DNA of 64,000 nucleotides from Candidatus Chloroploca asiatica (GTDB taxonomy: Bacteria > Chloroflexota > Chloroflexia > Chloroflexales > Chloroflexaceae), in NCBI RefSeq assembly GCF_002532075.1, contig NZ_LYXE01000090.1, positions 186,001 to 250,000 of the forward strand. The letters are read 5' to 3'. Each line of letters begins with the position of its first letter. Position 1 is the stretch's first letter. Below the pieces are notes generated by a model. It searched no databases. It had not been told where the DNA came from and was given only the letters and a program-made list of their open reading frames with translations. The position numbers and the translations under genes are program-made. Shown in pieces: positions 1 through 64,000 of the stretch.

Positions 1-431
1 GCGATATCACCGCAGCTTCGCGGCTCTGGGGGGAAGAGCGTTGTCACTCAGCGTATGCCTGGCGCAGTGTCCAGGCCGGTGGGGCGACGCTCGCCTTTGG
101 TTCCGATGCGCCCGTTGAGACGATGAATCCGTGGTTGGGCATCCACGCTGCGGTGACGCGCCAACGCCCCGATGGTACACCAGCAGACGGTTGGTATGCC
201 GAGCAATGCCTGACGGTCGAAGAAGCCCTGCGTGCCTATTGTTATGGGCCGGCAGTGGCAAGTGCTGAAACCGCGTTGAAAGGGACACTGACACCCGGTA
301 AGTTGGCCGATCTTGTTGTGTTGACCGGTGATCCCTTACAGTGCCGTGCCGATGAACTTGGAGCGATAACGGCAGCGATGACGCTTGTTGATGGCCAGGT
401 GGTGTTTGAGCGTTCGTCATCAGGCGGATGA
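1..431 (+). CDS. Amidohydrolase, YtcJ/Amidohydro_3 type, C-terminal part
   Basis: The reading frame is open from the left edge, so the gene is cut by the window; about 142 C-terminal residues are present. Just before residue MNPW the frame reads FGSDAPVETMNPWLGIHAAV, which matches the metal-site Asp motif of YtcJ-like metal-dependent hydrolases (AepA / formamide deformylase group). It then continues with a typical helix (EALRAYCYGPAVAS) and the closing GTLTPGKLADLVVLTGDP beta element of the amidohydrolase composite barrel. Such enzymes hydrolyse C-N bonds in small amides; the substrate cannot be read here. An ATG at 123 is internal, not the start, because the conserved Asp lies upstream of it. 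An MFS exporter follows 39 bp later on the same strand. Confidence 0.85.
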   Translation, partial: DITAASRLWGEERCHSAYAWRSVQAGGATLAFGSDAPVETMNPWLGIHAAVTRQRPDGTPADGWYAEQCLTVEEALRAYCYGPAVASAETALKGTLTPGKLADLVVLTGDPLQCRADELGAITAAMTLVDGQVVFERSSSGG

Positions 432-470
432 GGAAAGGAGCAGGCGAAGGCTTGATCTTCGTCGGTAGGT

Positions 471-1673
471 ATGTACAAGAATAAAGCCTTTATCGCTGTT
501 TCAAGTGGCCACTTTGTGGTTGATGTGCTCAATAGTACGGGGGCCGTGTTGCTCGCGGTGCTCAAAGAGCCACTCGGGTTGAGTTATGCGCAGATCGGGA
601 CAGCCCTGGCGATCTATCTGCTCATTGGTTCATTGTCACAGCCATTGTTTGGCTGGCTTTCCGACAAGGCCCCGGGCCATACGATGCTACTCGCGGCCGT
701 CAGTGTCGCCTGGATGGCTTTCTTCTTTACGCTGGTCGCCCTTGCCCCAACATGGACATGGCTTCTGCCCGTTTTTCTGCTGGCTGCCCTTGGGAGTGGC
801 CTCTTTCATCCGATTGGCACAGCGGCTTCGTCAGTGGCGGTGCCTGACCGTGCGGCCAGTGCGACGTCAATCTTCTTCTTTTCAGGCCAGGTCGGCCTCG
901 CAGTGGGGCCTTTTCTCGCCGGTATTCTCGCCGGTCGCTTTGGCGCGATCGGGTTGCTCCCGTTGACCGCAATTGCAGTTATCCCCATCGGCCTCTTGCT
1001 CGCTTCGGCCCGTACGCAAACCAAGGGCGAACCGCGCCAAAAGCGGAAGGCCTCCGCCCAGCAGACGGCACGAACCTGGACGTTGCTTGGGGTTGTGCTA
1101 ATTGCAGCGTTTGTCTTGCTGGTCGCAGTCCGCTCGTCGATCCAGGCAGTCTATCAGGCTTATCTGCCGCAACTCTTCCAGGGGCGCGGTTGGGAGCCAG
1201 CCCTGTTTGGGTTGCTGGCCGGTGTCTTTATGGCTGCCGGGGCCGTCGGGCAGATCCTCAATGGGATGCTCGCGGATCGTCACGGGATGCGCGTGGCGAT
1301 TGTTGGCCCGTTGCTCTTGAGTGTGCCGGTTGGTCTGCTCTGTCTCTTGACCCCGTCGATTGCGGTTGCGTTTATCGCGTGTGCAGGCGCAGGTTTGCTG
1401 ATTGGTGGCCAGCATAGTGTGCTCGTGGTGCATGCCCAGCGGATGTTGCCCGTCCAACGAGGTTTTGCTGCCGGGCTGATCCTTGGGTTTACCTTTGCCA
1501 GCGGGGCCATCGGCACCTGGGTGGCGGGGCAACTCGCAAATCAGGTTGGTATGCAGACGGTGATGGTCTGGGCGACGTTGTTGGGCTTGCCAGCGGCCCT
1601 GCTTGCACTGGCAATGCCTGGGACACCGCGTGTCGTCAGAGAAGTGGCTGCGCCTGCGTCAGCAGCCGATTAG
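471..1673 (+). CDS. MFS transporter, fosmidomycin-resistance (Fsr)-like
   Basis: This is a 400-residue inner-membrane protein with about twelve hydrophobic segments in two halves separated by a basic loop near residues 180-200 (KGEPRQKRKASAQQ). The start SSGHFVVDVLNSTGAVLLAVLK and the loop PLFGWLSDKAPG are typical of the Fsr branch of the major facilitator superfamily; the second half has the matching loop NGMLADRHGMRV. Members export small molecules using the proton gradient, and fosmidomycin resistance is only the name of the founding member, so the real substrate is unknown. The ATG at 471 gives a full-length protein; the ribosome site is weak (gtaggt). It may be co-transcribed with the upstream amidohydrolase. 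Confidence 0.85.
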   Translation: MYKNKAFIAVSSGHFVVDVLNSTGAVLLAVLKEPLGLSYAQIGTALAIYLLIGSLSQPLFGWLSDKAPGHTMLLAAVSVAWMAFFFTLVALAPTWTWLLPVFLLAALGSGLFHPIGTAASSVAVPDRAASATSIFFFSGQVGLAVGPFLAGILAGRFGAIGLLPLTAIAVIPIGLLLASARTQTKGEPRQKRKASAQQTARTWTLLGVVLIAAFVLLVAVRSSIQAVYQAYLPQLFQGRGWEPALFGLLAGVFMAAGAVGQILNGMLADRHGMRVAIVGPLLLSVPVGLLCLLTPSIAVAFIACAGAGLLIGGQHSVLVVHAQRMLPVQRGFAAGLILGFTFASGAIGTWVAGQLANQVGMQTVMVWATLLGLPAALLALAMPGTPRVVREVAAPASAAD

Positions 1674-1678
1674 GCTGT

Positions 1679-1786
1679 TTGACGCAAAGGCGCAGAGGCG
1701 CGAAGGTTTGAGGGAGCTGCATGTGCAGCTTTGCGCCTTTGCGCCTTTGCGTCAACACGAGTCAACCTTCTATGCAAGGTATTGGC
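1679..1786. repeat. Dispersed foldback repeat, copy 1
   Basis: Near-perfect arms beginning ttgacgcaaaggcgc and ending cctttgcgtcaa flank a central palindrome agctgcatgtgcagct. The tail gtcaaccttctatgcaaggtattgg recurs in reverse orientation at 17763-17891 next to the same arms, so the two loci are copies of one element. This copy lies between convergent genes, after the MFS gene and before the stop of the tricorn gene, and may also act as a terminator. Confidence 0.8.
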
Positions 1787-1794
1787 CCTAAGTC

Positions 1795-4700
1795 TCACCT
1801 GTTCTCCCCAAGCAAGACCGCCACGGCGGCGTCGAGCTGACGGTCACGTCCGAGCGCCCATTCACCAAGCGGCCGCGTCACATCAACATCGACTGGGCGC
1901 CCGTGCCCTTCAAGGTGCTCACCTTCTGGCGTCAACACCGCAAAACTCGGGAGCCTGAAGAAAGCCCCGTCGAGCAGGCGAATATTGTGCGTCCAGATAA
2001 CTGCTCCGGCGGTTGGGCGGCCAACAATCTTGCCCAGCCCGAGCCGACGATAGCTCTCGCTCAGCATTTCGGTATTGCTGGCCGAGTGTTCGTTGGTGAC
2101 GAGCACCGTTGGTTTGTTGAGAATACGATTCCCAGACATATGGGCCGCATCGATAGTGGCTTGTTGGCGGAAGCTACTGAGCACAACGGTACGACGGGTT
2201 AAGAGATCAAGAATAAAGGTGGCAGTGTGTCCACCAGAGTTATAGCGTACATCAATAATGACACCCTCTTTGCCGTGGGCTTCAGCATCAAGATCGGCCA
2301 GGAATTGCTGGTACGCATCGTAACTCATACGCTCGATATGGACATACCCGAGCCGTCCACCACTGATACGGTGGACGTAGGCCTCATTGCTCATGACCCA
2401 GTCACGGTAACGCAGGTAGGCGTAGTCGTGTCCATTCAGGGGGCGCAGATCAACCTCACGGGTTGGCCCATCATGGTCAGGATCTTCGGCAAGCGTCAGA
2501 CGAATGCGCCGGCCAACACTGCGACGCATCAGACGATCCAGACTCGTCTCGGTGGTCAACAGAGTACCATTAATTGCGACGAGATATTCGCCGGGGCGCG
2601 GTGGCAGAGGCCCCATGGCAACCGGACTATCAGGAATCAGGCGCTGCACCCGCAAGCATCCGCTTGTGATGAGTTCAACCGGATCAAAGAGCACCCCAAT
2701 ATATCCATCACTGCCCATCCACCTACCCGGACTGCTACCCAGATGCGAGGCCCGCAATTCGCCAGTCATCAAATTGATCAAGGTGTGCAACTCGTCGGTT
2801 GTCTGGGCACCTTCGATCAAGGGGGCAAAACGCTCGCGCAACACGGCCCAATCCTGACCACGAAAGGTCGGATCATAGAAGTTGTCACGAAGCGCACGCC
2901 AGGCCTCATGAAAGATCTGCTGTTTGTCACGGTGAAAGTCGACCGTTACGTCGCCACGAACATGCACTTTGACCGGTTCATTGCCGGCAGGAAATTTACG
3001 AATCGTGATCGTACCATCTTCGAGGGCAAAAAAGGCTCGGCCATCAGGTGTGAACTGCACAGCCGCTTTGGAACTTTCACTCGCCGTCAACTGACGTGGC
3101 GGATGCCCACGACGTGGTTCATCGAGCGGCATACTCCAGATATTGACCTTATCGGCGACGACGGCAAGCAACAGCAGATCGCGGCTATCAGGGCTAATTG
3201 CGGCAGCACTGGCGTCCATCTGGATAGGTGTAAGAAAGTGGAGGCGGCGCTCAATCCCTTCAAAAACAATCACCGGGCTAGCTTCAGGCTGTTCAGGGGA
3301 TGACGTGCTTGTCGCCGGCGCTGCCGTCTCAGTTCGGGTGACAGGATCACGATCAGCAGGAAGCTGCGATGGGGCCGTTGTTTCGGGCGTTTCATCGGGA
3401 TCTTCTGGCTCGGTTGGTGGCTCAAACTCAACCGCAATTTTTTCGATTGGCCGCTTATACTCTTCTTTCGATGGCTCTTTGTCCTTCTCTTCAAAGAGTT
3501 TCTCAAATTCAGCTTCACGAAAGAGCGGGTTCTGGGGGCGCAGATCAACGCAGACAATCTGGGCCTCGGCGCGGTATTGTCGCGTGGTAAAGATCAAGTG
3601 CTGCCCGTTCGGTGACCAGAGCAAATTGCTGCCCCCAAGGTTACTCAAAAAGGTAATCTGGCGTGGTTCACCGCCCTCCAACGACACCACATAACTGTTG
3701 CTAAAAAAGTGCTCGTCCTGAGCTAGATAGGCAAGCCAGCGGGAATCGGGAGACCAGCAGAGATCAGCGGAGACAACAAAGCGTGCCCGACACAGTTCAC
3801 GGGCCTCTTCACCGTTCAGACTGACCAGACGTACGGCTTCGGTCTGGCTGAGATACGCGATCCACTTGCCATCGGGTGAAATCCTTGGCATCGCTTTGGG
3901 GGTAAGATCGGTGGTAAGCCGCGTCTCTTTGCGCACAACCACATCGTAGCGATAGATCTCATCTTCACCGTGACGATCCGAGAGATAGATCAGACTACGG
4001 CTATCAGGCGTCCAGGCGACCTGGCGTTCACGAGCGCGGGTATCGGTGACGCGGAAGGAAGGCCCCTGACGCACGTCACGTTCCGTCTCTTTATCGGCAA
4101 AATCAACAAAGACCTGACCACGGGCAATAAAAGCAATCTTTTTGCCATCGGGGCTGAGGCGTAATTCACTAAAATGGCGCGGCCAGCTCTCTTCGCGCAC
4201 CGGTGTGACCTTGCTATCACCACGGGCGGTAATGGCGAGCGGAGCGGCTTCACGCGTCGCAAGATCGAGATGCCAGATCTGGAAGTTCCGTTCAAAGACG
4301 ATCAAACTAGCGTTACGGGCGATCTGAGGAAAAAGCAAACGACCATCTTCAAAGGTCGTTATGCGTTGCGGCTCGGTGCCATCAAGGGCGAGATACCAGA
4401 GATTTTCGACCCCATCGCGGTCACTGACAAAATAGATCCCCGCCCCGTCAGGTGCCCACAACGGCCAGGCATTGCGGCCAGCATAGGCGCCAGGGAGAGC
4501 AGTCACAGGCGGGGTTGCGGGTCCAGTGGGCTGTGGGCCAGCAAGCAATTGCAAGGCCGTATAATTCCCGGTTTTCCATGCATCAGTTTCAGCGCTCGGG
4601 CCAAGCCAGATCTCACCAGGTGAGAAGGGATCTGGCCCACGCCGCCACCAGCGATCACGGATATTGCAGAAGGCCAGACGTGTCCCCGTCGGATCGATGC

Positions 4701-5121
4701 TCACCGCACCAAGGTTTTCGTAGGGTTCACTATAGATGAGCGCCGGAGTACCGCCAGTGAGCTTGACCCGATAGATACTGTCACCCATCTGCTCACGATT
4801 CGCCGTAAAATAGATCGCCTGACCATCATGTGCCCAGGCTTCGACGGTTGAACGGCCATCGTGAAACGTCAACTGGCGGACCGCGCCACCGTCAAGGGGC
4901 AACACATAGATTTCGCCATTGCCATTGCGATCAGCCGTAAAAGCGAGGCTGGCACCATCGGGGCTAAACCGAGGATTCTTGTGACTGGCCGCGTGGGCCG
5001 TCAAGCGTTCGGCTCTGCCACCTGAGGCTGCCACAAGCCAGATATCACCAGCATAAACAAAAGCAATCTGGGAGCCATCGGGATCGATGCTAGGAGTCCG
5101 AAAATAGGGTTGTGTGCTCAT
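1795..5121 (-). CDS. Tricorn protease homologue (S41 family)
   Basis: This 1108-residue protein starts with two blocks of beta-propeller repeats (SPDG, WSPDSR, TPDGR motifs, residues 1-330 and 330-700). A charged Pro/Thr/Glu linker near 555-640 interrupts the second block. A tail-protease-like core follows: a PDZ-type segment (GEYLVAINGTLL), GVIIDVRYNSGG, and the nucleophile region NEHSASNTEM around residues 1010-1019. Tricorn proteins degrade oligopeptides released by larger proteases; the length and order match the family. No signal peptide is visible, so it is probably cytoplasmic. The ATG overlaps the stop of the upstream SDR gene by four bases (ATGA), so translation is probably coupled. 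It is the last gene of a three-gene operon. Confidence 0.92.
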   Translation of the reverse strand: MSTQPYFRTPSIDPDGSQIAFVYAGDIWLVAASGGRAERLTAHAASHKNPRFSPDGASLAFTADRNGNGEIYVLPLDGGAVRQLTFHDGRSTVEAWAHDGQAIYFTANREQMGDSIYRVKLTGGTPALIYSEPYENLGAVSIDPTGTRLAFCNIRDRWWRRGPDPFSPGEIWLGPSAETDAWKTGNYTALQLLAGPQPTGPATPPVTALPGAYAGRNAWPLWAPDGAGIYFVSDRDGVENLWYLALDGTEPQRITTFEDGRLLFPQIARNASLIVFERNFQIWHLDLATREAAPLAITARGDSKVTPVREESWPRHFSELRLSPDGKKIAFIARGQVFVDFADKETERDVRQGPSFRVTDTRARERQVAWTPDSRSLIYLSDRHGEDEIYRYDVVVRKETRLTTDLTPKAMPRISPDGKWIAYLSQTEAVRLVSLNGEEARELCRARFVVSADLCWSPDSRWLAYLAQDEHFFSNSYVVSLEGGEPRQITFLSNLGGSNLLWSPNGQHLIFTTRQYRAEAQIVCVDLRPQNPLFREAEFEKLFEEKDKEPSKEEYKRPIEKIAVEFEPPTEPEDPDETPETTAPSQLPADRDPVTRTETAAPATSTSSPEQPEASPVIVFEGIERRLHFLTPIQMDASAAAISPDSRDLLLLAVVADKVNIWSMPLDEPRRGHPPRQLTASESSKAAVQFTPDGRAFFALEDGTITIRKFPAGNEPVKVHVRGDVTVDFHRDKQQIFHEAWRALRDNFYDPTFRGQDWAVLRERFAPLIEGAQTTDELHTLINLMTGELRASHLGSSPGRWMGSDGYIGVLFDPVELITSGCLRVQRLIPDSPVAMGPLPPRPGEYLVAINGTLLTTETSLDRLMRRSVGRRIRLTLAEDPDHDGPTREVDLRPLNGHDYAYLRYRDWVMSNEAYVHRISGGRLGYVHIERMSYDAYQQFLADLDAEAHGKEGVIIDVRYNSGGHTATFILDLLTRRTVVLSSFRQQATIDAAHMSGNRILNKPTVLVTNEHSASNTEMLSESYRRLGLGKIVGRPTAGAVIWTHNIRLLDGAFFRLPSFAVLTPEGEHLEGHGRPVDVDVTRPLGEWALGRDRQLDAAVAVLLGENR

Positions 5122-5909
5122 GCTTCTTTCCAGCCAATCGCGTTGCCAAGGATGCGTTCGATCAAGCCCGGGAAGAGCGCCGCAGCGATCACACCGATAC
5201 GGTCACCAACGGTAACATAGGTAACCCGCGCCGGGCGACGGGCCACCCGCAGAATGGTACGGGCCACCACCTCAGGGCCTACGCCGGGGGGTGAAAAGCG
5301 CCGTTGTTCCCCCCCTTTGCCCAGACGATTCTGGCTGAAACCAGTGCGCGTTGTGCCTGGGCGTACGACCGAGACATTGATGCCACTGCCCTGTAATTCC
5401 ATGCGGAGGGCATCGCTCAGGCGTTCAAGGCCAGCCTTGGCCGCAGCGTAACCACCCAGATAGGGCAGGGGTTGCACCGCCAGCACCGTTGAAACATTGA
5501 TGATATGCCCACGACCGCGTGCGCGCATCACCGGAAGCACCGCCTGCATCAGGGCGAGGGGGCCAAAGAGATCGACGGCGAGGGCACGGGTGAGATCATC
5601 GTGATCGAGGCTGCTGACCGGGCCAGACAGACCAACGCCGGCATTATTGATCAACAGATCGACCGTACCATATCCGTTGACCGCCTGACTAATCAAGTTT
5701 TGACAGGCCACCGGATCAGCCACATCGGTTGGCACAACCAGATGCGTTCCGGGCAGGCTCGCCGCCAGGCGGGCGAGGGGATCAGGTGAACGGGCAGCAA
5801 GTACTAGGTGTGCGCCGGCATGCGCAAACGCCCGCGCTGTTGCGGCGCCAATGCCCGCAGAAGCCCCGGTCACAACCACAACATTTCCTGCAAGTGTACG
5901 CATACTCAT
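5118..5909 (-). CDS. Short-chain dehydrogenase/reductase
   Basis: This is a 263-residue classical SDR. It has the cofactor motif TGASAGIG (residues 14-21), NNAG (88-91), catalytic Ser140, and YxxxK with Tyr154 and Lys158. The Ala-Ala-Arg after the second strand suggests NADP(H), but this is not certain. The C-terminal hydrophobic stretch (VGDRIGVIAAALFPGLIERIL) resembles SDRs that associate with membranes. It sits between HMG-CoA lyase and tricorn, overlapping each by four bases, so the three are almost certainly one transcript. The substrate cannot be inferred; a leucine or acyl-CoA breakdown role is only suggested by the neighbour. Confidence 0.9.
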   Translation of the reverse strand: MSMRTLAGNVVVVTGASAGIGAATARAFAHAGAHLVLAARSPDPLARLAASLPGTHLVVPTDVADPVACQNLISQAVNGYGTVDLLINNAGVGLSGPVSSLDHDDLTRALAVDLFGPLALMQAVLPVMRARGRGHIINVSTVLAVQPLPYLGGYAAAKAGLERLSDALRMELQGSGINVSVVRPGTTRTGFSQNRLGKGGEQRRFSPPGVGPEVVARTILRVARRPARVTYVTVGDRIGVIAAALFPGLIERILGNAIGWKEA

Positions 5910-6838
5910 CCTGTCAAATGTTTACAGATCCCGGCCTTGATTGTCTGGCCTGGTACTTCATGGCCCAGCAAGCGTTCAAGGAGGCGGGCCGCACGCATTA
6001 ACGCGGGCAGATCAAGCCCGGTTGTCACCCCCAGTTCGTGCAACATATGCGTCAGATCCTCGGTACAGAGATTGCCCGGAGCGCCGGGGGCAAATGGGCA
6101 CCCGCCGATCCCCCCGATGCTGCTATCAAAGGTCGTAATACCAAGTTGCAACGCTGCGAGCACATTGGCAAGCCCGGCCCCGCGAGCGCTATGCAAATGG
6201 AGCCGCAGCGACTGGCGGGGAAAGCGCTCACGGAAGGCACAGATGATCTGTTGCACCAGCAGCGGATGGGCCATTCCCGTCGTATCACCAAGGGTCACCT
6301 CGCCCGCGCCAAGATCGAGCAACTGACCACAAAGATCGAGCACCCGTTCAACCGGTACATGGCCTTCAAACGGGCACCCAAAAGCCACCGAGAGAACCGC
6401 ATCAAAAGCAATCCCGGCCTGACGCACCAACAGGCTCATCTCGGCAACCTGATCAAGCGATTGCGCAATACCCATGTTGACATTGCTCTGATTGTGACTT
6501 TCCGTCGCACTGAGAAAGACCTGCACAAGATCAACACGTGACGCAACCGCGCGTTGTGCCCCCACCAAATTAGGAGCAATGGCACAATACATCACCTCGG
6601 GATGGCGCGGCAACTGAGCAAACACCTCGGCCGTATTCGCCATCTGGGGCACCTGTTGAGGACGGACAAAGGCCCCGACCTCGATCTGGCGCAGACCGGC
6701 GTCACGAAGTGCGGCAATCAGTTCAAGTTTCTCGGCAGTGGTGAGCACCACCGACTCATTTTGGAGCCCATCACGTGGTCCGACTTCGCGAATCGCGGCA
6801 TACGAAGGCAGGGCCATCGGGCTAGCAATGCTTGTCAT
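5906..6838 (-). CDS. mvaB: Hydroxymethylglutaryl-CoA lyase
   Basis: This 310-residue TIM-barrel lyase of the DRE-TIM family begins with the REVGPRDGLQNE metal/catalytic motif and continues with IEVGAFV, GDTTGMAHP, the HLHSARG metal-ligand motif and the loop GGCPFAPGAPGN that carries the active-site Cys of HMG-CoA lyases. The usual H-x-H-D/N-T segment is H-L-H-S-A here, a mild deviation. The reaction splits 3-hydroxy-3-methylglutaryl-CoA to acetoacetate and acetyl-CoA, as in leucine breakdown. The start at 6838 is chosen because it has an AGAGGT site and begins just before the conserved domain; a longer in-frame ATG at 6985 would translate a palindromic upstream region. It is first in the operon with the SDR and tricorn genes. 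Confidence 0.9.
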   Translation of the reverse strand: MTSIASPMALPSYAAIREVGPRDGLQNESVVLTTAEKLELIAALRDAGLRQIEVGAFVRPQQVPQMANTAEVFAQLPRHPEVMYCAIAPNLVGAQRAVASRVDLVQVFLSATESHNQSNVNMGIAQSLDQVAEMSLLVRQAGIAFDAVLSVAFGCPFEGHVPVERVLDLCGQLLDLGAGEVTLGDTTGMAHPLLVQQIICAFRERFPRQSLRLHLHSARGAGLANVLAALQLGITTFDSSIGGIGGCPFAPGAPGNLCTEDLTHMLHELGVTTGLDLPALMRAARLLERLLGHEVPGQTIKAGICKHLTG

Positions 6839-6855
6839 CAACGACCTCTTGGTAC

Positions 6856-6988
6856 TGCATGCAGCGGCTCTGCTGCATGCATACACGTTTCGTTGCCGTC
6901 CTATGCTTGGGTTGGCGACAACGGCAAGCAAAGCTTGGGGTTGTCGCCAACCCAAGCAAGACTCCTGGAGGCCGCAAGCCCCCAAACG
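6856..6988 (-). promoter_or_regulatory. Two palindromes upstream of HMG-CoA lyase (upstream hairpin family, locus A)
   Basis: A 10-bp stem (tgcatgcagc, 6856-6865 with 6872-6881) is followed by a perfect 19-bp stem, 6904-6922 with 6940-6958, with arms starting tgcttgggttggcg. The flank read on the minus strand, CTCCAGGAGTCTTG, is shared with the element at 9836-9910 and has a related form before the gene at 61276. The position in front of mvaB suggests a leader structure, although a role as a repeat is equally possible. The rest of 6839-7261 holds no gene that I can support. Confidence 0.6.
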
Positions 6989-7261
6989 CTGATCAAAAAC
7001 GATCTTCCATATGCATGGTAGATGAGCGTAGGATGCTTGTCAAACATCAGAGTGTCAAATAAATTGCAAGCAGAAAGAGCTTGATCTGGTATTTCATCAT
7101 GCTGGTGGTTGCGAAGTGCATAATCTGTGGTTATAATCTTTCTTGTTACTACGTAACTCATCTGTAACCATTTCTGGTACGCTCAAAACATACATAAGCT
7201 ATGTATTGACGCAAAGGTTTTAGGAACAGCACACCGAGTGCAATATATAAGGAGGGTCGGC

Positions 7262-7834
7262 ATGGACTGGACGAAGCAGGCGAATGATATGCTCAAGACC
7301 TTTACAACCACACAGCAGAAGGTCTGGGAGAGTTGGGTCTCCTCAATGCAAATGATGGCAACACCCCAGAGCCCAGAGGCCTGGCAGAAGACCGTTGATA
7401 CCTGGCGTGGTACCGTAAAGTATGCTCTTGAGCAGCAGCTTGAACTGACCAAGTTGTGGGCCGAGAGCGTGGCCGCTTCTTCCGTGAGCATGCCAAACAT
7501 GCCTGGTATGCCAAACATGCCTGTCATGCCTGGTATGCCAACCATCCCTGGCATGCCAACCATCCCTGGTATGCCGGCAACTTCGGTTGAGTGGACACGC
7601 CAGATGCTCGAGATGACCCGGACCTGGACTGATACCCAGGTTCGTTTTTCCGAGAACTGGTTTGAGATGTTGAAGAAGGCTGAGCCGAGCATGATGGCGC
7701 AGACGTTTGATATGGCACAGGCCCAGAAGATCATGGCGATGTGGCAGGATGCCGCCCAGAAGGCGGTTGAGGCTCAGACCCAGTTCAGCCAGATGATGAT
7801 GAAAGCGGCAACAGGCGACGGCTCCAAAAAGTAA
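7262..7834 (+). CDS. Phasin-like protein with Met-Pro-rich linker
   Basis: This is a 190-residue, largely helical protein rich in Gln, Trp and Met. Its N-terminal helix (TKQANDMLKTFTTTQQKVWE) and C-terminal helices (MMAQTFDMAQAQKIMAMW) resemble phasins that coat polyhydroxyalkanoate granules. Between them, around residues 79-104, lies a run of MPGMP/MPTIP repeats. The name phasin comes from overall style (helical, Gln-rich, WxxAAQKAVEAQ), not from a firm match. The start at 7262 follows an ideal AAGGAGG site; a start at 7238 would precede that site. It is a single gene, closed by a bidirectional hairpin. No PHA synthase gene is in this window. Confidence 0.65.
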   Translation: MDWTKQANDMLKTFTTTQQKVWESWVSSMQMMATPQSPEAWQKTVDTWRGTVKYALEQQLELTKLWAESVAASSVSMPNMPGMPNMPVMPGMPTIPGMPTIPGMPATSVEWTRQMLEMTRTWTDTQVRFSENWFEMLKKAEPSMMAQTFDMAQAQKIMAMWQDAAQKAVEAQTQFSQMMMKAATGDGSKK

Positions 7835-7860
7835 GCACGCCCAAGCAAGAGCTTGCACGT

Positions 7861-7891
7861 GACACGACCACCGTTATCTGGTGGTCGTGTC
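7861..7891. terminator. Bidirectional hairpin between convergent genes
   Basis: A perfect 12-bp stem (gacacgaccacc with ggtggtcgtgtc) and a 7-nt loop lie between the end of the phasin-like gene and the end of the ABC transporter gene. Confidence 0.75.
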
Positions 7892-7895
7892 GGTG

Positions 7896-9785
7896 TTAAC
7901 GATAGCCTTCAGCCTGCAGGTTGAAGAGATGAGCATAGGTTCCGTCGAGGGTGATAAGTTCGCTGTGGGTACCACATTCCGTAATCTTCCCCTCTTCAAT
8001 GACAGCGATGCGGTCGGCCATCCGCACGGTTGAAAACCGGTGGCTGATCAAAAAGGCGATCCGCCCGGACGTCAATTCACGAAAACGCTGAAAGATTTCG
8101 TATTCACGTTGTGCATCCAGGGCCGCCGTTGGTTCATCGAGCACAAGCACTTCGCTCTTGCGCATAAACGCCCTGCCCAGGGCGATCTTCTGCCATTGCC
8201 CCCCCGAGAGTTCGGCCCCCCCGGCAAACCAGCGCCCCAGAATCGTATCATAGCCCTGAGGTAACGGTTCGATCACCTCATCAGCACCGCCACGCTCAGC
8301 AGCAAGACGGATGCGTGCATCGTTGGCAAGTTCTTCGATCTGACCAAACCCGATATTGTCCCGCGCCGAGGCTTGATAGCGCACAAAATCCTGGAAAATG
8401 ACCCCAATTGAGGCGCGTAGTTCTTCAAGATTGTAGGCACGCAAATCGACGCCATCCAGAAGAATCTGACCCTCGGTTGGATCATAGAGGCGCGTCAACA
8501 GCTTGATCAGGGTTGTTTTACCGGCACCATTGGCCCCGACAAGCGCGATCTTTTCACCGGGCCTGACATGCAGATTGATCCCGCGCAACGCCCATTCGGT
8601 GCGATCAGGGTACTGAAAACCAACATTGCGAAACTCGATACCCTGGCTGATCGGGTGTGGCATTGGTTGCCCTTCGCCAGTGATCATCTGGGGACGCAAT
8701 TCAAGAAAACCAAAGAGATTCTCAAGAAAGAGGCCGCTTTCAAAGAGTTGATTCACATTGTAAAAGAGGCCCTGAAACGTGCCCTGACTCTGACGAAAGA
8801 GGGTGAGGTAGAAGGTCAGGCTGCCAATCGTAATCGCCCCCACAAACGTTTGCCAGACAATCCAGGCATAGGCCCCGTAATAACTGATGCTTGCCAACAA
8901 CCCCCAGAGCGTACTGATCAGTGAGCGCCGCCGGGCCAGATCCTCATCCTCATGCATAATCTTCAAGAACATCTCCTGATACCGTGCCAGCAATGGTTCC
9001 CCGAGCGCAAAGAGCTTGATCTCTTTTGCACTCTGATCAACGGTTAACAGATGTTCGAGGTAGGTCATGCGGCGTGACTCCGGCGCACGCCAGGTAAGCA
9101 AGCGAAAAGTCAGGTGGCTATACCGCGTCTGGACAACAAACGAGGGCAAAGTTGCCCCAAAGAGAATCAACGCTACCAGGGGGCTAAAAGCAAGAATACC
9201 AGCAGCAAACGAACTGAGTGTGATCGTATTTTGGATCAGACTGAAGGTGGTCGTAATAATGCTGATCGCACGCCAGTTGGACTCGCGGCGGGCATTCTGG
9301 AGCTTGTCGTAAAACTCAGCATCTTCAAAATAGTGGAGATCGAGGCTCAGTGATTTACGGATGATCGCCGTATTGATCGTATTGCCCAGGCGCGCATTGA
9401 GAATATGCTCAGCCAGCGCACGTAACTGCCCGAGGATTGTGCCCGTTGTGATCAAGAGAAACTCCATGACCAGAAAGGGGACAGTGGCGCGCAGACCGTC
9501 TGCGGCACTGATATCGGTGGTTACAATCAACACCACTTCATCAATGATCAACTTGCCGACCCAGGCTTGCGCAATCGGTAGCAGTCCGCTGATCAACGTC
9601 ACGAGGGCCATCGTGACGGTTGCCCCTTTGTGCGCCTGCCAGACAAGGGCAAAGACCCTGGGAATGTTGCGGAGGGCCGAGCGGAGAATCTGCCAACGCT
9701 CGGCCATGGTTTTACGAGGTTCATCAGGAAGAGAACCTTGTGTACTGGCAGAGCCTCGTCGGCGTGAGGGAGATGTTTGACTCAT
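7896..9785 (-). CDS. ABC transporter, fused permease and ATPase
   Basis: This is a 629-residue half-transporter. The N-terminal 60 residues are hydrophilic and are followed by about six membrane helices (residues 60-350). A complete nucleotide-binding domain follows, with Walker A GANGAGKTT, Q-loop FQDFVRYQ, signature LSGGQ, Walker B VLVLDEPTAALD and the switch His in LISHRFST. It belongs to the exporter (ABCB/MsbA-like) architecture and would act as a dimer. The substrate is unknown: peptides, lipids or drugs are all possible. It is a single gene on the minus strand with a hairpin-rich leader (9836-9920) and no partner half-transporter beside it, suggesting a homodimer. Confidence 0.92.
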   Translation of the reverse strand: MSQTSPSRRRGSASTQGSLPDEPRKTMAERWQILRSALRNIPRVFALVWQAHKGATVTMALVTLISGLLPIAQAWVGKLIIDEVVLIVTTDISAADGLRATVPFLVMEFLLITTGTILGQLRALAEHILNARLGNTINTAIIRKSLSLDLHYFEDAEFYDKLQNARRESNWRAISIITTTFSLIQNTITLSSFAAGILAFSPLVALILFGATLPSFVVQTRYSHLTFRLLTWRAPESRRMTYLEHLLTVDQSAKEIKLFALGEPLLARYQEMFLKIMHEDEDLARRRSLISTLWGLLASISYYGAYAWIVWQTFVGAITIGSLTFYLTLFRQSQGTFQGLFYNVNQLFESGLFLENLFGFLELRPQMITGEGQPMPHPISQGIEFRNVGFQYPDRTEWALRGINLHVRPGEKIALVGANGAGKTTLIKLLTRLYDPTEGQILLDGVDLRAYNLEELRASIGVIFQDFVRYQASARDNIGFGQIEELANDARIRLAAERGGADEVIEPLPQGYDTILGRWFAGGAELSGGQWQKIALGRAFMRKSEVLVLDEPTAALDAQREYEIFQRFRELTSGRIAFLISHRFSTVRMADRIAVIEEGKITECGTHSELITLDGTYAHLFNLQAEGYR

Positions 9786-9835
9786 CGTGATTTGATCTGG
9801 CTCCTCTTTAGGGCTATCGCCCTAACAAACCATAC

Positions 9836-9910
9836 GTGTGCTGGGGCCAAGACCAGCTTTGCTGGTCTTGGCCCCAGCACACCCAAGATTCCTGGGGGCT
9901 GCGTGCCCCA
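9836..9910 (-). promoter_or_regulatory. Perfect 22-bp hairpin upstream of ABC transporter (upstream hairpin family, locus B)
   Basis: The arms gtgtgctggggccaagacca(gc) and their exact complement (9836-9857 with 9861-9882) enclose a 3-nt loop. On the minus strand the hairpin is preceded by CCCCCAGGAATCTTGGG, matching locus A, and by a small GGGGCACGCAGCCCC stem. A TATAAT at 9920-9915 on the minus strand would place the hairpin in the 5' leader of the ABC transporter mRNA. No good -35 is visible. Confidence 0.6.
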
Positions 9911-10038
9911 TTCTATTATACCCCTAGTGGGTATCATACACCCCCTGCATACGCAGAGGAACCACCTGAACAAAAGTGGAGGAGGCGTGCAACCTTTTGC
10001 AGCACTTCACCGTCTTGTAGGTACGGGACGTCAACCGA

Positions 10039-10086
10039 CAGCGGAGTGACTCGTGGCGGGCTGCGCCGTCAGGAGTCACTCCGCTG
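10039..10086. repeat. Inverted repeat upstream of DUF4126 gene
   Basis: A perfect 14-bp pair, cagcggagtgactc (10039-10052) with gagtcactccgctg (10073-10086), ends 24 bp before the ATG at 10111. It could be an operator or a leader hairpin; nothing else in the 325-bp gap 9786-10110 looks like a gene. Confidence 0.6.
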
Positions 10087-10110
10087 ACACTATGGCAAAA
10101 GGGGTAACGT

Positions 10111-10701
10111 ATGGAGTGGATCATTGCCCTGGCAACGGGCCTGGGTCTGGCGACAGCTTCGGGGTTGAACGCCTATCTTCCGTTGTTGACAATTGGTATT
10201 TTTGCACGCCTAGGGATGATTCAACTGGCCGAGCCATTTGATCTTCTGTCGAATGTCTTTGTCTTGCTGGTAATCGCAGTACTGGCCGTGCTTGATTTTG
10301 CTGGCGACAAGCTTCCGGCTGTTGATAGTTTCTTCCACGCAGCCGGGATCGTGATCAATCCGATTGCCGGAGCGATTCTTGCCCTGGCGAGCCAGGGTGA
10401 TCTGGCGACCGTTAGCCCGATTCTTGTTGGTGCAGCTGGCCTACTTGCGGCGGGTAGCACCCACGCAGCGCGGGCCTCGGTTCGTCCGGTCGTGACAGCG
10501 GCCACCGGGGGGACTGGGAATCCTATTATCAGTACCATTGAGGATGTGACCTCTTTAGTCTTGAGCATCCTGGCAATTCTTGTGCCAATTTTCGCGGTGG
10601 TTCTCGCGATTGTGCTGGCGTTTGTGGCCTATCGCGTCTTCCGTCGGGCGGCCAAAATCTGGCGCAAAAAAGATGATGCCGTGGTGAACGGAAAAGTTTA
10701 G
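10111..10701 (+). CDS. DUF4126 family membrane protein
   Basis: This is a 196-residue integral membrane protein with about four or five hydrophobic segments and a short basic C-terminal tail (YRVFRRAAKIWRKKDD). The N-terminal pattern GLATASGLNAYLPLL, the DKLPAVDSFFHA segment and AGLLAAGSTHAARASVRP are hallmarks of DUF4126 proteins; their function is unknown. An AAAGGGG site lies before the ATG. The gene stands alone, 118 bp before the GH/O-antigen-ligase fusion on the same strand. A role in envelope transport would be a guess. Confidence 0.85.
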   Translation: MEWIIALATGLGLATASGLNAYLPLLTIGIFARLGMIQLAEPFDLLSNVFVLLVIAVLAVLDFAGDKLPAVDSFFHAAGIVINPIAGAILALASQGDLATVSPILVGAAGLLAAGSTHAARASVRPVVTAATGGTGNPIISTIEDVTSLVLSILAILVPIFAVVLAIVLAFVAYRVFRRAAKIWRKKDDAVVNGKV

Positions 10702-10805
10702 TGCCCCGGGGCAGTCACGTTTCTTTTTACTGGTATGGTGACTATTTTGGTTCCACCCAAACACGCTTGATGCGCAGGACGACGCCCTGCATATCAAGAG
10801 TGTTT

Positions 10806-10811
10806 TATAAT
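10806..10811 (+). promoter_or_regulatory. Possible -10 box (TATAAT) giving a near-leaderless mRNA
   Basis: A consensus TATAAT ends 8 bp before the ATG at 10820, so transcription would begin at or next to the start codon. No convincing -35 is present, which keeps confidence low. Confidence 0.3.
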
Positions 10812-10819
10812 ATGTCATC

Positions 10820-13800
10820 ATGAAGATTCACCACTCCTTCAGGCTCGTCATATTGTTGCTGCTGAATGGCTTGCTGCTTGTTAGTTTTGCTGGTTTTGTC
10901 TGGGCCGATAACGCGCTTCATCGGGGTGTTGTCTTTACCCCTGACCCTGAGCCTATTCCCCAGGCTGATGGCCCAACCCTGGGCATCAATCTGTTTAATG
11001 TGCATCTCGAACCAGACCCTGTGGCGGTACAGCGTTCCTTTGAACTCACGGCTAAGCTCGGGGCGCGTTTTGTGCGGATGCAGGTACCCTGGGACGATCT
11101 TGAGATCCATGGGCGCGGTGATTTTGAGGATCGGCGCAATGTTGAGGCCGTCGGCGTGGTTTCGTCGTGGGCCAAATATGATCGGATTGCCAATGCCGCT
11201 CGTGACGCCGGGATAGAGTTGATCTGGCGGCTCGAACGTCCTCCCGTATGGGCACGTAGTCAGTTCGAGGCTGATCCGGTCTTTCAGGCCGGGTTGCTGG
11301 TGGATGGCAATTCGACCGGCCCTCCCGACGATCTTGCCGATTATGCGGCTTTTGTACGGGCTGTGGTCGAGCGGTATAACGGTGATGGGGTGGATGATGC
11401 CCCCGGTAGCCCGGTAGTCCGCTATTTCCAGATCTGGAATGAGCCGAATCTGCGCAATGAGTGGAATTGGCACGATCCGCGGCCCGAGGATTTTGTTGAA
11501 CTCTTGCGCGTCGGGGCTACTGCTGTGCGCGAGGCCAATCCCGATGCCGTCGTCATCTTCCCCGGTCTTGCCCCGACCGATGGGCTCGATTTTCGTGCGC
11601 CTATGACCGAACTCGAGTATCTCGATCGGGTCTATCGAGCGGGGGGCGCTGCCTATTTTGATGTGATGGCCGCCCAGGGGTATGGTCTCGGTCAGCCGCC
11701 CGATGAGCATCGGTATGTCTTTTTGCGCGGACGTGGCAACTGGAACTGGCAACGCCCGATTGATACTCGCAACGACGTGAGCCGGGTGGTGCTGTTGCGC
11801 GAGGTGATGGAGCTACACAGCGATCATGCGACGCCAATCTGGATCACCGAGTTTGGTTGGAATAGTGCCCCCGATCACATCCCGCCCGAGCGCCGGATGA
11901 CCTGGGGGCCGCCGGTGAGCGAAACAACCAAGGGCGAATATCTGGTCGGCCAGATGAAACGCGCCCGCGACGAGTGGCCCTGGATTGGCGTGATGAATGT
12001 CTGGATGCTGCGCTACGGTGGCTATGCTGTGCCCGATCCCGCTGATCCAACGCCCTATTTTGCTTTGGTGAGCCGTGATTGGCAGATCCAACCGTCGTTC
12101 GACATTCTGCAAGCCTTTGCGACCGCCCCCACCATTGCCGGCGTCGGGGCGCATTCGTGGAACCACGCCGCCGTTGTCCCCCTGGCTGATGGATGGCGCT
12201 TGCAGTTCGCTGGGACACGCATTGCCCTCGTGGTTGATCAGGCCGATCCGGTGGCGGTGACAATCAATGGCAACCCAGTCGCGTTGCGTCGCGATGAATC
12301 CGACGGGCGAGCGCTGCTGGTCAGTGATGAATTGCCCGATAGCGTGCATGTGCTTGAGTTGCAAGGGTCGCCTGCGCCTGTGAGTTTCATTGTTGAGCGG
12401 AGTCGTCCATGGGCTTTCTGGTGGGACTATGGGGCGTTGGGTTTGCTTGCCTTGATGGCGGTCAGTGGCGCAGCAACGATGTTGGCGGCACCGCCTGTGC
12501 TTGTGCTGATGAGCCAGCATGTTCGTCGTCTACGGGAGCAGATGCTCGCACGAGGCGGATGGCTGGCCTACCTTGTGCGAACCGACACGCTTGTTGCGAG
12601 TGGCATGCTTTTCGCGGTGATCATCGCCTACCGGGCTTCGCCCCAGGTCCCGCTAACCCTCGCTGGTCTGTTGCTCTTCGCGATCCTGGCGGTGATACGG
12701 CCCAGGGTGGCGCTGCTCTTTGTTCCCTTGACGCTGCCGCTCTACTTTATCCCCAAGTTGATCTTTGATAGCCGCTTGGGGTTGCGCGAGAGTGGCCTGG
12801 CGTTGCCGCTGCACGAACTCTTGCTGGTGATCGCGCTTTTTGCGGCTGGCGTGCGCCTGGTCATTGAGGTGATGGCGCACTGGCTCAAGCGCCCGCTCCG
12901 CGAGCCGCAGGTGCTTACCTTGCCTGACAACGCGATGCATGCCTTGCGCGATCTTCGCCAGACCTGGTCGTTCTGGCTGCCGATCCTGCTTGTTGGGCTG
13001 GCAGCCGTCTGGGGCGTCGTCATTGCCGAGCAGCGCGGTCCTGCGTTGCGCGAATTGCGCTGGATGTTTGTTGGCCCAATGGTCTTTGTGGGGGTCGCCG
13101 CACTCTTTGGCCAGGCGTATCAACGCCCAGTGGTGCTTGCCTGGCTCACGGGTGGTGCGCTCGCCGGACTGGTTGGCTTGCTCCAGTTTGGTGGGCTGAA
13201 TCTGGTGCCCCTTTTTGGCACCAAGGCAGGTTTTGGCGATGATAGCTTCTTTGTCGAGGGCGTGAGGCGCGTCGCGAGTCTCTATGGGCATCCAAATAAT
13301 CTGGGCCTCGCAATGGGACGCTATTGGCCCGTGGCGGCGGCGTTGACGTTTGTGGCGCTGCGTGGGGGGGGTGTACGCAAAGCCTGGCCCTATGCACTGT
13401 TGACCCTGCTTACCCTGGGTGGCCTGCTCGTCTCGTTTTCGCGGGGAGCCTATCTGGGGATGCTGGTAGCGAGTGGCGTTCTGGCGCTCGCCCTGGTACC
13501 AACAAAACTCTGGCGCACACGACGGGTACTGGTGCCGCTCGCAATGATCGCGGGGATCGGGGTGGTTGGGGTAATCCTGGCGATCATCCTCGATATCGAA
13601 CGGCTCAACCCATTTGGAGCAAGCAGCGGCGTGCGCGTGCAGACCTGGCTTTCGGCGCTAGCAATGTGGCGCGATCACCCGCTGGGCATCGGACTCGACC
13701 AGTTTGGCCGCCTCTATCCGGCCTATATCAACCCGACCCTGGCCGAGACCAACGAGATCAATACGGCGCATCCGCACAATCTGTTGCTTGATCTCGCCCT

Positions 13801-14050
13801 GCGGATGGGGCCGCTCGGTCTCCTTGCCTTCGGGTGGCTGCTCTTTAATTTCGCACGCGGGGCCTGGCAAACGCTTGCTCGCACTGGTGCGGCGCGGCAC
13901 GCTGGCGCATACGGCCCCGTGCTAGTCGCTGGAGTCAGTGCCGCGATGGCGGGCGGACTTCTCCATGGCATGGTTGACCAGTTCTACTTCTGGCCAGATC
14001 TGGCGTTTGCCTTCTGGCTTATGGTATGGGTGGAGTATGTTCATCGTTGA
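10820..14050 (+). CDS. Fusion of clan-A glycoside hydrolase and O-antigen ligase-like polymerase
   Basis: The 1076-residue protein opens with a membrane anchor or signal (residues 5-30). It continues with an extracytoplasmic TIM-barrel glycoside hydrolase (about 45-420) carrying the acid/base motif QIWNEPN (Glu208) and nucleophile motif WITEFGWN (Glu344), as in GH5/GH39-like clan A enzymes. A small beta domain (about 430-520) follows. The rest is a polytopic membrane domain with around ten helices and the O-antigen-ligase/Wzy signature region (GHPNNLGLAMG, FSRGAYLG, and AHPHNLLLDLALRMG near residue 985). Known Wzy_C proteins polymerise or ligate undecaprenyl-linked glycans at the periplasmic face. 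Coupling a hydrolase to it suggests trimming or transglycosylation of the same glycan (inference). The downstream genes add glycosyltransferases. Confidence 0.85.
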   Translation: MKIHHSFRLVILLLLNGLLLVSFAGFVWADNALHRGVVFTPDPEPIPQADGPTLGINLFNVHLEPDPVAVQRSFELTAKLGARFVRMQVPWDDLEIHGRGDFEDRRNVEAVGVVSSWAKYDRIANAARDAGIELIWRLERPPVWARSQFEADPVFQAGLLVDGNSTGPPDDLADYAAFVRAVVERYNGDGVDDAPGSPVVRYFQIWNEPNLRNEWNWHDPRPEDFVELLRVGATAVREANPDAVVIFPGLAPTDGLDFRAPMTELEYLDRVYRAGGAAYFDVMAAQGYGLGQPPDEHRYVFLRGRGNWNWQRPIDTRNDVSRVVLLREVMELHSDHATPIWITEFGWNSAPDHIPPERRMTWGPPVSETTKGEYLVGQMKRARDEWPWIGVMNVWMLRYGGYAVPDPADPTPYFALVSRDWQIQPSFDILQAFATAPTIAGVGAHSWNHAAVVPLADGWRLQFAGTRIALVVDQADPVAVTINGNPVALRRDESDGRALLVSDELPDSVHVLELQGSPAPVSFIVERSRPWAFWWDYGALGLLALMAVSGAATMLAAPPVLVLMSQHVRRLREQMLARGGWLAYLVRTDTLVASGMLFAVIIAYRASPQVPLTLAGLLLFAILAVIRPRVALLFVPLTLPLYFIPKLIFDSRLGLRESGLALPLHELLLVIALFAAGVRLVIEVMAHWLKRPLREPQVLTLPDNAMHALRDLRQTWSFWLPILLVGLAAVWGVVIAEQRGPALRELRWMFVGPMVFVGVAALFGQAYQRPVVLAWLTGGALAGLVGLLQFGGLNLVPLFGTKAGFGDDSFFVEGVRRVASLYGHPNNLGLAMGRYWPVAAALTFVALRGGGVRKAWPYALLTLLTLGGLLVSFSRGAYLGMLVASGVLALALVPTKLWRTRRVLVPLAMIAGIGVVGVILAIILDIERLNPFGASSGVRVQTWLSALAMWRDHPLGIGLDQFGRLYPAYINPTLAETNEINTAHPHNLLLDLALRMGPLGLLAFGWLLFNFARGAWQTLARTGAARHAGAYGPVLVAGVSAAMAGGLLHGMVDQFYFWPDLAFAFWLMVWVEYVHR

Positions 14051-14118
14051 CAAAAGCGCTCAAGTGTACTACCATGGCACGACCAATAAGATCCCACCCA
14101 TTTTGTGAGGAGCACACG

Positions 14119-14535
14119 ATGACCCTGCATGCCCACGGCACGTTCACGGTTCAACTCACCCCTCAGCCCCTTGCCGACCCCACTGCCGACAGCCTACTCG
14201 GCCGTCTCGCTATCGCCAAGGAGTTTCAGGGCGACATCACTGGCATGAGCTATGGTGAGATGCTCAGCGCCCGCAGCGCGGTCGATGGCTCAGCCGGCTA
14301 TGTCGCCATCGAAAGATTCACCGGCACGCTCCACGGTCGCCGTGGCAGTTTCGTCCTCCAGCACAGTGGCACGATGACCCGCGGGGCCCAGCAACTCACC
14401 ATCAGCGTCGTACCAGACTCAGGCACCGACGAGCTAGAGGGCCTCACCGGGACGATGAATTTGCAGATCGCCGATGGTGTCCACGCCTACGACTTCATCT
14501 TTACCCAAGCAACCTCCCATGACACACCGGCTTGA
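14119..14535 (+). CDS. DUF3224 domain protein
   Basis: This is a 138-residue all-beta protein. It has the pattern HAHGTFTVQLTPQ, LLGRLAIAKEFQGDITG, ERFTGTLHGRRGSFVLQHSG and ISVVPDSGTDELEGLTG, which defines DUF3224 (allene-oxide-cyclase-like barrel fold). The molecular role is unknown. The start at 14119 has a GAGGAG site; the longer open frame from 14026 overlaps the preceding gene and has no such site. The stop overlaps the start of the first glycosyltransferase by 17 bp, so the two are probably translated together. Confidence 0.85.
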   Translation: MTLHAHGTFTVQLTPQPLADPTADSLLGRLAIAKEFQGDITGMSYGEMLSARSAVDGSAGYVAIERFTGTLHGRRGSFVLQHSGTMTRGAQQLTISVVPDSGTDELEGLTGTMNLQIADGVHAYDFIFTQATSHDTPA

Positions 14536-15700
14536 TCGTCTTGCCCAGGTACTCGGTCTGTTCTATCTACTTGACCGGCTCTGGAAGATCCTGGCTGTCG
14601 TCGCTTTTTTTCGGCGACCTCCGCCACCAGTGCCTACGCAATGGCCATCACTGACCTTGCTCTGCCCGATAACCCACTCGCCCAATGATCTGCGATCAGT
14701 GCTGATCGCCAGGGCACACCTCGCCTATTCTGGACAGCACGAGTGTCTTTTGATCTGTGACCCTGCTGATCAAGCAACGCAGGCGATCTGTATGGAGGTA
14801 ATGGAGCGTTATCCAACATGGCCGGCCCGCATCGTACTGGTTGCGCCTGACCATGGAACGCTAGCCTCGAAGATTGCCAAACTGCGTACTGCGTTGCCCG
14901 AGGCACACGGCGAGATACTCTGTTTTGTTGATGACGATATTCTCTTGCGCCCCGATGCCTTGCGCATCCTGGTGCCGTATGTGATGCAGTCCACGACGGG
15001 GGCAGCCTTTGGGTTGGCCTGTTATACACGCTGGCAAACGCTGGCCGAAAGCCTGATGAGCGGCTTTGTCAATACTAATGCGCTGCTTAGTTATGTGCCG
15101 GTGACCTATCTGGTCGAGCCATTCACAATCACCGGCCACTGTTTTGCCTTGCGCCGTGAGGTTTTTACCGCAATAGGCGGACTAGAGGGCATGGAAGAAC
15201 GGATCGACGATGACCACGAGCTTGCGCGGCGGGTGCGCAGATCGGGCCTACGTAACGTGCAGACCCCGCTGGTCTATGATGTCGACAACCGGCTTGCCCG
15301 ATTGCGCGACTATCACATGCAAATGCGGCGCTGGTTGGTGATCCCGCGCCAGGCAATGTTGCCGCACCTGAACCTTCGTGAGCGCAGCGCGATGCTGTTT
15401 GGGAGCCTCGGCAGCCTGTTGCCACCCCTGCTGCTGTTGCTCGCCCTGGTGACGCGCCGACGTGTGCCGTGGCTGAGCCTCGGGTCGAGTCTGGGTTATG
15501 TTGCGGCAACCCAGGCGCTGCTCGAACATGCGTATCTAGGCCGGGCGATGCCGCTTCGTCAGGCCCTGTTGCTCCCGATCCTCAACTGGCTCATGCCGCT
15601 CTATATCGGTCTGATCAGTCTCGGCAACAACACCATTGTCTGGCGTGGGCAACGCCTACGGGTTGAACGCGGAGGGACATATGCCATCATCGAAGAGTGA
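14519..15700 (+). CDS. Glycosyltransferase, ceramide glucosyltransferase (GT21)/HpnI-like
   Basis: This is a 393-residue membrane-associated GT-A enzyme with an N-terminal hydrophobic segment (FYLLDRLWKILAVVAFF). It carries the D,D,D,(Q/R)xxRW pattern of the GT21 family: CDPAD early, FVDDDILLRPDAL, ERIDDDHELARRV, and QMRRW. C-terminal hydrophobic helices follow (SLLPPLLLLLALV and others). Family members transfer a sugar from a nucleotide sugar to a lipid such as ceramide or a hopanoid polyol; here the acceptor is not known. The ATG at 14519 lies within the end of the DUF3224 gene. The next gene is a paralogue, separated by 27 bp. Confidence 0.88.
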   Translation: MTHRLDRLAQVLGLFYLLDRLWKILAVVAFFRRPPPPVPTQWPSLTLLCPITHSPNDLRSVLIARAHLAYSGQHECLLICDPADQATQAICMEVMERYPTWPARIVLVAPDHGTLASKIAKLRTALPEAHGEILCFVDDDILLRPDALRILVPYVMQSTTGAAFGLACYTRWQTLAESLMSGFVNTNALLSYVPVTYLVEPFTITGHCFALRREVFTAIGGLEGMEERIDDDHELARRVRRSGLRNVQTPLVYDVDNRLARLRDYHMQMRRWLVIPRQAMLPHLNLRERSAMLFGSLGSLLPPLLLLLALVTRRRVPWLSLGSSLGYVAATQALLEHAYLGRAMPLRQALLLPILNWLMPLYIGLISLGNNTIVWRGQRLRVERGGTYAIIEE

Positions 15701-15727
15701 CGTTATGGATCAAGCAAAGGACGTCGT

Positions 15728-16909
15728 ATGCGCTGGCTCTGGCGTTTGTTGATCATCCTGCTCTATGGCGAGCGACTGCTGAAACACCTGGCCGTGGTGC
15801 GGTTTTTTCGTCGTGCTCAGCCACCAGCCGAGGTTGACCCAGGGCTGGTCAGCATCATGCAGCCGATCCTCAGCGGTGATCCGGCGCTGGCGGCATGTCT
15901 CGAGGCCAATCTCAAAGCACGTTCAGGATATCAACGTCAATTTATCTGGCTCATTGACGATGATGATGAGCCAGCGCGGCAGATCTGCACTGACCTGATG
16001 GGCCGCTATCCCTCGGTGGCAATTACGCTGGTGGCCTTGCCTGCCCCGCCGCCTGAACACAACCCGAAGCTTGTCAAGCTGATCGCTGGAAGTGCCCGCG
16101 CACGTGGCACAGTCATCTGTGTGCTCGACGACGATACCATGTTGCCCGACCATGCCCTGGAGAACTGCCTGCCTTATCTGGCGCAGCATGGGGCCGGGCT
16201 TGTCTTTGGCCTGCCCTACTATGTCAGTTACGACAATCTCTGGTCGGGTTTGGTGGCAACGTTTGTCAACAGCAGCAGCTTGATGACCTACATTCCGTTC
16301 AGCCTACTGCACGAGCCAGTGACGATCAATGGCATGTTTTATGCCATCCGCCGCACCACGCTTGAGGCTGTCGGTGGGTTCGCTGGTCTGGAACAACTTG
16401 TCGCCGACGACTTTGCCGTCGCCGAACGATTACGGCACCACGGCTATCGTCTGGTTCAGACCCCGGTGCGTCACGCGATCCGCACCACCGTATCAGGGCC
16501 ACGTCACTATCTGCGCCTGATGCAGCGCTGGCTCATCTTCCCCCGCGAGTCGCTGATGCGTCATCTGCCACCGCACGAACTGGTACTGATCTATAGCCTG
16601 GTGGGGCTACCGACGTTTTTGCCGTGGATGGCACTCGCCGTGTCAGTGGGAAGACCGGGGCAGAGAAGCCTGTGGCTCTTTCTCGCCTATGCTGGCCTGA
16701 GCTACCTGATCTTTGCCTATCACAACAGGAGCTACCTCAACAGCGCAACACCCTGGCGCTGGAGTTGGATGGTGCCCCTGGTGCAAATCCTGCTGCCTGC
16801 GCAATTCGTGAGCGCGTTGCTGGCCCCCCGGAGGATCAACTGGCGCGGGCATACGATGCAGATCGAGCGTGGCGGCAACCTCCGCCTCGTGCACCGGCGT
16901 GACCAATGA
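15728..16909 (+). CDS. Glycosyltransferase, GT21-like paralogue
   Basis: The 393-residue protein has the same length and layout as the enzyme directly upstream: an N-terminal helix (LWRLLIILLYGERLLKHLAV), LIDDDDEPARQI, CVLDDDTMLPDHAL, QLVADDFAVAERLR, and C-terminal helices. The final motif reads LMQRW, so the Q/R expected four residues before Trp is Leu; this differs from QMRRW in the upstream copy and may mark changed specificity. Transfer of a sugar onto a membrane lipid is likely, from the family. Its stop overlaps the ATG of the hydrolase gene by four bases (ATGA). Confidence 0.85.
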   Translation: MRWLWRLLIILLYGERLLKHLAVVRFFRRAQPPAEVDPGLVSIMQPILSGDPALAACLEANLKARSGYQRQFIWLIDDDDEPARQICTDLMGRYPSVAITLVALPAPPPEHNPKLVKLIAGSARARGTVICVLDDDTMLPDHALENCLPYLAQHGAGLVFGLPYYVSYDNLWSGLVATFVNSSSLMTYIPFSLLHEPVTINGMFYAIRRTTLEAVGGFAGLEQLVADDFAVAERLRHHGYRLVQTPVRHAIRTTVSGPRHYLRLMQRWLIFPRESLMRHLPPHELVLIYSLVGLPTFLPWMALAVSVGRPGQRSLWLFLAYAGLSYLIFAYHNRSYLNSATPWRWSWMVPLVQILLPAQFVSALLAPRRINWRGHTMQIERGGNLRLVHRRDQ

Positions 16910-17751
16910 AGCTTGCCGAAATGTATGAGGCCGTGTTAGCCGCGTATCCACCCGAGCAACGCATGGTGGCGGGAGAGCGGTGGACAGTCATACAGGCAGG
17001 CACCGGCCCAACGGTCGTGCTCTTACCAGGCGGTTTTGGCCTGGCGACAACTTCATTTCAATACATTGCCGCACTTGCATCTGACTATCATGTGCTCGCG
17101 TTGAGCTACCCGCCCCGGCTTGATCAGGTTGCGCAGCTTGCCTCCGGGGTGATTGCGCTCCTCGACGCTTGTGGTGTTGACACGGCGAGTATCGTCGGCG
17201 GCTCGGCCAGTGGCGGCGTTGCCCAGGTACTCGTGCGCCGCTACCCGCAGCGCATCGCGAAGCTCATCCTTGCGCAGACAGGCGTGCCACAGCCAAGGCG
17301 GGCGTGGTTCGATCAGTTGATTGCCAGGGCATGTGAACAGTTACCAGCCGCGTTCATGCTTGGCTGCTTACGGCTGACCGTCTATGCCTTTTTACCGGGC
17401 CAGACAGAAGCGATAATCTTCTGGCGTCGGCACTTTGCCAACGTCATTGGCGAGCAAACACGCGCCAGCCTGGCTGCACGTTTCCACACCCTGGCTGACT
17501 ACGACCACAACTATCGCTTCAGTCCCGAGGATCTTCAGGCCTGGCCTGGCACCATTGCGATCATTGAATCACCCCAGGATCGTATGCTACCTGCGCATGA
17601 ACAAGCCGCGCTACGCAGCCTCTACCCTCAGGCCACCGTCTACCGTTTGGCAGGAACCGCCCACCGCGACAGCGTAACCAACCCGATGCCACAGATCAGC
17701 GTCTTGCGGGCAATCCTTGAAGGAGCAAGCCTGCCTACACATTGCCTGTAG
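16906..17751 (+). CDS. Alpha/beta hydrolase
   Basis: This 281-residue alpha/beta-fold hydrolase has an oxyanion-region LLPGGFG, nucleophile elbow GGSASGG (Ser), an acid in ESPQDRML and a C-terminal His in GTAHRDSV, giving a complete catalytic triad. No signal peptide is visible. It is the last gene of the glycosyltransferase operon and is translationally coupled to it. It may remove an acyl group from the glycolipid or its precursor, but this is inference; esterase, lipase and lactonase activities cannot be told apart from sequence. Confidence 0.85.
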   Translation: MKLAEMYEAVLAAYPPEQRMVAGERWTVIQAGTGPTVVLLPGGFGLATTSFQYIAALASDYHVLALSYPPRLDQVAQLASGVIALLDACGVDTASIVGGSASGGVAQVLVRRYPQRIAKLILAQTGVPQPRRAWFDQLIARACEQLPAAFMLGCLRLTVYAFLPGQTEAIIFWRRHFANVIGEQTRASLAARFHTLADYDHNYRFSPEDLQAWPGTIAIIESPQDRMLPAHEQAALRSLYPQATVYRLAGTAHRDSVTNPMPQISVLRAILEGASLPTHCL

Positions 17752-17762
17752 CAGACCTAGAC

Positions 17763-17891
17763 CCAATACCTTGCACATAAGGTTGACCCGTGTTGACGCA
17801 AAGACACAAAGCTGCGCATGCAGATCCATTAAACCTTTGCGCCTCTGCGCCTTTGCGTCACATAACCCGACTTGTTTGCAAGGTCTTGAAC
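17763..17891. repeat. Dispersed foldback repeat, copy 2
   Basis: Reading on the minus strand this repeats the element at 1679-1786: ctttgcgtcaacacgggtcaa and gcaaggtattgg match almost base for base. Arms gttgacgcaaagacacaaag and cctttgcgcctctgcgcctt fold back on each other, and outer ends ccaataccttgca and tgcaaggtcttg form a second, imperfect inverted pair. It fills the gap between the hydrolase and the stop of the cyclase gene. Confidence 0.8.
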
Positions 17892-20800
17892 CTAGACCAG
17901 GCGCGCTTCGGCAACGGCCTCGTCGGTTGTGAGCGTCTGGCCGTGGGCATAAGCAGCAGCCTGTTGCTCTTGGCTAAGCGCCATGCGAGCCGGTGCCAGA
18001 GCCTCATCGAGTTGGGCCTGTTCGGGCGACGAAAGAGGCGAGCCGGTCGCCTCACGCAGGCTCGCAGCAGCAGCAGCGAGGCAGAGAGCACGTTCAGGTT
18101 GCCCGGTGAGACCGGCAAGCACACCGACATCTTCAAGCAGATAGGGCAACGCCCAGCGGTCGCCAAGATCCGCATTGATGGTCAGAGCTTCACGATAGAG
18201 CAGCCTGGCGGTTGCGTAGTCGCCTTCAGCGGTGGCTACCTTGCCAAGGTTGTTCAGCGAAATTGCGATCGCATGGCGGTCACCAGTTGCCCGTTCAAGG
18301 GCCAACGACTCTTCAATATAGCCCCGCGCCACCTTATAGTCACCGATCTCGATGGCAAGCATGCCCAGGTTGCCCAGCGAATTGGCGATCCAGAGCGGGT
18401 TACCGGCCTCGCGACGCACGGCGAGGCTAGCTTCAAAAGAGTGGCGGGCCCGATCCACGTCACCCTGGTGGAAGGCCACAATGCCAAGATTGCTCAACGC
18501 TTTGCCCTGCATAATCAGATCACCACATTCACGCTGGATCGCCAGACTTGCCTCATAGTGCGCCTGGGCAAGAGCATACTCACCTGTATGCATGGCCGTT
18601 GTCCCGGCATAGTTCAGCGTCTCGGCCAGACCAGCCTGATCGTTGAGCAGCGTAAAGGCCGTCATCGCTTCGTCAAGCCAGGGCTGAGCCTCGGCGAAGC
18701 GGCCCTGTTTGCGCAACAGTTCGCCAATTAGCGCACGAGCCAGCGCTGCGTCCCGCGGCTGATCCTGGGCAAGCGCCAGATTCAACGCCAGTTCATAGCG
18801 CAGATACGCCTCGTCCCACCGCCCAACCAGATCGAGCACATTACCAAGACGAAGCAGTGGCTCAATCTGGGCTTCGGGGGGAACAAGCGCGAGCAACCGC
18901 GTAAGATAATCAATGGTCGCTGCATTCGCATAGATTAACTGCGCAGCAACCCCCGCTCGCCATAAATATTCCCGCCGTTTGCCAACATTTTCGCTGCGAT
19001 CATAGTGAAAAGCGAGCAGATCAACCAGTTGCTCCTCCCCGGCATTGCGCTGCTCAAGATAGTGACCAATTTGCTCGTGAAGCATCGCCCGTGTTGCAAA
19101 AGACAAGCTCTCGTAGGTCACTTCCTGGGTCACAATATGCTTGAAGAGATAGGTCAATTCAGGATCAGGGCTATCGAGCGGAGTTAATTCGAGGGTGCTC
19201 AGATTTTCCAGTTCACGCCGCACCCGCTCTTGCTGACCCAAAAAAGAACCCATTCCCCAGAGAATCGTCGCAGGGAAGAGACGACCAATGACACTCGCTA
19301 CTTTCAACAGGTTCCGCTGGCTTTCCGTGAGCCGATCCACCCGACTGAGAATCAGGCTATGCAGGCTTGGAGGGAGTTCAAGGCTGCTCAAGACACCTGG
19401 ATCACGAGGATCGATGCCCTGGTCACGCATAAAGTTGAGCAATTCTTCCACATAAAAAGGGTTGCCCTGGGTCCGCGCATTCACTTGTTCGATTAGATGT
19501 TCTGGGATGGCTTCCAGAGTGCCAAAAAATTGCTGGAGCTTCAGTTGCACCAGGGTCGCGACTTCGTCAGGCAAGAGGTTATCGAGTGGCACTGCGCGGA
19601 AAGAGGGCATCTGCGTGATAACTCTCTTGATGCGTTGCTCGCTTTGGAGCGGACGATAGGCCATCAGGATGAGAACGGGCATCGTCGAGAGTGTACGGCC
19701 CAGCACTTCCAGCAGATCATGCGAGAGCGCATCCATCCAGTGGCAATCTTCAAGCACAATCATCAGGGGATGAATACTGGCACGCGCACGCAGGCAGGTC
19801 ACCAGCAAAGCTTCGAGCGATTCTTTCCGCAGCTTTGCACCGAAATCGATTGTTAATTCATTGTCGGGAATAGATATATTAAGAATCGCGCCAAGCAATG
19901 GCAAGCGCGGTACGAGCGTCGCGTCAAGTTGCTCGAGTTCGGTTGCAAGACTGTTGATCTGTGCTGCCACCGTAGCCCGTGGATCAAGGCCAAAGAAGGC
20001 ACGCCAGACGTTCTGCCAGACCAGATAGGGCGTATTGGTGCCATAGGATTGGCAGGCACCACCATAGACCACCAGATTCTGGCGCGAAGCCGCCCGCACG
20101 ACCTCGGCCACCAGGCGCGATTTGCCCATGCCCGCCTCGGCAACAATGCCAACCACCTGACCATCGCCCCGTTGGGCCATTTCAAGACGGCCCAGCACAA
20201 ACGCTAACTCGGTCTCGCGCCCAACCATTGGTAGCACATAACGTGGTTCGTGCAGGCGGATCGTATCGCGATCAGCGCTGATCAGGCGATAGGTCGCAAC
20301 TGGCTCAGACTTGCCCTTGACCATGATGGGAGCGAGTGGTTCCCAGGTAAAGCGATCACCAGTGGCCCGCCACAGCGTATGGCTCACCAGAACCTGCCCC
20401 ACCGTTGCATGTTGCATCAAGCGAGCCGCCATATTTACTTCGTCACCAAGCACACCATAGGTACGCCGAGTGATCCCTCCATATGCGCCCGTACGGGCAC
20501 GGCCCTGGCTCAAGCCAATCTGAAACTGGTCAAGATAGTCAACCTGCCATTCACGCAGCTCAAGTGCAGCCATCACGGCGCGCACAGGATCATCTTCGTG
20601 GGCCACCGGGGACCCAAAGGCTGCGTAGAAGAAACTACCTTTATCGCCAATGGTCAATTGCAACACATAGGCATCGTAAGTGCGCAGCATCCGTTGCGCC
20701 TGTAGCATAAAGTCGTTCAGTTTGGTCTGGGCATCAGGATCGTGGTCATAGTCGATCCCGCCAAAACGCACAAAGAGAGCCACCACTGGGCGCAACTCGG

Positions 20801-21602
20801 TGAGAAACTCTCCCATCCCGACCTGCAAGCGTTCGAAGATTGGTGGCAACATCCACTGACGATAGGCTGTTGCGTCAAGGGCCGTCTCGGGCAAGGTTGG
20901 CCATGGCGCAGGTGCCGCAACGGTACGCAACCCATGCAACACGGCAAAACGTGCGCTACCGGCAGGATCAACGTGCCACTCTCCAACGTTTGCCAGTTCG
21001 CCCAGCGCAAGCGCGGTTGCTTCGTCAAACACTACCTGGCCCTGCTGGGCCAGATGCTCGGCTTCCGCCATACGCTGGAGCGTATCGCCAGCCAGGACAT
21101 CGAGGATCTGAATAGATGGGTCGCCAACGAGAAAGCGGCGCACGGCACCACTGGCAACACCAACTTTGATCGCCAGACGAAACCTGCCAGCGCCTGCAAC
21201 CTCAAGCTCCTCAAAGGCTGCCATTGCCTGTTGCAAGGCAAGTGCACACGTTGCCGCGCGATGTGCCGCCCCCCTCGGATCTGCATCCGAGGTCCCACCT
21301 TCAGATGCGGCCGGAGCGATGGCGTCGAACCAGCAGGTAATGGCATCCCCGGCAAAACCAAGTACCGAGCCGCCATACCGGTCGACTTCGGCAACCAGGG
21401 CATCATAGACACGGTTGAGTTGACGCGGTAGTTCTTCGGCTCCACGTTGGGGCCCAAGCGCCCGCACGAGCGATTCGGTCAGGGGGGTGAAGCCAGAGAT
21501 ATCGGCGAACAGGGCCGTACCGCTGGTCTGTTCAGGAAGCGTGTGACCATGAGCCAGTGCCTGACGCCGATCCATCGGGATATAGGCGAGGGGCGATTCC
21601 AT
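17892..21602 (-). CDS. Class III nucleotide cyclase with AAA/STAND ATPase and TPR repeats
   Basis: This is a 1236-residue cytoplasmic signalling protein. The first cyclase domain (about 25-230) keeps both metal Asp residues (FADISGFT, Asp34; FAGDAITCWF, Asp86). A second cyclase-like domain (about 265-440) has VRFGGID in place of the first metal site, so it is probably a partner or regulatory half. An ATPase follows from about 465, with Walker A EAGMGKS near residue 490 and VLEDCHWMD. The C-terminal 400 residues are TPR units (LGNLGMLAIEIGDYKVARGY and similar). The order matches cyclase/STAND regulators that make cAMP or cGMP in response to a ligand or protein. The start has an AGGAG site that includes the stop codon of the peptidase gene 12 bp upstream. 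Confidence 0.9.
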   Translation of the reverse strand: MESPLAYIPMDRRQALAHGHTLPEQTSGTALFADISGFTPLTESLVRALGPQRGAEELPRQLNRVYDALVAEVDRYGGSVLGFAGDAITCWFDAIAPAASEGGTSDADPRGAAHRAATCALALQQAMAAFEELEVAGAGRFRLAIKVGVASGAVRRFLVGDPSIQILDVLAGDTLQRMAEAEHLAQQGQVVFDEATALALGELANVGEWHVDPAGSARFAVLHGLRTVAAPAPWPTLPETALDATAYRQWMLPPIFERLQVGMGEFLTELRPVVALFVRFGGIDYDHDPDAQTKLNDFMLQAQRMLRTYDAYVLQLTIGDKGSFFYAAFGSPVAHEDDPVRAVMAALELREWQVDYLDQFQIGLSQGRARTGAYGGITRRTYGVLGDEVNMAARLMQHATVGQVLVSHTLWRATGDRFTWEPLAPIMVKGKSEPVATYRLISADRDTIRLHEPRYVLPMVGRETELAFVLGRLEMAQRGDGQVVGIVAEAGMGKSRLVAEVVRAASRQNLVVYGGACQSYGTNTPYLVWQNVWRAFFGLDPRATVAAQINSLATELEQLDATLVPRLPLLGAILNISIPDNELTIDFGAKLRKESLEALLVTCLRARASIHPLMIVLEDCHWMDALSHDLLEVLGRTLSTMPVLILMAYRPLQSEQRIKRVITQMPSFRAVPLDNLLPDEVATLVQLKLQQFFGTLEAIPEHLIEQVNARTQGNPFYVEELLNFMRDQGIDPRDPGVLSSLELPPSLHSLILSRVDRLTESQRNLLKVASVIGRLFPATILWGMGSFLGQQERVRRELENLSTLELTPLDSPDPELTYLFKHIVTQEVTYESLSFATRAMLHEQIGHYLEQRNAGEEQLVDLLAFHYDRSENVGKRREYLWRAGVAAQLIYANAATIDYLTRLLALVPPEAQIEPLLRLGNVLDLVGRWDEAYLRYELALNLALAQDQPRDAALARALIGELLRKQGRFAEAQPWLDEAMTAFTLLNDQAGLAETLNYAGTTAMHTGEYALAQAHYEASLAIQRECGDLIMQGKALSNLGIVAFHQGDVDRARHSFEASLAVRREAGNPLWIANSLGNLGMLAIEIGDYKVARGYIEESLALERATGDRHAIAISLNNLGKVATAEGDYATARLLYREALTINADLGDRWALPYLLEDVGVLAGLTGQPERALCLAAAAASLREATGSPLSSPEQAQLDEALAPARMALSQEQQAAAYAHGQTLTTDEAVAEARLV

Positions 21603-21614
21603 CGGTTGTGACTC

Positions 21615-24600
21615 CTACGGCAACATCTGCGATCCCGTTGCTGCCAAGCACGGCACGGGATCAGCAAGAAGCTTGACGAAACGTGTCTGGCCTTTCTCTA
21701 CCGGCGCAAGGCTGACTGGGGTCACCAGGATGCACCGATCCGCTTTGTTGCGAGCCTGCTTGTAGATGGTGGCATACGGGATACCGTCTTCGACATAGAA
21801 ACCGCACAATTCGCCATTGTCACGCGCTCCGTTCGTACGCCCTACCAGCGCCCACCCATCTTTCACGGCACCATCGTAGTCGCCAAGCCCGGCTGCTTCA
21901 ATGTTGCGCTCGATCCAGACGCGTGCCCCCTGCTGCCGCGCACGGTAGAGGATCTGGTTGACAACCCAGGTCTGTTGCGCCGGAGTCTCATCAACCAGGC
22001 CATCAGACGTGATCGCACGTACTTCAAAGAGGTAACTACCGTTGGCAAGTCCCTGGTAACGTATCGGGCTGACACATGGCGCAAAGCTCGCCGGTTCATC
22101 TTGCTTGCTCAAGCGGCACTCGAAGCGCAACGCGTCTGCTCCACTTCCGCTAAAGCTTATGGTTGCAACCGAATCGCTGATCGTCTCGCTCGGGCCGCTG
22201 AGGATCATGGTGTCGAGTGCTATGCCGCCCTCGATCGTCAGGCTGCCCGTTGCAGTCGCAGGCAGATAACGAGCCTCATTTTCGGTGAGCAGACCGGTGG
22301 GGCCGGGTACAAGCAGATAGGTGACGGCAAACGGGTAGGTGCCTGGGGCAAGCGGTGGCACGGCAAAGCTCGCAACCCCGGTGGGGCCAGTCAACCCCGT
22401 GATCACCTGGTCACCAACATTCAGGTAGAGCCGCGCTCCTCTGATCCCTCCGTTGGTATCAGTGAGCGTTGCCGTGATCCGTGACGGATCGCCAGGCTCG
22501 ACCCTGGCGGTTAACACCGGTTGTTGTTTCGCTACATCAAGGCTGGCCTCAATCCGAGTTGGCTGCAGCGCAAGGCTACCCCCAAAGGTCGCGCCGACAA
22601 CCTGTTGGCCCGTGCTAAACATCACGAGGGTGAAGGTGGCTTCGCCGACGCTATTTGTGGGCACCGTAACCGTCTGTGCCCCAATGCTCAAGCTGATGGG
22701 CTGATCCGCCAGGTTGACGGCACCGTTGGCACTCAACCGAGCTATAAAGGTTGCGGGCTGACCGAAAGTTGCGCCCACAGGGACTTCCAGGTTGAGACTC
22801 GTTGCGACTGCATTCGCGGGCGTTGTTGGTACGGGCGGCGGCGGTGGCTCAATAACGGCTCCATTCACAAAACCACCAGCCTGAAAATAGAGGCCCAGAT
22901 TGGTGTTCATCGCCGTCAAACCCGCCGCATTCACGGCCTGCACAAAGAAGGCGAAACCCTCTGTGCCTTCGGGAAGCAGATAACTGCCCTCCCAGTCCGA
23001 CGGATCAGCCTCGCCGGGGCCAAGTTGCATTGATTGCCACTGACCGGCGAGCGGGCCACGTGCGGCTGTAAAGGTGACCCAAACTTCGCGCATCGGGACA
23101 CCGCCGCCATTGGCTGAAATCTCGAAATCCACGCGGTCGTCATCACGGCTAAAGATCACAACGGGGATCGCCGGTGCTCCGGCCAAGGCCGGATTGAACC
23201 CGTTGGCATCAACCGCTGTCTGATCACTATAAAAGAGGCGGAAGTCCGATGCACCATCGTAGTAGCGCAGCGTGCCCTCGATCTGATCGGGATTCGCCAG
23301 GAATTGCGCCGGAGTTAGTTGCAGACGAGTGCGCTCGCCGCCTGTGATCCCGATCAGTTCACCAATCCGATTGATCGTCCACCACTGTTCAGGATAGAAC
23401 GCCTCGGTGGGGAAGGTGATATGCACGCCACGCAATTCGGTTGCCGGAGCGCCAGTCAATGGCAGCACATTGTACGCCTCGCTGTAGCGGCTGCGCAACA
23501 AGATCGCGCCACGCAATTGCTGCCCCTCTTGCCCAACACGATACTGGACAACCGGCAAGACGGGTTCGCCAGGGCGGGCGATGACATCATCGGGTGTTGC
23601 CCCACGCACATAGGTCGCCTGCACCGTGGCTCCACTCCCAAGGGTTGTCACGTCCAGCGTCTCGACCGTCAAGTCTGGCCTGACGGTCACCTCGGCAACC
23701 TGCACACGGTAGAGTTCGTCTGGGGTGCCAATGGATGTAAAGCTGTCGGGCAACGGTGGCAACGCCTCTGGCCCGAGCCGTGCACCTGGCATATTGATGC
23801 GCGTCATCGGCAGGCCAAAGATCGCACTGATCGTCAGGGTCTTTTTGTCAATCCCTCGAATAACAGCCGAGTCGAGCAAGTAACGCTGCTTGGCCAGCAC
23901 CAGGGCCTCGCCAACCGCTACTTCATCGCCCAGCGGTGACGTTGGGTCACGATCAATGCGAAGTTGGTCAAAGAAGTTTGAGTAGAGCTTTTCGGCAAAC
24001 TCGATAAACTGGGTATCACCATACTGGTACCCCGTCCCCGCCACCAGGGTTGTTCCCCGGCGAGCAAAGAACTGCGCCCAATCGGGTTGGTCAGTTGCCC
24101 CCGGAATCGCCGCACCGTCGGGTGTGTTGTAGCCCGAATGACATCCCGGGCTGACCACCAGTGCGCCAGCCAGTCGCGATGCGCCAAGATTGGCAAGATC
24201 GGCAGTCCGGAGCACGGTAGCATAATCAGCGGCTTTGAGTGCACCATCGCTGAAATGACCCGCCAGGTAGAGCAGGTCGTAGTCTCCGTTGCTCAACGCA
24301 CTACGCAGATCATCGGCGGTCCACGTTCCCGGCAACTGGTAGCTGTCAGTACTCGGCGAAAGCAGGGTTGCCGCAGCCTGATCCGTGCCCAGGCTCAGGC
24401 TCTCGGCAATCGCACTCGCCGACTCAAAGTGGAAATCGTATCCGCTCACAAACGAACTTGTCGGCACCACAACGCCATCAGTTGCAAGGTACCGATTCAG
24501 CATCGTCATTGCCTCGTTTGCCGTTTCGACCAGTCGGCCAACCGGCAGATCCGGGATCGCCAGGCGCGTCGTGCGGAAACTGACGGTAAAGCGTGCGCCA

Positions 24601-27600
24601 TACTCATCTTGGCCGAGAATATAACCGAGCCGTAACGCTGCTTCGGAGCTACTGTTATTGTCGACGGGTGGCTTGAATTCGCTCTCATTGCCAAGCAACG
24701 CTTGATCAGGGTAACGGAAGAAGGGGATGACGTCATCGCCACCAATCAGCACGATATACCGCAGATTCGGATTCAAGGCACGATAGCGGTCGATGAGTGC
24801 CTTGATCTCGCCCGCGACGATATTCTTCGCCTCGGGGCAACTGATATTCGCGTCGGCGTTCGCATGTGCTGCCGCAATACGCGCATCCAATCCTACATCA
24901 ATCAGGACACCGCCAATCTCAGGGCGTGCCATAAATGTGCCAAGCAGCGTTTGCAACTGGGTCAACTCGCTGGCACTGCTGGGTAGTCGACTCAGATCGG
25001 TGAGCACCAGGGTCTGATACGCTCCTGCCTGAGCAGCTAACCCATTGATGTCGACAGCAGGCGGCACCACATTCACACAGTTGCTCTCGCTCGTGGCCGC
25101 CGTGAGGGTAAAAGGTTGCACAGGATCATAGGCACCATTGCGTCCATAGACGGCAATGTAGATGCGCCCGCGTTCATTGAAGGTGTTGAGCGCCAGCGTG
25201 CGTGGCAGCGTTCCTTCAATATCAGTATATGCAAGCAAGCCACTGTCAACCACAATGCTTGCCAGGTCTGAGGCTTTGAAGGGTGAGGCTTTGAAGGGCG
25301 ACGCCTTAAACGGCGAGGCTTTGAAGGGTGACGCCTTGAAGGGTGACGCCTTGAAGGGCGAGGCTTTGAAGGGTGACGCCTTAAACGGCGAAACAACCGC
25401 CTCGGCCAACAGATTCGGCTGAAAGGCGTCTGGGGCAAAAGCCAGGCTGGTGAAAGCCTCTGGGCTATAGAGCTCGGGAGCCAGCGTATTGGTAATAAAG
25501 TTGCTCGCCTCAATCGCTGTATAGTCAATCTGGGTCTGGGCAAGCGCAAGCGTTGTGGTCAAATCGTTCGTCGCAGCCGCAAGGATCTCTTCGGCGCGCG
25601 CATTGAGATCATTAAAAAGGGCCACATCATAGCCTGCAGGCAGGTTCGTCAGGTTGACCACCAGACGGCTGAGTGGCTCCACTTCCACATAGTACCAGCG
25701 CACCTGCTCAGCAAGGGCTAGTTGCTGACTTGCACTCGAATTGGCCCTACCGAGCGGCAGCGCTTGGTACCAGACGGTATTGTCAGGCCCAACCGGGGCG
25801 CATGTTGCCAATGCCGAGCTATTGCCCGCACTATCGGTTGCCGTTGCCGTAACAAAGCTCCCTATGCCAGTCGCAAGAGTACGTGTCATTGGCACGGTAC
25901 CATCTTCGTCGGTGACAACCTCGAAGGTGTCGAGCAAGGTACGAGCCTCGGCATTGCCCCCGGCAGCACAAAATTCACCCCCAAAGAGCTGTACGGTGTA
26001 CGTCATATTGCCCGTACCGGTCAACAGCCACCCTTGTACATTTGCCTGTCCTGCTACCGGAAAGTCAGGGATCGCCGTGGTAATCGTTGGGGCACGTTGA
26101 TCGTTATTCGCCCCATTGCGCAAAACAACGCTGCTGCCGTTGTTGTAGATGCGATTGCCAAAGATACGATTCGCATTCGTGGTGGCTCCTTCAATCAGGA
26201 TCGCCTGCTCTCCATGCCCGGCAATCACATTGCCGGCCCCGTTGGCCAGACCGCCAATCGTATTATTATTGGCCCCACCATTGAGCCAGATGCCGAGGTT
26301 GCCCGAGCCAAAGGTATTCACAACCGCATTGCCCGTGACATTGACGCCGATATGGTTGCCCTCGATCCGGTTGCCGGATCCACTGGGTGCTGCCACATCA
26401 ATGCCGTACGCAGTGTACCCCCCGATCACGTTGCATGCCCCGCTACAAACCCCGCCCGGCGTGACCCCGGTTGTGCCACCAATCAGGTTATTGCTGCCCG
26501 TCACGAGCATCGCCACCCCATTAATGCCAAGCGATGCCGTCCCTGTCGCATTCGTCCCCAGATAATTGCCCTGTATGACATTATTGCTGGATGCGGCGAC
26601 CCGGATCTGCTCGAAGTCATTGCCGGCGATCAGGTTGCGTTGACTCGCCAGGACACCGCCGATGAGATTGTTGTCTGAACCATTGAGGAAGATCCCGATC
26701 TGGCCGTTGCCCTGATCAAGCGAACCGCTCGCATCAGTGCCTATCATGTTGCACTGAAAGCTATTGTTGCTTCCATCAACAAAAATACCATGGGCCTGAA
26801 AGCGGTTGATCACAAGTCCACGCACAGTGCTGCCACTTGCGTTTTCAGCCAGGATAAGGCCGAAGGAAGCCCCCGGAGCGCCGCTCAATTCGATCGTCAG
26901 CGTTGGCGGCCAGGTTGCACAACTTGCCCCCGGTTGCGTCAGGCCATCAAGCATGACCGGTGCGGTGATTGGTGGAAGATCAGTGTCCAGGGCAATCGTC
27001 TGCACGCCTGTCCCCGGAAGGGCAAAGCTGATCGTATCTAATTCTGGTGTCTCGTTCGCATCGAGAATTGCCTGCCGCAGCGAGCCAGGGCCACTGTCGT
27101 TGATATTCGTTACAACAAGCAGGTCATCAAACTCGATTGCACCAAGATCACAGGCACCATCAGACGCACGGACAACACCACGCTGATCGGTCGGCGCACA
27201 GGTCGCCAGATCGCCAGCGTTGCGCGCCGGGCTCGTACGATCGAGGCTGTAAAAAAGTCCGGATGGGTCAAGGGCCAGGCCAGGATTCGCCTCGCTAAAC
27301 CCAGGGCAACTGCCGCCAGGTCCTTCAAGATTCGTCCCACTCTCAGGACTCAAGGCTTCGATTGAGCAGTTTGGCCGAAAGAAGCTGGTATGACCAGTGA
27401 TGATCGAATTATTGATCGTAAAGACCGCCAGGGCCGAGCTTCCATAGATGCCACCGCCCTCGCTGATTTCTCCTGACACAATATTGTCAGCGATCGTGAC
27501 ATTGTTGAGCGTGATCGTACCACTCGTGGCAAAGATGCCACCCCCATAGCTCTCGTAGCCAATGGCTTCGTTCCTGCTAATGGTTGAATTCTCGATCACC

Positions 27601-28244
27601 AACGCCCCCGCAGCGTGTGCAATCGCACCGCCATGCGCTGTGGAAACATTATTGATCAGGGCACTCTGGCGAAGGCTTGCCGTGCCATAGTTGCTGAGGG
27701 CACCCCCGTTCCGTTCGCCTTCGCCTTCCCAACTATACCCGGCCTCGTTATCACGTAACACCACGTTCGCCAAGGTGAGGGTGCCAAAGTTCAAGATCGC
27801 CCCACCCTCACCAAGGCCGGAATGTCCGTTCGTTAGAGTCAGATCACGCAAGGTAAGATCTGCGCCAAGTGCAACTTCAAAGAAGCGGAAATCGGCCTCG
27901 CTATTGAGTCTCCGCTCGAAGGTTGCCCCATTGCCTTCAATGATCAATGGCCCACCAGCAGCAGTGACCACCGGCAAGCCATTCAAACCATCTTCTGTGC
28001 TGATATATTCCACATCAAACTGATAGATGCAAGCATCTGTCAATTGAAGCGTATCCGGCTCTGGCGAATTCGTTGCTGTTGCCACAGCCTCAAGCAAAGC
28101 ATTCGTATCACATGCGACCACAAACGTCTCGGCATAGGCTGACTGTTGCAGATTGCCAAAACTTGCCGCAAGCACGACCACGATGACACTACAAAGCAAA
28201 GCGAACCGCAACACCATAGCCTGTTGCTGTGCAATGAAGGCCAT
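21615..28244 (-). CDS. Giant secreted beta-helix / C25-type (gingipain-like) cysteine peptidase
   Basis: The 2209-residue protein has a signal peptide (residues 1-38). Two right-handed beta-helix regions follow (about 40-380, ending CDLGAIEFDD as in choice-of-anchor Q proteins, and 385-760 with GNVIAGH/NTIGG turns), then a prepeptidase-like region (about 830-1060) interrupted by eight SPFKA units (952-992). The C25-like peptidase domain (about 1070-1500) has His1330 in LYLAGHFSDG and Cys1368 in VVSPGCHSGYN. Ig-like domains occupy 1640-2100 and a short C-terminal domain ends the protein. Gingipain-type enzymes are extracellular and cut after Arg or Lys; the SPFKA lysines could be processing sites (inference). 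The start has a GAGAAGG site. The gene is co-directional with, and 12 bp from, the cyclase gene. Confidence 0.88.
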   Translation of the reverse strand: MAFIAQQQAMVLRFALLCSVIVVVLAASFGNLQQSAYAETFVVACDTNALLEAVATATNSPEPDTLQLTDACIYQFDVEYISTEDGLNGLPVVTAAGGPLIIEGNGATFERRLNSEADFRFFEVALGADLTLRDLTLTNGHSGLGEGGAILNFGTLTLANVVLRDNEAGYSWEGEGERNGGALSNYGTASLRQSALINNVSTAHGGAIAHAAGALVIENSTISRNEAIGYESYGGGIFATSGTITLNNVTIADNIVSGEISEGGGIYGSSALAVFTINNSIITGHTSFFRPNCSIEALSPESGTNLEGPGGSCPGFSEANPGLALDPSGLFYSLDRTSPARNAGDLATCAPTDQRGVVRASDGACDLGAIEFDDLLVVTNINDSGPGSLRQAILDANETPELDTISFALPGTGVQTIALDTDLPPITAPVMLDGLTQPGASCATWPPTLTIELSGAPGASFGLILAENASGSTVRGLVINRFQAHGIFVDGSNNSFQCNMIGTDASGSLDQGNGQIGIFLNGSDNNLIGGVLASQRNLIAGNDFEQIRVAASSNNVIQGNYLGTNATGTASLGINGVAMLVTGSNNLIGGTTGVTPGGVCSGACNVIGGYTAYGIDVAAPSGSGNRIEGNHIGVNVTGNAVVNTFGSGNLGIWLNGGANNNTIGGLANGAGNVIAGHGEQAILIEGATTNANRIFGNRIYNNGSSVVLRNGANNDQRAPTITTAIPDFPVAGQANVQGWLLTGTGNMTYTVQLFGGEFCAAGGNAEARTLLDTFEVVTDEDGTVPMTRTLATGIGSFVTATATDSAGNSSALATCAPVGPDNTVWYQALPLGRANSSASQQLALAEQVRWYYVEVEPLSRLVVNLTNLPAGYDVALFNDLNARAEEILAAATNDLTTTLALAQTQIDYTAIEASNFITNTLAPELYSPEAFTSLAFAPDAFQPNLLAEAVVSPFKASPFKASPFKASPFKASPFKASPFKASPFKASPFKASDLASIVVDSGLLAYTDIEGTLPRTLALNTFNERGRIYIAVYGRNGAYDPVQPFTLTAATSESNCVNVVPPAVDINGLAAQAGAYQTLVLTDLSRLPSSASELTQLQTLLGTFMARPEIGGVLIDVGLDARIAAAHANADANISCPEAKNIVAGEIKALIDRYRALNPNLRYIVLIGGDDVIPFFRYPDQALLGNESEFKPPVDNNSSSEAALRLGYILGQDEYGARFTVSFRTTRLAIPDLPVGRLVETANEAMTMLNRYLATDGVVVPTSSFVSGYDFHFESASAIAESLSLGTDQAAATLLSPSTDSYQLPGTWTADDLRSALSNGDYDLLYLAGHFSDGALKAADYATVLRTADLANLGASRLAGALVVSPGCHSGYNTPDGAAIPGATDQPDWAQFFARRGTTLVAGTGYQYGDTQFIEFAEKLYSNFFDQLRIDRDPTSPLGDEVAVGEALVLAKQRYLLDSAVIRGIDKKTLTISAIFGLPMTRINMPGARLGPEALPPLPDSFTSIGTPDELYRVQVAEVTVRPDLTVETLDVTTLGSGATVQATYVRGATPDDVIARPGEPVLPVVQYRVGQEGQQLRGAILLRSRYSEAYNVLPLTGAPATELRGVHITFPTEAFYPEQWWTINRIGELIGITGGERTRLQLTPAQFLANPDQIEGTLRYYDGASDFRLFYSDQTAVDANGFNPALAGAPAIPVVIFSRDDDRVDFEISANGGGVPMREVWVTFTAARGPLAGQWQSMQLGPGEADPSDWEGSYLLPEGTEGFAFFVQAVNAAGLTAMNTNLGLYFQAGGFVNGAVIEPPPPPVPTTPANAVATSLNLEVPVGATFGQPATFIARLSANGAVNLADQPISLSIGAQTVTVPTNSVGEATFTLVMFSTGQQVVGATFGGSLALQPTRIEASLDVAKQQPVLTARVEPGDPSRITATLTDTNGGIRGARLYLNVGDQVITGLTGPTGVASFAVPPLAPGTYPFAVTYLLVPGPTGLLTENEARYLPATATGSLTIEGGIALDTMILSGPSETISDSVATISFSGSGADALRFECRLSKQDEPASFAPCVSPIRYQGLANGSYLFEVRAITSDGLVDETPAQQTWVVNQILYRARQQGARVWIERNIEAAGLGDYDGAVKDGWALVGRTNGARDNGELCGFYVEDGIPYATIYKQARNKADRCILVTPVSLAPVEKGQTRFVKLLADPVPCLAATGSQMLP
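25270..25389. repeat. Eight tandem 15-bp units encoding SPFKA
   Basis: Eight in-frame 15-bp units use two codon versions (gaggctttgaagggt and gacgccttaaacggc type on the plus strand). Synonymous sites differ between units while the pentapeptide is unchanged, so selection on the peptide is likely rather than a recent slippage event. Confidence 0.9.
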
Positions 28245-28300
28245 TTTACCTTCTCCCAGAGATATGCCCTTTGATCACCCGCCTAGTGGATCGTCTTCTT

Positions 28301-28306
28301 ATTATA
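28301..28306 (-). promoter_or_regulatory. Candidate -10 box for the peptidase-cyclase operon
   Basis: TATAAT on the minus strand lies 57 bp before the ATG of the peptidase gene, in an AT-rich stretch (28295-28370) that stands out from the GC-rich surroundings. No clear -35 at standard spacing. Confidence 0.35.
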
Positions 28307-28451
28307 TTGATATGGCCCAAGCACAACCTGACAAAAGAATTATTTGTGCAAAAAATAACAAGATTGTCATCCAAAGAAGCCCGCGTGGGGAGGTTCGGAG
28401 GAGCGGGTTTCACTGGCATACTCCTCTGCGCTCCCCTACACCGGCTTGCTC

Positions 28452-29252
28452 CTAGCTCTCAGGCGTTGATTTATCCCCGGCCTTATTCTCGGCTACGTTG
28501 GCACGCATCGCTCTGGCCTGTTGCTGCAGGCGCCGGAAATAGTCATTCTCGGTAATCTCGGCGACCTGGTTTTGCTGGCGTGTACGATCAATTTCGATCC
28601 GCAATTCCTGAACCTCACGACGCAGGTTCTGCTCACGGGCAATGACTTCGTCGGCCATCTTCTGAAACGTACGTGCCAATTGCCCCAGAGCATCCTCGCG
28701 ACGCACAACGTCGGCCAGACTCGCGGGGGTATAACGGCCATCATTGATCGCCTGCGCGGCTTCGGTAATAATGCGTACCTGACTGATATACGCATAGTCT
28801 TCGATCACATCGCGCACCCGACTGCGCAAATGCCGGGTCAACACATGGATAATCCCACGCGCCACGCCGCTATGATTCTCGATTAAATCATAGAGCACCT
28901 CTTGCCGCAGACAGAGCAACTCGGTGGCTTGCGTCGCCGTCACCGAAGCACTGCGCGGCTCGGCATCAAGCACCGCCATTTCGCCGACAACCTCACCCGG
29001 CCCCAGTTCATTGAAGGTCAGAGCATCATCATGAATCCGCACCCCTCCCGAAATAATGACATAGAGGCTATCACCGACATCACCCTTCTGGAAGAGCAAT
29101 TGACCTTCGCCAAGGCGCACCGACTCTAGCGCCGCTGCTATTGTTGGAAGCGCATCCGCATAGGCACCATCAAAAAAACGCACTGCCTCTAACAACCTGA
29201 TCCGTTGGCTAAGAGCGTCCAAGGTTGATTTATCTCCGGGTGTGTTGTTCAT
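28452..29252 (-). CDS. Cyclic nucleotide-binding protein with C-terminal coiled coil
   Basis: This is a 266-residue protein. Residues 20-140 form a cNMP-binding (CRP-like) barrel with LFQKGDVGDSLYVI, GPGEVVGEMAVLD and the phosphate-cassette segment AEPRSASVTA. There is no helix-turn-helix DNA-binding domain; instead a HAMP-like helix region and a long charged coiled coil (about 190-260) follow. It probably senses cAMP or cGMP and passes the signal to a partner protein. It is encoded 207 bp upstream of the secreted peptidase, in the same direction as the cyclase operon, which makes it a natural reader of the cyclase product (inference). Its start at 29252 has a conserved barrel beginning soon after. 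Confidence 0.85.
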   Translation of the reverse strand: MNNTPGDKSTLDALSQRIRLLEAVRFFDGAYADALPTIAAALESVRLGEGQLLFQKGDVGDSLYVIISGGVRIHDDALTFNELGPGEVVGEMAVLDAEPRSASVTATQATELLCLRQEVLYDLIENHSGVARGIIHVLTRHLRSRVRDVIEDYAYISQVRIITEAAQAINDGRYTPASLADVVRREDALGQLARTFQKMADEVIAREQNLRREVQELRIEIDRTRQQNQVAEITENDYFRRLQQQARAMRANVAENKAGDKSTPES

Positions 29253-29354
29253 AAACTGACCAGCATTGACATCTATCGAGCGGCACTATAGCATAGCACG
29301 ATAAAGAACCCGTTGGCAAGCATATGCCGCAACGTTGACCCAGGAGTTTCAGCC

Positions 29355-30194
29355 ATGAACCAACCCGTCGTTCGTCTCTATCTGTTCGATACCGGCTCGT
29401 GCCATGCCTCACTGCATCAGGCCTTACGTGGTGCCCCTCCCGAACCCATCGCATTTCACGCCCTTGCGGCCCTGATCGAGCACCCCCGGTATGGTTGGAT
29501 CCTCTGGGATACCGGCTATGCGCCGCGCCTCTTTGAGGCGTTGCGTCCCTGGCCTTTTCTGCTCTACCCACGCCTCATGCCGTTGGCAATTGAACCGCAC
29601 CTGGCCCTTGCGACCCAACTCCAACGACGCGGGATTGATCCCGCCGAAATTGGCTATGTGGTGGTGTCCCACTTTCACTTTGATCATATCAGCGGCCTGC
29701 GTGATTTCCCCCAGGCAACTATTGTCGCTGACGCTGATGCGCTCGATAGTGTAATTGGGCTAGCTGGATTCGCAGCACTACGGCGAGCATTTACCCCGGC
29801 CCTACTGCCCGATGATTTTGGGCAACGCGTGCAACCTGTGTACCACTTCAACGATGCTCCACTGCCCCCCTTTGGAGCGACCCACGACCTCTTTGGTGAC
29901 CAGACGCTGCGTCTGGTGCGGCTCCCAGGCCACGCCTGCGGGCAGATGGGCCTCTTGCTGCAAACCGACACTGGCCCCGTTTTCCTCATTGCTGACGGTG
30001 CATGGCTGACCCGTTCGATTGAGGAACAACGCGGCCCCGGTCTCTTTGGCTATCTCATTGCCGACAATGCCCATCTGGTCGATCAAACCCTGGCAAACTT
30101 GCACACCTTTGCCCGCGCTAACCCCTCTGTAACCCTGATCCCCACCCATTGCCCTACCAGCTATGCCCGCATTCAATCTGCTGCTTCGAACTGA
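29355..30194 (+). CDS. Metallo-beta-lactamase fold hydrolase, lactonase-like
   Basis: This is a 279-residue MBL-fold protein with the zinc motif SHFHFDH (His106, His108, Asp110, His111), a later ligand His in LPGHACGQMG, and Asp in LIADGAWL. The N-terminal strand RLYLFDTGSCHA and WILWDTGY are like those of N-acyl homoserine lactonases and related MBL hydrolases, but substrate cannot be fixed from sequence. No signal peptide is evident. The start at 29355 follows CAGGAG; an upstream ATG at 29313 lacks a site. It is divergent from the cNMP-binding gene and is followed directly by the 74-bp tandem array. Confidence 0.85.
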   Translation: MNQPVVRLYLFDTGSCHASLHQALRGAPPEPIAFHALAALIEHPRYGWILWDTGYAPRLFEALRPWPFLLYPRLMPLAIEPHLALATQLQRRGIDPAEIGYVVVSHFHFDHISGLRDFPQATIVADADALDSVIGLAGFAALRRAFTPALLPDDFGQRVQPVYHFNDAPLPPFGATHDLFGDQTLRLVRLPGHACGQMGLLLQTDTGPVFLIADGAWLTRSIEEQRGPGLFGYLIADNAHLVDQTLANLHTFARANPSVTLIPTHCPTSYARIQSAASN

Positions 30195-30198
30195 GGCC

Positions 30199-30528
30199 TA
30201 CGACCAAGCCCCCACGCTTCTGGTGGGTTTGGCCAGGACAAATACATGCAACCGAAGGTGACCGCAATCGTCTATGCCCAAGCCCCCACGCTTCTGGTGG
30301 GTTTGGCCAGGACAAATACATGCAACCGAAGGTGACCGCAATCGTCTACGACCAAGCCCCCACGCTTCTGGTGGGTTTGGCCAGGACAAATACATGCAAC
30401 CGAAGGTGACCGCAATCGTCTATGCCCAAGCCCCCACGCTTCTGGTGGGTTTGGCCAGGACAAATACATGCAACCGAAGGTGACCGCAATCGTCTACGAC
30501 CAAGCCCCCACGCTTCTGGTGGGTTTGG
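30199..30528. repeat. Five-copy 74-bp tandem array
   Basis: Units begin with aagcccccacgcttctggtg at 30206, 30280, 30354, 30428 and 30502, exactly 74 bp apart. They are identical except for an alternating tacgacc/tatgccc just before each unit, so the true period is a 148-bp pair. The fifth copy breaks off into a perfect hairpin. The period is not a multiple of three and open frames cross it on both strands, so I read it as non-coding. It is not a CRISPR array because the intervals are identical. Confidence 0.92.
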
Positions 30529-30556
30529 TCGGCAAAGCCGACCAAACCCACCAGAA
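30514..30556. terminator. Perfect 20-bp hairpin closing the tandem array
   Basis: Arms ttctggtgggtttggtcggc and the exact complement (30537-30556) have a 3-nt loop aaa. The left arm uses the repeat unit itself, so the hairpin grew out of the array or seeded it. It separates the metallo-hydrolase gene from the ANTAR regulator promoter. Confidence 0.7.
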
Positions 30557-30562
30557 ACAAAG

Positions 30563-30592
30563 TTGACCCACGCCCCTGCACCATGCTATACT
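30563..30592 (+). promoter_or_regulatory. Promoter for ANTAR regulator
   Basis: TTGACC (30563-30568), an 18-bp spacer and TATACT (30587-30592) each differ by one base from consensus; transcription would begin near 30599, about 50 nt before the ATG. Confidence 0.6.
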
Positions 30593-30650
30593 AGCCCTTG
30601 TCTTGATGATTGCTTTTGTATCCTTGTTCTAGCAATAAAGAAGGTGCCGT

Positions 30651-31226
30651 ATGGCCCAGACACGTCTGGTCATTGCCGATGATGAGTCAATCATTCGCAT
30701 GAACCTGAAAGAGACTCTCGTGGGTCTTGGCTATCTTGTCGTCGGAGAGGCTGGTGATGGTGGCAGTGTCGTCCATCTGGCACGTGAGTTGCAGCCTGAC
30801 CTGGTGCTCATGGATATTAAGATGCCCAAGCTGGATGGGATCCAGGCTGCCAAGATTTTGACCGAAGAGAAAATCGCGCCCGTCCTGCTCTTGACGGCCT
30901 ACTCTGATCGCGATCTGGTCGAACGCGCCAAAGAGGCTGGCGTGGTCAATTATGTGGTCAAGCCCTTCCGTGAGGCTGAGTTACTACCGGCGATCGAGAT
31001 CGCCATGGCGCGCTATCAAGAGTTTCTTGAGATGGATCGCGAGATTTCCGATCTTAAGGAGACCCTTGATACACGGAAATTGGTCGAACGAGCCAAGGGG
31101 ATTCTGATGGATTCCCAGGGTCTCAAAGAGGCGGAAGCCTTTCGCAAGATCCAGCAACTCTCGATGAATACGCGCAAGTCGATGAAAGAGATCGCGCAGG
31201 CCATTATTCTGGCCAACGAGATCTAG
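30651..31226 (+). CDS. Response regulator with ANTAR RNA-binding domain (copy 1)
   Basis: This is a 191-residue protein. The receiver domain (1-120) has Asp-Asp at 10-11, phospho-acceptor Asp55 in LMDIKMP, Thr82 and Lys104 (VVKPF). A short coiled-coil linker leads to an ANTAR domain (about 133-188, RKLVERAKGILMD...EAEAFRKIQQLSMNTRKSM...IAQAII). ANTAR proteins bind paired hexaloop hairpins in nascent RNA and prevent transcription termination when phosphorylated. No histidine kinase is adjacent. The ATG follows an AAGG site and a good promoter. A close paralogue lies at 49036-49614. The next gene starts 7 bp downstream. Confidence 0.92.
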   Translation: MAQTRLVIADDESIIRMNLKETLVGLGYLVVGEAGDGGSVVHLARELQPDLVLMDIKMPKLDGIQAAKILTEEKIAPVLLLTAYSDRDLVERAKEAGVVNYVVKPFREAELLPAIEIAMARYQEFLEMDREISDLKETLDTRKLVERAKGILMDSQGLKEAEAFRKIQQLSMNTRKSMKEIAQAIILANEI

Positions 31227-31233
31227 GTCTTCT

Positions 31234-31833
31234 GTGTCCGAAGAGCCTCAGCCCTCTGCGGAGTCATTAGCACCGCCAGAATCTGCTGTGCGGTCGTGGA
31301 TCAGGGCTGCATTGCCGTTTGTTGTAACGGCAATCGCAGCCGTTTTTGTCAGCCTTGCGTTCCAGGTATGGCTCTTTGCACCAACGTCAGTGACTCCCCC
31401 CTCGGTTGCACAACCTGCCACCGAGGTACAGCCTCCGCCAGCAACCACACCGTTGCCAACACCTGTGCCTCTAGCAACACCTGCGCCGACGATGGTTGAT
31501 GAGAGTGCCCTTCGCCTCGATATTCTTGATCTCCAGGCTGAACAACGACGCCTCTGGAGCGTGATCTATCTCCTGCGCGCCGTCGCGCAGATCGATGATG
31601 TGCTTGCCGCCTTGCAGGCGAATGATCTGGATGAAGCCGACCGCACCCTGATGCTGGTCTATCGTTCACTTGATCGGGCTTATGCCGTTAGCGCCGAGCA
31701 GGACAAAGGCCCGATCGATTCGTTCCGCCTCCAGATCAGCCAACTCCGCGACGAACTCCGCCTCCGCCCCGAAGGCAGTGACCGGCGCCTCCGCCAGATC
31801 CGACGCCTCATCCTCAGCCTCGTCGAAGCCTGA
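31234..31833 (+). CDS. Membrane-anchored coiled-coil protein of unknown function
   Basis: This 199-residue protein starts with GTG and follows the ANTAR gene by 7 bp, so it is probably co-transcribed and coupled. It has a short cytoplasmic Pro/Ser-rich head, one membrane helix (about 28-50, PFVVTAIAAVFVSLAFQVWL), a Pro/Thr-rich linker (about 55-90), and a helical, probably coiled-coil, region to the end (LRLDILDLQAEQRRLWSVIY...). I recognise no named domain. The pairing with ANTAR suggests that it may sense or anchor something for the regulator, but nothing in the sequence proves this. Confidence 0.7.
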   Translation: MSEEPQPSAESLAPPESAVRSWIRAALPFVVTAIAAVFVSLAFQVWLFAPTSVTPPSVAQPATEVQPPPATTPLPTPVPLATPAPTMVDESALRLDILDLQAEQRRLWSVIYLLRAVAQIDDVLAALQANDLDEADRTLMLVYRSLDRAYAVSAEQDKGPIDSFRLQISQLRDELRLRPEGSDRRLRQIRRLILSLVEA

Positions 31834-31838
31834 CATCC

Positions 31839-32567
31839 TTAGCCCGTCGCTTTTTCGGGTGCCCCATCAAAATCAACAAAACGATACCCAACGCCGCGCT
31901 CGGTGAGGATATAGCGTGGATTGGCCGGATCTTTTTCCAGTTTCTGCCGCAAATAGGTAATGTAGAGGCGCAGATAGTGGTTTTCGTCGCGGTATTCTGG
32001 CCCCCAAACCTTCGACAGCAACATTTCGTGCGTCTGAACATAACCAGCGTGTTGCACCAGATGGTAGAGCAGGCGATATTCAGTTGGGCGCAAATTGACC
32101 CGTTCACCTTCGACAAGCACCTCACGACGGGCAAAGTCAATGCTCAGGCGTTCATCAACCTGTACCAGCGTCTGTGGCACCGGAGGCGTAGCATAGTGAC
32201 GGCGCAGCACGGCCCGAATCCGGCTCACGAGTTCACGATGGCTAAAAGGTTTGCCCACATAATCATCAGCCCCCAGCTCTAACCCGCGAATGCGATCTTC
32301 TTCGTCGTCCTTAGCCGTTAGGACAATGACCGGTACCTGCGTGAATTGACGAATACGGCGCAGGGCCTCGAAGCCATCGAGTACCGGCATCATAATATCG
32401 AGCAGGATAATATCTGGCATTGTCTCACGAACCTGATCAACGGCCTCGCGGCCATTCGAGGCCGTTGCGACACGCATCCCCTCGAGTTCAAGATTCATCC
32501 GCATAAAACTGACCATTCGCGGCTCATCATCAACAACCAGCACCAGTTTGTCTTTGAGCTCTGACAT
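31839..32567 (-). CDS. OmpR/PhoB-family response regulator
   Basis: This 242-residue regulator has a receiver domain with the acidic pair DDE at 13-15, phospho-acceptor Asp57 (LLDIMMP), Thr and Lys in [12 protein letters not shown] and GKPF. A winged-helix DNA-binding domain (about 145-232) follows, with the typical [17 protein letters not shown] and [20 protein letters not shown] helices. It would bind direct repeats near its targets once phosphorylated. No sensor kinase is next to it, so it is an orphan in this window. The start at 32567 has an AGGAT site; the open frame runs further upstream but without a conserved sequence. It is divergent from a small membrane gene and convergent with the ANTAR pair. 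Confidence 0.93.
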
Positions 32568-32594
32568 ACAGCGATCCTGTCCTTCTAGCCGACG

Positions 32595-32623
32595 TTCACA
32601 CCAGGTACAAGCTATGCTATCAT
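32595..32623 (+). promoter_or_regulatory. Promoter giving a leaderless mRNA for the small membrane gene
   Basis: TTCACA (32595-32600), a 17-bp spacer and TATCAT (32618-32623) each have one mismatch to consensus. The expected start point is at about 32630, the A of the ATG, so no room is left for a ribosome site. Confidence 0.55.
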
Positions 32624-32629
32624 AGAGCA

Positions 32630-32911
32630 ATGCAAGTTCTGATCACTAACCTTCTTCTCCTCACAATCGCGGGCGGTATTGGGTATCTGGTTGCTCAGGG
32701 GCGACCAGAGTGGTTCGGGCCAGAGTCTCGTCAGCGCCTCTTCTTTATGGGCTGGATTATTGCCCTGTTGCTTGCCGGTGCCCTCCGCGCAGCAGCGATC
32801 GTCTATGGACCAGCGTCAATGTTTGCCCTGTTAAGCATCGGCGGTGGGTTTGCCCTCGGTGTCTGGCTCGGCCTCCGCGGATTGAGTTCCGAGCGCCCCC
32901 GTCGGCGCTGA
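32630..32911 (+). CDS. Small membrane protein of unknown function
   Basis: This 93-residue protein has three hydrophobic segments: residues 3-22 ([20 protein letters not shown]), about 40-58 ([20 protein letters not shown]) and 62-82 ([20 protein letters not shown]). It ends with a basic tail (SSERPRRR). No family is recognised. It is divergent from the OmpR-type regulator and is preceded by a promoter that would produce a leaderless mRNA, consistent with the lack of a ribosome site. The adjacent regulator might control it, but this is inference. Confidence 0.6.
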
Positions 32912-32917
32912 GTTCGC

Positions 32918-33478
32918 TTACGTGCGCCATAGCAAGGCGCGTCGAATGATGGGAAGCCGGAGGGCAAGCAAGGCGAGCAGGATGATCCCGAAGATCACAG
33001 GCTCACGGATGACCTTCGCTAGCCACAGATAGTGCAAGACGGCAAGGATGGCCGCCAGGTAGACGAGGCGGTGTAAACGCCGCCACCAGCGCCCGAGTCT
33101 CCGCATCGCTGCCCCGTTGGACGTCAGGGCAAGCGGAACAAGGAGCAAAAAGGCGGCCATCCCTGCCAGAATGTACCGTTTTTCACGTATCGCCTGGCTG
33201 ATCAAGTCAAGATCAAGGCTGTAATCCACGACCACAAACAGGAAGAGGTGCAGCACGATATAGCCAAAGCTGTAGAGGCCGAGGGGCTTGCGTGCTGCCA
33301 TGATCCATTTCCACCCAAAGAGCAGATTGAGCGGTGTACAGGCTAACGAGGCAATAAGCAGCACGAGAGCCGGCTTGCCTGTGCGCAGGATGAGCTCTTG
33401 GATCGGGTTGACACTCAAGCGCCCCGTGATGGCATCAAAAAAGATGAGCCCAAGCGGCAAGAGTGCCGCGATCGTCAC
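32918..33478 (-). CDS. msrQ: MsrQ-like haem-binding membrane subunit
   Basis: This is a 186-residue membrane protein with about six helices and the ferric-reductase-like fold of YedZ/MsrQ. His residues lie in GYIVLHLFLFVVVDY, LGRWWRRLHRLVYL and AVLHYLWL. It delivers electrons from the quinone pool or a flavin reductase to MsrP, which repairs oxidised methionine outside the cytoplasm. The msrP gene lies directly upstream. The GTG start at 33478 gives a short N terminus; an in-frame run from ATT codons at 33526-33529, touching the msrP stop, would add a basic head ([12 protein letters not shown]) typical of this first helix, so the true start may be a rare ATT. Confidence 0.85.
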   Translation of the reverse strand: MTIAALLPLGLIFFDAITGRLSVNPIQELILRTGKPALVLLIASLACTPLNLLFGWKWIMAARKPLGLYSFGYIVLHLFLFVVVDYSLDLDLISQAIREKRYILAGMAAFLLLVPLALTSNGAAMRRLGRWWRRLHRLVYLAAILAVLHYLWLAKVIREPVIFGIILLALLALRLPIIRRALLWRT

Positions 33479-33521
33479 GATGAGATCAAGGATCTGGCGT
33501 TTGATGAATATACGTTTTCGC

Positions 33522-34451
33522 TTAATAATTCACCCGCAAATCAAGATCTTGGTACAACGCTACAACCTGATCTTCATAGCCATTGAACATCAAAGTCGGT
33601 CGACGGCCCTGCTCACCAATGCGACGTTCACTGGCCTGTGACCAGCGCGGGTGAGTCACGTCGGGATTGACATTGGCGTAGAAACCGTACTCATTGGGGG
33701 CCAGCGCCATCCAGAGCGAGGTTGGCATCGTGTCGACCAGTTCGATCTTGACGATCGCCTTGATGCTCTTGAAGCCGTATTTCCAGGGTACGACAAGCCG
33801 CACGGGAGCACCATTCTGAACGGTCAGGGGCTGACCATACAACCCGGTGGCAAGGAGGGTCAAATCGTGCATCGCTTCATCAAGGCGCAGCCCCTCCACA
33901 TACGGCCACGGATAAAAGCGATCCTTCTGCCCTGGCATCTCTTCCGGACGATAGACCGTCTCGAAGCGCACATACTTCGCCTCAGGGCGCGGTTCAACGA
34001 GCGTGAGGAGGCGATGCAGGGGGAACCCAAGCCACGGGATGACCATTGACCAGGCCTCCACACAACGCAATCGATAGATACGTTCTTCTTGCTCAAACGC
34101 AAGCAGATCCTCCAACCCAAAGACGCGCGGCTTGTTGACCAACCCACCAACTTCGAGTTCCCATGGTGATGTCTGGAAATTGGCAGCTAAGCGGGCGACC
34201 CCCTGTTTGTTCGTCGTAAACTCGTAATAGTTATTGTAGGTCGTAATCGCTTCAAAACTATTCACAGGCGCACCCAGTTCATCCGTCAGTCCAGCAGCCT
34301 CTTGCTCAAGAACTTCAGGCGGAACATATGTACCACCACCACACGCCGCCAGCAAGGCTGCCGCACTCAACGCGCCAGCAGCCCCGAGCAACGCCCGACG
34401 CGACAGATACAAACCCTCGGGCGTGAGCTCCGAGGACGGAATTTTCTGCAC
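33522..34451 (-). CDS. msrP: MsrP (YedY), periplasmic methionine sulfoxide reductase catalytic subunit
   Basis: This is a 309-residue molybdopterin enzyme. The N terminus has a twin-arginine motif (SRRALLGAA, Arg18-Arg19) and a lipobox-like LLAAC (Cys37), so it may be exported folded and lipid-anchored. Residues [15 protein letters not shown] contain Cys130, the Mo ligand of the sulfite-oxidase fold; KYGFKS and [18 protein letters not shown] are also characteristic of YedY. The enzyme reduces protein methionine sulfoxide, receiving electrons from MsrQ encoded just downstream. Length and start agree with the family. No maturation or cofactor gene is in the window. Confidence 0.93.
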
Positions 34452-34473
34452 ACCCCCTCCATCTCCAGATAGC

Positions 34474-35541
34474 TTAGAGTACGCCCACTGTACTATTATC
34501 GCCGATCAACAACCGATACGCTTTCGGCTTGAGTGGACTACGTGTCACCGTCACATTGCGCCCGATCAGGCTATCCTCAATGCGTGCTGGCATACCACGG
34601 ATCGTGCTATGTTCCAGCACAATGCTATGTTCGACCTCACTATCTTCGATCAGACAGTGATGATAAATGGACGTAAAAGGCCCGACATAGGCATTCAAAA
34701 TCCGAGTCTGTTCACCAATAATGGCCGGACCACGGATGGTTGAATTAATAATCTCGGCCCCAGCCTCGACTATCACCTTGCCAATCAGATTCGAGTCGCG
34801 GTCAACATATCCATGGACAACGGGCTGCATCTCCTCGAGCACGAGGCGATTGGCTTCAAGCATATCGTCTTTCTTCCCAGTATCGATCCACCAGCCATCG
34901 TGGATATAGGGAAAGACCTGATAGCCCGACGTAATGAGCCACTGAATAGCATCAGTAATCTCGAGTTCGCCACGCAGCGAGGGCGTAATGCTATGCACGG
35001 CCTCAAAGATGTGGTGGTCAAACATATAGACCCCGACCAGGGCCAGATCGCTCTGGGGATCACGGGGCTTTTCAACCAGGCGATCGATCCGTCCATTTTC
35101 GTCCAATTCAGCGACGCCAAACGACCGCGGATCAGCCACCTGTTTGAGCACCACCTGGGCATTGAAATCGCTATGTCCAAATTGTTGGATCAAGGGGCTA
35201 ATGCCGCCCTGGATACAGTTATCACCGAGGAACATCACAAAGCGATCATCGCCAATAAAATCGTGACTAATCTTGACCGCGTGAGCCAGACCGAGGGGTG
35301 CATCCTGCTCGATATAGGTAATCTGCACACCCCAGCGGCGTCCATTGCCAACAGCCGCCCTGATCTCATCGCCGGTATCACCAATCACGATCCCAATATC
35401 CCTGATCCCGGCATCCCTGATCGCCTCAATCACACGAAAGAGAACCGGTTTATTGCCAACAGGAACGAGCTGTTTGGCACTCGTATAGGTAATCGGGCGA
35501 AGGCGCGTTCCCTTGCCTCCACTCAGCACGAGCCCTTTCAT
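34474..35541 (-). CDS. rfbA: Glucose-1-phosphate thymidylyltransferase, long form
   Basis: This 355-residue enzyme has an N-terminal nucleotidyltransferase domain ([27 protein letters not shown], metal Asp in FLGDN, EKPRDP) and a C-terminal left-handed beta-helix (isoleucine-patch) region from about 250 ([22 protein letters not shown]). This long form differs from the usual 290-residue RmlA and is common in Chloroflexota, actinobacteria and archaea. It makes dTDP-glucose from glucose-1-phosphate and dTTP, the first step to dTDP-rhamnose and other deoxysugars; UTP use is possible. An AAAGG site precedes the ATG. A second enzyme of the same build is at 47791-48936. Confidence 0.9.
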
Positions 35542-35651
35542 GCAACAACCTTTCCATAACCACGGCCATAACCCATGCTTCTATTGTACCAGTATCCGCG
35601 TATTGCATGTACACGAGGTTACAACCGCATGATGCTTGTTAGGTAACCTGT

Positions 35652-35700
35652 TGATAGATGCAAAAGAGGCCAGCAATGCTGGCCTCTTTTGCATCTATCA
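35652..35700. terminator. Bidirectional terminator hairpin
   Basis: A perfect 24-bp stem with 1-nt loop (arms tgatagatgcaaaagaggcc...; T-run and A-run on the two sides). It lies 31 bp after the stop of the NlpC/P60 gene on the minus strand. Confidence 0.85.
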
Positions 35701-35731
35701 GGATCTTCAGGGCGGTAGCCCACCCCATCAT

Positions 35732-37348
35732 CTAACGATAGGGACGGATAGCACCAACAAATGTATTCTGCCAGTAGCTACTCCAGATACTTGAAGCCTG
35801 CACGCCATAGCTGGGGGTCATCGCATGAACCATCCGGCCACCGCCGAGATAGATCGCCACGTGAGTAATGCCACGACGCCCACCGGTATTCGCAAAGAAC
35901 ATCAAGTCGCCGGGGGCCAGGCTGCCCATACTGCCGATCATCGCACCATAGCGTGTGCTGTACTGACCGGCAGCACTATGAGGCAGATTAACCCCAAACT
36001 GGCGATAGACATAGCTGGTCAGGCCACTGCAATCAAAGCCCCGGGGGCTGCTGCCACCCCAGACATACCGCGAACCAATAAACTGCACCGCATAGCTTGC
36101 AACATCGCCACTGGCAGGCACACTAACCGGAGCACCGCCACCGCCACTGCTACGCGTCTGCGCCACCGTCGTACGCACAGGCAGCGCCGGGATATCATTG
36201 GTAACGGGCACACGACGAACCGCCATTGGCGACACCCGCAACAGATCCGAGAAGATCCAGGCACGGGTTCCATTTTCGAGTTCAACCCGGTACCAATCTT
36301 TATGGCGGGCCAGCAACTTCACGTTACTATCGGCATTGATCGAACCAACGCGATCATACGCTGAACCAGGACCGCGGCGCAGGTTCACGCGATTTTCCAG
36401 CACCATGCCGACCAGAGGAGGATTGGGATCAGGAATGGAAGAGGCAATTGGAATGCGCTCGATCACCCCATCAACAATATTCAGGAACTCTGACGTGACC
36501 CAGCCATACTGAGAACCATACTCAACCAGGAACCACTCCTCGTACCGTTGGATGAGGGTCAACTCCTGACCGGCAGTCATCTTGGCCATACTCACATAGT
36601 TGACCCCGGGGCCATCACGCAGGTTCAGACTTTCTTCACGCACCACCCCAATTTTGGGCGGCGGGGGCGGTGGGATAACGTCAGCAGGAACCTGATTAAG
36701 CGTATAGACAACGGCCTCAGGAATATTCACCAGTTCAGCCGAGACCCAGTAGAGGGATCCTTCGCCGACACGACGAATCTGGAGCCACTCTTCAAAGCGG
36801 GCGACAACCTCAATTTCGGTACCAACCTGAACACGATCAACATCATCATAGGCCAGGCCAGGGCCATTGCGCAGCCGCACCGTATCTCCCGCAATCGTAG
36901 CGGGCACAATCAACGGGGCAAGCAATTCGGTGCGCGAAGAGAGTGAAATAGGTACCGGCAGCGCATCGTGCTCATCAAGAGGAGGATCACCGACCAGCGG
37001 TACACCCTCTTCGATCTGCAGGGCAACCGACCCAAAGGCAGATTCACCCGGCAAAATGAGCGCATTCGCTGCGGGAGCAGGAGCAACGGGAACTGTGGTT
37101 GGCAACTGACTCAGCAGCAGGGCCAGAGGGATCATCAACGCAACGATTGCGTGGAGAATAAAGCGTGTCGGAAGATAGGAAACCCAGGTACGGGGATGGA
37201 GAAAGGCTATGATGCCTCTGGAACGAAGACCGGCGAAAGGGTGACTCTGCTGACGGTAGCGATCATGGCGTCTCGACGCTTGTTGTTGCAGATGTTCAGT
37301 GCTACTACGCAGGTCTGAAGAAGGCTGATTGCGATTAAGCTCGATCAT
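35732..37348 (-). CDS. Secreted SH3b-NlpC/P60 peptidoglycan hydrolase
   Basis: The 538-residue protein has a long cytoplasmic head rich in Gln and Arg, a membrane anchor (about 65-85, LHAIVALMIPLALLLSQL), a Pro-rich stretch and three bacterial SH3 domains. Each SH3 has VRLRNGPG, LNLRDGPG or VNLRRGPG at its start. They lie at about 160-220, 235-295 and 310-370. A C-terminal NlpC/P60 domain (about 420-538) contains the catalytic Cys in FDCSGLTSYVY, and His in ITHVAIYLG and VHAMTPS. Such enzymes cut gamma-D-glutamyl-diamino acid or related stem-peptide bonds in peptidoglycan, and the SH3 domains bind the wall. It is a single gene between terminators. Confidence 0.93.
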   Translation of the reverse strand: MIELNRNQPSSDLRSSTEHLQQQASRRHDRYRQQSHPFAGLRSRGIIAFLHPRTWVSYLPTRFILHAIVALMIPLALLLSQLPTTVPVAPAPAANALILPGESAFGSVALQIEEGVPLVGDPPLDEHDALPVPISLSSRTELLAPLIVPATIAGDTVRLRNGPGLAYDDVDRVQVGTEIEVVARFEEWLQIRRVGEGSLYWVSAELVNIPEAVVYTLNQVPADVIPPPPPPKIGVVREESLNLRDGPGVNYVSMAKMTAGQELTLIQRYEEWFLVEYGSQYGWVTSEFLNIVDGVIERIPIASSIPDPNPPLVGMVLENRVNLRRGPGSAYDRVGSINADSNVKLLARHKDWYRVELENGTRAWIFSDLLRVSPMAVRRVPVTNDIPALPVRTTVAQTRSSGGGGAPVSVPASGDVASYAVQFIGSRYVWGGSSPRGFDCSGLTSYVYRQFGVNLPHSAAGQYSTRYGAMIGSMGSLAPGDLMFFANTGGRRGITHVAIYLGGGRMVHAMTPSYGVQASSIWSSYWQNTFVGAIRPYR

Positions 37349-38004
37349 GGAGCAATATACCTCACTTGTAATCCATACGGCGCATATGCGCAGGTCTTAT
37401 GCCCACAACACAATCGGGGTGCCTTTGCGCCTTCACTGGCTATCAGGAACGGGAAGCCTGAATATAACACAGGTCTGCACACCCTACAAGTATCAGAGCC
37501 GTATCAGGTATTAAGTGGGTTGTTACCGTGCTGCGAAGGTGATCGGCTTTGAGTTTGCTACCCCACATCCGCTTTCATCGCACATGCAAGCGTGACTTAT
37601 GTGGGGAGGCTACACAATCACTGTGCGCCAAAATGGTAAATCTAAGTTTAAGATATGTCACGCATTCTGTCAATAGTACCTGTGATCCAGTCGTTTTTGT
37701 GCATTAGAATGCCAAATAGTCTGCGTAGCCGTTTGTACAAGACAGGATTAGTGTCAAGACTTTTACGACTACGCATCAATGAGCCAGGTCTACAGGTAGC
37801 GGCAATGAGCCGTTCTCAGTCACATACCACTAGTCTGAGCGATCGCTGATATGCTGCTGCGTAAGCTGATAATCATTGTCAGTTACTCGCTGACGGTTTG
37901 AGGTCTACGGACTGTGACTATAGTACTATCTCAGCGCAGCGTTGGGTTCAGCATTGCCCCCCTAAACGCTATGTGCTGGGGCCGGCAGCCTCAACCCTCG
38001 CTTA
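37349..38004. other. 656-bp region without a supportable gene
   Basis: This is the longest gap in the window and is less GC-rich than its surroundings. Short open frames (for example 37655-37849) have no ribosome site, known motif or usual codon pattern. It contains a gagcgatcgctga palindrome near 37836 but no strong hairpin or repeat that I can name. It may hold promoters for the minus-strand NlpC/P60 gene. Confidence 0.6.
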
Positions 38005-38349
38005 TTACCAGACAATCAACATCATCGGGACGATCAGCACTGCAGCGATCATAAGCAAAAAGACGAGCAATTTGAGTTGTTCAGCGGTGCGACGGTTGCC
38101 TAGTTCCTGACAGACAGCGGGGTCATAGGGAACATTTGGCAACTCGCCCAGCAAAACCTCACCAAGTGCCCCAGGATTCGTGAAGAGGGTCTGAACAAAG
38201 GTTGTGATCAACTGACGGGTGGTGATGAGGGGTGGTGCCCAATACGCATGTTCAGGGCTGATTGGTTTACCCGTTAAGGCGCAATGGAGTTCACCCTTGA
38301 TAACGGTGGGCGAAGGGCCAGATGATGAGGTGGTAACCGGTACAGACAT
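38005..38349 (-). CDS. Conserved-looking small membrane protein
   Basis: This 114-residue protein has a Ser/Thr-rich head, a possible Cys pair region (GELHCALTGKPISPEHAYWAPPL) that looks like a short metal- or disulfide-containing turn, and one C-terminal membrane helix (LKLLVFLLMIAAVLIVPMMLIVW). No family is recognised. An AGGAGG site sits in front of the ATG at 38349, which I prefer to an upstream in-frame ATG. The gene follows the aminotransferase gene by 50 bp and may be in the same transcript. Confidence 0.7.
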   Translation of the reverse strand: MSVPVTTSSSGPSPTVIKGELHCALTGKPISPEHAYWAPPLITTRQLITTFVQTLFTNPGALGEVLLGELPNVPYDPAVCQELGNRRTAEQLKLLVFLLMIAAVLIVPMMLIVW

Positions 38350-38399
38350 TGTCTTGTTCCTCCTGCGCATTGGGTGAGATGCAAGCTGTTCTGCCGACG

Positions 38400-39560
38400 C
38401 TAGGCAATGCGCCGCACAAAACGCTCGATCCTTTCAAGCGCAATTTCGATCTTTTCCATGGACGTTGCATAACATGCACGAACATACCCCGTCCCACTGG
38501 GGCCAAAGGCATCGCCAGGGATGACCGCGACATGCTCTTCTGTGAGCAGCCGATCACAAAATTGCTCACTTGTCATCCCAAGGTGTCCAACAAAGGGGAA
38601 CGCATAAAAGGCCCCCTGTGGTTCAAAGGTCTTGAGGCCAATGGTATTCAGCCCGTCCACAATCACGCGGCGACGCCGATCATATTCAGCGACCATTGCC
38701 TGCACACTTGCTTCCCCATGGCGCAGCGCTTCGATCCCTGCATACTGGCTCATCGTCGGGGCCGACATGATGGCATACTGATGAACTTTGCGGACAGCGG
38801 CCGTGATCTCTTCGGGGGCGGCCATCCAACCCAGGCGCCAACCCGTCATTGCATAGGCTTTCGAGAAACCACCGAACAAGACGGTCCGGTCGCGCATCCC
38901 TGGCAAGGAAGCAAAACAGGTATGCTCGACCCCATAGACAAGCCGGTCATAGATTTCGTCCGAAAGGACGAGCAGATCGTGGCGGTTGGCAACGTCGGCA
39001 ATTTCACGCATTCGTTCTGGTGAAAGCACCGCCCCGGTCGGATTGTTGGGGTAGCCAATCATAATGGCCTTGGTCCGTGGGGTGATTGCAGCTTCAAGTG
39101 CCGCCCCGGTTACCTGGAAACATTCTTCGACGCGGGTGGGCACATAGACAGGACGCGCATCAGCCAGTTGCACACTAGCCATATAAGCCACAAAACATGG
39201 CTCGGGCATCAAAACTTCATCGCCAGGGTCAAAGAGCGCAAGCGCCGCCGCCGCCATTGCTTCGCTCACGCCAACGGTCATGAGGAGGTCGTGTTCAGCA
39301 TCATACATGACGTTGTAGCGCTGCTTCAAATGCTCCACAACGGCTTCACGGAGTTCGTACAGCCCCGAGTTTGACGTGTAGGCGGTTGTCTGATCAATTG
39401 ACCGTTGTCCGGCCTGACGTATCGCCTCGGGCGTCATAAAATCTGGTTCACCAACCCCCAATGAGATCACATCGGGCATGGTGGCTGCAATATCAAAAAA
39501 GCGTCGAATGCCAGAGGGAGGAATGCCGCGGACACGACGCGAGATACGCTCGGAGGACAT
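38400..39560 (-). CDS. PLP-dependent aminotransferase class I/II
   Basis: This 386-residue fold-type I aminotransferase begins with SLGVGEPDF, the substrate-carboxylate motif, followed by YPNNPTG and VLSDEIYDRLVY (PLP ring Asp/Tyr). The Schiff-base Lys lies in GGFSKAYAMTGWRLGW, and the second carboxylate Arg region is near VRACYATS. This is the aspartate/aromatic (subgroup I-gamma) type; exact substrate among aspartate, tyrosine, phenylalanine or alanine is not clear. A GGAG site precedes the ATG at 39560; the open frame 5' of it is not conserved. It lies between the small membrane protein and a UvrD-type helicase. Confidence 0.92.
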   Translation of the reverse strand: MSSERISRRVRGIPPSGIRRFFDIAATMPDVISLGVGEPDFMTPEAIRQAGQRSIDQTTAYTSNSGLYELREAVVEHLKQRYNVMYDAEHDLLMTVGVSEAMAAAALALFDPGDEVLMPEPCFVAYMASVQLADARPVYVPTRVEECFQVTGAALEAAITPRTKAIMIGYPNNPTGAVLSPERMREIADVANRHDLLVLSDEIYDRLVYGVEHTCFASLPGMRDRTVLFGGFSKAYAMTGWRLGWMAAPEEITAAVRKVHQYAIMSAPTMSQYAGIEALRHGEASVQAMVAEYDRRRRVIVDGLNTIGLKTFEPQGAFYAFPFVGHLGMTSEQFCDRLLTEEHVAVIPGDAFGPSGTGYVRACYATSMEKIEIALERIERFVRRIA

Positions 39561-39656
39561 GGAAAACTCCTGACACTTGGCTGCACCAACTCTTGTTGTG
39601 TGGTGCAAGCTTATCTTACCACGCTGATCGATCCACATTAATACCAGGGTCTCGCC

Positions 39657-41597
39657 CTAGCGATTCCCGCGTTCACGCCCATACGCGATGATTTCATCCA
39701 GGAACCGCGAGGGTTTCAGTTGTTGCCCGCGATTCCGCCCCGGTGTCCACGAAAGATAGAGGCGCTCGCCAGCACGCGTCAGGGCTACATAACAGAGCCG
39801 CCGCTCTTCTTCAATCCCGTCGCTACTCCCCATACTCCGCTCGTGAGGGAGGGTCTTCTCTTCGAGCCCAGTGACAAAGACAAAGGGCCACTCGAGGCCT
39901 TTCGCCGCATGGATCGTGAGCAACTGCACCTGATCACGGTCTTCGTCGCCGGTGTCGGCTGAGGTAAGCAGGGCGATCTCTTGCAGCAACGAACGCAGAT
40001 CAGTATGCTCTTCGGCTGCCAGCATCAGTTCTTGCAAGTGCGCACGCGCCTCGGGTAGTTCTTCGGGGCTGAACCGTTGTTCCAGGGCCGTCATATAGCC
40101 GCTCTGCTCGAGCACATCGGCCAGCAAGTGATCCGGTGGGGTTGTCCCCTCGGCCATGCGTTGCCAGCGGGCAAAGAGGCTCGCGAGCCGGCGCGCTCCC
40201 TCGGCAGCTTTGGGGGACAGGCTCTTCTGCGCTTCAGGATGGCTCAGACTTGCAACCAGACTCAGCCCCGCATGCCTGGCAACGTCAGTTAACCGTGCCA
40301 GCGCCTGTGCGCCAAGCCCTCGCGGGGGGACATTGGCGATCCGATTGAAACTGAGGTTGTCAGCAGGATTATTGATGACCCGCAAGAAGGCCAGTGCATC
40401 ACGAATAACGGCCCGATCATAGAAGCCGACACTGCCCCGCACCGCGTAGGACAGGCGGGCATGGCGCAAGGCGGTTTCAAGTGGACGACTCATATGGCGC
40501 GTCCGATAGAGAATCGCCATCTCACGAAGCGGACGACCCTGCTGCTGCAACTCGCTGATTGTCCGTGCAATCTGTTCGGCCTCTTCACGGCCATTCTTGG
40601 CCTCGTTGATCAAGAGGCAACGATCCCCAGGCAGCACCTTGCGGGCCGCCTGGAGGTTCATCGGGGCCACGCTGCGGCTATGCCGAATGACGGCATAGGC
40701 GGCATCAAGGATCGGCTGACGCGAACGATAATTGGTCTGAAGTTCGATCACCTGCGCTTCAGGGAAGTCGTGGGCAAAGCGGGTGATGATGCTATGATCA
40801 GCATTGCGGAAACCATAAATGCTCTGCATCCCATCGCCCACTACAAAGAGCGAGCGCGTCTGCGCATTGGCACCCCCAGGCCGTGTGAGTAACTCAACGA
40901 GCGCATGCTGACTCGGGTCAGTATCCTGATATTCATCAACCAGCACATGGCGCCAGCGGGCCTGGCATGCTTCAAGTACGTCGTGGTGTTCGTGCCATAG
41001 CCGATGGGTCAGCAGAATAAGATCGTCAAAATCAAGGGCATTGGCCTGTTCAAGCGCACGCTGATAGCGGCGATAACATCCAGCGACAAAACGGTCAACC
41101 GGGTCGGGGCTCAAGCGTGCCATCAAGCGTGGCGTAAGCATCCGGCTCTTGGCGCGCGAGATGCGCCGCAGTACCTCATCGGCTTCAATCAACACAGGAG
41201 GACGTTCGGTTGTGTTGGCAAGGGCATCGGTGGCGAGTTGAAGTTGTTCATCGGCGGCATAAATCGAAAAAGCCCCGGTATAACTCCCAATACGTCCGCC
41301 AATTTCCTCGCGCAGCAACCGCGCACAGACAGCGTGAAAGGTTCCGGTCATCAGACCACGTACCCCTCGCCCGAGTTGCTGGCGTAGGCGCTCGCGCATC
41401 TCTTTCGCCGCTTTATTGGTAAAGGTCAGCGCCAGGATTGCGTCGGGCTTCACACGGTGCTGTTCGATCAGATACGCAATCCGCAAGGTCAACACGCGGG
41501 TCTTGCCACTCCCTGCCCCTGCCCGCACCAGCACCGGGCCAATGGGGGCCGTAATCGCCGCACGTTGCGCCTCATTTACGTTACTCAGAGCATCCAT
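39657..41597 (-). CDS. UvrD/PcrA-type superfamily 1 DNA helicase (copy 1)
   Basis: The 646-residue helicase has the Q-motif-like start (LSNVNEAQRAAITAP), Walker A RAGAGSGKT (residues 26-33), TFTNKAAKEMRER, Walker B DEYQDTDPSQ, QTNYRSRQPI, and the C-terminal LTIHAAKGLEWPFVFVTGLEE and RRLCYVALTRA motifs. This is the 3'-5' helicase family that acts in nucleotide-excision and mismatch repair and replication restart. It is shorter than PcrA and lacks a C-terminal extension. No strong ribosome site is visible before the ATG at 41597. A second family member lies at 58778-61276. Confidence 0.93.
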   Translation of the reverse strand: MDALSNVNEAQRAAITAPIGPVLVRAGAGSGKTRVLTLRIAYLIEQHRVKPDAILALTFTNKAAKEMRERLRQQLGRGVRGLMTGTFHAVCARLLREEIGGRIGSYTGAFSIYAADEQLQLATDALANTTERPPVLIEADEVLRRISRAKSRMLTPRLMARLSPDPVDRFVAGCYRRYQRALEQANALDFDDLILLTHRLWHEHHDVLEACQARWRHVLVDEYQDTDPSQHALVELLTRPGGANAQTRSLFVVGDGMQSIYGFRNADHSIITRFAHDFPEAQVIELQTNYRSRQPILDAAYAVIRHSRSVAPMNLQAARKVLPGDRCLLINEAKNGREEAEQIARTISELQQQGRPLREMAILYRTRHMSRPLETALRHARLSYAVRGSVGFYDRAVIRDALAFLRVINNPADNLSFNRIANVPPRGLGAQALARLTDVARHAGLSLVASLSHPEAQKSLSPKAAEGARRLASLFARWQRMAEGTTPPDHLLADVLEQSGYMTALEQRFSPEELPEARAHLQELMLAAEEHTDLRSLLQEIALLTSADTGDEDRDQVQLLTIHAAKGLEWPFVFVTGLEEKTLPHERSMGSSDGIEEERRLCYVALTRAGERLYLSWTPGRNRGQQLKPSRFLDEIIAYGRERGNR

Positions 41598-41730
41598 AGA
41601 AATATGTTACGTGTAGCCTCCAGATACCTGTTCAGTCGCACGTATCCCGCATCAGTTGGGGAAATGACTGATAACACCGCATCTTACCACACCTCGCCTG
41701 TGTGAATGATCGTGTAGGGTGAGTGGTATA

Positions 41731-41923
41731 GGGCGATTGCATCATACGAAACCGGATAAAAATACACTCTATCAGGGCACCCGCAAGGGGTGCCCCTACA
41801 GGTCGTCCGGGCCGTCGTGGTGGTGTGCGCGGCCCTGGCGCAACCCGGCGGGGCCGAGCCGGGTGTACGGGCACCCCTTGCGGGTGCCCTGGTGGGGTGC
41901 ATGCACGGAAGATGCAATCGCCC
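41731..41923. repeat. Nested foldback element (possible MITE-like) upstream of ruvA
   Basis: Outer 13-bp inverted repeats gggcgattgcatc (41731-41743) and gatgcaatcgccc (41911-41923) enclose a perfect 22-bp inner pair (agggcacccgcaaggggtgc.. at 41774-41795 and 41869-41890). The GC-rich middle has no gene. The size (193 bp) and terminal repeats resemble a miniature mobile element, but no target-site duplication is obvious. The rest of the 384-bp gap 41598-41981 contains only the ruvA promoter. Confidence 0.7.
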
Positions 41924-41933
41924 TGGTGAATGG

Positions 41934-41939
41934 TATACT
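41934..41939 (+). promoter_or_regulatory. Extended -10 promoter for ruvA
   Basis: TGG-TATACT directly follows the right end of the foldback element, so the region needed for a -35 lies in the element's terminal repeat. The expected start is about 36 nt before the ruvA ATG. Confidence 0.5.
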
Positions 41940-41981
41940 TGTCCTTGCGGTGGCAGGATGTAAAGGAACGATGCAAAGCTT

Positions 41982-42575
41982 ATGATCGCATCATTGCGGG
42001 GAACGCTCACTCAGCTTGGGGCCGATCACCTGGTCCTTGAGACGGGAGGGGTTGGCTATCTCGTCTATGTGCCACGTACGGTGCTGGGGAACGTGGGCTC
42101 GCCTGGCGAGACGCTGTTTCTCTATACCTTGCTACTGGTGCGCGAAGATAGTATGACTCTGTATGGGTTTGTGACGGTCGAACAGCGCCAACTGTTCGAG
42201 TTATTCCTGACCGTGGCCGGGGTTGGGCCAAAAGTAGCCTTGAATCTCTTGGCAACCGGGGATCTTGATGCGCTTCGGGTCGCGATTGTTCAGGGCGACA
42301 CCACCACGCTGGCGCGCGTGCCGGGGATTGGCAAGAAGACTGCCGAGCGCCTTTCGCTCGAACTCAAGGGCAAAATTGAGCTCAAAGGGTTGCCGACGAC
42401 CCCTGGGGTACCGCCGGCAGTCGCCGCGCTCAATACGGAACTAGCCGAACTCCTCACGAGTCTCGGCTATACGCAGGCCGAGGCGGCAGCAGCCCTGGCC
42501 ACCATCCCGGCTGATGCATCCACTGAGCTTGAAGAGCGGCTACGCCTGGCTCTGCGTTATTTTGGTAGTGCCTGA
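41982..42575 (+). CDS. ruvA: Holliday junction DNA helicase subunit RuvA
   Basis: The 197-residue protein has all three RuvA parts: an N-terminal OB fold ([13 protein letters not shown]...GVGYLVYVP), two helix-hairpin-helix motifs ([30 protein letters not shown]) and the flexible C-terminal domain III ([16 protein letters not shown]) that contacts RuvB. It binds four-way junctions and loads RuvB for branch migration in recombination repair. Neither ruvB nor ruvC is next to it; the gene stands alone on the plus strand between the helicase and prmA, which is common outside proteobacteria. Confidence 0.97.
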
Positions 42576-42595
42576 CGAGACAGACGCACAGTTGG

Positions 42596-43570
42596 TCACC
42601 CCTGATGAACGAGAGCGACCCATTCGCCTTCAACATGGCGTTCGCGCAGGTGCAGGCCCGCCGCTGCGAGTGCCGACGTGACCTCTGCTTCGCGGGTGTT
42701 GATGATGCCACTGCTGATCAAGATGCCGCCGGGTTCCAGGTTCGCCGCGAGATCATCAGCAAGCGTGATCAGCACCCGGGCGATCAGGTTGGCAACGATC
42801 AACGCGAACGTGTGCGGAGCCTCACCAGGCACCGCCGGTTGAGGCGGCACCTCCTCACCAAAATCGCCACTCAGCCAGTGTCCCATGCGCCGTCCCGCGC
42901 CAAGGCTGCCCTCAGCCACCTCAACAACCTTATGAACCCCATTGTGGGCTACATTTTCAGCGGCAACCTGAACGGCAACAGGGTCGTTATCAAGCGCAAA
43001 CACTGGCCGGGCACCGAGTTTGGCTGCGGCAATCGCCAGGATGCCTGAACCGGTACCCAAGTCGAGGGTTCGCATACCCGGTTGCACATACTGCTCGAGG
43101 AGGCTCAGGCAAAGGCGCGTTGTCGGATGAAGGCCCGTGCCAAACGCCATGCCAGGATCGAGGCGCAGAACAACGTCGTCGGGGCGAGCTTCATACTCCA
43201 GCCACGAAGGGACAATCACGGTACGCGCACCAATATGCATGACCGTGTAGTGCTCTTTCCAGGCATTAGCCCAGTCCTCTTCAGCGAGCGTACGCACCTG
43301 GAGTGGGCCGACCGGGCGCATATGGCCCAAATACCAGAGGGCCTGCTCGATGCGTTGACGCGCCTCTTCGGACTGTGCATCGAGGGGCAGATAGGTACGC
43401 AAGACCGACGGGCGGCTCGGATCGTAGCGAAACTCCGGCCCCTCGTCGCCTGGTGTCCAGGATGGTTCAACCACCACCCCGCCATTGTAGCCATAGCGAG
43501 CCAGCACTTCGGCGACTGACTCGACCGCCTCTTGATCAACCTCAACCGAACACTCCAACCATGCCGTCAT
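42596..43570 (-). CDS. prmA: Ribosomal protein L11 methyltransferase
   Basis: The 324-residue SAM-dependent methyltransferase has an N-terminal substrate-recognition part ([20 protein letters not shown]) and a Rossmann domain with [15 protein letters not shown], the SAM motif [33 protein letters not shown] and [10 protein letters not shown], all close to PrmA. It trimethylates L11 on lysines and the N terminus. I use the ATG at 43570, six bases after the cysS stop; a GTG at 43591 is in frame but overlaps cysS. It is the third gene of cysE-cysS-prmA. Confidence 0.93.
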
Positions 43571-43575
43571 ACAGA

Positions 43576-44991
43576 CTACCCTATCTTCCACCGTGTCCCC
43601 TGGGGACCATCTTCGAGTGTAATGCCAAGTTCGGCGAGCCGGATGCGCACGTGATCAGCCAGAGCGTACTGCTTCGATAGGCGCAACTCGGCGCGTAACT
43701 CGATCAGCAACTGGATAAACGGAGCGATATCCTGGTTACGTTCACGCTGCGACGGATCGAGGCGCAGGCCCAGCACCCCAGCAAGTTCACGCAGCGCAGC
43801 CTGAGCGTCAGCAAATGGTGGGCCACCCACGCCCGCGTCACGGGCGCTATTGATCGCCCGTACCAGATCAAAGAGCGAAGCGACTGCCCCGGCAGTATTG
43901 AAGTCCTGATCCATCACCCTGGTAAAGAACGCCTGCGTTGTGATCACGGCACTGGCGAGATCCGCCACGAACTCTCCGGTCTCCACGGAACCTACCGATG
44001 GTTGCAAGGCCGACAACAGGCGTTCGAGCTTACGGGCGTTATCGTTAGCAACGGCGGTATTATACGTCAACGGACTACGATAGGAACTACTGAGCACAAT
44101 CAGACGGAGCACATCGGCATCATACTGTTCGAGGAAACTCGCAATGGTCACCACATTGCCGAGCGACTTAGACATCTTCTCGACCTGGCGCGTCACTGGA
44201 TTAACGAGTTGCAACATCCCATTATGCACCCAGAAGCGGGCAAACTGCTTATCAGTCAGACTCTCGCTCTGCGCAATCTCATTCTCGTGATGAGGAAAGA
44301 CGAGATCGCTGCCACCGCCGTGAATATCCATCTGTTCACCAAGGTGTTTCATGCACATCGCCGAGCATTCGATATGCCAGCCCGGGCGGCCTTCGCCCCA
44401 CGGACTCTGCCATGCCGGTTCACCAGGGCGAGCCGCTTTCCAAAGCGCAAAATCAGCGGGCGACTCTTTGCGCGGATCAACCTCAAAGCGCGTTCCGGTG
44501 AACATATCAGCCAGCGAGCGTCCCGAGAGTTTGCCGTAATCTTCGTCCTTGTGAACGCGAAAATAGACATCACCCTCGGCAGGATAGGCATACCCCTTGT
44601 CGATCAACCCCTCAACAAACGCCCGGATCTCAGGAATCGTCTGACTGACCCGAGGATACGCCGTTGCGGGCAACACATTGAGGGCCTGCAACTGGGCGAG
44701 GAACTCTTCGGCAAGTTGAGCCGACAGGTGCAACGGATCGATCCCTATTGTCTCGGCGCGAGCAATGATCTTATCGTCCACATCAGTAAAATTGACGATA
44801 TGGCGCACTGTGTAGCCACGATACTCAAGATAGCGGCGGATCACGTCAAAGACAATAGCCGACATCGCATGACCGATATGAGCGTCGTCATACGGAGTCA
44901 CCCCACAGACATACATCCGCACGACACCTGGCTCAATTGTCTCCAGGGGCTCGATCTTGCGGGTGAGCGAGTTATAGAGCATGATCGTCAT
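43576..44991 (-). CDS. cysS: Cysteine-tRNA ligase
   Basis: The 471-residue class I synthetase has the HIGH motif (residues 38-41, [12 protein letters not shown]), zinc ligands Cys29 and the [13 protein letters not shown] / HHENE region, and the KMSKS motif (MSKSLGN). The C-terminal helical DALR/anticodon-binding domain is present. It charges tRNA-Cys, whose gene is also in this window at 56297-56371. The ATG at 44991 starts one base after the cysE stop; an ATG at 44982 would also serve. Full length for the family. Confidence 0.97.
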
Positions 44992-44992
44992 C

Positions 44993-45772
44993 TTAGATTC
45001 CCCCACCCTGACTATATTCGCCATCGGCAACGCCATTGCGATATTCTTCTTCTTCCAGGATACACCAGAGGCTATCGGGTAGCGCATCGTAGGTCAGATG
45101 GTGCTCGAGATGATGGACGTGGGTCACCTCTTCAAGGTCACAGAGGCGCATTTCGAGTTCCATGATCTTAGCACGTAAGCCGCGGAGCATCTCGCCTTCA
45201 GGGTCGGGCAAGCTCTCGACGCGACGGGTTTCGCCGGTGGCGGGGTCACGGGTCGCCACGATGCGGGCAGGCACACCAATCGCGGTGGCATGAGCGGGGA
45301 CATCCTTCACCACCACCGCGCCCCCACCGACACGGGCACCTTCACCGACCGTAATCGCCCCAAGCACACTTGCGCCAACGCCAACAACAACCTTATCAGC
45401 AAGGGTCGGGTGACGTTTCCCCTGCTGTTTACCGGTACCACCAAGGGTAACGCCCTGATAAAGCATCACATCATTGCCAATCTCGGTGGTTTCGCCAATC
45501 ACGACACCCATCCCGTGATCGATGAAAAAACCGCTCCCGATACGCGCACCGGGATGGATCTCGATGCCCGTAAGAAAGCGTGCATACTGCGAGATCAAGC
45601 GTGGTAAAAAGGGTGTTTTGCGCCGCCAGAGGGCGTGGGCCAAGCGGTGCAAGACAATCGCGTGCAGCCCAGGATAGAGCAACACCTCGGCGAGATTGCG
45701 GGCAGCCGGATCATTACGAAAGATCGCACGGATATCATCACGCAAGACGCGCAGCAAAGAATACGTAGCCAT
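44993..45772 (-). CDS. cysE: Serine O-acetyltransferase
   Basis: The 259-residue enzyme has an N-terminal helical part ([27 protein letters not shown]) and a left-handed beta-helix with the motif [18 protein letters not shown] and catalytic His in [14 protein letters not shown]. It makes O-acetylserine from serine and acetyl-CoA, the precursor for cysteine. A 70-residue C-terminal extension contains a predicted helix and a His-rich stretch (VHHLEHHL) not usual for CysE. The ATG at 45772 follows a GGGAGGGAA site. It heads the cysE-cysS-prmA set, linking cysteine synthesis to its use in translation. Confidence 0.95.
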
Positions 45773-45987
45773 TTTCCCTCCCGTTGGGTAAACTTCCGAC
45801 GAAGACGAGCGACGGAACAGCGCATCAGGGGCACTGTGACCGACAGTGCCCCTGGCTACACCAGCACCCAAAACGGAAAGACAGGCTGAGCGCATCCATG
45901 CGAAAAAAGCGCGATAGTGTGCTACCGCGCAATAATGAAAATGGTGGTAAACCCTGGTGAACGAAGCACCCAGGGGGGGACTGCCAC

Positions 45988-46296
45988 CTACTGGGTCGTG
46001 GTATCAGACGAAGTCGTGGTCGCTGCACCACTATCGGTCTTCTCGGTTGTCGGAACCGCATCAGCCTTCTCATCAGTCTTTTTGACAGCATCGGCACCAA
46101 CCGTGCTGCTACCTGTCCCGCGGCTGTCGTTGATATACCAGCCTGAGCCCTTGAAGACGATCCCGGCAGGCTGGATCACTCGCCGTACCGTACCACTGCT
46201 GCCACAGCGACAGGCAGTCAGGGGCTCATCTTTGAAGCTCTGAAACTGCTCAAACTGTTTGCCACAAGCATCACAGGCATAGACGTAAGTAGGCAT
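45988..46296 (-). CDS. FmdB-family zinc ribbon protein
   Basis: This 102-residue protein starts MPTYVYACDACGKQFEQFQS and has a CxxC...CxC zinc ribbon (Cys at about 8, 11, 29, 31), followed by IQPAGIVFKGSGWYINDSR and a low-complexity Thr/Asp/Ala tail of about 45 residues. The family (named after a gene near formamidase) is widespread, and some members are thought to regulate transcription or aid ribosome-related processes; its role here is unknown. A GGAGG site lies in front of the ATG. It is followed by a GC-rich gap before cysE. Confidence 0.92.
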   Translation of the reverse strand: MPTYVYACDACGKQFEQFQSFKDEPLTACRCGSSGTVRRVIQPAGIVFKGSGWYINDSRGTGSSTVGADAVKKTDEKADAVPTTEKTDSGAATTTSSDTTTQ

Positions 46297-46343
46297 AAGT
46301 GAAGTACCTCCATCTGATAGTTTAGTCGAAACTCCACGATCAA

Positions 46344-46361
46344 GGAGGGCCCAGGCCCTCC
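46344..46361. promoter_or_regulatory. Short hairpin in the leader of the FmdB gene
   Basis: An 8-bp stem ggagggcc / ggccctcc with a 2-nt loop, 47 bp before the ATG of the FmdB gene; no T-run follows. Confidence 0.4.
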
Positions 46362-46443
46362 TCCACACCACATCGTAGTAGATTTGCTACATGGTATTGT
46401 ACCTGAAGTCGCGTTCCTGTGCAATTAGAACTCTGTTAGAAAT

Positions 46444-46498
46444 CGTGCTTCGCTGGGGCCAAAGCCAGCAATGCTGGCTTTGGCCCCAGCGAAGCACG
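46444..46498. promoter_or_regulatory. Perfect 27-bp hairpin between divergent genes (upstream hairpin family, locus C)
   Basis: A stem of 27 bp with a 1-nt loop has a centre (ctggggccaaagccagc) like that of locus B at 9836. It lies between the FmdB gene (minus) and the alcohol dehydrogenase (plus). Read on the minus strand it is preceded by GGGGAAATTCTCGTGC, similar to the flank of loci A and B. Confidence 0.6.
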
Positions 46499-46524
46499 AG
46501 AATTTCCCCTCTTCACAGGCCGCG

Positions 46525-46530
46525 TATAAT
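46525..46530 (+). promoter_or_regulatory. Candidate -10 box for alcohol dehydrogenase
   Basis: TATAAT lies 41 bp before the ATG at 46572, just after the 27-bp hairpin; -35 weak. Confidence 0.4.
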
Positions 46531-46571
46531 AGAAGAGGAAGCAAAGCCGCTACAACCAAAGGATGGTCAGC

Positions 46572-47726
46572 ATGCAGGAGTTTTTCGAATTTGGCCTGGG
46601 TGGGCGCGTTCTCTACAAGGCCGGTCTAGCACATGAGCTCGGCCAGGTTGTTGAAGATATCGGGGCAAAACGGGTTTTTGTGGTGGCCGACAAGGGCGTC
46701 ATTGCAGCTGGCCTGCTGAGCACGGTGCTTGCCGGGCTCGAAGGCAGTGCCGAGGTGGTCGGCGTGCTTGATGATGTGCCACCGAATTCGTCGGTGCGGG
46801 TGGTGATGGAGGGGGCCCAGGCCGTGCGTGAGGCCAAGGCTGATGTGCTGATTGCGATTGGTGGGGGGAGCCCAATTGATACAGCCAAGGGCATCCGCAT
46901 TGTAGCAACGATGGGCGGCGATATCCTCGATTACGAGGGCTACAATGTGTTGACCGAACGCTTGATGCCGCTTATTGCCGTCCCGACCACAGCCGGTACC
47001 GGCAGTGAAGTAACGTCGATTGCCGTTATTCTCAATGAAGACGAACACCGCAAGATTATTTATAGTAGCCGCTATATCTATCCCGATCTTGCTGTGCTTG
47101 ATCCCGAATTAACCCTGACCATGCCGCCTCGTCTGACAGCGGCAACGGGCATGGATGCGCTATCGCATGCGATCGAGACCTTTGTTTCGACCGATAATAA
47201 TCCGTTCAGTGATAGCCTGGCTCTGGCAGCCATTGACTTGATTGGGACCCACCTTCGTGATGCCGTCAATGATGGCACCAATCTCGAAGCACGGGGCCAT
47301 ATGCTGATTGCAGCATGTATGGCGGGCATTGCCTGTTCGAACAGTTTCTTTGGGGTGATCCACGCGATTTCGCACGCTGTCGGGGCCATGTTCCCGGTGC
47401 ATCATGGAACACTCAATGCGCTCGTTATGCCCTATGGCATGCAATTCAACAGCGTGGTCGCACCTGAACGGTATGTGCGTATCGCCCATGCAATGGGGGT
47501 GAATGCCGGCGGCCGCAGTGACGAAGAGGTCATCACCGATGGCATCAACGCCGTGCGAACGCTCGCGGTTGACTGTGGTTTGCCAACCCGTCTGCGTGAT
47601 GTTGATGTGCCCGAGTCGGCCTTGCCCGAGCTGGCCGCCCTCTCGGTCGTTGAGCCTGCGATTTTCAATAATCCACGTGTCGCGACCGAAGAGGAGTTGC
47701 TTGATCTGCTGCGTGAGATGTGGTAG
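46572..47726 (+). CDS. Iron-containing (group III) alcohol dehydrogenase
   Basis: The 384-residue protein carries the NAD(P) motif AIGGGSPIDTAKGI and the metal-binding region TGMDALSHAIETFVS (His) with GVIHAISHAVGAMFPVHHGTLNALVMPYGM (two His), together with AVPTTAGTGSEVT. This is the family of lactaldehyde, 1,3-propanediol and ethanol dehydrogenases; which alcohol is used here is not clear. The ATG at 46572 has an AAAGGA site at a proper distance, so I prefer it to the in-frame ATG at 46563. It is a single gene with its own terminator. Confidence 0.92.
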   Translation: MQEFFEFGLGGRVLYKAGLAHELGQVVEDIGAKRVFVVADKGVIAAGLLSTVLAGLEGSAEVVGVLDDVPPNSSVRVVMEGAQAVREAKADVLIAIGGGSPIDTAKGIRIVATMGGDILDYEGYNVLTERLMPLIAVPTTAGTGSEVTSIAVILNEDEHRKIIYSSRYIYPDLAVLDPELTLTMPPRLTAATGMDALSHAIETFVSTDNNPFSDSLALAAIDLIGTHLRDAVNDGTNLEARGHMLIAACMAGIACSNSFFGVIHAISHAVGAMFPVHHGTLNALVMPYGMQFNSVVAPERYVRIAHAMGVNAGGRSDEEVITDGINAVRTLAVDCGLPTRLRDVDVPESALPELAALSVVEPAIFNNPRVATEEELLDLLREMW

Positions 47727-47734
47727 GTGATCCA

Positions 47735-47768
47735 GTTGCGGGGCAGGGCCTTAGCCCTGCCCCGCAAC
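47735..47768. terminator. Hairpin after alcohol dehydrogenase
   Basis: A 15-bp perfect stem gttgcggggcagggc / gccctgccccgcaac with a 4-nt loop lies between convergent genes. Confidence 0.75.
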
Positions 47769-47790
47769 CGGATGAATCCTAGCCGGAGGC

Positions 47791-48936
47791 TTACATCCCT
47801 GCCGCAAGGATCGTGCCCGGAGCGATCTGGGCCCCTGGGGGGACAGTTACACCCGAGGCAAGAATGGCACCACGGGTTTTGAGTTGGGTTACGGTGAGCA
47901 AGCCACGGGTTTCGACGGTTGGTTGAACCTCCTCAAAGATAGCGGCTGTCAGGGTGGCGTTGTCACCAATCGCAACATGTTCGTCGAGCCAACTCGCCTG
48001 AATGGTAGCACCTTCCCCGACCACAACCCCAGTGGCCAGAGCCGAAGCCTGAACAGTTGCGCCCGCTTTGATGATGCAGCCATCACCAATGGCAACCGGG
48101 CCAATCAGACGTGCCCCGGCTTCGATCACGGCTTTGCCAATATGAACCGCACCCTCAAGCTGTGCTTCAGGGTGCAGGGTTGCCGACGGATCAATGCTGG
48201 CCCGGAGGTGAGCCTGACGCATAACCAGAAACTGGGCCGCGCTCAGGGCTTCCCAGGGGTTGCCAACAGGAACCCAGAAGCCCGTACAAATATGCGGGCG
48301 CACAGGATGCCTGGCGGCGAGCAGGGCAATCAGGTCGGTCAATTCCAGTTCGCCGCGTGGTGACGGCGTGATGGTTTCGACCAGAGAAAAGACCACCTGA
48401 TCAAACTGGTAGATCCCGGGGTTGGCAAGCGCATCAGGCGGCGGATCGGCAGGCTTTTCGAGCATCCCATGAACCTTGCCGTCAACAATCTGCAGGACGC
48501 CGAATGAGCGGGCATCAGCCACCCGTAACCCGGCAACCCCATAGCGGCTCTGACACACCCCGAGCAGATCGGCCTGGGCAACGAGATTATCGCCATACAG
48601 CAAAAAAAAGGGCTCATCAACAGGTTGTGCCGCAAGCAAGGCACCTGCCGTACCGTTGACAACCTCTTGTCGCACATAGCGCAGGGCAATGCCCTGATAG
48701 TTTGCGCCAAAGGTCGCTTCGATCTGGTCGGCCCGATAGCCCACGACCAGGGTGACACGGTCAACGAGGCCAACCAGTTCATCAAGAATATGCGTGAGCA
48801 GCGGGCGTCCAAGCAGAGGGATCAACGGCTTGGGGCGCAGCAAGGTGAGCGGTCGTGTACGTTTCGACTCGCCAGCCGCCAAAATGACAGCGTGCCGCGT
48901 CGTACAAGCGTGTGTCATCGTATCATGATGAGCCAT
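47791..48936 (-). CDS. Sugar-1-phosphate nucleotidyltransferase with beta-helix domain (GlmU-like)
   Basis: The 381-residue protein has an N-terminal nucleotidyltransferase domain (ILAAGESKRTRPLTLLRPKPLIPLLGRP, LYGDN, EKPADPP) and a C-terminal left-handed beta-helix (about 260-381, GKAVIEAGARLIGPVAIGDG). It resembles the archaeal-type bifunctional GlmU and the long-form RmlA at 34474; I cannot tell whether it uses UTP or dTTP, nor glucose or N-acetylglucosamine phosphate. An acetyltransferase active site is not clearly visible. The start at 48936 follows GGAG; other ATGs lie just upstream. It would feed nucleotide sugars to the glycosyltransferases. Confidence 0.85.
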   Translation of the reverse strand: MAHHDTMTHACTTRHAVILAAGESKRTRPLTLLRPKPLIPLLGRPLLTHILDELVGLVDRVTLVVGYRADQIEATFGANYQGIALRYVRQEVVNGTAGALLAAQPVDEPFFLLYGDNLVAQADLLGVCQSRYGVAGLRVADARSFGVLQIVDGKVHGMLEKPADPPPDALANPGIYQFDQVVFSLVETITPSPRGELELTDLIALLAARHPVRPHICTGFWVPVGNPWEALSAAQFLVMRQAHLRASIDPSATLHPEAQLEGAVHIGKAVIEAGARLIGPVAIGDGCIIKAGATVQASALATGVVVGEGATIQASWLDEHVAIGDNATLTAAIFEEVQPTVETRGLLTVTQLKTRGAILASGVTVPPGAQIAPGTILAAGM

Positions 48937-48981
48937 GCAAATCTCCATCAAGCAGATGTGTCATGGCTCAAGCATACCAGA

Positions 48982-49028
48982 AAAAGAGCCGTTCTTGCGG
49001 GCCTATAACCCGCAAGAACGGCTCTTTT
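48982..49028. terminator. Bidirectional hairpin
   Basis: A perfect 20-bp stem aaaagagccgttcttgcggg with its complement and a 7-nt loop; T-run at the end on both strands. It lies 7 bp after the stop of the ANTAR gene (minus strand). Confidence 0.85.
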
Positions 49029-49035
49029 CTGCTGA

Positions 49036-49614
49036 TTACGCCGTCAACTGCTGAGTGAGCAAAATAGCCTGAGCGACTTCACGCATGGTTTTGCGGCTAT
49101 TCATCGCGAGTTGCTGGATCTTGCGAAACGCCTCGCCTTCACTAAGGCCCTGGCGATCCATCAGATAACCCTTGGCGCGCTCGATCAGCTTGCGTGTCTC
49201 GATGCGGTCACGTAACTGATGCAATTCACGATAGCGGTTCATCTGTTCCTTCCAACGGGCCGTCGTAACCTCGATCAGGGGCATCAGATCGGTTTCACGA
49301 ACAGGCTTGGTCAAATAGCCAAGCACACCGGCCTCGCGTGCCTGCATCACCAGTTCACGCGAGCTGTACGCGGTAAGGAGCAAGACCGGGGCGAGCCGTT
49401 CATCGTGGATCATACGGGCGGCGGTCAGCCCATCCACAACCGGCATTTTGACATCAAGAATCACAAGATCAGGGCGAAGCTGGCGCGTCAGATTGAACGC
49501 ACTCTGCCCATCACTGACGTCACCGACGACAAGATAGCCCTGTTCTTGCAGGATCTCACGGAGATTCATGCGAATGAGTGGTTCATCATCAGCAATCAAG
49601 ATGCGCGTGGTCAT
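49036..49614 (-). CDS. Response regulator with ANTAR domain (copy 2)
   Basis: This 192-residue protein is a close paralogue of the product at 30651-31226: receiver with Asp9-Asp10, phospho-acceptor Asp54 in ILDVKMP, Thr in LLLTAYSSRE and Lys in YLTKPV, then an ANTAR domain (ETRKLIERAKGYLMDRQGLSEGEAFRKIQQLAMNSRKTM). The receivers and ANTAR domains match at many positions (for example IRMNL, GYLVVG, APVLLLTAYS). It is likely to act by RNA antitermination when phosphorylated. No kinase is beside it. The start at 49614 is chosen by alignment with copy 1; no strong ribosome site is seen. Confidence 0.9.
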   Translation of the reverse strand: MTTRILIADDEPLIRMNLREILQEQGYLVVGDVSDGQSAFNLTRQLRPDLVILDVKMPVVDGLTAARMIHDERLAPVLLLTAYSSRELVMQAREAGVLGYLTKPVRETDLMPLIEVTTARWKEQMNRYRELHQLRDRIETRKLIERAKGYLMDRQGLSEGEAFRKIQQLAMNSRKTMREVAQAILLTQQLTA

Positions 49615-49786
49615 AGGTTTTCTCGTGGTAAGCACAGAAAAAAGCCCATGTGAGTGCCACCTTGGACACACAGATGAGCTACACTGCAATAAACATTGTT
49701 ATGGTAGCAACAGGATACCACGTTGCTACCAGGGTTTCCTACGGTACCATTGCACAATCACAGAGGGGTAGCACTTGGATCTATTG

Positions 49787-50875
49787 CTACCCACTACGTG
49801 GCGTAACGCCGTGTCCCGCAGTGATGTGTCCGATATCAAGGCGTCCACCCTGTTGCTGGAAGCCACCAACAAACGGATTTTCAGCCATAAACATTGGCGT
49901 ATCAAGATCAACAAACTCAAACCCACCGATACCTGCGGCGAAATGGGCCGACATCGTCATCGCCAGGAGGGACTCGACCATGCCGCCAATCATCAGGCGG
50001 AGACCGGTCACACGACAGATCGTCGCAATATCAAGCGCTTCGACGACACCGCATTTCATCAACTTGATATTGACGACCTGAGCGGCCTGTTCGTGGGCCA
50101 GGCGCAAGACATTCGCCGCGCTCGAAGCGGTTTCATCAGCGGCAACCGGGGCACCGCACCAACGGGACAACTGATTCATCCCTTCCCAATCATCACCATG
50201 GACGGGTTGCTCGATCAAAACCGGGTGGATCTGCTGGGCATGCAACGCACCAAGCAGCGTCAACATCTCGTCGGCGCGCATCCCTCCATTGCCATCAAGC
50301 ATCAGGGGCGCGTCGGGCGCAACAGCGTGAATGGCAATCAGGCGGCGCAGGTCAAGATCGAGATCACCACCGCCAATCTTGACTTTGATCATCCGAATAC
50401 CGCGATCGAGGATCGCCAGCGCTGCGGTTGATGCATCTTCGGGACTACCGGTCGTAATCGTCATATCGGTCTCGAGCACACTGCCTGCGCCGCCAAAAAA
50501 GACATAGAGCGGCATGCCGACATGCCGGGTCAGCGCATCCAGGATGGCCGTTTCGAGCGCACAACGCGCACTGCCGTGCTTGATCAACGGCTCACACAGC
50601 GCACGCGCCAGGGGGCGCCACTCACGGACATCCGCTCCCTCGATGATCGAACGTACGCTTTCGATAGCAGCCTGGGCACTCGCTTGCGTTTCGCCATTAA
50701 ACGCAGGGAAAGGTGCGGCTTCACCATACCCAAGCGTGCCATCAGCGAGCTCGATCCGTACCAACAGATTGCGGGCGATCTCCTGCGACCCACCGGCAAT
50801 CCCAAAGGGCGTTAACAAGGGGATATCGAGTGGCTCGACGGTCAGGTTGTGGATTGTTGTTGCGCTCATACTCAT
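49787..50875 (-). CDS. Enolase-superfamily dipeptide epimerase (L-Ala-D/L-Glu epimerase-like)
   Basis: The 362-residue protein has the muconate-lactonising-enzyme fold. The general base Lys is in MIKVKIGGG, metal ligands are Asp in LMLDGNGGM, Glu in LIEQPV and Asp/Glu in AADETASSAA, and the second Lys is in NIKLMKCG. This KxK with two-base layout fits the dipeptide epimerases that convert L-Ala-D-Glu to L-Ala-L-Glu in murein peptide recycling; other dipeptides are possible. The usual DxN ligand is DGN here. A DMT-family transporter gene, upstream on the same strand and only 7 bp away, may import or export related compounds. Confidence 0.85.
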   Translation of the reverse strand: MSMSATTIHNLTVEPLDIPLLTPFGIAGGSQEIARNLLVRIELADGTLGYGEAAPFPAFNGETQASAQAAIESVRSIIEGADVREWRPLARALCEPLIKHGSARCALETAILDALTRHVGMPLYVFFGGAGSVLETDMTITTGSPEDASTAALAILDRGIRMIKVKIGGGDLDLDLRRLIAIHAVAPDAPLMLDGNGGMRADEMLTLLGALHAQQIHPVLIEQPVHGDDWEGMNQLSRWCGAPVAADETASSAANVLRLAHEQAAQVVNIKLMKCGVVEALDIATICRVTGLRLMIGGMVESLLAMTMSAHFAAGIGGFEFVDLDTPMFMAENPFVGGFQQQGGRLDIGHITAGHGVTPRSG

Positions 50876-50882
50876 CGTTATG

Positions 50883-51833
50883 CTAAAAACTGCGTTGCAA
50901 GCGCAGATAGATCGTAATCGTTGCCAGGACAATCAGGGCCCCGAGGGCTTGCCAAAACGAGGTGAGGCGTTCACCAAGTAGCAAGGCGGCGAGGACAAGC
51001 GTTGCAATGAGCCGCCAGGCCATCGTGCTACTGACAAGCGGCGCACCAAGGTGGCGCAGGGCCGCGATCTGACCAAGGTTGGCACCCAGCAAGACAAAGA
51101 CAACAAAACCAAAGAAGATAGCCCAATCGGCGGCCCCGATCACCGCATACCGGCTCCAATCTTCACCGATCATGAGGCTGATCATACCAGTCGTCAGGGT
51201 CAGTACGGTCAATTGTACCAGCATCACCGCTTCACCGGGAATAGCCGACTTGACGGTGCGCGGGATCAAGATCATATAAAATGCCAGGCTGATCGCCGAG
51301 ACGAGAGCGAGGCCAATGCCGAGCCAATCACTGGCCGTGATCGCTAGCGTAAAACCATGTCCGGCCAGATCGCCACTCATCAACAACAGCGAGCCGAGCA
51401 GCGAAAAGCCAATGGCTGTCCAGGTGTAGGGCGGCAAACGATCGCGAAAGAGCGAGAAACTGAGCAGCGCGACAAGCAGCGGCGTCATCAGGGTGATGAG
51501 TTGCACATAGACCGCCAGCGTATAACGGGCCGCCAGCACATTGGTAATCGCACGCACAACCACAAAGAAGGCAAATGCCCAGATCGCAGGTTGCAGCAAA
51601 AAGCGGCCATCCAGACGACGCAACACAAAGGGGGCAAAGACGGCCAGAGCGATCAAGTTGCCGAACGCAAGCAGCGACATACTTGGCAGAAGCGTAACGG
51701 TCTGAAGGTAGCGGGCAAGCACGGGATACGCGCCCCAGCCAGTGTGGGCCAGCAGTGCCATGCCCATCCAGATCCAGTCATTGCTGCTATCGTCACGAGT
51801 CGTTGTCGGGACAGGCGTAACAGAAGAGCTCAT
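50883..51833 (-). CDS. DMT (EamA) family transporter
   Basis: This 316-residue protein has ten predicted membrane helices in two EamA repeats (LLAHTGWGAYPVLARYLQTV; VSAISLAFYMILIP... and so on), typical of drug/metabolite exporters. Substrates range from amino acids to sugars; none can be assigned. The start at 51833 is chosen because hydrophobic sequence and the conserved WGAYPV motif follow directly; a longer frame upstream includes unlikely sequence. It is 7 bp upstream of, and probably co-transcribed with, the dipeptide epimerase. Confidence 0.88.
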   Translation of the reverse strand: MSSSVTPVPTTTRDDSSNDWIWMGMALLAHTGWGAYPVLARYLQTVTLLPSMSLLAFGNLIALAVFAPFVLRRLDGRFLLQPAIWAFAFFVVVRAITNVLAARYTLAVYVQLITLMTPLLVALLSFSLFRDRLPPYTWTAIGFSLLGSLLLMSGDLAGHGFTLAITASDWLGIGLALVSAISLAFYMILIPRTVKSAIPGEAVMLVQLTVLTLTTGMISLMIGEDWSRYAVIGAADWAIFFGFVVFVLLGANLGQIAALRHLGAPLVSSTMAWRLIATLVLAALLLGERLTSFWQALGALIVLATITIYLRLQRSF

Positions 51834-51912
51834 GATTCCCAGATTTCTACAAAACAGAGGGTTGCAGTGCGTCATTGCAGTGGCGGTATTATAACGCACA
51901 GGTACAAAAAAG

Positions 51913-51942
51913 TTTAAAGCCGCGCTCACCACATGGTATAAT
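51913..51942 (+). promoter_or_regulatory. Promoter for ettA, extended -10
   Basis: TTTAAA (51913-51918), an 18-bp spacer and TGG-TATAAT (51937-51942). The start would be about 140 nt before the GTG of ettA. Confidence 0.5.
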
Positions 51943-52089
51943 GTTGGCTCACCGAGTTACAAGCTACATTATCCCTGCACAGGATATGCACGCTTATAAG
52001 CATAAGCTTTGACATGTCGTGGTTGATTTTTCGTTGCAGGTTGCCCGATTCTTTGGGCCGTGATGGTTTTGGAAGTTGAAGGAGCGGTT

Positions 52090-53763
52090 GTGTCTGATAC
52101 TAAAATTATCTATTCGATGATCCGGGTGAGCAAGTTGCATCCACCCAATAAGGAGGTGCTGAAGAATATCAGTCTCTCGTATTTTTACGGGGCCAAGATC
52201 GGAGTTATTGGGGCCAACGGTTCAGGGAAAAGTTCACTGCTACGCATTCTCGCCGGGGTTGACAAAGATTTCAATGGCGAGACGGTGCTGGCCCCTGGCT
52301 ATACGATTGGCTTGCTCGAGCAAGAGCCGCAGCTTGATGATACCCTGACGGTGCGTGACATTGTTGAGCAGGGTATGGCCGAGACGGTTGCGTTGATGCG
52401 GCGCTACGATGAAATCGCCGAGCACTTTGCCGATCCCGAAGCTGACTTTGATGCGCTGATTGCCGAGCAAGGCGAGTTGCAAGAAAAGATCGATCATGTT
52501 GATGGCTGGAATCTCGAAAGCAAGCTGGAATTGGCGATGGACGCCCTCCGCTGCCCGCCAGCCGAGACGCCGATCCGGGTGCTCTCGGGTGGGGAACAGC
52601 GACGGGTCGCACTCTGTCGTTTGCTTTTGCAGACGCCTGATATTCTGCTGCTCGACGAGCCGACCAATCACCTCGATGCCGAGTCGGTTGCATGGCTTGA
52701 ACGTCACCTGCAAGAGTACAAGGGAACGGTCATTGCGGTGACGCACGACCGTCACTTTCTCAACAATGTGGCGGGCTGGATTCTTGAGCTTGAACGAGGC
52801 CACGGTATTCCCTGGCGGGGCAACTATTCAAGCTGGCTGGAACAAAAGCAGCAGCAGGTGGCCGCCAATGAAAAGCAAGCTAGCCAGCGCCAGAAGTCAC
52901 TGCAACGCGAACTCGACTGGATCAATATGGCCCCCAAGGGTCGTCACGCCAAAAGCAAGGCGCGCATCAGTGCCTATGAGCGGCTGCTTAGTGAGAACCA
53001 GGAGCAACAGGATCGCGAGTTGGAGATTTTTGTACCCGCCGGGCCACGCCTCGGCGATGTGGTGATCAAGGCCGAGGGCTTGGCCAAGGGGTACGGCGAC
53101 CGGTTGCTCTATGATAACCTCAGTTTTGATCTGCCGCCTGGCGGCATCGTTGGCATTATTGGGCCCAACGGCGCCGGCAAGACGACCCTCTTTCGTATGG
53201 TTGTCGGCAACGAACAACCTGATAGTGGCACTCTGACGATTGGTTCCACCGTCAAACTCGGGTATGTTGATCAAAGCCGCGATACCCTCAACCCTGACAA
53301 GACGGTCTGGGAAGAGATTTCGGAAGGCAACGATCTGATTGTGCTCGGCAATCGCCAGATCAATTCACGGGCCTACTGTGCGCGCTTTAATTTCACCGGG
53401 AGTGACCAGCAAAAACTGGTTGGCACGCTCTCGGGGGGCGAGCGCAACCGTGTCCATCTTGCGAAGGTGCTCAAGTCGGGGGCGAATGTCTTGCTGCTCG
53501 ACGAGCCAACCAATGATCTCGATGTGCATACGTTGCGTGCGCTCGAAGAGGGCCTCGAGAACTTTGCCGGCTGTGCCGTGATCATCTCGCACGATCGCTG
53601 GTTCCTTGACCGTATTGCGACCCATATTCTGGCCTTCGAAAACGATAGCCAGGCGTTCTGGTTCCCCGGCAGCTATTCTGAATACGAAGCCGACTACCAC
53701 CGGCGCAAAGGCTCGGCGGCCGATCAACCCCACCGCGTCATCTATAAAAAGCTTGTCCGTTAA
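52090..53763 (+). CDS. ettA: Energy-dependent translational throttle protein EttA (ABC-F)
   Basis: The 557-residue ABC-F ATPase has two nucleotide-binding domains, no membrane helices. Domain 1: Walker A GANGSGKS, signature LSGGE, Walker B LLLDEPTNHLDAESV. The EttA arm and the linker helix follow (IPWRGNYSSWLEQKQQQ; PKGRHAKSKARISAYERL). Domain 2: GPNGAGKT, LSGGERN, LLLDEPTNDLD. The sequence follows EttA closely to the end (HRVIYKKLV). It binds the ribosome E site and gates the first steps of elongation according to ATP level. I choose GTG at 52090, preceded by GAAGGAG, over upstream start codons at 52060 and 52063. Confidence 0.95.
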   Translation: MSDTKIIYSMIRVSKLHPPNKEVLKNISLSYFYGAKIGVIGANGSGKSSLLRILAGVDKDFNGETVLAPGYTIGLLEQEPQLDDTLTVRDIVEQGMAETVALMRRYDEIAEHFADPEADFDALIAEQGELQEKIDHVDGWNLESKLELAMDALRCPPAETPIRVLSGGEQRRVALCRLLLQTPDILLLDEPTNHLDAESVAWLERHLQEYKGTVIAVTHDRHFLNNVAGWILELERGHGIPWRGNYSSWLEQKQQQVAANEKQASQRQKSLQRELDWINMAPKGRHAKSKARISAYERLLSENQEQQDRELEIFVPAGPRLGDVVIKAEGLAKGYGDRLLYDNLSFDLPPGGIVGIIGPNGAGKTTLFRMVVGNEQPDSGTLTIGSTVKLGYVDQSRDTLNPDKTVWEEISEGNDLIVLGNRQINSRAYCARFNFTGSDQQKLVGTLSGGERNRVHLAKVLKSGANVLLLDEPTNDLDVHTLRALEEGLENFAGCAVIISHDRWFLDRIATHILAFENDSQAFWFPGSYSEYEADYHRRKGSAADQPHRVIYKKLVR

Positions 53764-53767
53764 CGAA

Positions 53768-53815
53768 GGATCAAGCATGAAAAAAGATCAGCTGATCTTT
53801 TTTCATGCTTGATCC
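53768..53815. terminator. Palindromic terminator after ettA
   Basis: A perfect 24-bp inverted repeat with no central loop, ggatcaagcatgaaaaaaga..., with A- and T-runs on both sides; begins 5 bp after the ettA stop. Confidence 0.8.
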
Positions 53816-53832
53816 ATATGGCGCACGCTAGG

Positions 53833-55110
53833 TTACCGCATTGTGGCCGCAACCCGTTGGCCCAATTCTACGGCAAAATTGGTTCCGCGATCCCAAGGGT
53901 AGACCTGGCTCATGCTGGCCCAGAAGAGACCAGGGAGCGGGGTGCGCAGCGGCGGGATGTTGACGCTATGGTTGACCGGCACAATTGGCTGTGCATAGCG
54001 CTCACGATGGAGCCAACTGTCACGCACCCAACTTGGCTCGAAAGCCCGGTTGACCAGCTTGAGCGAGGGCAAAAACCGCTCAAGCAGCGCCTCACGGCTC
54101 AGCTGGAAATATTCGTGGTCGGGTTCAAGATAGTCACCCAGATAGAGCAGATGGTCGCCCCCGTAATGCTCGGGTGCGATGAAATTGGTATGTTCAACCA
54201 GCGCCAGGTAGGGGAACTGATCTTTGGGCATATTCACCCAATAGAGGCCGTTGGTCAGCGGACGTTTGAGGGCGAGGGTCAGCACAACCGCCCCCATCGA
54301 GTCGAGCGTATTGAGTTGAGCCAGGTAGTCTTCAGGCAACTGCGGGGCCAGGTGCGTCAGAAGCGCTGGTGATCCCGTCACAAGCAGGCGATCACACGTC
54401 TCGGCAGGCAACCCCGCACAGAGCACCTCCCATCCGGTGCCAAGCTGGTGAAGCGCCGTCACCGGCGCACGCAAACGAACTTCAACCCCGAGACGCTGCA
54501 GGCGAGCAAGCAACGCATCGCAGAAGGCCTGAAACCCGCCGGTGAAATAGCCAAGCTTGAAGCTCCGCGAGCGCAAGCGCGCCCAGAGCCAGGCCATATT
54601 CACCGTCTGCGCGTGAGGGCCAAATTTGCCTTCGAGGAGCGGCAACCAGAGTTGCTCGTAGACATTACGCCCGGCCCAGCGTGACGTCCAGCGTGCGGCA
54701 GTCGTACGCTCGAGGCGTTGCCAGTTGCGTGTGACATACTTCAGATAGAACGCCACCGCGCCAAAGCGCACCCGATCATGGAAGGGCAAGGCAGGAAACT
54801 GCAACACCTGTCGTGGCCCGTTGAGGTCATAGCCACGCCCTTGCCACCACTGCGCCGTCACCTGCCCACGAAAAAAGAGACGATCAGCAAAACCAATCGT
54901 TTCAGCAAGTTGAATAATGGCGTGATCCGTCTCGAAAATATGGTGATAGAACCGTTCAAGCGGCCATTGCCAACGTGGGTCGCGAAACCCCGAGGCAAGC
55001 CCCCCGACAAGTGGGGCAGCTTCAAAGATGATGACCTGATGACCAGCCTGCGCTAGATCATAGGCGGCCGTCATCCCCGCTACCCCAGCCCCAATAATCG
55101 CAATCTTCAT
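53833..55110 (-). CDS. FAD-dependent amine oxidase/desaturase-like oxidoreductase
   Basis: The 425-residue protein begins with the dinucleotide motif IGAGVAGMTAAYDLAQAGHQVIIFE and GGLASGF, typical of protoporphyrinogen-oxidase, phytoene-desaturase and UDP-galactopyranose-mutase relatives. The middle, YFTGGFQAFCDALLARLQRLGVEV, is the second FAD-binding stretch, and the C-terminal PGLFWASMSQVYPWDRGTN closes the fold. Substrate unknown. The start overlaps the stop of the neighbouring membrane protein gene (four bases), so the two are coupled. A role with a lipid or lipid-linked sugar would fit that partner, but this is only inference. Confidence 0.8.
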   Translation of the reverse strand: MKIAIIGAGVAGMTAAYDLAQAGHQVIIFEAAPLVGGLASGFRDPRWQWPLERFYHHIFETDHAIIQLAETIGFADRLFFRGQVTAQWWQGRGYDLNGPRQVLQFPALPFHDRVRFGAVAFYLKYVTRNWQRLERTTAARWTSRWAGRNVYEQLWLPLLEGKFGPHAQTVNMAWLWARLRSRSFKLGYFTGGFQAFCDALLARLQRLGVEVRLRAPVTALHQLGTGWEVLCAGLPAETCDRLLVTGSPALLTHLAPQLPEDYLAQLNTLDSMGAVVLTLALKRPLTNGLYWVNMPKDQFPYLALVEHTNFIAPEHYGGDHLLYLGDYLEPDHEYFQLSREALLERFLPSLKLVNRAFEPSWVRDSWLHRERYAQPIVPVNHSVNIPPLRTPLPGLFWASMSQVYPWDRGTNFAVELGQRVAATMR

Positions 55111-56192
55111 GGCGCAACTCCTGGCGCAACATCCTCACGCTCGCGGTCGCTCCGCTCTTGTTCAGCTTTCAAGCGTGCGGCCTGCTCCATATCACTCCAC
55201 CCGATACTCTTGCGCAGCATATAGACAGCCCCAAGCAGGGTGATCGGCAACCAGAGGGCCATATGCAACACGACCGTATACCCGGTTGCAAGGGCCTGCG
55301 TAACGCCTGCCTGCATCAAGACGGCAATGCCAGGGGCGTGAAAGGTACCAATGTAGCCTGGCGTAGAAGGGATGGTAGTAAAGAGATTCACGACGGCGGT
55401 CATCAGCATCAAGACGGCAAACGAGACGGTGAAGGGAAAGGCCTGGAGCACCAGCCAGTAGGTCGACGTCTCGATCAACCAGATGAGCAGCGAGAGCCCG
55501 AGCATCACCACAAGATCACGCGGACTGCGGAGGGATTGCAGGCCAATGACAAAGCGATCAAAGAGACCGTGCAGCTTCGGGCGGATGCCAGACGGCGCCA
55601 GATGGTCAACAACAAGGGCATAGCTTTGACTCAAGCGAGCCGGGCGAGCCGCGAGCACCATAAAGATGAGCATGGCAACGCCAAAGAAGAGGCTAAAACC
55701 CAGCGCAACGGTTTGCAAACCTGCGGGCAAGGGGGCAAAGGGCAGGGTTATGCCGATGAAGAGCAACATCACGAGACCATCAAAGATGCGCTCGAGGACG
55801 ACGGTTGCCAACGAAGCACTCATCGCAACGCCCTCTGTCCTGCGGAGCACATAGCTCCGCAAGACTTCACCTGCCCGTGCGGGATAGACATTATTGCCCA
55901 TATAGCCAATGACAACCACAGGAAAGAGTCGTCGGGCCGATATGGGCACCAGATGCGCAAGCATTACCTGCCAGCGCAAGGTACGCAACCAGACACCCAC
56001 AAAATAGACCAGGACGGCAGGTAGTAACCACCAGTAATTCGCGGTGCGAAGAGTCTGCAAGAACAGCCGCAGGTCAAGCCCACGCAACGCAATCGCGAGA
56101 AAGACAACGCTTACTCCCAGGCCAACCCACAACTTCCAACTACGCACCAGATCCTCCCTACCGTGACGTAAGCTGCTATAGCGCTTCATCAT
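55107..56192 (-). CDS. COG0392 / lysylphosphatidylglycerol synthase TM-like membrane protein
   Basis: This 361-residue protein has about eight membrane helices and the pattern NNVYPARAGEVLRSYVLRR, VVLERIFDGLVMLLF and TIPSTPGYIGTFHA of the family of flippase-like proteins (UPF0104). Members move lipids or lipid-linked glycans between leaflets; no MprF-type aminoacyl domain is fused here. I start at 56192; the open frame continues 66 codons upstream through the tRNA-Cys region, and that extension is an artefact of the tRNA sequence. It overlaps the FAD oxidoreductase by four bases. Confidence 0.82.
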   Translation of the reverse strand: MMKRYSSLRHGREDLVRSWKLWVGLGVSVVFLAIALRGLDLRLFLQTLRTANYWWLLPAVLVYFVGVWLRTLRWQVMLAHLVPISARRLFPVVVIGYMGNNVYPARAGEVLRSYVLRRTEGVAMSASLATVVLERIFDGLVMLLFIGITLPFAPLPAGLQTVALGFSLFFGVAMLIFMVLAARPARLSQSYALVVDHLAPSGIRPKLHGLFDRFVIGLQSLRSPRDLVVMLGLSLLIWLIETSTYWLVLQAFPFTVSFAVLMLMTAVVNLFTTIPSTPGYIGTFHAPGIAVLMQAGVTQALATGYTVVLHMALWLPITLLGAVYMLRKSIGWSDMEQAARLKAEQERSDREREDVAPGVAP

Positions 56193-56296
56193 ATCCCGGT
56201 GCGTGATCCCTGTCAATGTGACGACGCCCAAGCTCCCAAGGGCAGAGCAGGCGGCTTGCACGCACCGTATGACTATGCTACAATCGTTACGGCGAT

Positions 56297-56371
56297 GGCG
56301 ACGTAGCAAAGTGGTAATGCAGCGGTCTGCAAAACCGCGATTCGCGGGTTCAAATCCCGCCGTCGCCTCCA
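56297..56371 (+). tRNA. tRNA-Cys (anticodon GCA)
   Basis: The 75-nt gene folds as a cloverleaf. The acceptor stem is ggcgacg/cgtcgcc (7 perfect pairs). The D-arm runs 56306-56320. The anticodon stem gcggt/accgc has a ctgcaaa loop and GCA at 56329-56331. The T-arm is gcggg/cccgc, the discriminator base is T, and CCA is encoded. U73 and GCA identify cysteine. An overlapping GGCGATG just 5' is not part of it, because its pairing is worse. Confidence 0.95.
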
Positions 56372-56376
56372 CACAG

Positions 56377-56406
56377 CAGTGCCCCACCATTTCTGGTGGG
56401 GCACTG
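56377..56406 (+). terminator. Hairpin after tRNA-Cys
   Basis: A perfect 12-bp stem cagtgccccacc / ggtggggcactg with a 6-nt loop, starting 6 bp after the CCA end. Confidence 0.75.
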
Positions 56407-56469
56407 TCGTTTATACACTAAGAAGCAGCGGAATCGAGCCAATTTCAGGTCGGTAGACCTGACGTTGAA

Positions 56470-56478
56470 TGGTATAAT
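56470..56478 (+). promoter_or_regulatory. Extended -10 promoter for the TPR/B-box gene
   Basis: TGG-TATAAT lies 19 bp before the ATG at 56498; the same extended form as before ettA and ruvA. -35 not recognisable. Confidence 0.5.
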
Positions 56479-56497
56479 GCTTTTTAGGGAGGTTTTC

Positions 56498-57385
56498 ATG
56501 GCTGAGACAATAACTACCAGTGAGATTGAAGCCCTGGTGAGTGAGGGTAACACCGCTTTGATTGCTGGCGATGCCTACACGGCCCGTCAGCGTTTTCGAC
56601 GTGTGCTTGAACTTGACGCCGAACGGGTCGAGGCGTGGATCGGTCTGGCAGGAAGTGTGCGCCCATACCGCGAAAAGCGTGAACATCTGCGGCGGGCGCT
56701 CGAGATTGATCCGTCTCATGCGACGGCCCGTTCCATTCTAGAGCAGGTCGAAGCACGCCTTGCGGCCGGCGAAGTGCTGGCCCCCGGTGGGGTGCAGGTG
56801 CGTGAGGCAGAGCCGACGTTGCTGAGCATCGCTCGCAGCGAAGAAGCGGCGGCACTTGAGACCACGCCGACCGAGACAGCAACACCTGATGAGGTCGCAA
56901 CCCTCTTCTGTTACAACCATCCGGATCGCGAAACTGGCTTGCGTTGCACCAACTGCAATCAGCCAATCTGTAGCGAGTGCGCCACCCCGGCGATTGTCGG
57001 CCAGCTTTGTCCGACATGCTTGAAGATCCGACGCCCCGTCAATTACCAGGTGAGCGAAGTCAACCTGCTTGTGGCTGGGGCGACGGCTTTGATCTATAGC
57101 CTGGCCATCTCATTCGTGGCCGTGCAACTGCTCGGCATGGTCGGTTTCTTTGGCTTCCTGTTGGCCTTTTTTCTCGGGCCACTGGCAGGCAACCTGCTCG
57201 TCCGACTCTCTGATCGTTTCACGAAAGGCAAGCGCGGCAAATTGATGCAAATTGCCCTGGGTATCTGTTACACACTCGGTGCATTGCCATGGCTTGGGAT
57301 CACGCTGATCTTCGGTGTCTTGCCGCTGGGTCTGATTATCTTTACGGTGATGGCAATCACAACGGTTGTGGCCCAGATGCGCTAG
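56498..57385 (+). CDS. TPR and B-box zinc-finger membrane protein
   Basis: The 295-residue protein has a TPR-like region (about 8-85: ALIAGDAYTARQRFRRVLELD, REHLRRALEIDPSHATAR), a linker, a B-box-type zinc finger (about 140-175: CYNHPDRETGLRCTNCNQPICSECATPAIVGQLCPTCL) and three or four membrane helices (about 188-292). Its job is not known; B-box/membrane proteins of this type occur in many bacteria. An AGGGAGG site lies directly before the ATG at 56498. It is followed by the Clp-like gene in the same direction. Confidence 0.8.
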   Translation: MAETITTSEIEALVSEGNTALIAGDAYTARQRFRRVLELDAERVEAWIGLAGSVRPYREKREHLRRALEIDPSHATARSILEQVEARLAAGEVLAPGGVQVREAEPTLLSIARSEEAAALETTPTETATPDEVATLFCYNHPDRETGLRCTNCNQPICSECATPAIVGQLCPTCLKIRRPVNYQVSEVNLLVAGATALIYSLAISFVAVQLLGMVGFFGFLLAFFLGPLAGNLLVRLSDRFTKGKRGKLMQIALGICYTLGALPWLGITLIFGVLPLGLIIFTVMAITTVVAQMR

Positions 57386-57501
57386 ACGGCCCTTGGTTTT
57401 GGACGAAGCAAATAGTAAATATTTGGTAATATGGTCGTTCTATCAAGCATAGGCAGGATGCAAAGAGCGCAAAGCAACGGCACAACAAGCATGAGGAATG
57501 T

Positions 57502-58716
57502 ATGAGTGAACAGATCTATGGAATGACCCGGGCGCTCAGAGGCGATCAGAATCCGCTCGATGCGGTAGAGCAACGTTTGCGTGACCAGATTTTTGGTCAG
57601 GAACGGGCGATCGAAAGCCTTGTGCGGGTACTCAATCGTGCTCGTTTTGGTTTTTCAGCGGGCAATCCGCGGCGCCCTCGTGCGACGCTGCTGTTCCTTG
57701 GCCCAACTGGGGTTGGCAAGACGGCGACGGCCCGCGCGCTTGCCGAAATGCTGCGCCCCGATGGCGAAGCTTTTTTAAAGGTCGATTGCTCGCTGTTCAG
57801 CCAGGGCCACGAGGTGAGTGCGCTCGTTGGCGCACCTCCGAGCTATGTGGGACGTGATCAGAAGCCGTTGCTCAATCCTGAGATTATCGAACAAGAAAAT
57901 AGTGTGGTGCTCTTTGATGAAATTGAGAAGGGTCAGCCTGAACTTTGGAATCTGTTGTTGCAAGTGATGGAAGATGGTGAGATCCTGCTGCTAAATGGGG
58001 GGCGGCGCGTCTCTTTCCAACGAAGCATTGTCATTTTCACGACTAATGTTGGTGCCAAAGAGATGGTAGATTTCCTGGATCGACGCACGATTGGGTTCCG
58101 TACGCCGCATCAGGATGTCGAGGCAATGGGTCAGCAGATCTATCAGATTGGCTTCGAGTCGCTGCAGAAGGTCTTCCAGCCTGAGTGGATCAATCGCCTT
58201 GATGAGATTATTGCGTTTCGCCCGCTTTCAAGCGATGTGTTGCGCCAGGTGCTCGATTATATGGTGTTGGAGAGCAATGAACAATACCTGCGCCACGGGA
58301 TCAAGGTTGAGTTGACCACCGAAGCACGTGAGTATCTGCTGAACAAAGGGTTTGACTCGCGTTTTGGGGCGCGGCCTTTGCGTCAACAGTTGCTCAAGTA
58401 TATTGATGCTCCTCTGGCCGATTTGCTTGCCTCCGGGGGTATTCCAGCAGGCAGCAAGGTGCTGGTAACGTATACCGGGGTCGACCGGCATGGCGAGGCG
58501 CTTGAGTTCTTTTACCAGGCGGCCCCTGAATTGTTGCGTCAGGCTGAAGAATTGCGTGCCCGTGAGATTGGTCGCATTGCCATTAAAGAGAGCGAAGGTC
58601 CTCAACCGCCCAGCATTAGCCTTACCAATGAACGCAGCAATGCCGCTGAAGGTGGTATGGGTGGCCTGGGTATCCGCGGCCCCCGGATTACCCCGCGCCG
58701 CAACGAAGGCCGGTAA
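57502..58716 (+). CDS. Standalone Clp/Hsp100-like AAA+ ATPase
   Basis: The 404-residue protein is a single AAA+ module of the ClpB/ClpA D2 type: Walker A FLGPTGVGKT, the pore-loop region SALVGAPPSYVGRD, Walker B VVLFDEIEKG, sensor 1 FTTNVG, and the small C-terminal domain (SRFGARPLRQQLLKYI). The D1 module, N-domain, middle coiled coil and the IGF/ClpP-binding loop are absent. A divergent tail of about 60 residues ends the protein. It would form a hexamer that remodels proteins, without an obvious protease partner. An AGGA site precedes the ATG. A terminator follows. Confidence 0.88.
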   Translation: MSEQIYGMTRALRGDQNPLDAVEQRLRDQIFGQERAIESLVRVLNRARFGFSAGNPRRPRATLLFLGPTGVGKTATARALAEMLRPDGEAFLKVDCSLFSQGHEVSALVGAPPSYVGRDQKPLLNPEIIEQENSVVLFDEIEKGQPELWNLLLQVMEDGEILLLNGGRRVSFQRSIVIFTTNVGAKEMVDFLDRRTIGFRTPHQDVEAMGQQIYQIGFESLQKVFQPEWINRLDEIIAFRPLSSDVLRQVLDYMVLESNEQYLRHGIKVELTTEAREYLLNKGFDSRFGARPLRQQLLKYIDAPLADLLASGGIPAGSKVLVTYTGVDRHGEALEFFYQAAPELLRQAEELRAREIGRIAIKESEGPQPPSISLTNERSNAAEGGMGGLGIRGPRITPRRNEGR

Positions 58717-58739
58717 GCTTGAGCATGAGTGGCAGATCA

Positions 58740-58765
58740 ACGGCCAGCAAAACTGGCCGTTTTTG
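58740..58765. terminator. Terminator after the AAA+ gene
   Basis: An 8-bp stem acggccag / ctggccgt with a 5-nt loop, followed by ttttt; also next to the stop of the convergent helicase gene. Confidence 0.8.
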
Positions 58766-58777
58766 TGTTTCGCGTGG

Positions 58778-61276
58778 TTAGGATACTTTTTCCAGAGGCG
58801 CGATGCTCGCCAGCAGTTTGACAAAACCTCGGCTGCGAAACTCGACGGTGATGTGCCATTCGACGGTGCGCCGGGTGCGTCGTTGATCAATCGCCACGAC
58901 CGTACCAGGGCCAAAGTGGGGATGACGTACCGCTTCACCAATGCGGTAGTCGGGCGGATCGGCAGGTGAGCGCACACGTTCATCTGCTGGCACCGGTGCA
59001 GGCTCTGGGAAGAGACACGCGAAGTCGGGAAAGGGGGCCAGGTCAGGCGCGAGCTTATCATCCGCCAGGGTTCGCCAGAAGGCTTCGTCGGCGGGTGTGA
59101 TGTTGTGCCGTTCGGTGAGTTGCTGGTCGCGAAGCAACGCTAGCAAGCCGAGGAGACGGGCAACGAACCGGGTACGCAGGGGCGGCGCGATCTTCCACCA
59201 GTGGGTGAAAAAGCGTTCTTGCCCGTACTGACGAGGAAAAGGGAGCATCCGCACGGCGGCGACTGCCGTCCAGGTCGCCGGGTCGCTCGCGAGCAACGCA
59301 CCAATGACGGTGCCCCACTCCAACACCGTATCTACATCAGCGGCGAGCAAGAAGGGCGAGAGTTGCGCATCCCCTCCATTGACCGCATAGAGGTACAGGT
59401 CGCGCCGTGCCCGCGTGATGGCAACATAGAGCAAGCGACGTTCTTCATCAATGTCATCGGAACCACCGCAGGGAAGATAGCCAGCATTGCAATTGGGCAG
59501 CAACACCACCGGCCATTCGAGCCCCTTGGAGCGATGGATCGTGCGAATGTCCACCCCGTCAGACGGAGCATCGCGCTGAGCCTGTAGTCGTTCCGCCGCT
59601 AGTTCTTCCAGATGCTGAAGCAACTGATCCAGATTACCTTTACCTGCGGCATACTGCAGAAAAGCCGCCACATTCCCCGCTCGTCCCGCCCCTGTCTCGG
59701 CGCTGCCACTCTGCTCACGCAAGAAGGACTGGTAGGCCAGGCGCCGATCCAACTCCAGCAGGAGTTGATCGGCAGGAAGGGTCGCCCGCATATCACCAAG
59801 CCAGACCAGCAGATCGGCGAGTTCCTGCAGCTTCACGGCGAGCCGATCATGCACCCGGGGCATCAGTTCGACCAGGGCATCACTGAGCGGTACATGACGA
59901 CTGGTCGCCAGCGCCAGCACTTCATTGGCAAGCTGACGTGAGAGATAACGCCGCGGTCGGTTGTAGAGCGCACGCCAGCAGGCGGCAACACGTTCAGCCT
60001 CTTCGCCCACGAGGGTTTGCCCACGACGCAACTGGGCATCACCGGCGGCGAGTTCGGCATACTTCAACAGATCGGCCACCTCGCGCCGCGCAAAAAAGGG
60101 CTCGTCCCCGGCAATGCGATACGGAATACCCGCCTCGATCAGCGCCTGTTCGACCGCCGGCGTCTGCGCGGTAAGCCGCACGAGGATCGCAATCTGTGGA
60201 TAGGTATACCCCTGACGTAGGGCGGCAGCAATATCGGCAACCATCTGCTGACCCATGGCCTGGACATCAAGTGCCCGGCGTAGCAGGGTGCAGCCGGCAA
60301 AACCCTGGGTTATCACCAACTGCTTGGGGTAGCGATCACGATTCTGCGTAATGACACTGTTGGCCAGCAGAATCTGCGAGGCCTGGCAGCGAAAATTCTC
60401 GGTGATCGTATAGACAACCGCCCCATAGCGCTGCTCAAACTCGCGAAAAAAGCTCATACTGGCCCCACGAAAGCCGTAGATCGTCTGGTCGTCATCACCG
60501 ATCGCCATATAGTTGCGATGCACCTTCGTCAAGCGATCAAGGATCTCGGCCTGAGCCAGATTGACATCCTGGAACTCATCAACAATGACGGCATCAAAAC
60601 GCTGCTGCCAGCGCGTGCAAAGCGCGGGACTACGCATCAGGGCTTCCCAGCTCAACATCAGCATATCATCGAAGGTCAGCCAGCCGCGTTCACGGCGCAC
60701 CTCCTCGTGCAACCGATAGAGGTCACGGTACCAGGGCATGCCAGGTGGAGCAATGGCCTGACTCGCTACGGTCATAGCCTCTTCGGGCAAACCACTGGTT
60801 GCGAGATCAGGGTAACAGAGATTGCCCTTGCAGGCACCGAGGTAATCAAGAAAATCCTGCTCATCAAGGGCATCGAGCGCATCGGCGGGAATAACCTGGG
60901 TCGTACGCGCACGATCACGGGCTGTCCAGAGGATCTGGCGTTCCTCGCCGTTCATTTTGAGGGCATTTTGGGCCAGTGGAGGTAAGGCCCCACATTCGGC
61001 CGCATCATTGACAATCTTCAGGCCAAGCCCATGGAGTGTGCGACGGATCACGCGGCGACAGTGCGGCCAAGCCGCCAGCGCCTCGCCGAGGTCATCAACG
61101 GCGGCCTTGCTAAAAGAACTGACGAGGATCCGGTCAGGGGCAAAGATGCGCTCACGCACCAGACGCTCGACGCGATGCACCATGGCCGTCGTCTTGCCGG
61201 CTCCTGCCACAGCAAAAACCATGGCCGGGCCATGGTTATGGGCAACGATCTGTTGTTGTTGCTCGGTGAGTTGCAT
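58778..61276 (-). CDS. UvrD/PcrA-type helicase with C-terminal tudor-like domain (copy 2)
   Basis: The 832-residue SF1 helicase has a Q-motif start (LTEQQQQIVAHNHG), Walker A FAVAGAGKTT, SSFSKAAVDDLGE, Walker B VDEFQDVNLAQAEI, GDDDQTIYGFRGA, and the C-terminal IRTIHRSKGLEWPVVLLPN and RRLLYVAITRARRDLY. Near the end a short domain (RIGEAVRHPHFGPGTVVAI) resembles the tudor-like fold in PcrA that contacts RNA polymerase. It is longer than copy 1 and diverges from it clearly. Just before the ATG at 61276 lies the sequence GGCCCCCAGGCGACGCC (minus strand), related to the conserved flank of the upstream hairpin family. Confidence 0.93.
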   Translation of the reverse strand: MQLTEQQQQIVAHNHGPAMVFAVAGAGKTTAMVHRVERLVRERIFAPDRILVSSFSKAAVDDLGEALAAWPHCRRVIRRTLHGLGLKIVNDAAECGALPPLAQNALKMNGEERQILWTARDRARTTQVIPADALDALDEQDFLDYLGACKGNLCYPDLATSGLPEEAMTVASQAIAPPGMPWYRDLYRLHEEVRRERGWLTFDDMLMLSWEALMRSPALCTRWQQRFDAVIVDEFQDVNLAQAEILDRLTKVHRNYMAIGDDDQTIYGFRGASMSFFREFEQRYGAVVYTITENFRCQASQILLANSVITQNRDRYPKQLVITQGFAGCTLLRRALDVQAMGQQMVADIAAALRQGYTYPQIAILVRLTAQTPAVEQALIEAGIPYRIAGDEPFFARREVADLLKYAELAAGDAQLRRGQTLVGEEAERVAACWRALYNRPRRYLSRQLANEVLALATSRHVPLSDALVELMPRVHDRLAVKLQELADLLVWLGDMRATLPADQLLLELDRRLAYQSFLREQSGSAETGAGRAGNVAAFLQYAAGKGNLDQLLQHLEELAAERLQAQRDAPSDGVDIRTIHRSKGLEWPVVLLPNCNAGYLPCGGSDDIDEERRLLYVAITRARRDLYLYAVNGGDAQLSPFLLAADVDTVLEWGTVIGALLASDPATWTAVAAVRMLPFPRQYGQERFFTHWWKIAPPLRTRFVARLLGLLALLRDQQLTERHNITPADEAFWRTLADDKLAPDLAPFPDFACLFPEPAPVPADERVRSPADPPDYRIGEAVRHPHFGPGTVVAIDQRRTRRTVEWHITVEFRSRGFVKLLASIAPLEKVS

Positions 61277-61339
61277 GCTTCGGCGTCGCCTGGGGGCCTG
61301 CGGCCTCAAACCTCAGGTAAGTTGGTCATTTTTGAAGGC

Positions 61340-61376
61340 CTACGGATGAGGATGCCGACGGCACCCTCATCCGTAG
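61340..61376 (-). terminator. Terminator after SPFH gene
   Basis: An 11-bp stem ctacggatgag / ctcatccgtag with an inner gatgccgacggcacc loop lies 16 bp after the stop at 61393 on the minus strand. Confidence 0.65.
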
Positions 61377-61392
61377 ACGCTCTCATTCTCAT

Positions 61393-62340
61393 CTACGGCG
61401 TCGTCTCGGTCACCGGCTCACCAACCGGCTCAGCCGGAGCGGCAGGCTGTTGCTGAACCGGATTCGACATAATGTCATCGGAGGGAATGCTGACGAAGGG
61501 CATAAACCCATTGTCGCCACTCCCCATAAAGCGGGGCAAGATGCCATCCCAGCGCTCGATCATACGCAACTGCAGCAACTCGGGTGAGATAACTTCGCGC
61601 TGGAGGCGCAGGGCCTCGGCTTCGGCGCGGGCAACCTCAAGCCGAGCCTTGGCCTCAGCCTCGGCGCGGGCAACCTGCTGCTGAGCCTCGATCCGAGCAC
61701 GCTCAAGCTCACGCGTAGCACGGAGGGCATCCTGCTCAGCGACCTGCTTGGCCTCGATTGCTCGTGCAAACTCGGGGCTAAAATTGAAATCGGTGATCGA
61801 CACGCTCTCGACAATAACACCACGTGGGGTCAATTGTTCGACGAGCACATCACGCATCTGCAATGAAACTTCGGGTCGACGGGTAATCAATTCTTCAGCC
61901 GTAAAACGCGCCGTCACTGCTTTGAGCGCTTCCTGAATGGCTGGATCAACGACACGACGCTCGTAATCCACCCCGATCTCCCGAACCAGACGATCAACCG
62001 TGGCTGAGTCAGGCCGGTAGTTAATCACGAGTTGCGTCGTCACGGTCTGAAGGTCACGTGAAGCGGCAGTTGACTGCGACTCATAGCGTTGTGTACGCAC
62101 CTCAACTACGGTGACCGACGTGATAAACGGCATACGGAAGTGCAAGCCTTCACCATAGACAGTCGTAATTTCACCAAAAGTCTTGACGACACCACGGGTA
62201 CCAGCCTGAACCTGGGTTACCGAATTGGTGAGCAAGATCGCACCAACGGCCAGCAGAATGACCACCCCGGTGAGGAGCGGAACAAGTGCCCGGGGTGAAG
62301 AAGGGCCGGGCATGGGTACTCTGGAAGGTCCTTGAGACAT
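61393..62340 (-). CDS. SPFH/prohibitin-family membrane protein (HflC-like)
   Basis: The 315-residue protein has one N-terminal membrane helix (about 19-42, ALVPLLTGVVILLAVGAILLT) and an SPFH domain (GTRGVVKTFGEITTVYGEGLHFRMPFI...), followed by a long coiled coil rich in Ala, Glu, Arg (about 200-255: EQDALRATRELERARIEAQQ) and a Pro-rich end. SPFH proteins assemble ring-like scaffolds that organise membrane domains or regulate the FtsH protease. A GGAAAA site precedes the ATG; the longer open frame from 62397 lacks one. It is divergent from the secreted protein gene. Confidence 0.92.
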   Translation of the reverse strand: MSQGPSRVPMPGPSSPRALVPLLTGVVILLAVGAILLTNSVTQVQAGTRGVVKTFGEITTVYGEGLHFRMPFITSVTVVEVRTQRYESQSTAASRDLQTVTTQLVINYRPDSATVDRLVREIGVDYERRVVDPAIQEALKAVTARFTAEELITRRPEVSLQMRDVLVEQLTPRGVIVESVSITDFNFSPEFARAIEAKQVAEQDALRATRELERARIEAQQQVARAEAEAKARLEVARAEAEALRLQREVISPELLQLRMIERWDGILPRFMGSGDNGFMPFVSIPSDDIMSNPVQQQPAAPAEPVGEPVTETTP

Positions 62341-62630
62341 AAGTTTTCCTTTTCTCTTTCGATACAGCGTGATGCTCTTACCACTTGTGTTGAACACGCC
62401 GTTAGCGTGTATACCTCAGTATACCGCATTCTAGCCTTGCTTGCTGCAATGCTGCGACGCGTTACCTTGTCCCCCGTTACTGCGCTAGCTTTTGCCAGCG
62501 CAACAACAACAGGTTTCTCAGCAAACTCTCAGCAAAGCGTAACGCTCTGGCAAGCTAGCTATTATCGCTCTCGACAGCCCATAGATGTATGATAGATTTA
62601 GATAGAAAGCGATCCGAAAGGGGGCTCATC

Positions 62631-63839
62631 ATGCAAACCCAATCCAGTTTAAGCATTCACACGTATCCTCATGGCTTACGACGCCGTATCTTTTCTGTAC
62701 GGACACTTAGCTTGCTCGTACTTTTGTTCTTAGTGGCCTTTTTGACGCTTGGAGCGGCAAAACCAGCCGGGGCGACAAGTACCGCGAGGACACGTTGTTT
62801 TCCCGAAACCGGTTATTGCATGACCGGGCCAATTCTTCATTATTGGGAAAAGCGTGGTGGCTTGTCAGTGTTCGGGTATCCTATTACCGAACAGCGCCTC
62901 GAAACGGTGGAAGATCGGACGCTTCAGGTGCAATGGTTTGAGCGTGATCGCCTCGAGATCCAGGCCGACGGTACGATCACGGCTGGGCGACTCGGTGCGC
63001 GTGCGCTTGAGCTCCAGGGTCGGCGCTGGGAAAACCAACCCCGTCAAGATCCATTGCCACCCGATACCGGGGGATGCCACTATTTTGCGGCGACAGGTCA
63101 GGTGCTCTGCGAACCATGGCTTGGCTATTGGGTCAATAATGGAGGCTTGGAGCGTTTCGGTTACCCGATTTCGGGCTTACGCCTCGAGATGATCGAAGGG
63201 AAGCCATATACGGTACAATATTTCGAGCGCCGCCGGATCGAACATCATCCAGAGTATGCCGGTACGCCCTACGAATATCTCTATGGTCTATTGGGTCGTG
63301 AGGTGCTCGCCGTACAGAATCTGCCAGTCTGCCAGGGGCCGCCCCGCGATGTCCAGTTTGGCCTTGAGGATCGCATCGGCTATGTCGAGTTCCGTTCGGC
63401 CCTGCAATGCCCCAGCATCAGTTATGCTAGTGTGCCAGCCGCATTCCAGCAGTTCAGTGGCGGCGTGATGATCTGGCTCGACCTGGGTGAAGCTGGCCGT
63501 AAGATCTATGTGTTGCGGTACCCACGCGAGGGCATGGATAGCTACACCTATGCGGTGTATGATGATACGTATCAAGAAGGCGATCCACCCATTGACGAAA
63601 AGCCACCCGAGGTGCCACCACGCTCGCCCATCCAGCCAAGTGTGCCGCAACGTGGCTTTGGCAAAGTCTGGGCTGCTGGTGAACGCGAATACCTGGGCTA
63701 TGCGATTTTCCGTGAACAACCCGAACAGGCCAATGTCCAATTCTTTGGGGTCGGCGGGATGGCCCTGCGGTTGCTCGTCTCGGGTCAAATCGGCATCTTT
63801 GGGCCTGAATACAATCAGGCGCAGTTCTGGCCTTCATAA
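62631..63839 (+). CDS. Secreted protein with FGYPI (LGFP-like) repeats
   Basis: The 402-residue protein has a basic head and signal peptide (about 18-48, with VRTLSLLVLLFLVAFLTLGAA), followed by at least two copies of a repeat with GGLSVFGYPITE and GGLERFGYPISG. In each copy the FGYPI segment follows a [Y/W]W stretch (HYWEKRGG, GYWVNNGG), as in LGFP-type repeats of wall- or glycan-bound proteins. A linker with PPEVPPRSP separates a C-terminal part (FGKVWAAGEREYLGYAIF). Cys residues (RTRCFPETGYCMTG; GGCHYFAATGQVLCE) may pair. No enzyme motif is visible. AAAGGGGG before the ATG at 62631 decides the start. Confidence 0.8.
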   Translation: MQTQSSLSIHTYPHGLRRRIFSVRTLSLLVLLFLVAFLTLGAAKPAGATSTARTRCFPETGYCMTGPILHYWEKRGGLSVFGYPITEQRLETVEDRTLQVQWFERDRLEIQADGTITAGRLGARALELQGRRWENQPRQDPLPPDTGGCHYFAATGQVLCEPWLGYWVNNGGLERFGYPISGLRLEMIEGKPYTVQYFERRRIEHHPEYAGTPYEYLYGLLGREVLAVQNLPVCQGPPRDVQFGLEDRIGYVEFRSALQCPSISYASVPAAFQQFSGGVMIWLDLGEAGRKIYVLRYPREGMDSYTYAVYDDTYQEGDPPIDEKPPEVPPRSPIQPSVPQRGFGKVWAAGEREYLGYAIFREQPEQANVQFFGVGGMALRLLVSGQIGIFGPEYNQAQFWPS

Positions 63840-63913
63840 CGTGAAAGCTTGCCGCATATGATGGCAGTCCTTAACTGAATGTGGATGAGCCGCAGGCCTC
63901 TCCAGCTTCCGCG

Positions 63914-63968
63914 CAGCGTCATCACGTTTCTCGGAAGCAACTAGCTTCCGAGAAACGTGATGACGCTG
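63914..63968. repeat. Perfect 25-bp inverted repeat
   Basis: Arms cagcgtcatcacgtttctcg(gaagc) and their exact complement with a 5-nt loop. The right arm runs through the start codon of the next gene. Confidence 0.85.
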
Positions 63969-64000
63969 CTCATTCTTACACCCAATCCGGCGCTTGATCG
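63960..64000 (+). CDS. PfkB-type sugar kinase (1-phosphofructokinase-like), N-terminal end
   Basis: Only 13 full codons lie in the window: MTLLILTPNPALD. The TPNPALD string is the conserved N terminus of 1-phosphofructokinase and tagatose-6-phosphate kinase of the PfkB family. The gene runs off the right edge. The ATG at 63960 lies inside the right arm of a 25-bp inverted repeat; a GTG at 63957 is also possible. Confidence 0.65.
   Translation, partial: MTLLILTPNPALD

Follow-up and report, generated by a model that had tools for sequence, protein, structure and literature searches.

RRNPPA systems have been described in Bacillota (PMC9765709), and Phr propeptides hold up to eight identical copies of their pheromone (PMC11343458). 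In multicellular bacteria, STAND/caspase conflict systems have been reported that include cNMP cyclases and caspase-fold peptidases (Kaur et al. 2020, PMC7159879). Here we describe a locus of Candidatus Chloroploca asiatica, contained in a 64,000-nucleotide stretch of DNA (hereafter the window), in which three genes lie on the minus strand: a gene for a 266-aa protein with cNMP-binding, HAMP-like and coiled-coil segments (28452..29252), a gene for a secreted gingipain-fold peptidase of 2209 aa (21615..28244) and a gene for a 1236-aa protein that joins a tandem class III cyclase to a STAND/AAA_16 NTPase and a TPR domain (17892..21602). The gap between the first two is 207 bp and that between peptidase and cyclase 12 bp. 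All three open reading frames are real and have the extent and strand that an earlier note on this DNA had given them. Under genome annotation the latter two pass as nothing more than a C25-like peptidase and an adenylate cyclase, and our literature search found no paper describing a peptidase-cyclase pair. Our analyses suggest that the pair looks like an undescribed peptide signalling system of many environmental bacteria.

Conservation of gene order across genomes argues for treating peptidase and cyclase as one unit. The tandem-cyclase/STAND/TPR gene adjoins the peptidase at 92 of 109 evaluable loci, and at 51 of 60 in an unbiased scan run with the peptidase alone; the pair occurs in Chloroflexota, Verrucomicrobiota and Actinomycetota, and in every gene orientation. 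Within the genus, one sister genome (G002) has the same three genes in the same order, and the block missing from another (G001; 17698..28409 of the window, unstranded) comprises both genes of the pair and nothing else. The earlier note, which had joined the two genes into one unit and had named strains keeping the peptidase without the cyclase as evidence against it, is borne out here, as the genes are adjacent at most loci and are gained or lost together, with both present in G002 and neither in G001. Peptidase and cyclase thus form a conserved, co-inherited pair, and we consider it highly probable that they also form a functional one. In the 5.84-Mb source genome, full-length cyclase-STAND-TPR genes number only two, and since both adjoin one of the genome's three peptidases of this kind, the pairing goes beyond chance. 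Two ordinary C25 genes sit elsewhere in the same genome.

The cNMP-binding gene has a different history. Its product lacks an HTH, as expected from the earlier description of a cNMP-binding protein without a DNA-binding domain; the HAMP-like segment and coiled coil had been overlooked. Because G001 keeps this gene while the pair is absent, it lies outside the two-gene block, and a strong terminator-like hairpin followed by a U-rich tract (28340..28451, minus strand; -42 kcal/mol, z -2.75), not called by a simple terminator scan, intervenes between its stop codon and the peptidase. Gene content in G001 and the hairpin together rule out the three-gene operon as the unit, and the claim that the cNMP gene belongs in one unit with the pair falls with it; co-transcription of the gene with the pair is correspondingly improbable, even though the shared strand, the 207 bp gap, the order repeated in G002 and the recurrence of CNB genes near the pair elsewhere would all fit it. 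A weaker form of the proposed link to cyclic-nucleotide signalling survives, resting on CNB proteins near the pair in general rather than on this gene. Sequence near the pair holds 16 CNB genes in 235 kb, whereas genomes as a whole have about 0.2-0.3 per 100 kb; the CNB proteins concerned carry unrelated partners (HAMP, MFS, SpoIIE, patatin, glutaminase-STAS). Such recurrence, far over genome density, makes a cyclic-nucleotide output of the pair likely.

The architecture of the cyclase protein is consistent with such an output. Its C1 domain (aa ~24-235; 20898..21533, minus strand, as are all features below) holds the putative metal-binding pair D34 and D86, conserved in 85/85 rows with a letter at that position and in 87/87 paired cyclases, respectively. 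The C2 domain (aa ~248-440; 20283..20861) contributes N390 and R394, each found in 87/87, and the adenine-type lysine K321, aligned as Lys in 58 of 87. With both domains, the C1 metal Asp pair and the C2 Asn/Arg in place, the protein is predicted to be an sAC-like tandem class III cyclase; its best sequence match in the PDB is human soluble adenylyl cyclase ADCY10 (E 9e-27), spanning both domains. Soluble adenylyl cyclase is regulated by bicarbonate, and work by Kobayashi from 2004 reportedly concerns an sAC-like cyclase of Chloroflexus. An inactive cyclase domain, raised in the earlier note as an objection, is not what the sequence suggests, as the catalytic residues are kept, and the enzyme is very probably active. 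There follow a STAND NTPase of AAA_16/NB-ARC-like type (aa ~457-880; 18963..20234; PF13191, 4e-22) and a repeat sensor, the TPR superhelix (aa 881-1236; 17895..18962; modelled with pLDDT about 90), which we propose as the peptide sensor. The cyclase model aligns with the STAND-TPR protein 6mfv over 631 residues (Z 24.3), and the solved structures nearest to the TPR model are LGN/Pins (Z 27-28), Rap proteins (Z 25-27) and NprR (22.8); LGN is the top match with the RRNPP proteins close behind, in a fold whose similarities are generic. Conserved asparagines, N597 and N637, lie in TPR helices. Pfam and NCBIfam scans gave no HTH or Rap family in the cyclase protein, and neither it nor the cNMP protein has a TM segment. 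A match to the TOMM kinase/cyclase family (TIGR03903) was set aside as generic, reaching 177 bits against a cut-off of 706 in a protein with no kinase domain, and a match to HaaT was likewise generic.

The peptidase begins with a signal peptide-like N-terminus (aa 1-38, ending ...QSAYA before E; 28131..28244; hydrophobic maximum at aa 9-29), in agreement with its earlier description as secreted. A predicted beta-helical N-terminal region is followed by a choice-of-anchor Q domain (aa 333-372; 27129..27248; NF041518, E 5.7e-11) and by a modelled PPC/collagen-binding-type beta-sandwich (aa ~819-1051; 25092..25790) that superposes on the ColG/ColH CBD with Z 12.5 (108 residues aligned, rmsd 2.2-2.3). 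The catalytic domain (aa 1112-1493; 23766..24911) carries H1330 (24255-24257) and C1368 (24141-24143), His and Cys in 74/74 sequences each, and its model best matches the gingipains RgpB (Z 32.1, 315 aligned, rmsd 2.7 A) and Kgp (Z 28.4), the next unrelated family following at Z 17.8. Fold comparison and the His-Cys dyad therefore point to a gingipain-type domain, and the earlier label of a C25-like peptidase is correct by this model, although it could not have been obtained from Pfam for this protein: the C25 family (PF01364) gives no match in the window peptidase, whose best hit is CHAT at E 0.011, and matches 12 of 35 relatives (best 2.4e-14). Apart from choice-of-anchor Q and weak Ig-like matches, Pfam, NCBIfam and PDB sequence searches with the 2209-aa protein returned no named family.

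The combination of a STAND NTPase, a caspase-fold peptidase and a cyclase is typical of conflict systems in multicellular bacteria (PMC7159879), and a related array-less peptidase in another genome (G008) adjoins an nSTAND1-WD40 protein, so that the locus could be read as a defence or programmed-death system with a STAND sensor, a caspase-fold effector and a cNMP alarm signal. We regard this as highly improbable: being exported, the peptidase cannot act as an intracellular executioner, no defence genes occur among the neighbours examined with Pfam, and conservation of the pair is broad, not patchy.

Shortly ahead of the catalytic domain, in a disordered loop of the PPC domain, the peptidase contains a tandem array of eight SPFKA units (aa 952-991; 25272..25391), directly preceded in the protein by degenerate YSPEA/FAPDA-like units. 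The array had gone unmentioned in the earlier note, and we judge it the most telling feature of the locus. As its segment is disordered in the model (pLDDT < 50), it is probably exposed. Arrays of related peptidases repeat a 5-7-aa unit, near-identical inside one array and different between arrays; across 51 five-mer arrays, the entropy of positions 4/5 is 2.26/2.42 bits between arrays and 0.17/0.21 within them. Among pairs of copies, 5.9% show a differing amino acid, against 52% with a difference at 4-fold sites, and synonymous difference (0.54 for 5-mers) comes near that of codon pairs drawn at random for one amino acid from the same genes (0.60). The arrays are thus homogeneous in protein although their copies are old at the DNA level. 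Near-randomised 4-fold sites rule out recent slippage, duplication or gene conversion as the source of this homogeneity, and indicate that selection keeps the copies identical.

What is being selected can be read in several ways. A recognised peptide is, on balance, a better description of the array than a spacer, since a spacer has no need to freeze within an array positions that are free between arrays while synonymous sites are nearly randomised. It is possible, though doubtful, that the array has a structural or adhesive role, either as a flexible spacer or as a multivalent ligand of some partner or polymer outside the cell, and that the STAND-cyclase responds to another cue (bicarbonate or ATP as in sAC, or the state of the cell envelope) and governs how the protease is produced or released. 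An F-[SA]-P-x-x motif common to arrays of several phyla, the PPC/collagen-binding-type host domain and the nearness of the tandem cyclase to sAC, bicarbonate-regulated as a matter of general knowledge, are all in keeping with this reading. So is the imperfect coupling of array and cyclase: about ten array peptidases have no adjoining cyclase (L124, L125, L133, L136, L151, L153, L166, L168 and others), in several paired peptidases the array is absent or consists of just two units (L109, L120, L132), and the association between array and pairing is only modest (83/10 against 4/4, p 0.012). An array acting as a self-processing or inhibitory pro-segment, whose repeated cleavage sites time activation and whose unit co-evolves with the catalytic domain, the cyclase link being regulatory only, appears unlikely. 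Disorder directly before the catalytic domain would suit such a role, and unit similarity indeed tracks the catalytic domain beyond the cyclase; the units, however, have no constant P1 residue, basic or acidic, that would point to a single cleavage rule, and sameness at every position in up to 20 or more copies is left unexplained, as is the co-variation with the TPR described below. A Lys-gingipain self-cleavage array, as SPFKA might suggest, is excluded as a general rule because most arrays lack Lys or Arg.

Array unit and TPR domain vary together, as neither the structural nor the pro-segment reading predicts. Unit similarity tracks TPR identity with the rest of the cyclase controlled (partial Mantel r 0.58, p 0.001-0.002, p-values that are too optimistic for related sequences), with the same r of 0.58 where array and TPR are not adjacent. 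At such non-adjacent loci the correlation is gone after controlling for the catalytic domain (r -0.09), and it may therefore be the peptidase as a whole, not the unit, that the TPR follows. Among close pairs, the TPR falls behind the cyclase front by 7.4% where the units are different, against 1.2% where they are the same. Two Herpetosiphon-type loci (L042/L044) differ by one sharply bounded divergent tract that comprises the TPR half and the PPC/array, within flanks 95-98% identical; in FSPDA arrays (L123/L126) the TPR diverges while the unit is unchanged.

These observations can be accommodated by a tentative but plausible model in which the array serves as a multicopy peptide signal: once excised and imported, it would bind the TPR domain and turn on cNMP synthesis. 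Cleavage of the exported peptidase, by its own domain or by a different protease, would yield many copies of one short peptide, which would be taken up through an oligopeptide permease and bind the concave face of the TPR superhelix; that this domain is the receptor of the array peptide is an equally tentative part of the model, and release, import and binding are steps that we infer. The STAND ATPase would then switch or oligomerise and activate the tandem cyclase, and cNMP-binding effectors would sense the cyclic nucleotide, probably cAMP; at this locus the CNB-HAMP protein is perhaps such an effector. The system would follow the logic of multicopy Phr/RRNPP pheromones, its output being a cyclase. 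More speculatively, the pairs may represent a new class of peptide signalling outside Bacillota, spread over at least three phyla, with 4-25 pheromone copies in a protease loop, a STAND cyclase that converts the imported peptide into a cyclic nucleotide, and specificity cassettes in which unit and TPR are swapped jointly. A selected function, apparently unnamed, is shown by the close pairing across three phyla and by an array whose copies are identical in protein but nearly randomised in codons. If the array is a ligand, Chloroflexus, Herpetosiphon, Verrucomicrobiota and Actinomycetota would have a peptide language with cyclic-nucleotide output, bacterial sAC-like STAND cyclases would gain a ligand, and cell-cell signalling in filamentous, multicellular Chloroflexota would become testable with synthetic pentapeptides.

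Compared with known systems, the window peptidase resembles the family C25 proteins RgpB, Kgp and PorU in its two-part caspase-like fold, His-Cys dyad and export, and differs from them in three ways: its sequence is beyond the reach of the Pfam model, a PPC domain with the array precedes the catalytic domain, and its partner is a cyclase. With ADCY10-type tandem class III cyclases the partner shares the C1-C2 tandem, P-loop NTPase and long helical C-terminus, as well as the metal Asp, Asn/Arg and Lys residues, but it is bacterial, ends in a TPR domain and is paired with a secreted peptidase; the residue aligned to sAC T405 is Gly, which makes its nucleotide specificity uncertain. It has an NTPase and TPR sensor in common with STAND-TPR proteins (PH0952/6mfv, MalT, AfsR), whereas its output is a tandem cyclase rather than DNA binding. 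The conflict systems of Kaur et al. (PMC7159879) draw on the same classes of parts, but their peptidases are described as belonging to cell-internal or membrane-proximal systems, unlike the secreted, array-bearing one found here. Finally, in its predicted layout the locus is like RRNPP(A) systems (Rap-Phr, NprR-NprX, PlcR-PapR) in setting an exported protein with short peptide units beside a cytoplasmic TPR protein, whose modelled TPR domain appears near Rap and NprR and nearer still to LGN. It departs from them in three respects: the units, up to 20 or more in number, occupy an internal loop of a large exported protease; the TPR protein is a STAND cyclase, free of HTH or Rap output; and the host lies outside Bacillota.

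All three open reading frames that the earlier note had joined into one signalling unit are present as claimed and lie on the reverse strand: a secreted gingipain-fold peptidase of 2209 aa (21615-28244), a cyclase-STAND-TPR protein of 1236 aa (17892-21602) and, 207 bp upstream of the peptidase gene, a cyclic-nucleotide-binding (CNB) protein of 266 aa (28452-29252). The peptidase has an N-terminal signal peptide and carries an array of tandem near-identical units. In the cyclase, domain searches identify a pair of class III cyclase domains, a STAND-type NTPase (AAA_16) and TPRs. The CNB protein joins its CNB domain to a HAMP-like segment and a coiled coil; the domain search found no HTH in it, and no transmembrane segments were found in either it or the cyclase. 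At the junction of the first two genes 12 bp separate the stop codon of the peptidase from the ATG of the cyclase, and the GTAGGAG ribosome site upstream of this ATG overlaps the stop codon. The sister genome G001 lacks exactly these two genes (window 17698-28409) but retains the CNB gene (96%) and both flanks (93-95% DNA identity), and a hairpin (-42 kcal/mol, z -2.75) with a U-rich stretch after it lies between the CNB stop codon and the peptidase. The proposed unit therefore holds for peptidase and cyclase only, with the CNB gene as a neighbour; all three genes are present in the second sister, G002 (Candidatus Chloroploca sp. Khr17). Before the module, a Wzy-like O-antigen ligase and two glycosyltransferases occupy 10820-16909, the whole stretch being syntenic in the sister genomes, and a 74-bp minisatellite (30198-30528; 4.5 copies, 96-100%) is found at a single place in this genome, as one partial copy in G002 and not at all in G001.

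In a first neighbourhood survey the cyclase adjoined the peptidase in most of 40 loci of relatives, and the only two full-length cyclase-STAND-TPR genes of the window genome, on contigs C89 (the window) and C91, both adjoin such a peptidase. A profile search placed the peptidase in 43 of 400 Chloroflexota genomes; another scan, run on named genomes and using the peptidase as its only query, gave 80 loci in Chloroflexota, Verrucomicrobiota (for example DG1235) and Actinomycetota (among them Motilibacter, Kineosporia and Nocardioides agariphilus). Among loci with enough surrounding sequence, 92 of 109 are paired overall and 51 of 60 in the peptidase-only scan. Because gene order varies (cyclase then peptidase 45, peptidase then cyclase 29, convergent 14, divergent 6), the linkage is kept by selection and is not that of one frozen inherited operon. 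The reverse association is looser: of 400 genomes, 156 have the cyclase type (E 1e-100), and more often than not the peptidase is missing. Peptidase-less cyclase-STAND-TPR genes adjoin an FG-GAP/P-domain protein (L199, 75-10060) or members of an unnamed family, about 500-525 aa in length (L210-L214), all exported or membrane proteins. Several different secreted proteins may partner the cyclase. At L058 (2803-12979) an array-less peptidase relative adjoins an nSTAND1-WD40 protein in place of the cyclase. The distant second module of the window genome (C91; L063, 8039-15769) encodes a 1407-aa cyclase, then a 1148-aa peptidase, giving two channels in one cell that are possibly separate.

Catalytic residues are conserved in both enzymes. 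Pfam did not recognise the peptidase domain of the window protein, but 12 of 35 relatives match PF01364. An AlphaFold model of this region, with a pLDDT of 74.7 and values mostly of 75-97 within the catalytic domain, is closest to gingipain RgpB (Z 32.1, 315 residues, 2.7 Å), with Kgp at Z 28.4 and separase far lower at 17.8. The dyad H1330/C1368 is invariant across 74 aligned peptidase domains. Among 87 paired cyclases there is little or no variation at the metal residues D34 and D86 or at N390/R394; the adenine lysine K321 aligns in 58, the other rows having a lysine three columns on. Human sAC is the top PDB match of the tandem cyclase (E 9e-27); since glycine stands at the position aligned with sAC T405, the substrate is likely, if not certainly, ATP rather than GTP.

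The array, present in most such peptidases, directly precedes the catalytic domain within a PPC/collagen-binding-type sandwich (Z 12.5 to the ColG/ColH CBD) and is disordered in the model. Its units, 5-7 aa long, are SPFKA x8 in the window peptidase (25272-25391), GGSIGAI x7 in the second module, GNLNAI in Herpetosiphon-type genomes, FSPDA/FSPEA x18-20 in Anaerolineae, FSPSV in Actinomycetota and FSPES/FSPAQ in Verrucomicrobiota. Across 51 five-mer arrays, 88% of copies agree with their own consensus, and positions 4 and 5 hold 2.26 and 2.42 bits between arrays versus 0.17 and 0.21 within. Amino acids differ in 5.9% of comparisons between five-mer copies against 52% at 4-fold degenerate sites, serine codons switch between AGY and TCN in 30%, and same-amino-acid codon pairs differ in 54% (five-mers), 48% (six-mers) and 33% (seven-mers), versus 60% elsewhere in the same genes. 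With uniform protein and divergent codons, the copies are old and protein-level selection keeps every position the same; gene conversion is rejected as the cause, as it would have equalised the codons. The most economical interpretation is that all copies are required to be one and the same peptide. The main rival to a peptide signal, somewhat less likely in our view, is a structural or adhesive array with the cyclase controlled separately; the exposed positions of a spacer or solenoid would drift, against the uniformity observed. At L123, successive FSPDA units, identical in protein, switch back and forth between two synonymous codings (Ser AGC/TCG), as though repetition were maintained in the protein but avoided in the DNA. 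Upstream of SPFKA x8, degenerate YSPEA/FAPDA-like units (aa 926-948) resemble remnants of the common F-S-P-x-x array and suggest unit replacement in the window lineage. One cyclase, at L097 (2721-19901), has an array peptidase on either side, their units being FSPDS and FSPDT.

We tentatively regard a multicopy peptide signal as the single most likely mechanism: the array peptide would be released from the peptidase, taken up by the cell and bound by the TPR-STAND cyclase, whose output would be cAMP. The STAND-TPR model (pLDDT 89.8) is as a whole closest to 6mfv, and its TPR superhelix to LGN/Pins (Z 27-28), then Rap proteins, pheromone-bound or free (Z 25-27); all of these bind peptides. Unit similarity tracks TPR identity even after the remainder of the cyclase is controlled for (partial r 0.58, or 0.59 when the control is quartic), and the correlation persists at loci with non-adjacent array and TPR (0.58). 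In close pairs, TPR identity lags the cyclase front by 7.4% where units differ versus 1.2% where they are the same (p 3e-7, the pairs not being independent). Two loci of one genus, L042 and L044, differ by one divergent block, the TPR half plus the peptidase N-terminus with its array (GNLNAI versus GNLDAI), between flanks 95-98% identical and in a gene order that places TPR half and array physically adjacent; in other orders the catalytic domain and the TPR explain the unit equally well. The L042/L044 block resembles the cassettes in which the peptide pheromone loci comQXP and agr vary.

CNB proteins are enriched beside the pair: 15 of 87 paired loci have at least one within 1.5 kb. Their density there is 6.8 per 100 kb (16 genes over 235 kb), falling to 2.6 per 100 kb in the more distant parts of these loci (naive near-versus-far p 0.008, several loci being related); the genome-wide figure is about 0.2-0.3. 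Their fusion partners are mutually unrelated: HAMP/coiled coil (window), MFS transporter (L187, L188, L169, L189, L128), SpoIIE phosphatase (L195, its gene between peptidase and cyclase), patatin (L139) and glutaminase-STAS (L147, L155). Such recurrent recruitment is as expected if the pair outputs a cyclic nucleotide, which it supports but does not prove. In Herpetosiphon-type genomes (L042, L044, L093-L096) the module is also followed, some 4-5 kb downstream and in the same orientation, by the gene of a 263-aa CNB protein.

Our literature search found no paper on the peptidase-cyclase pair; each of its parts belongs to a known family, and the novelty lies in their combination and in the array. 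The array peptidase adjoins a TPR cyclase as the propeptide adjoins its TPR receptor in RRNPP systems, known in Bacillota (PMC9765709), where a Phr precursor can hold as many as eight copies of one pheromone (PMC11343458). By function the pair would be a variant of peptide-TPR signalling and, if proved, a separate class.
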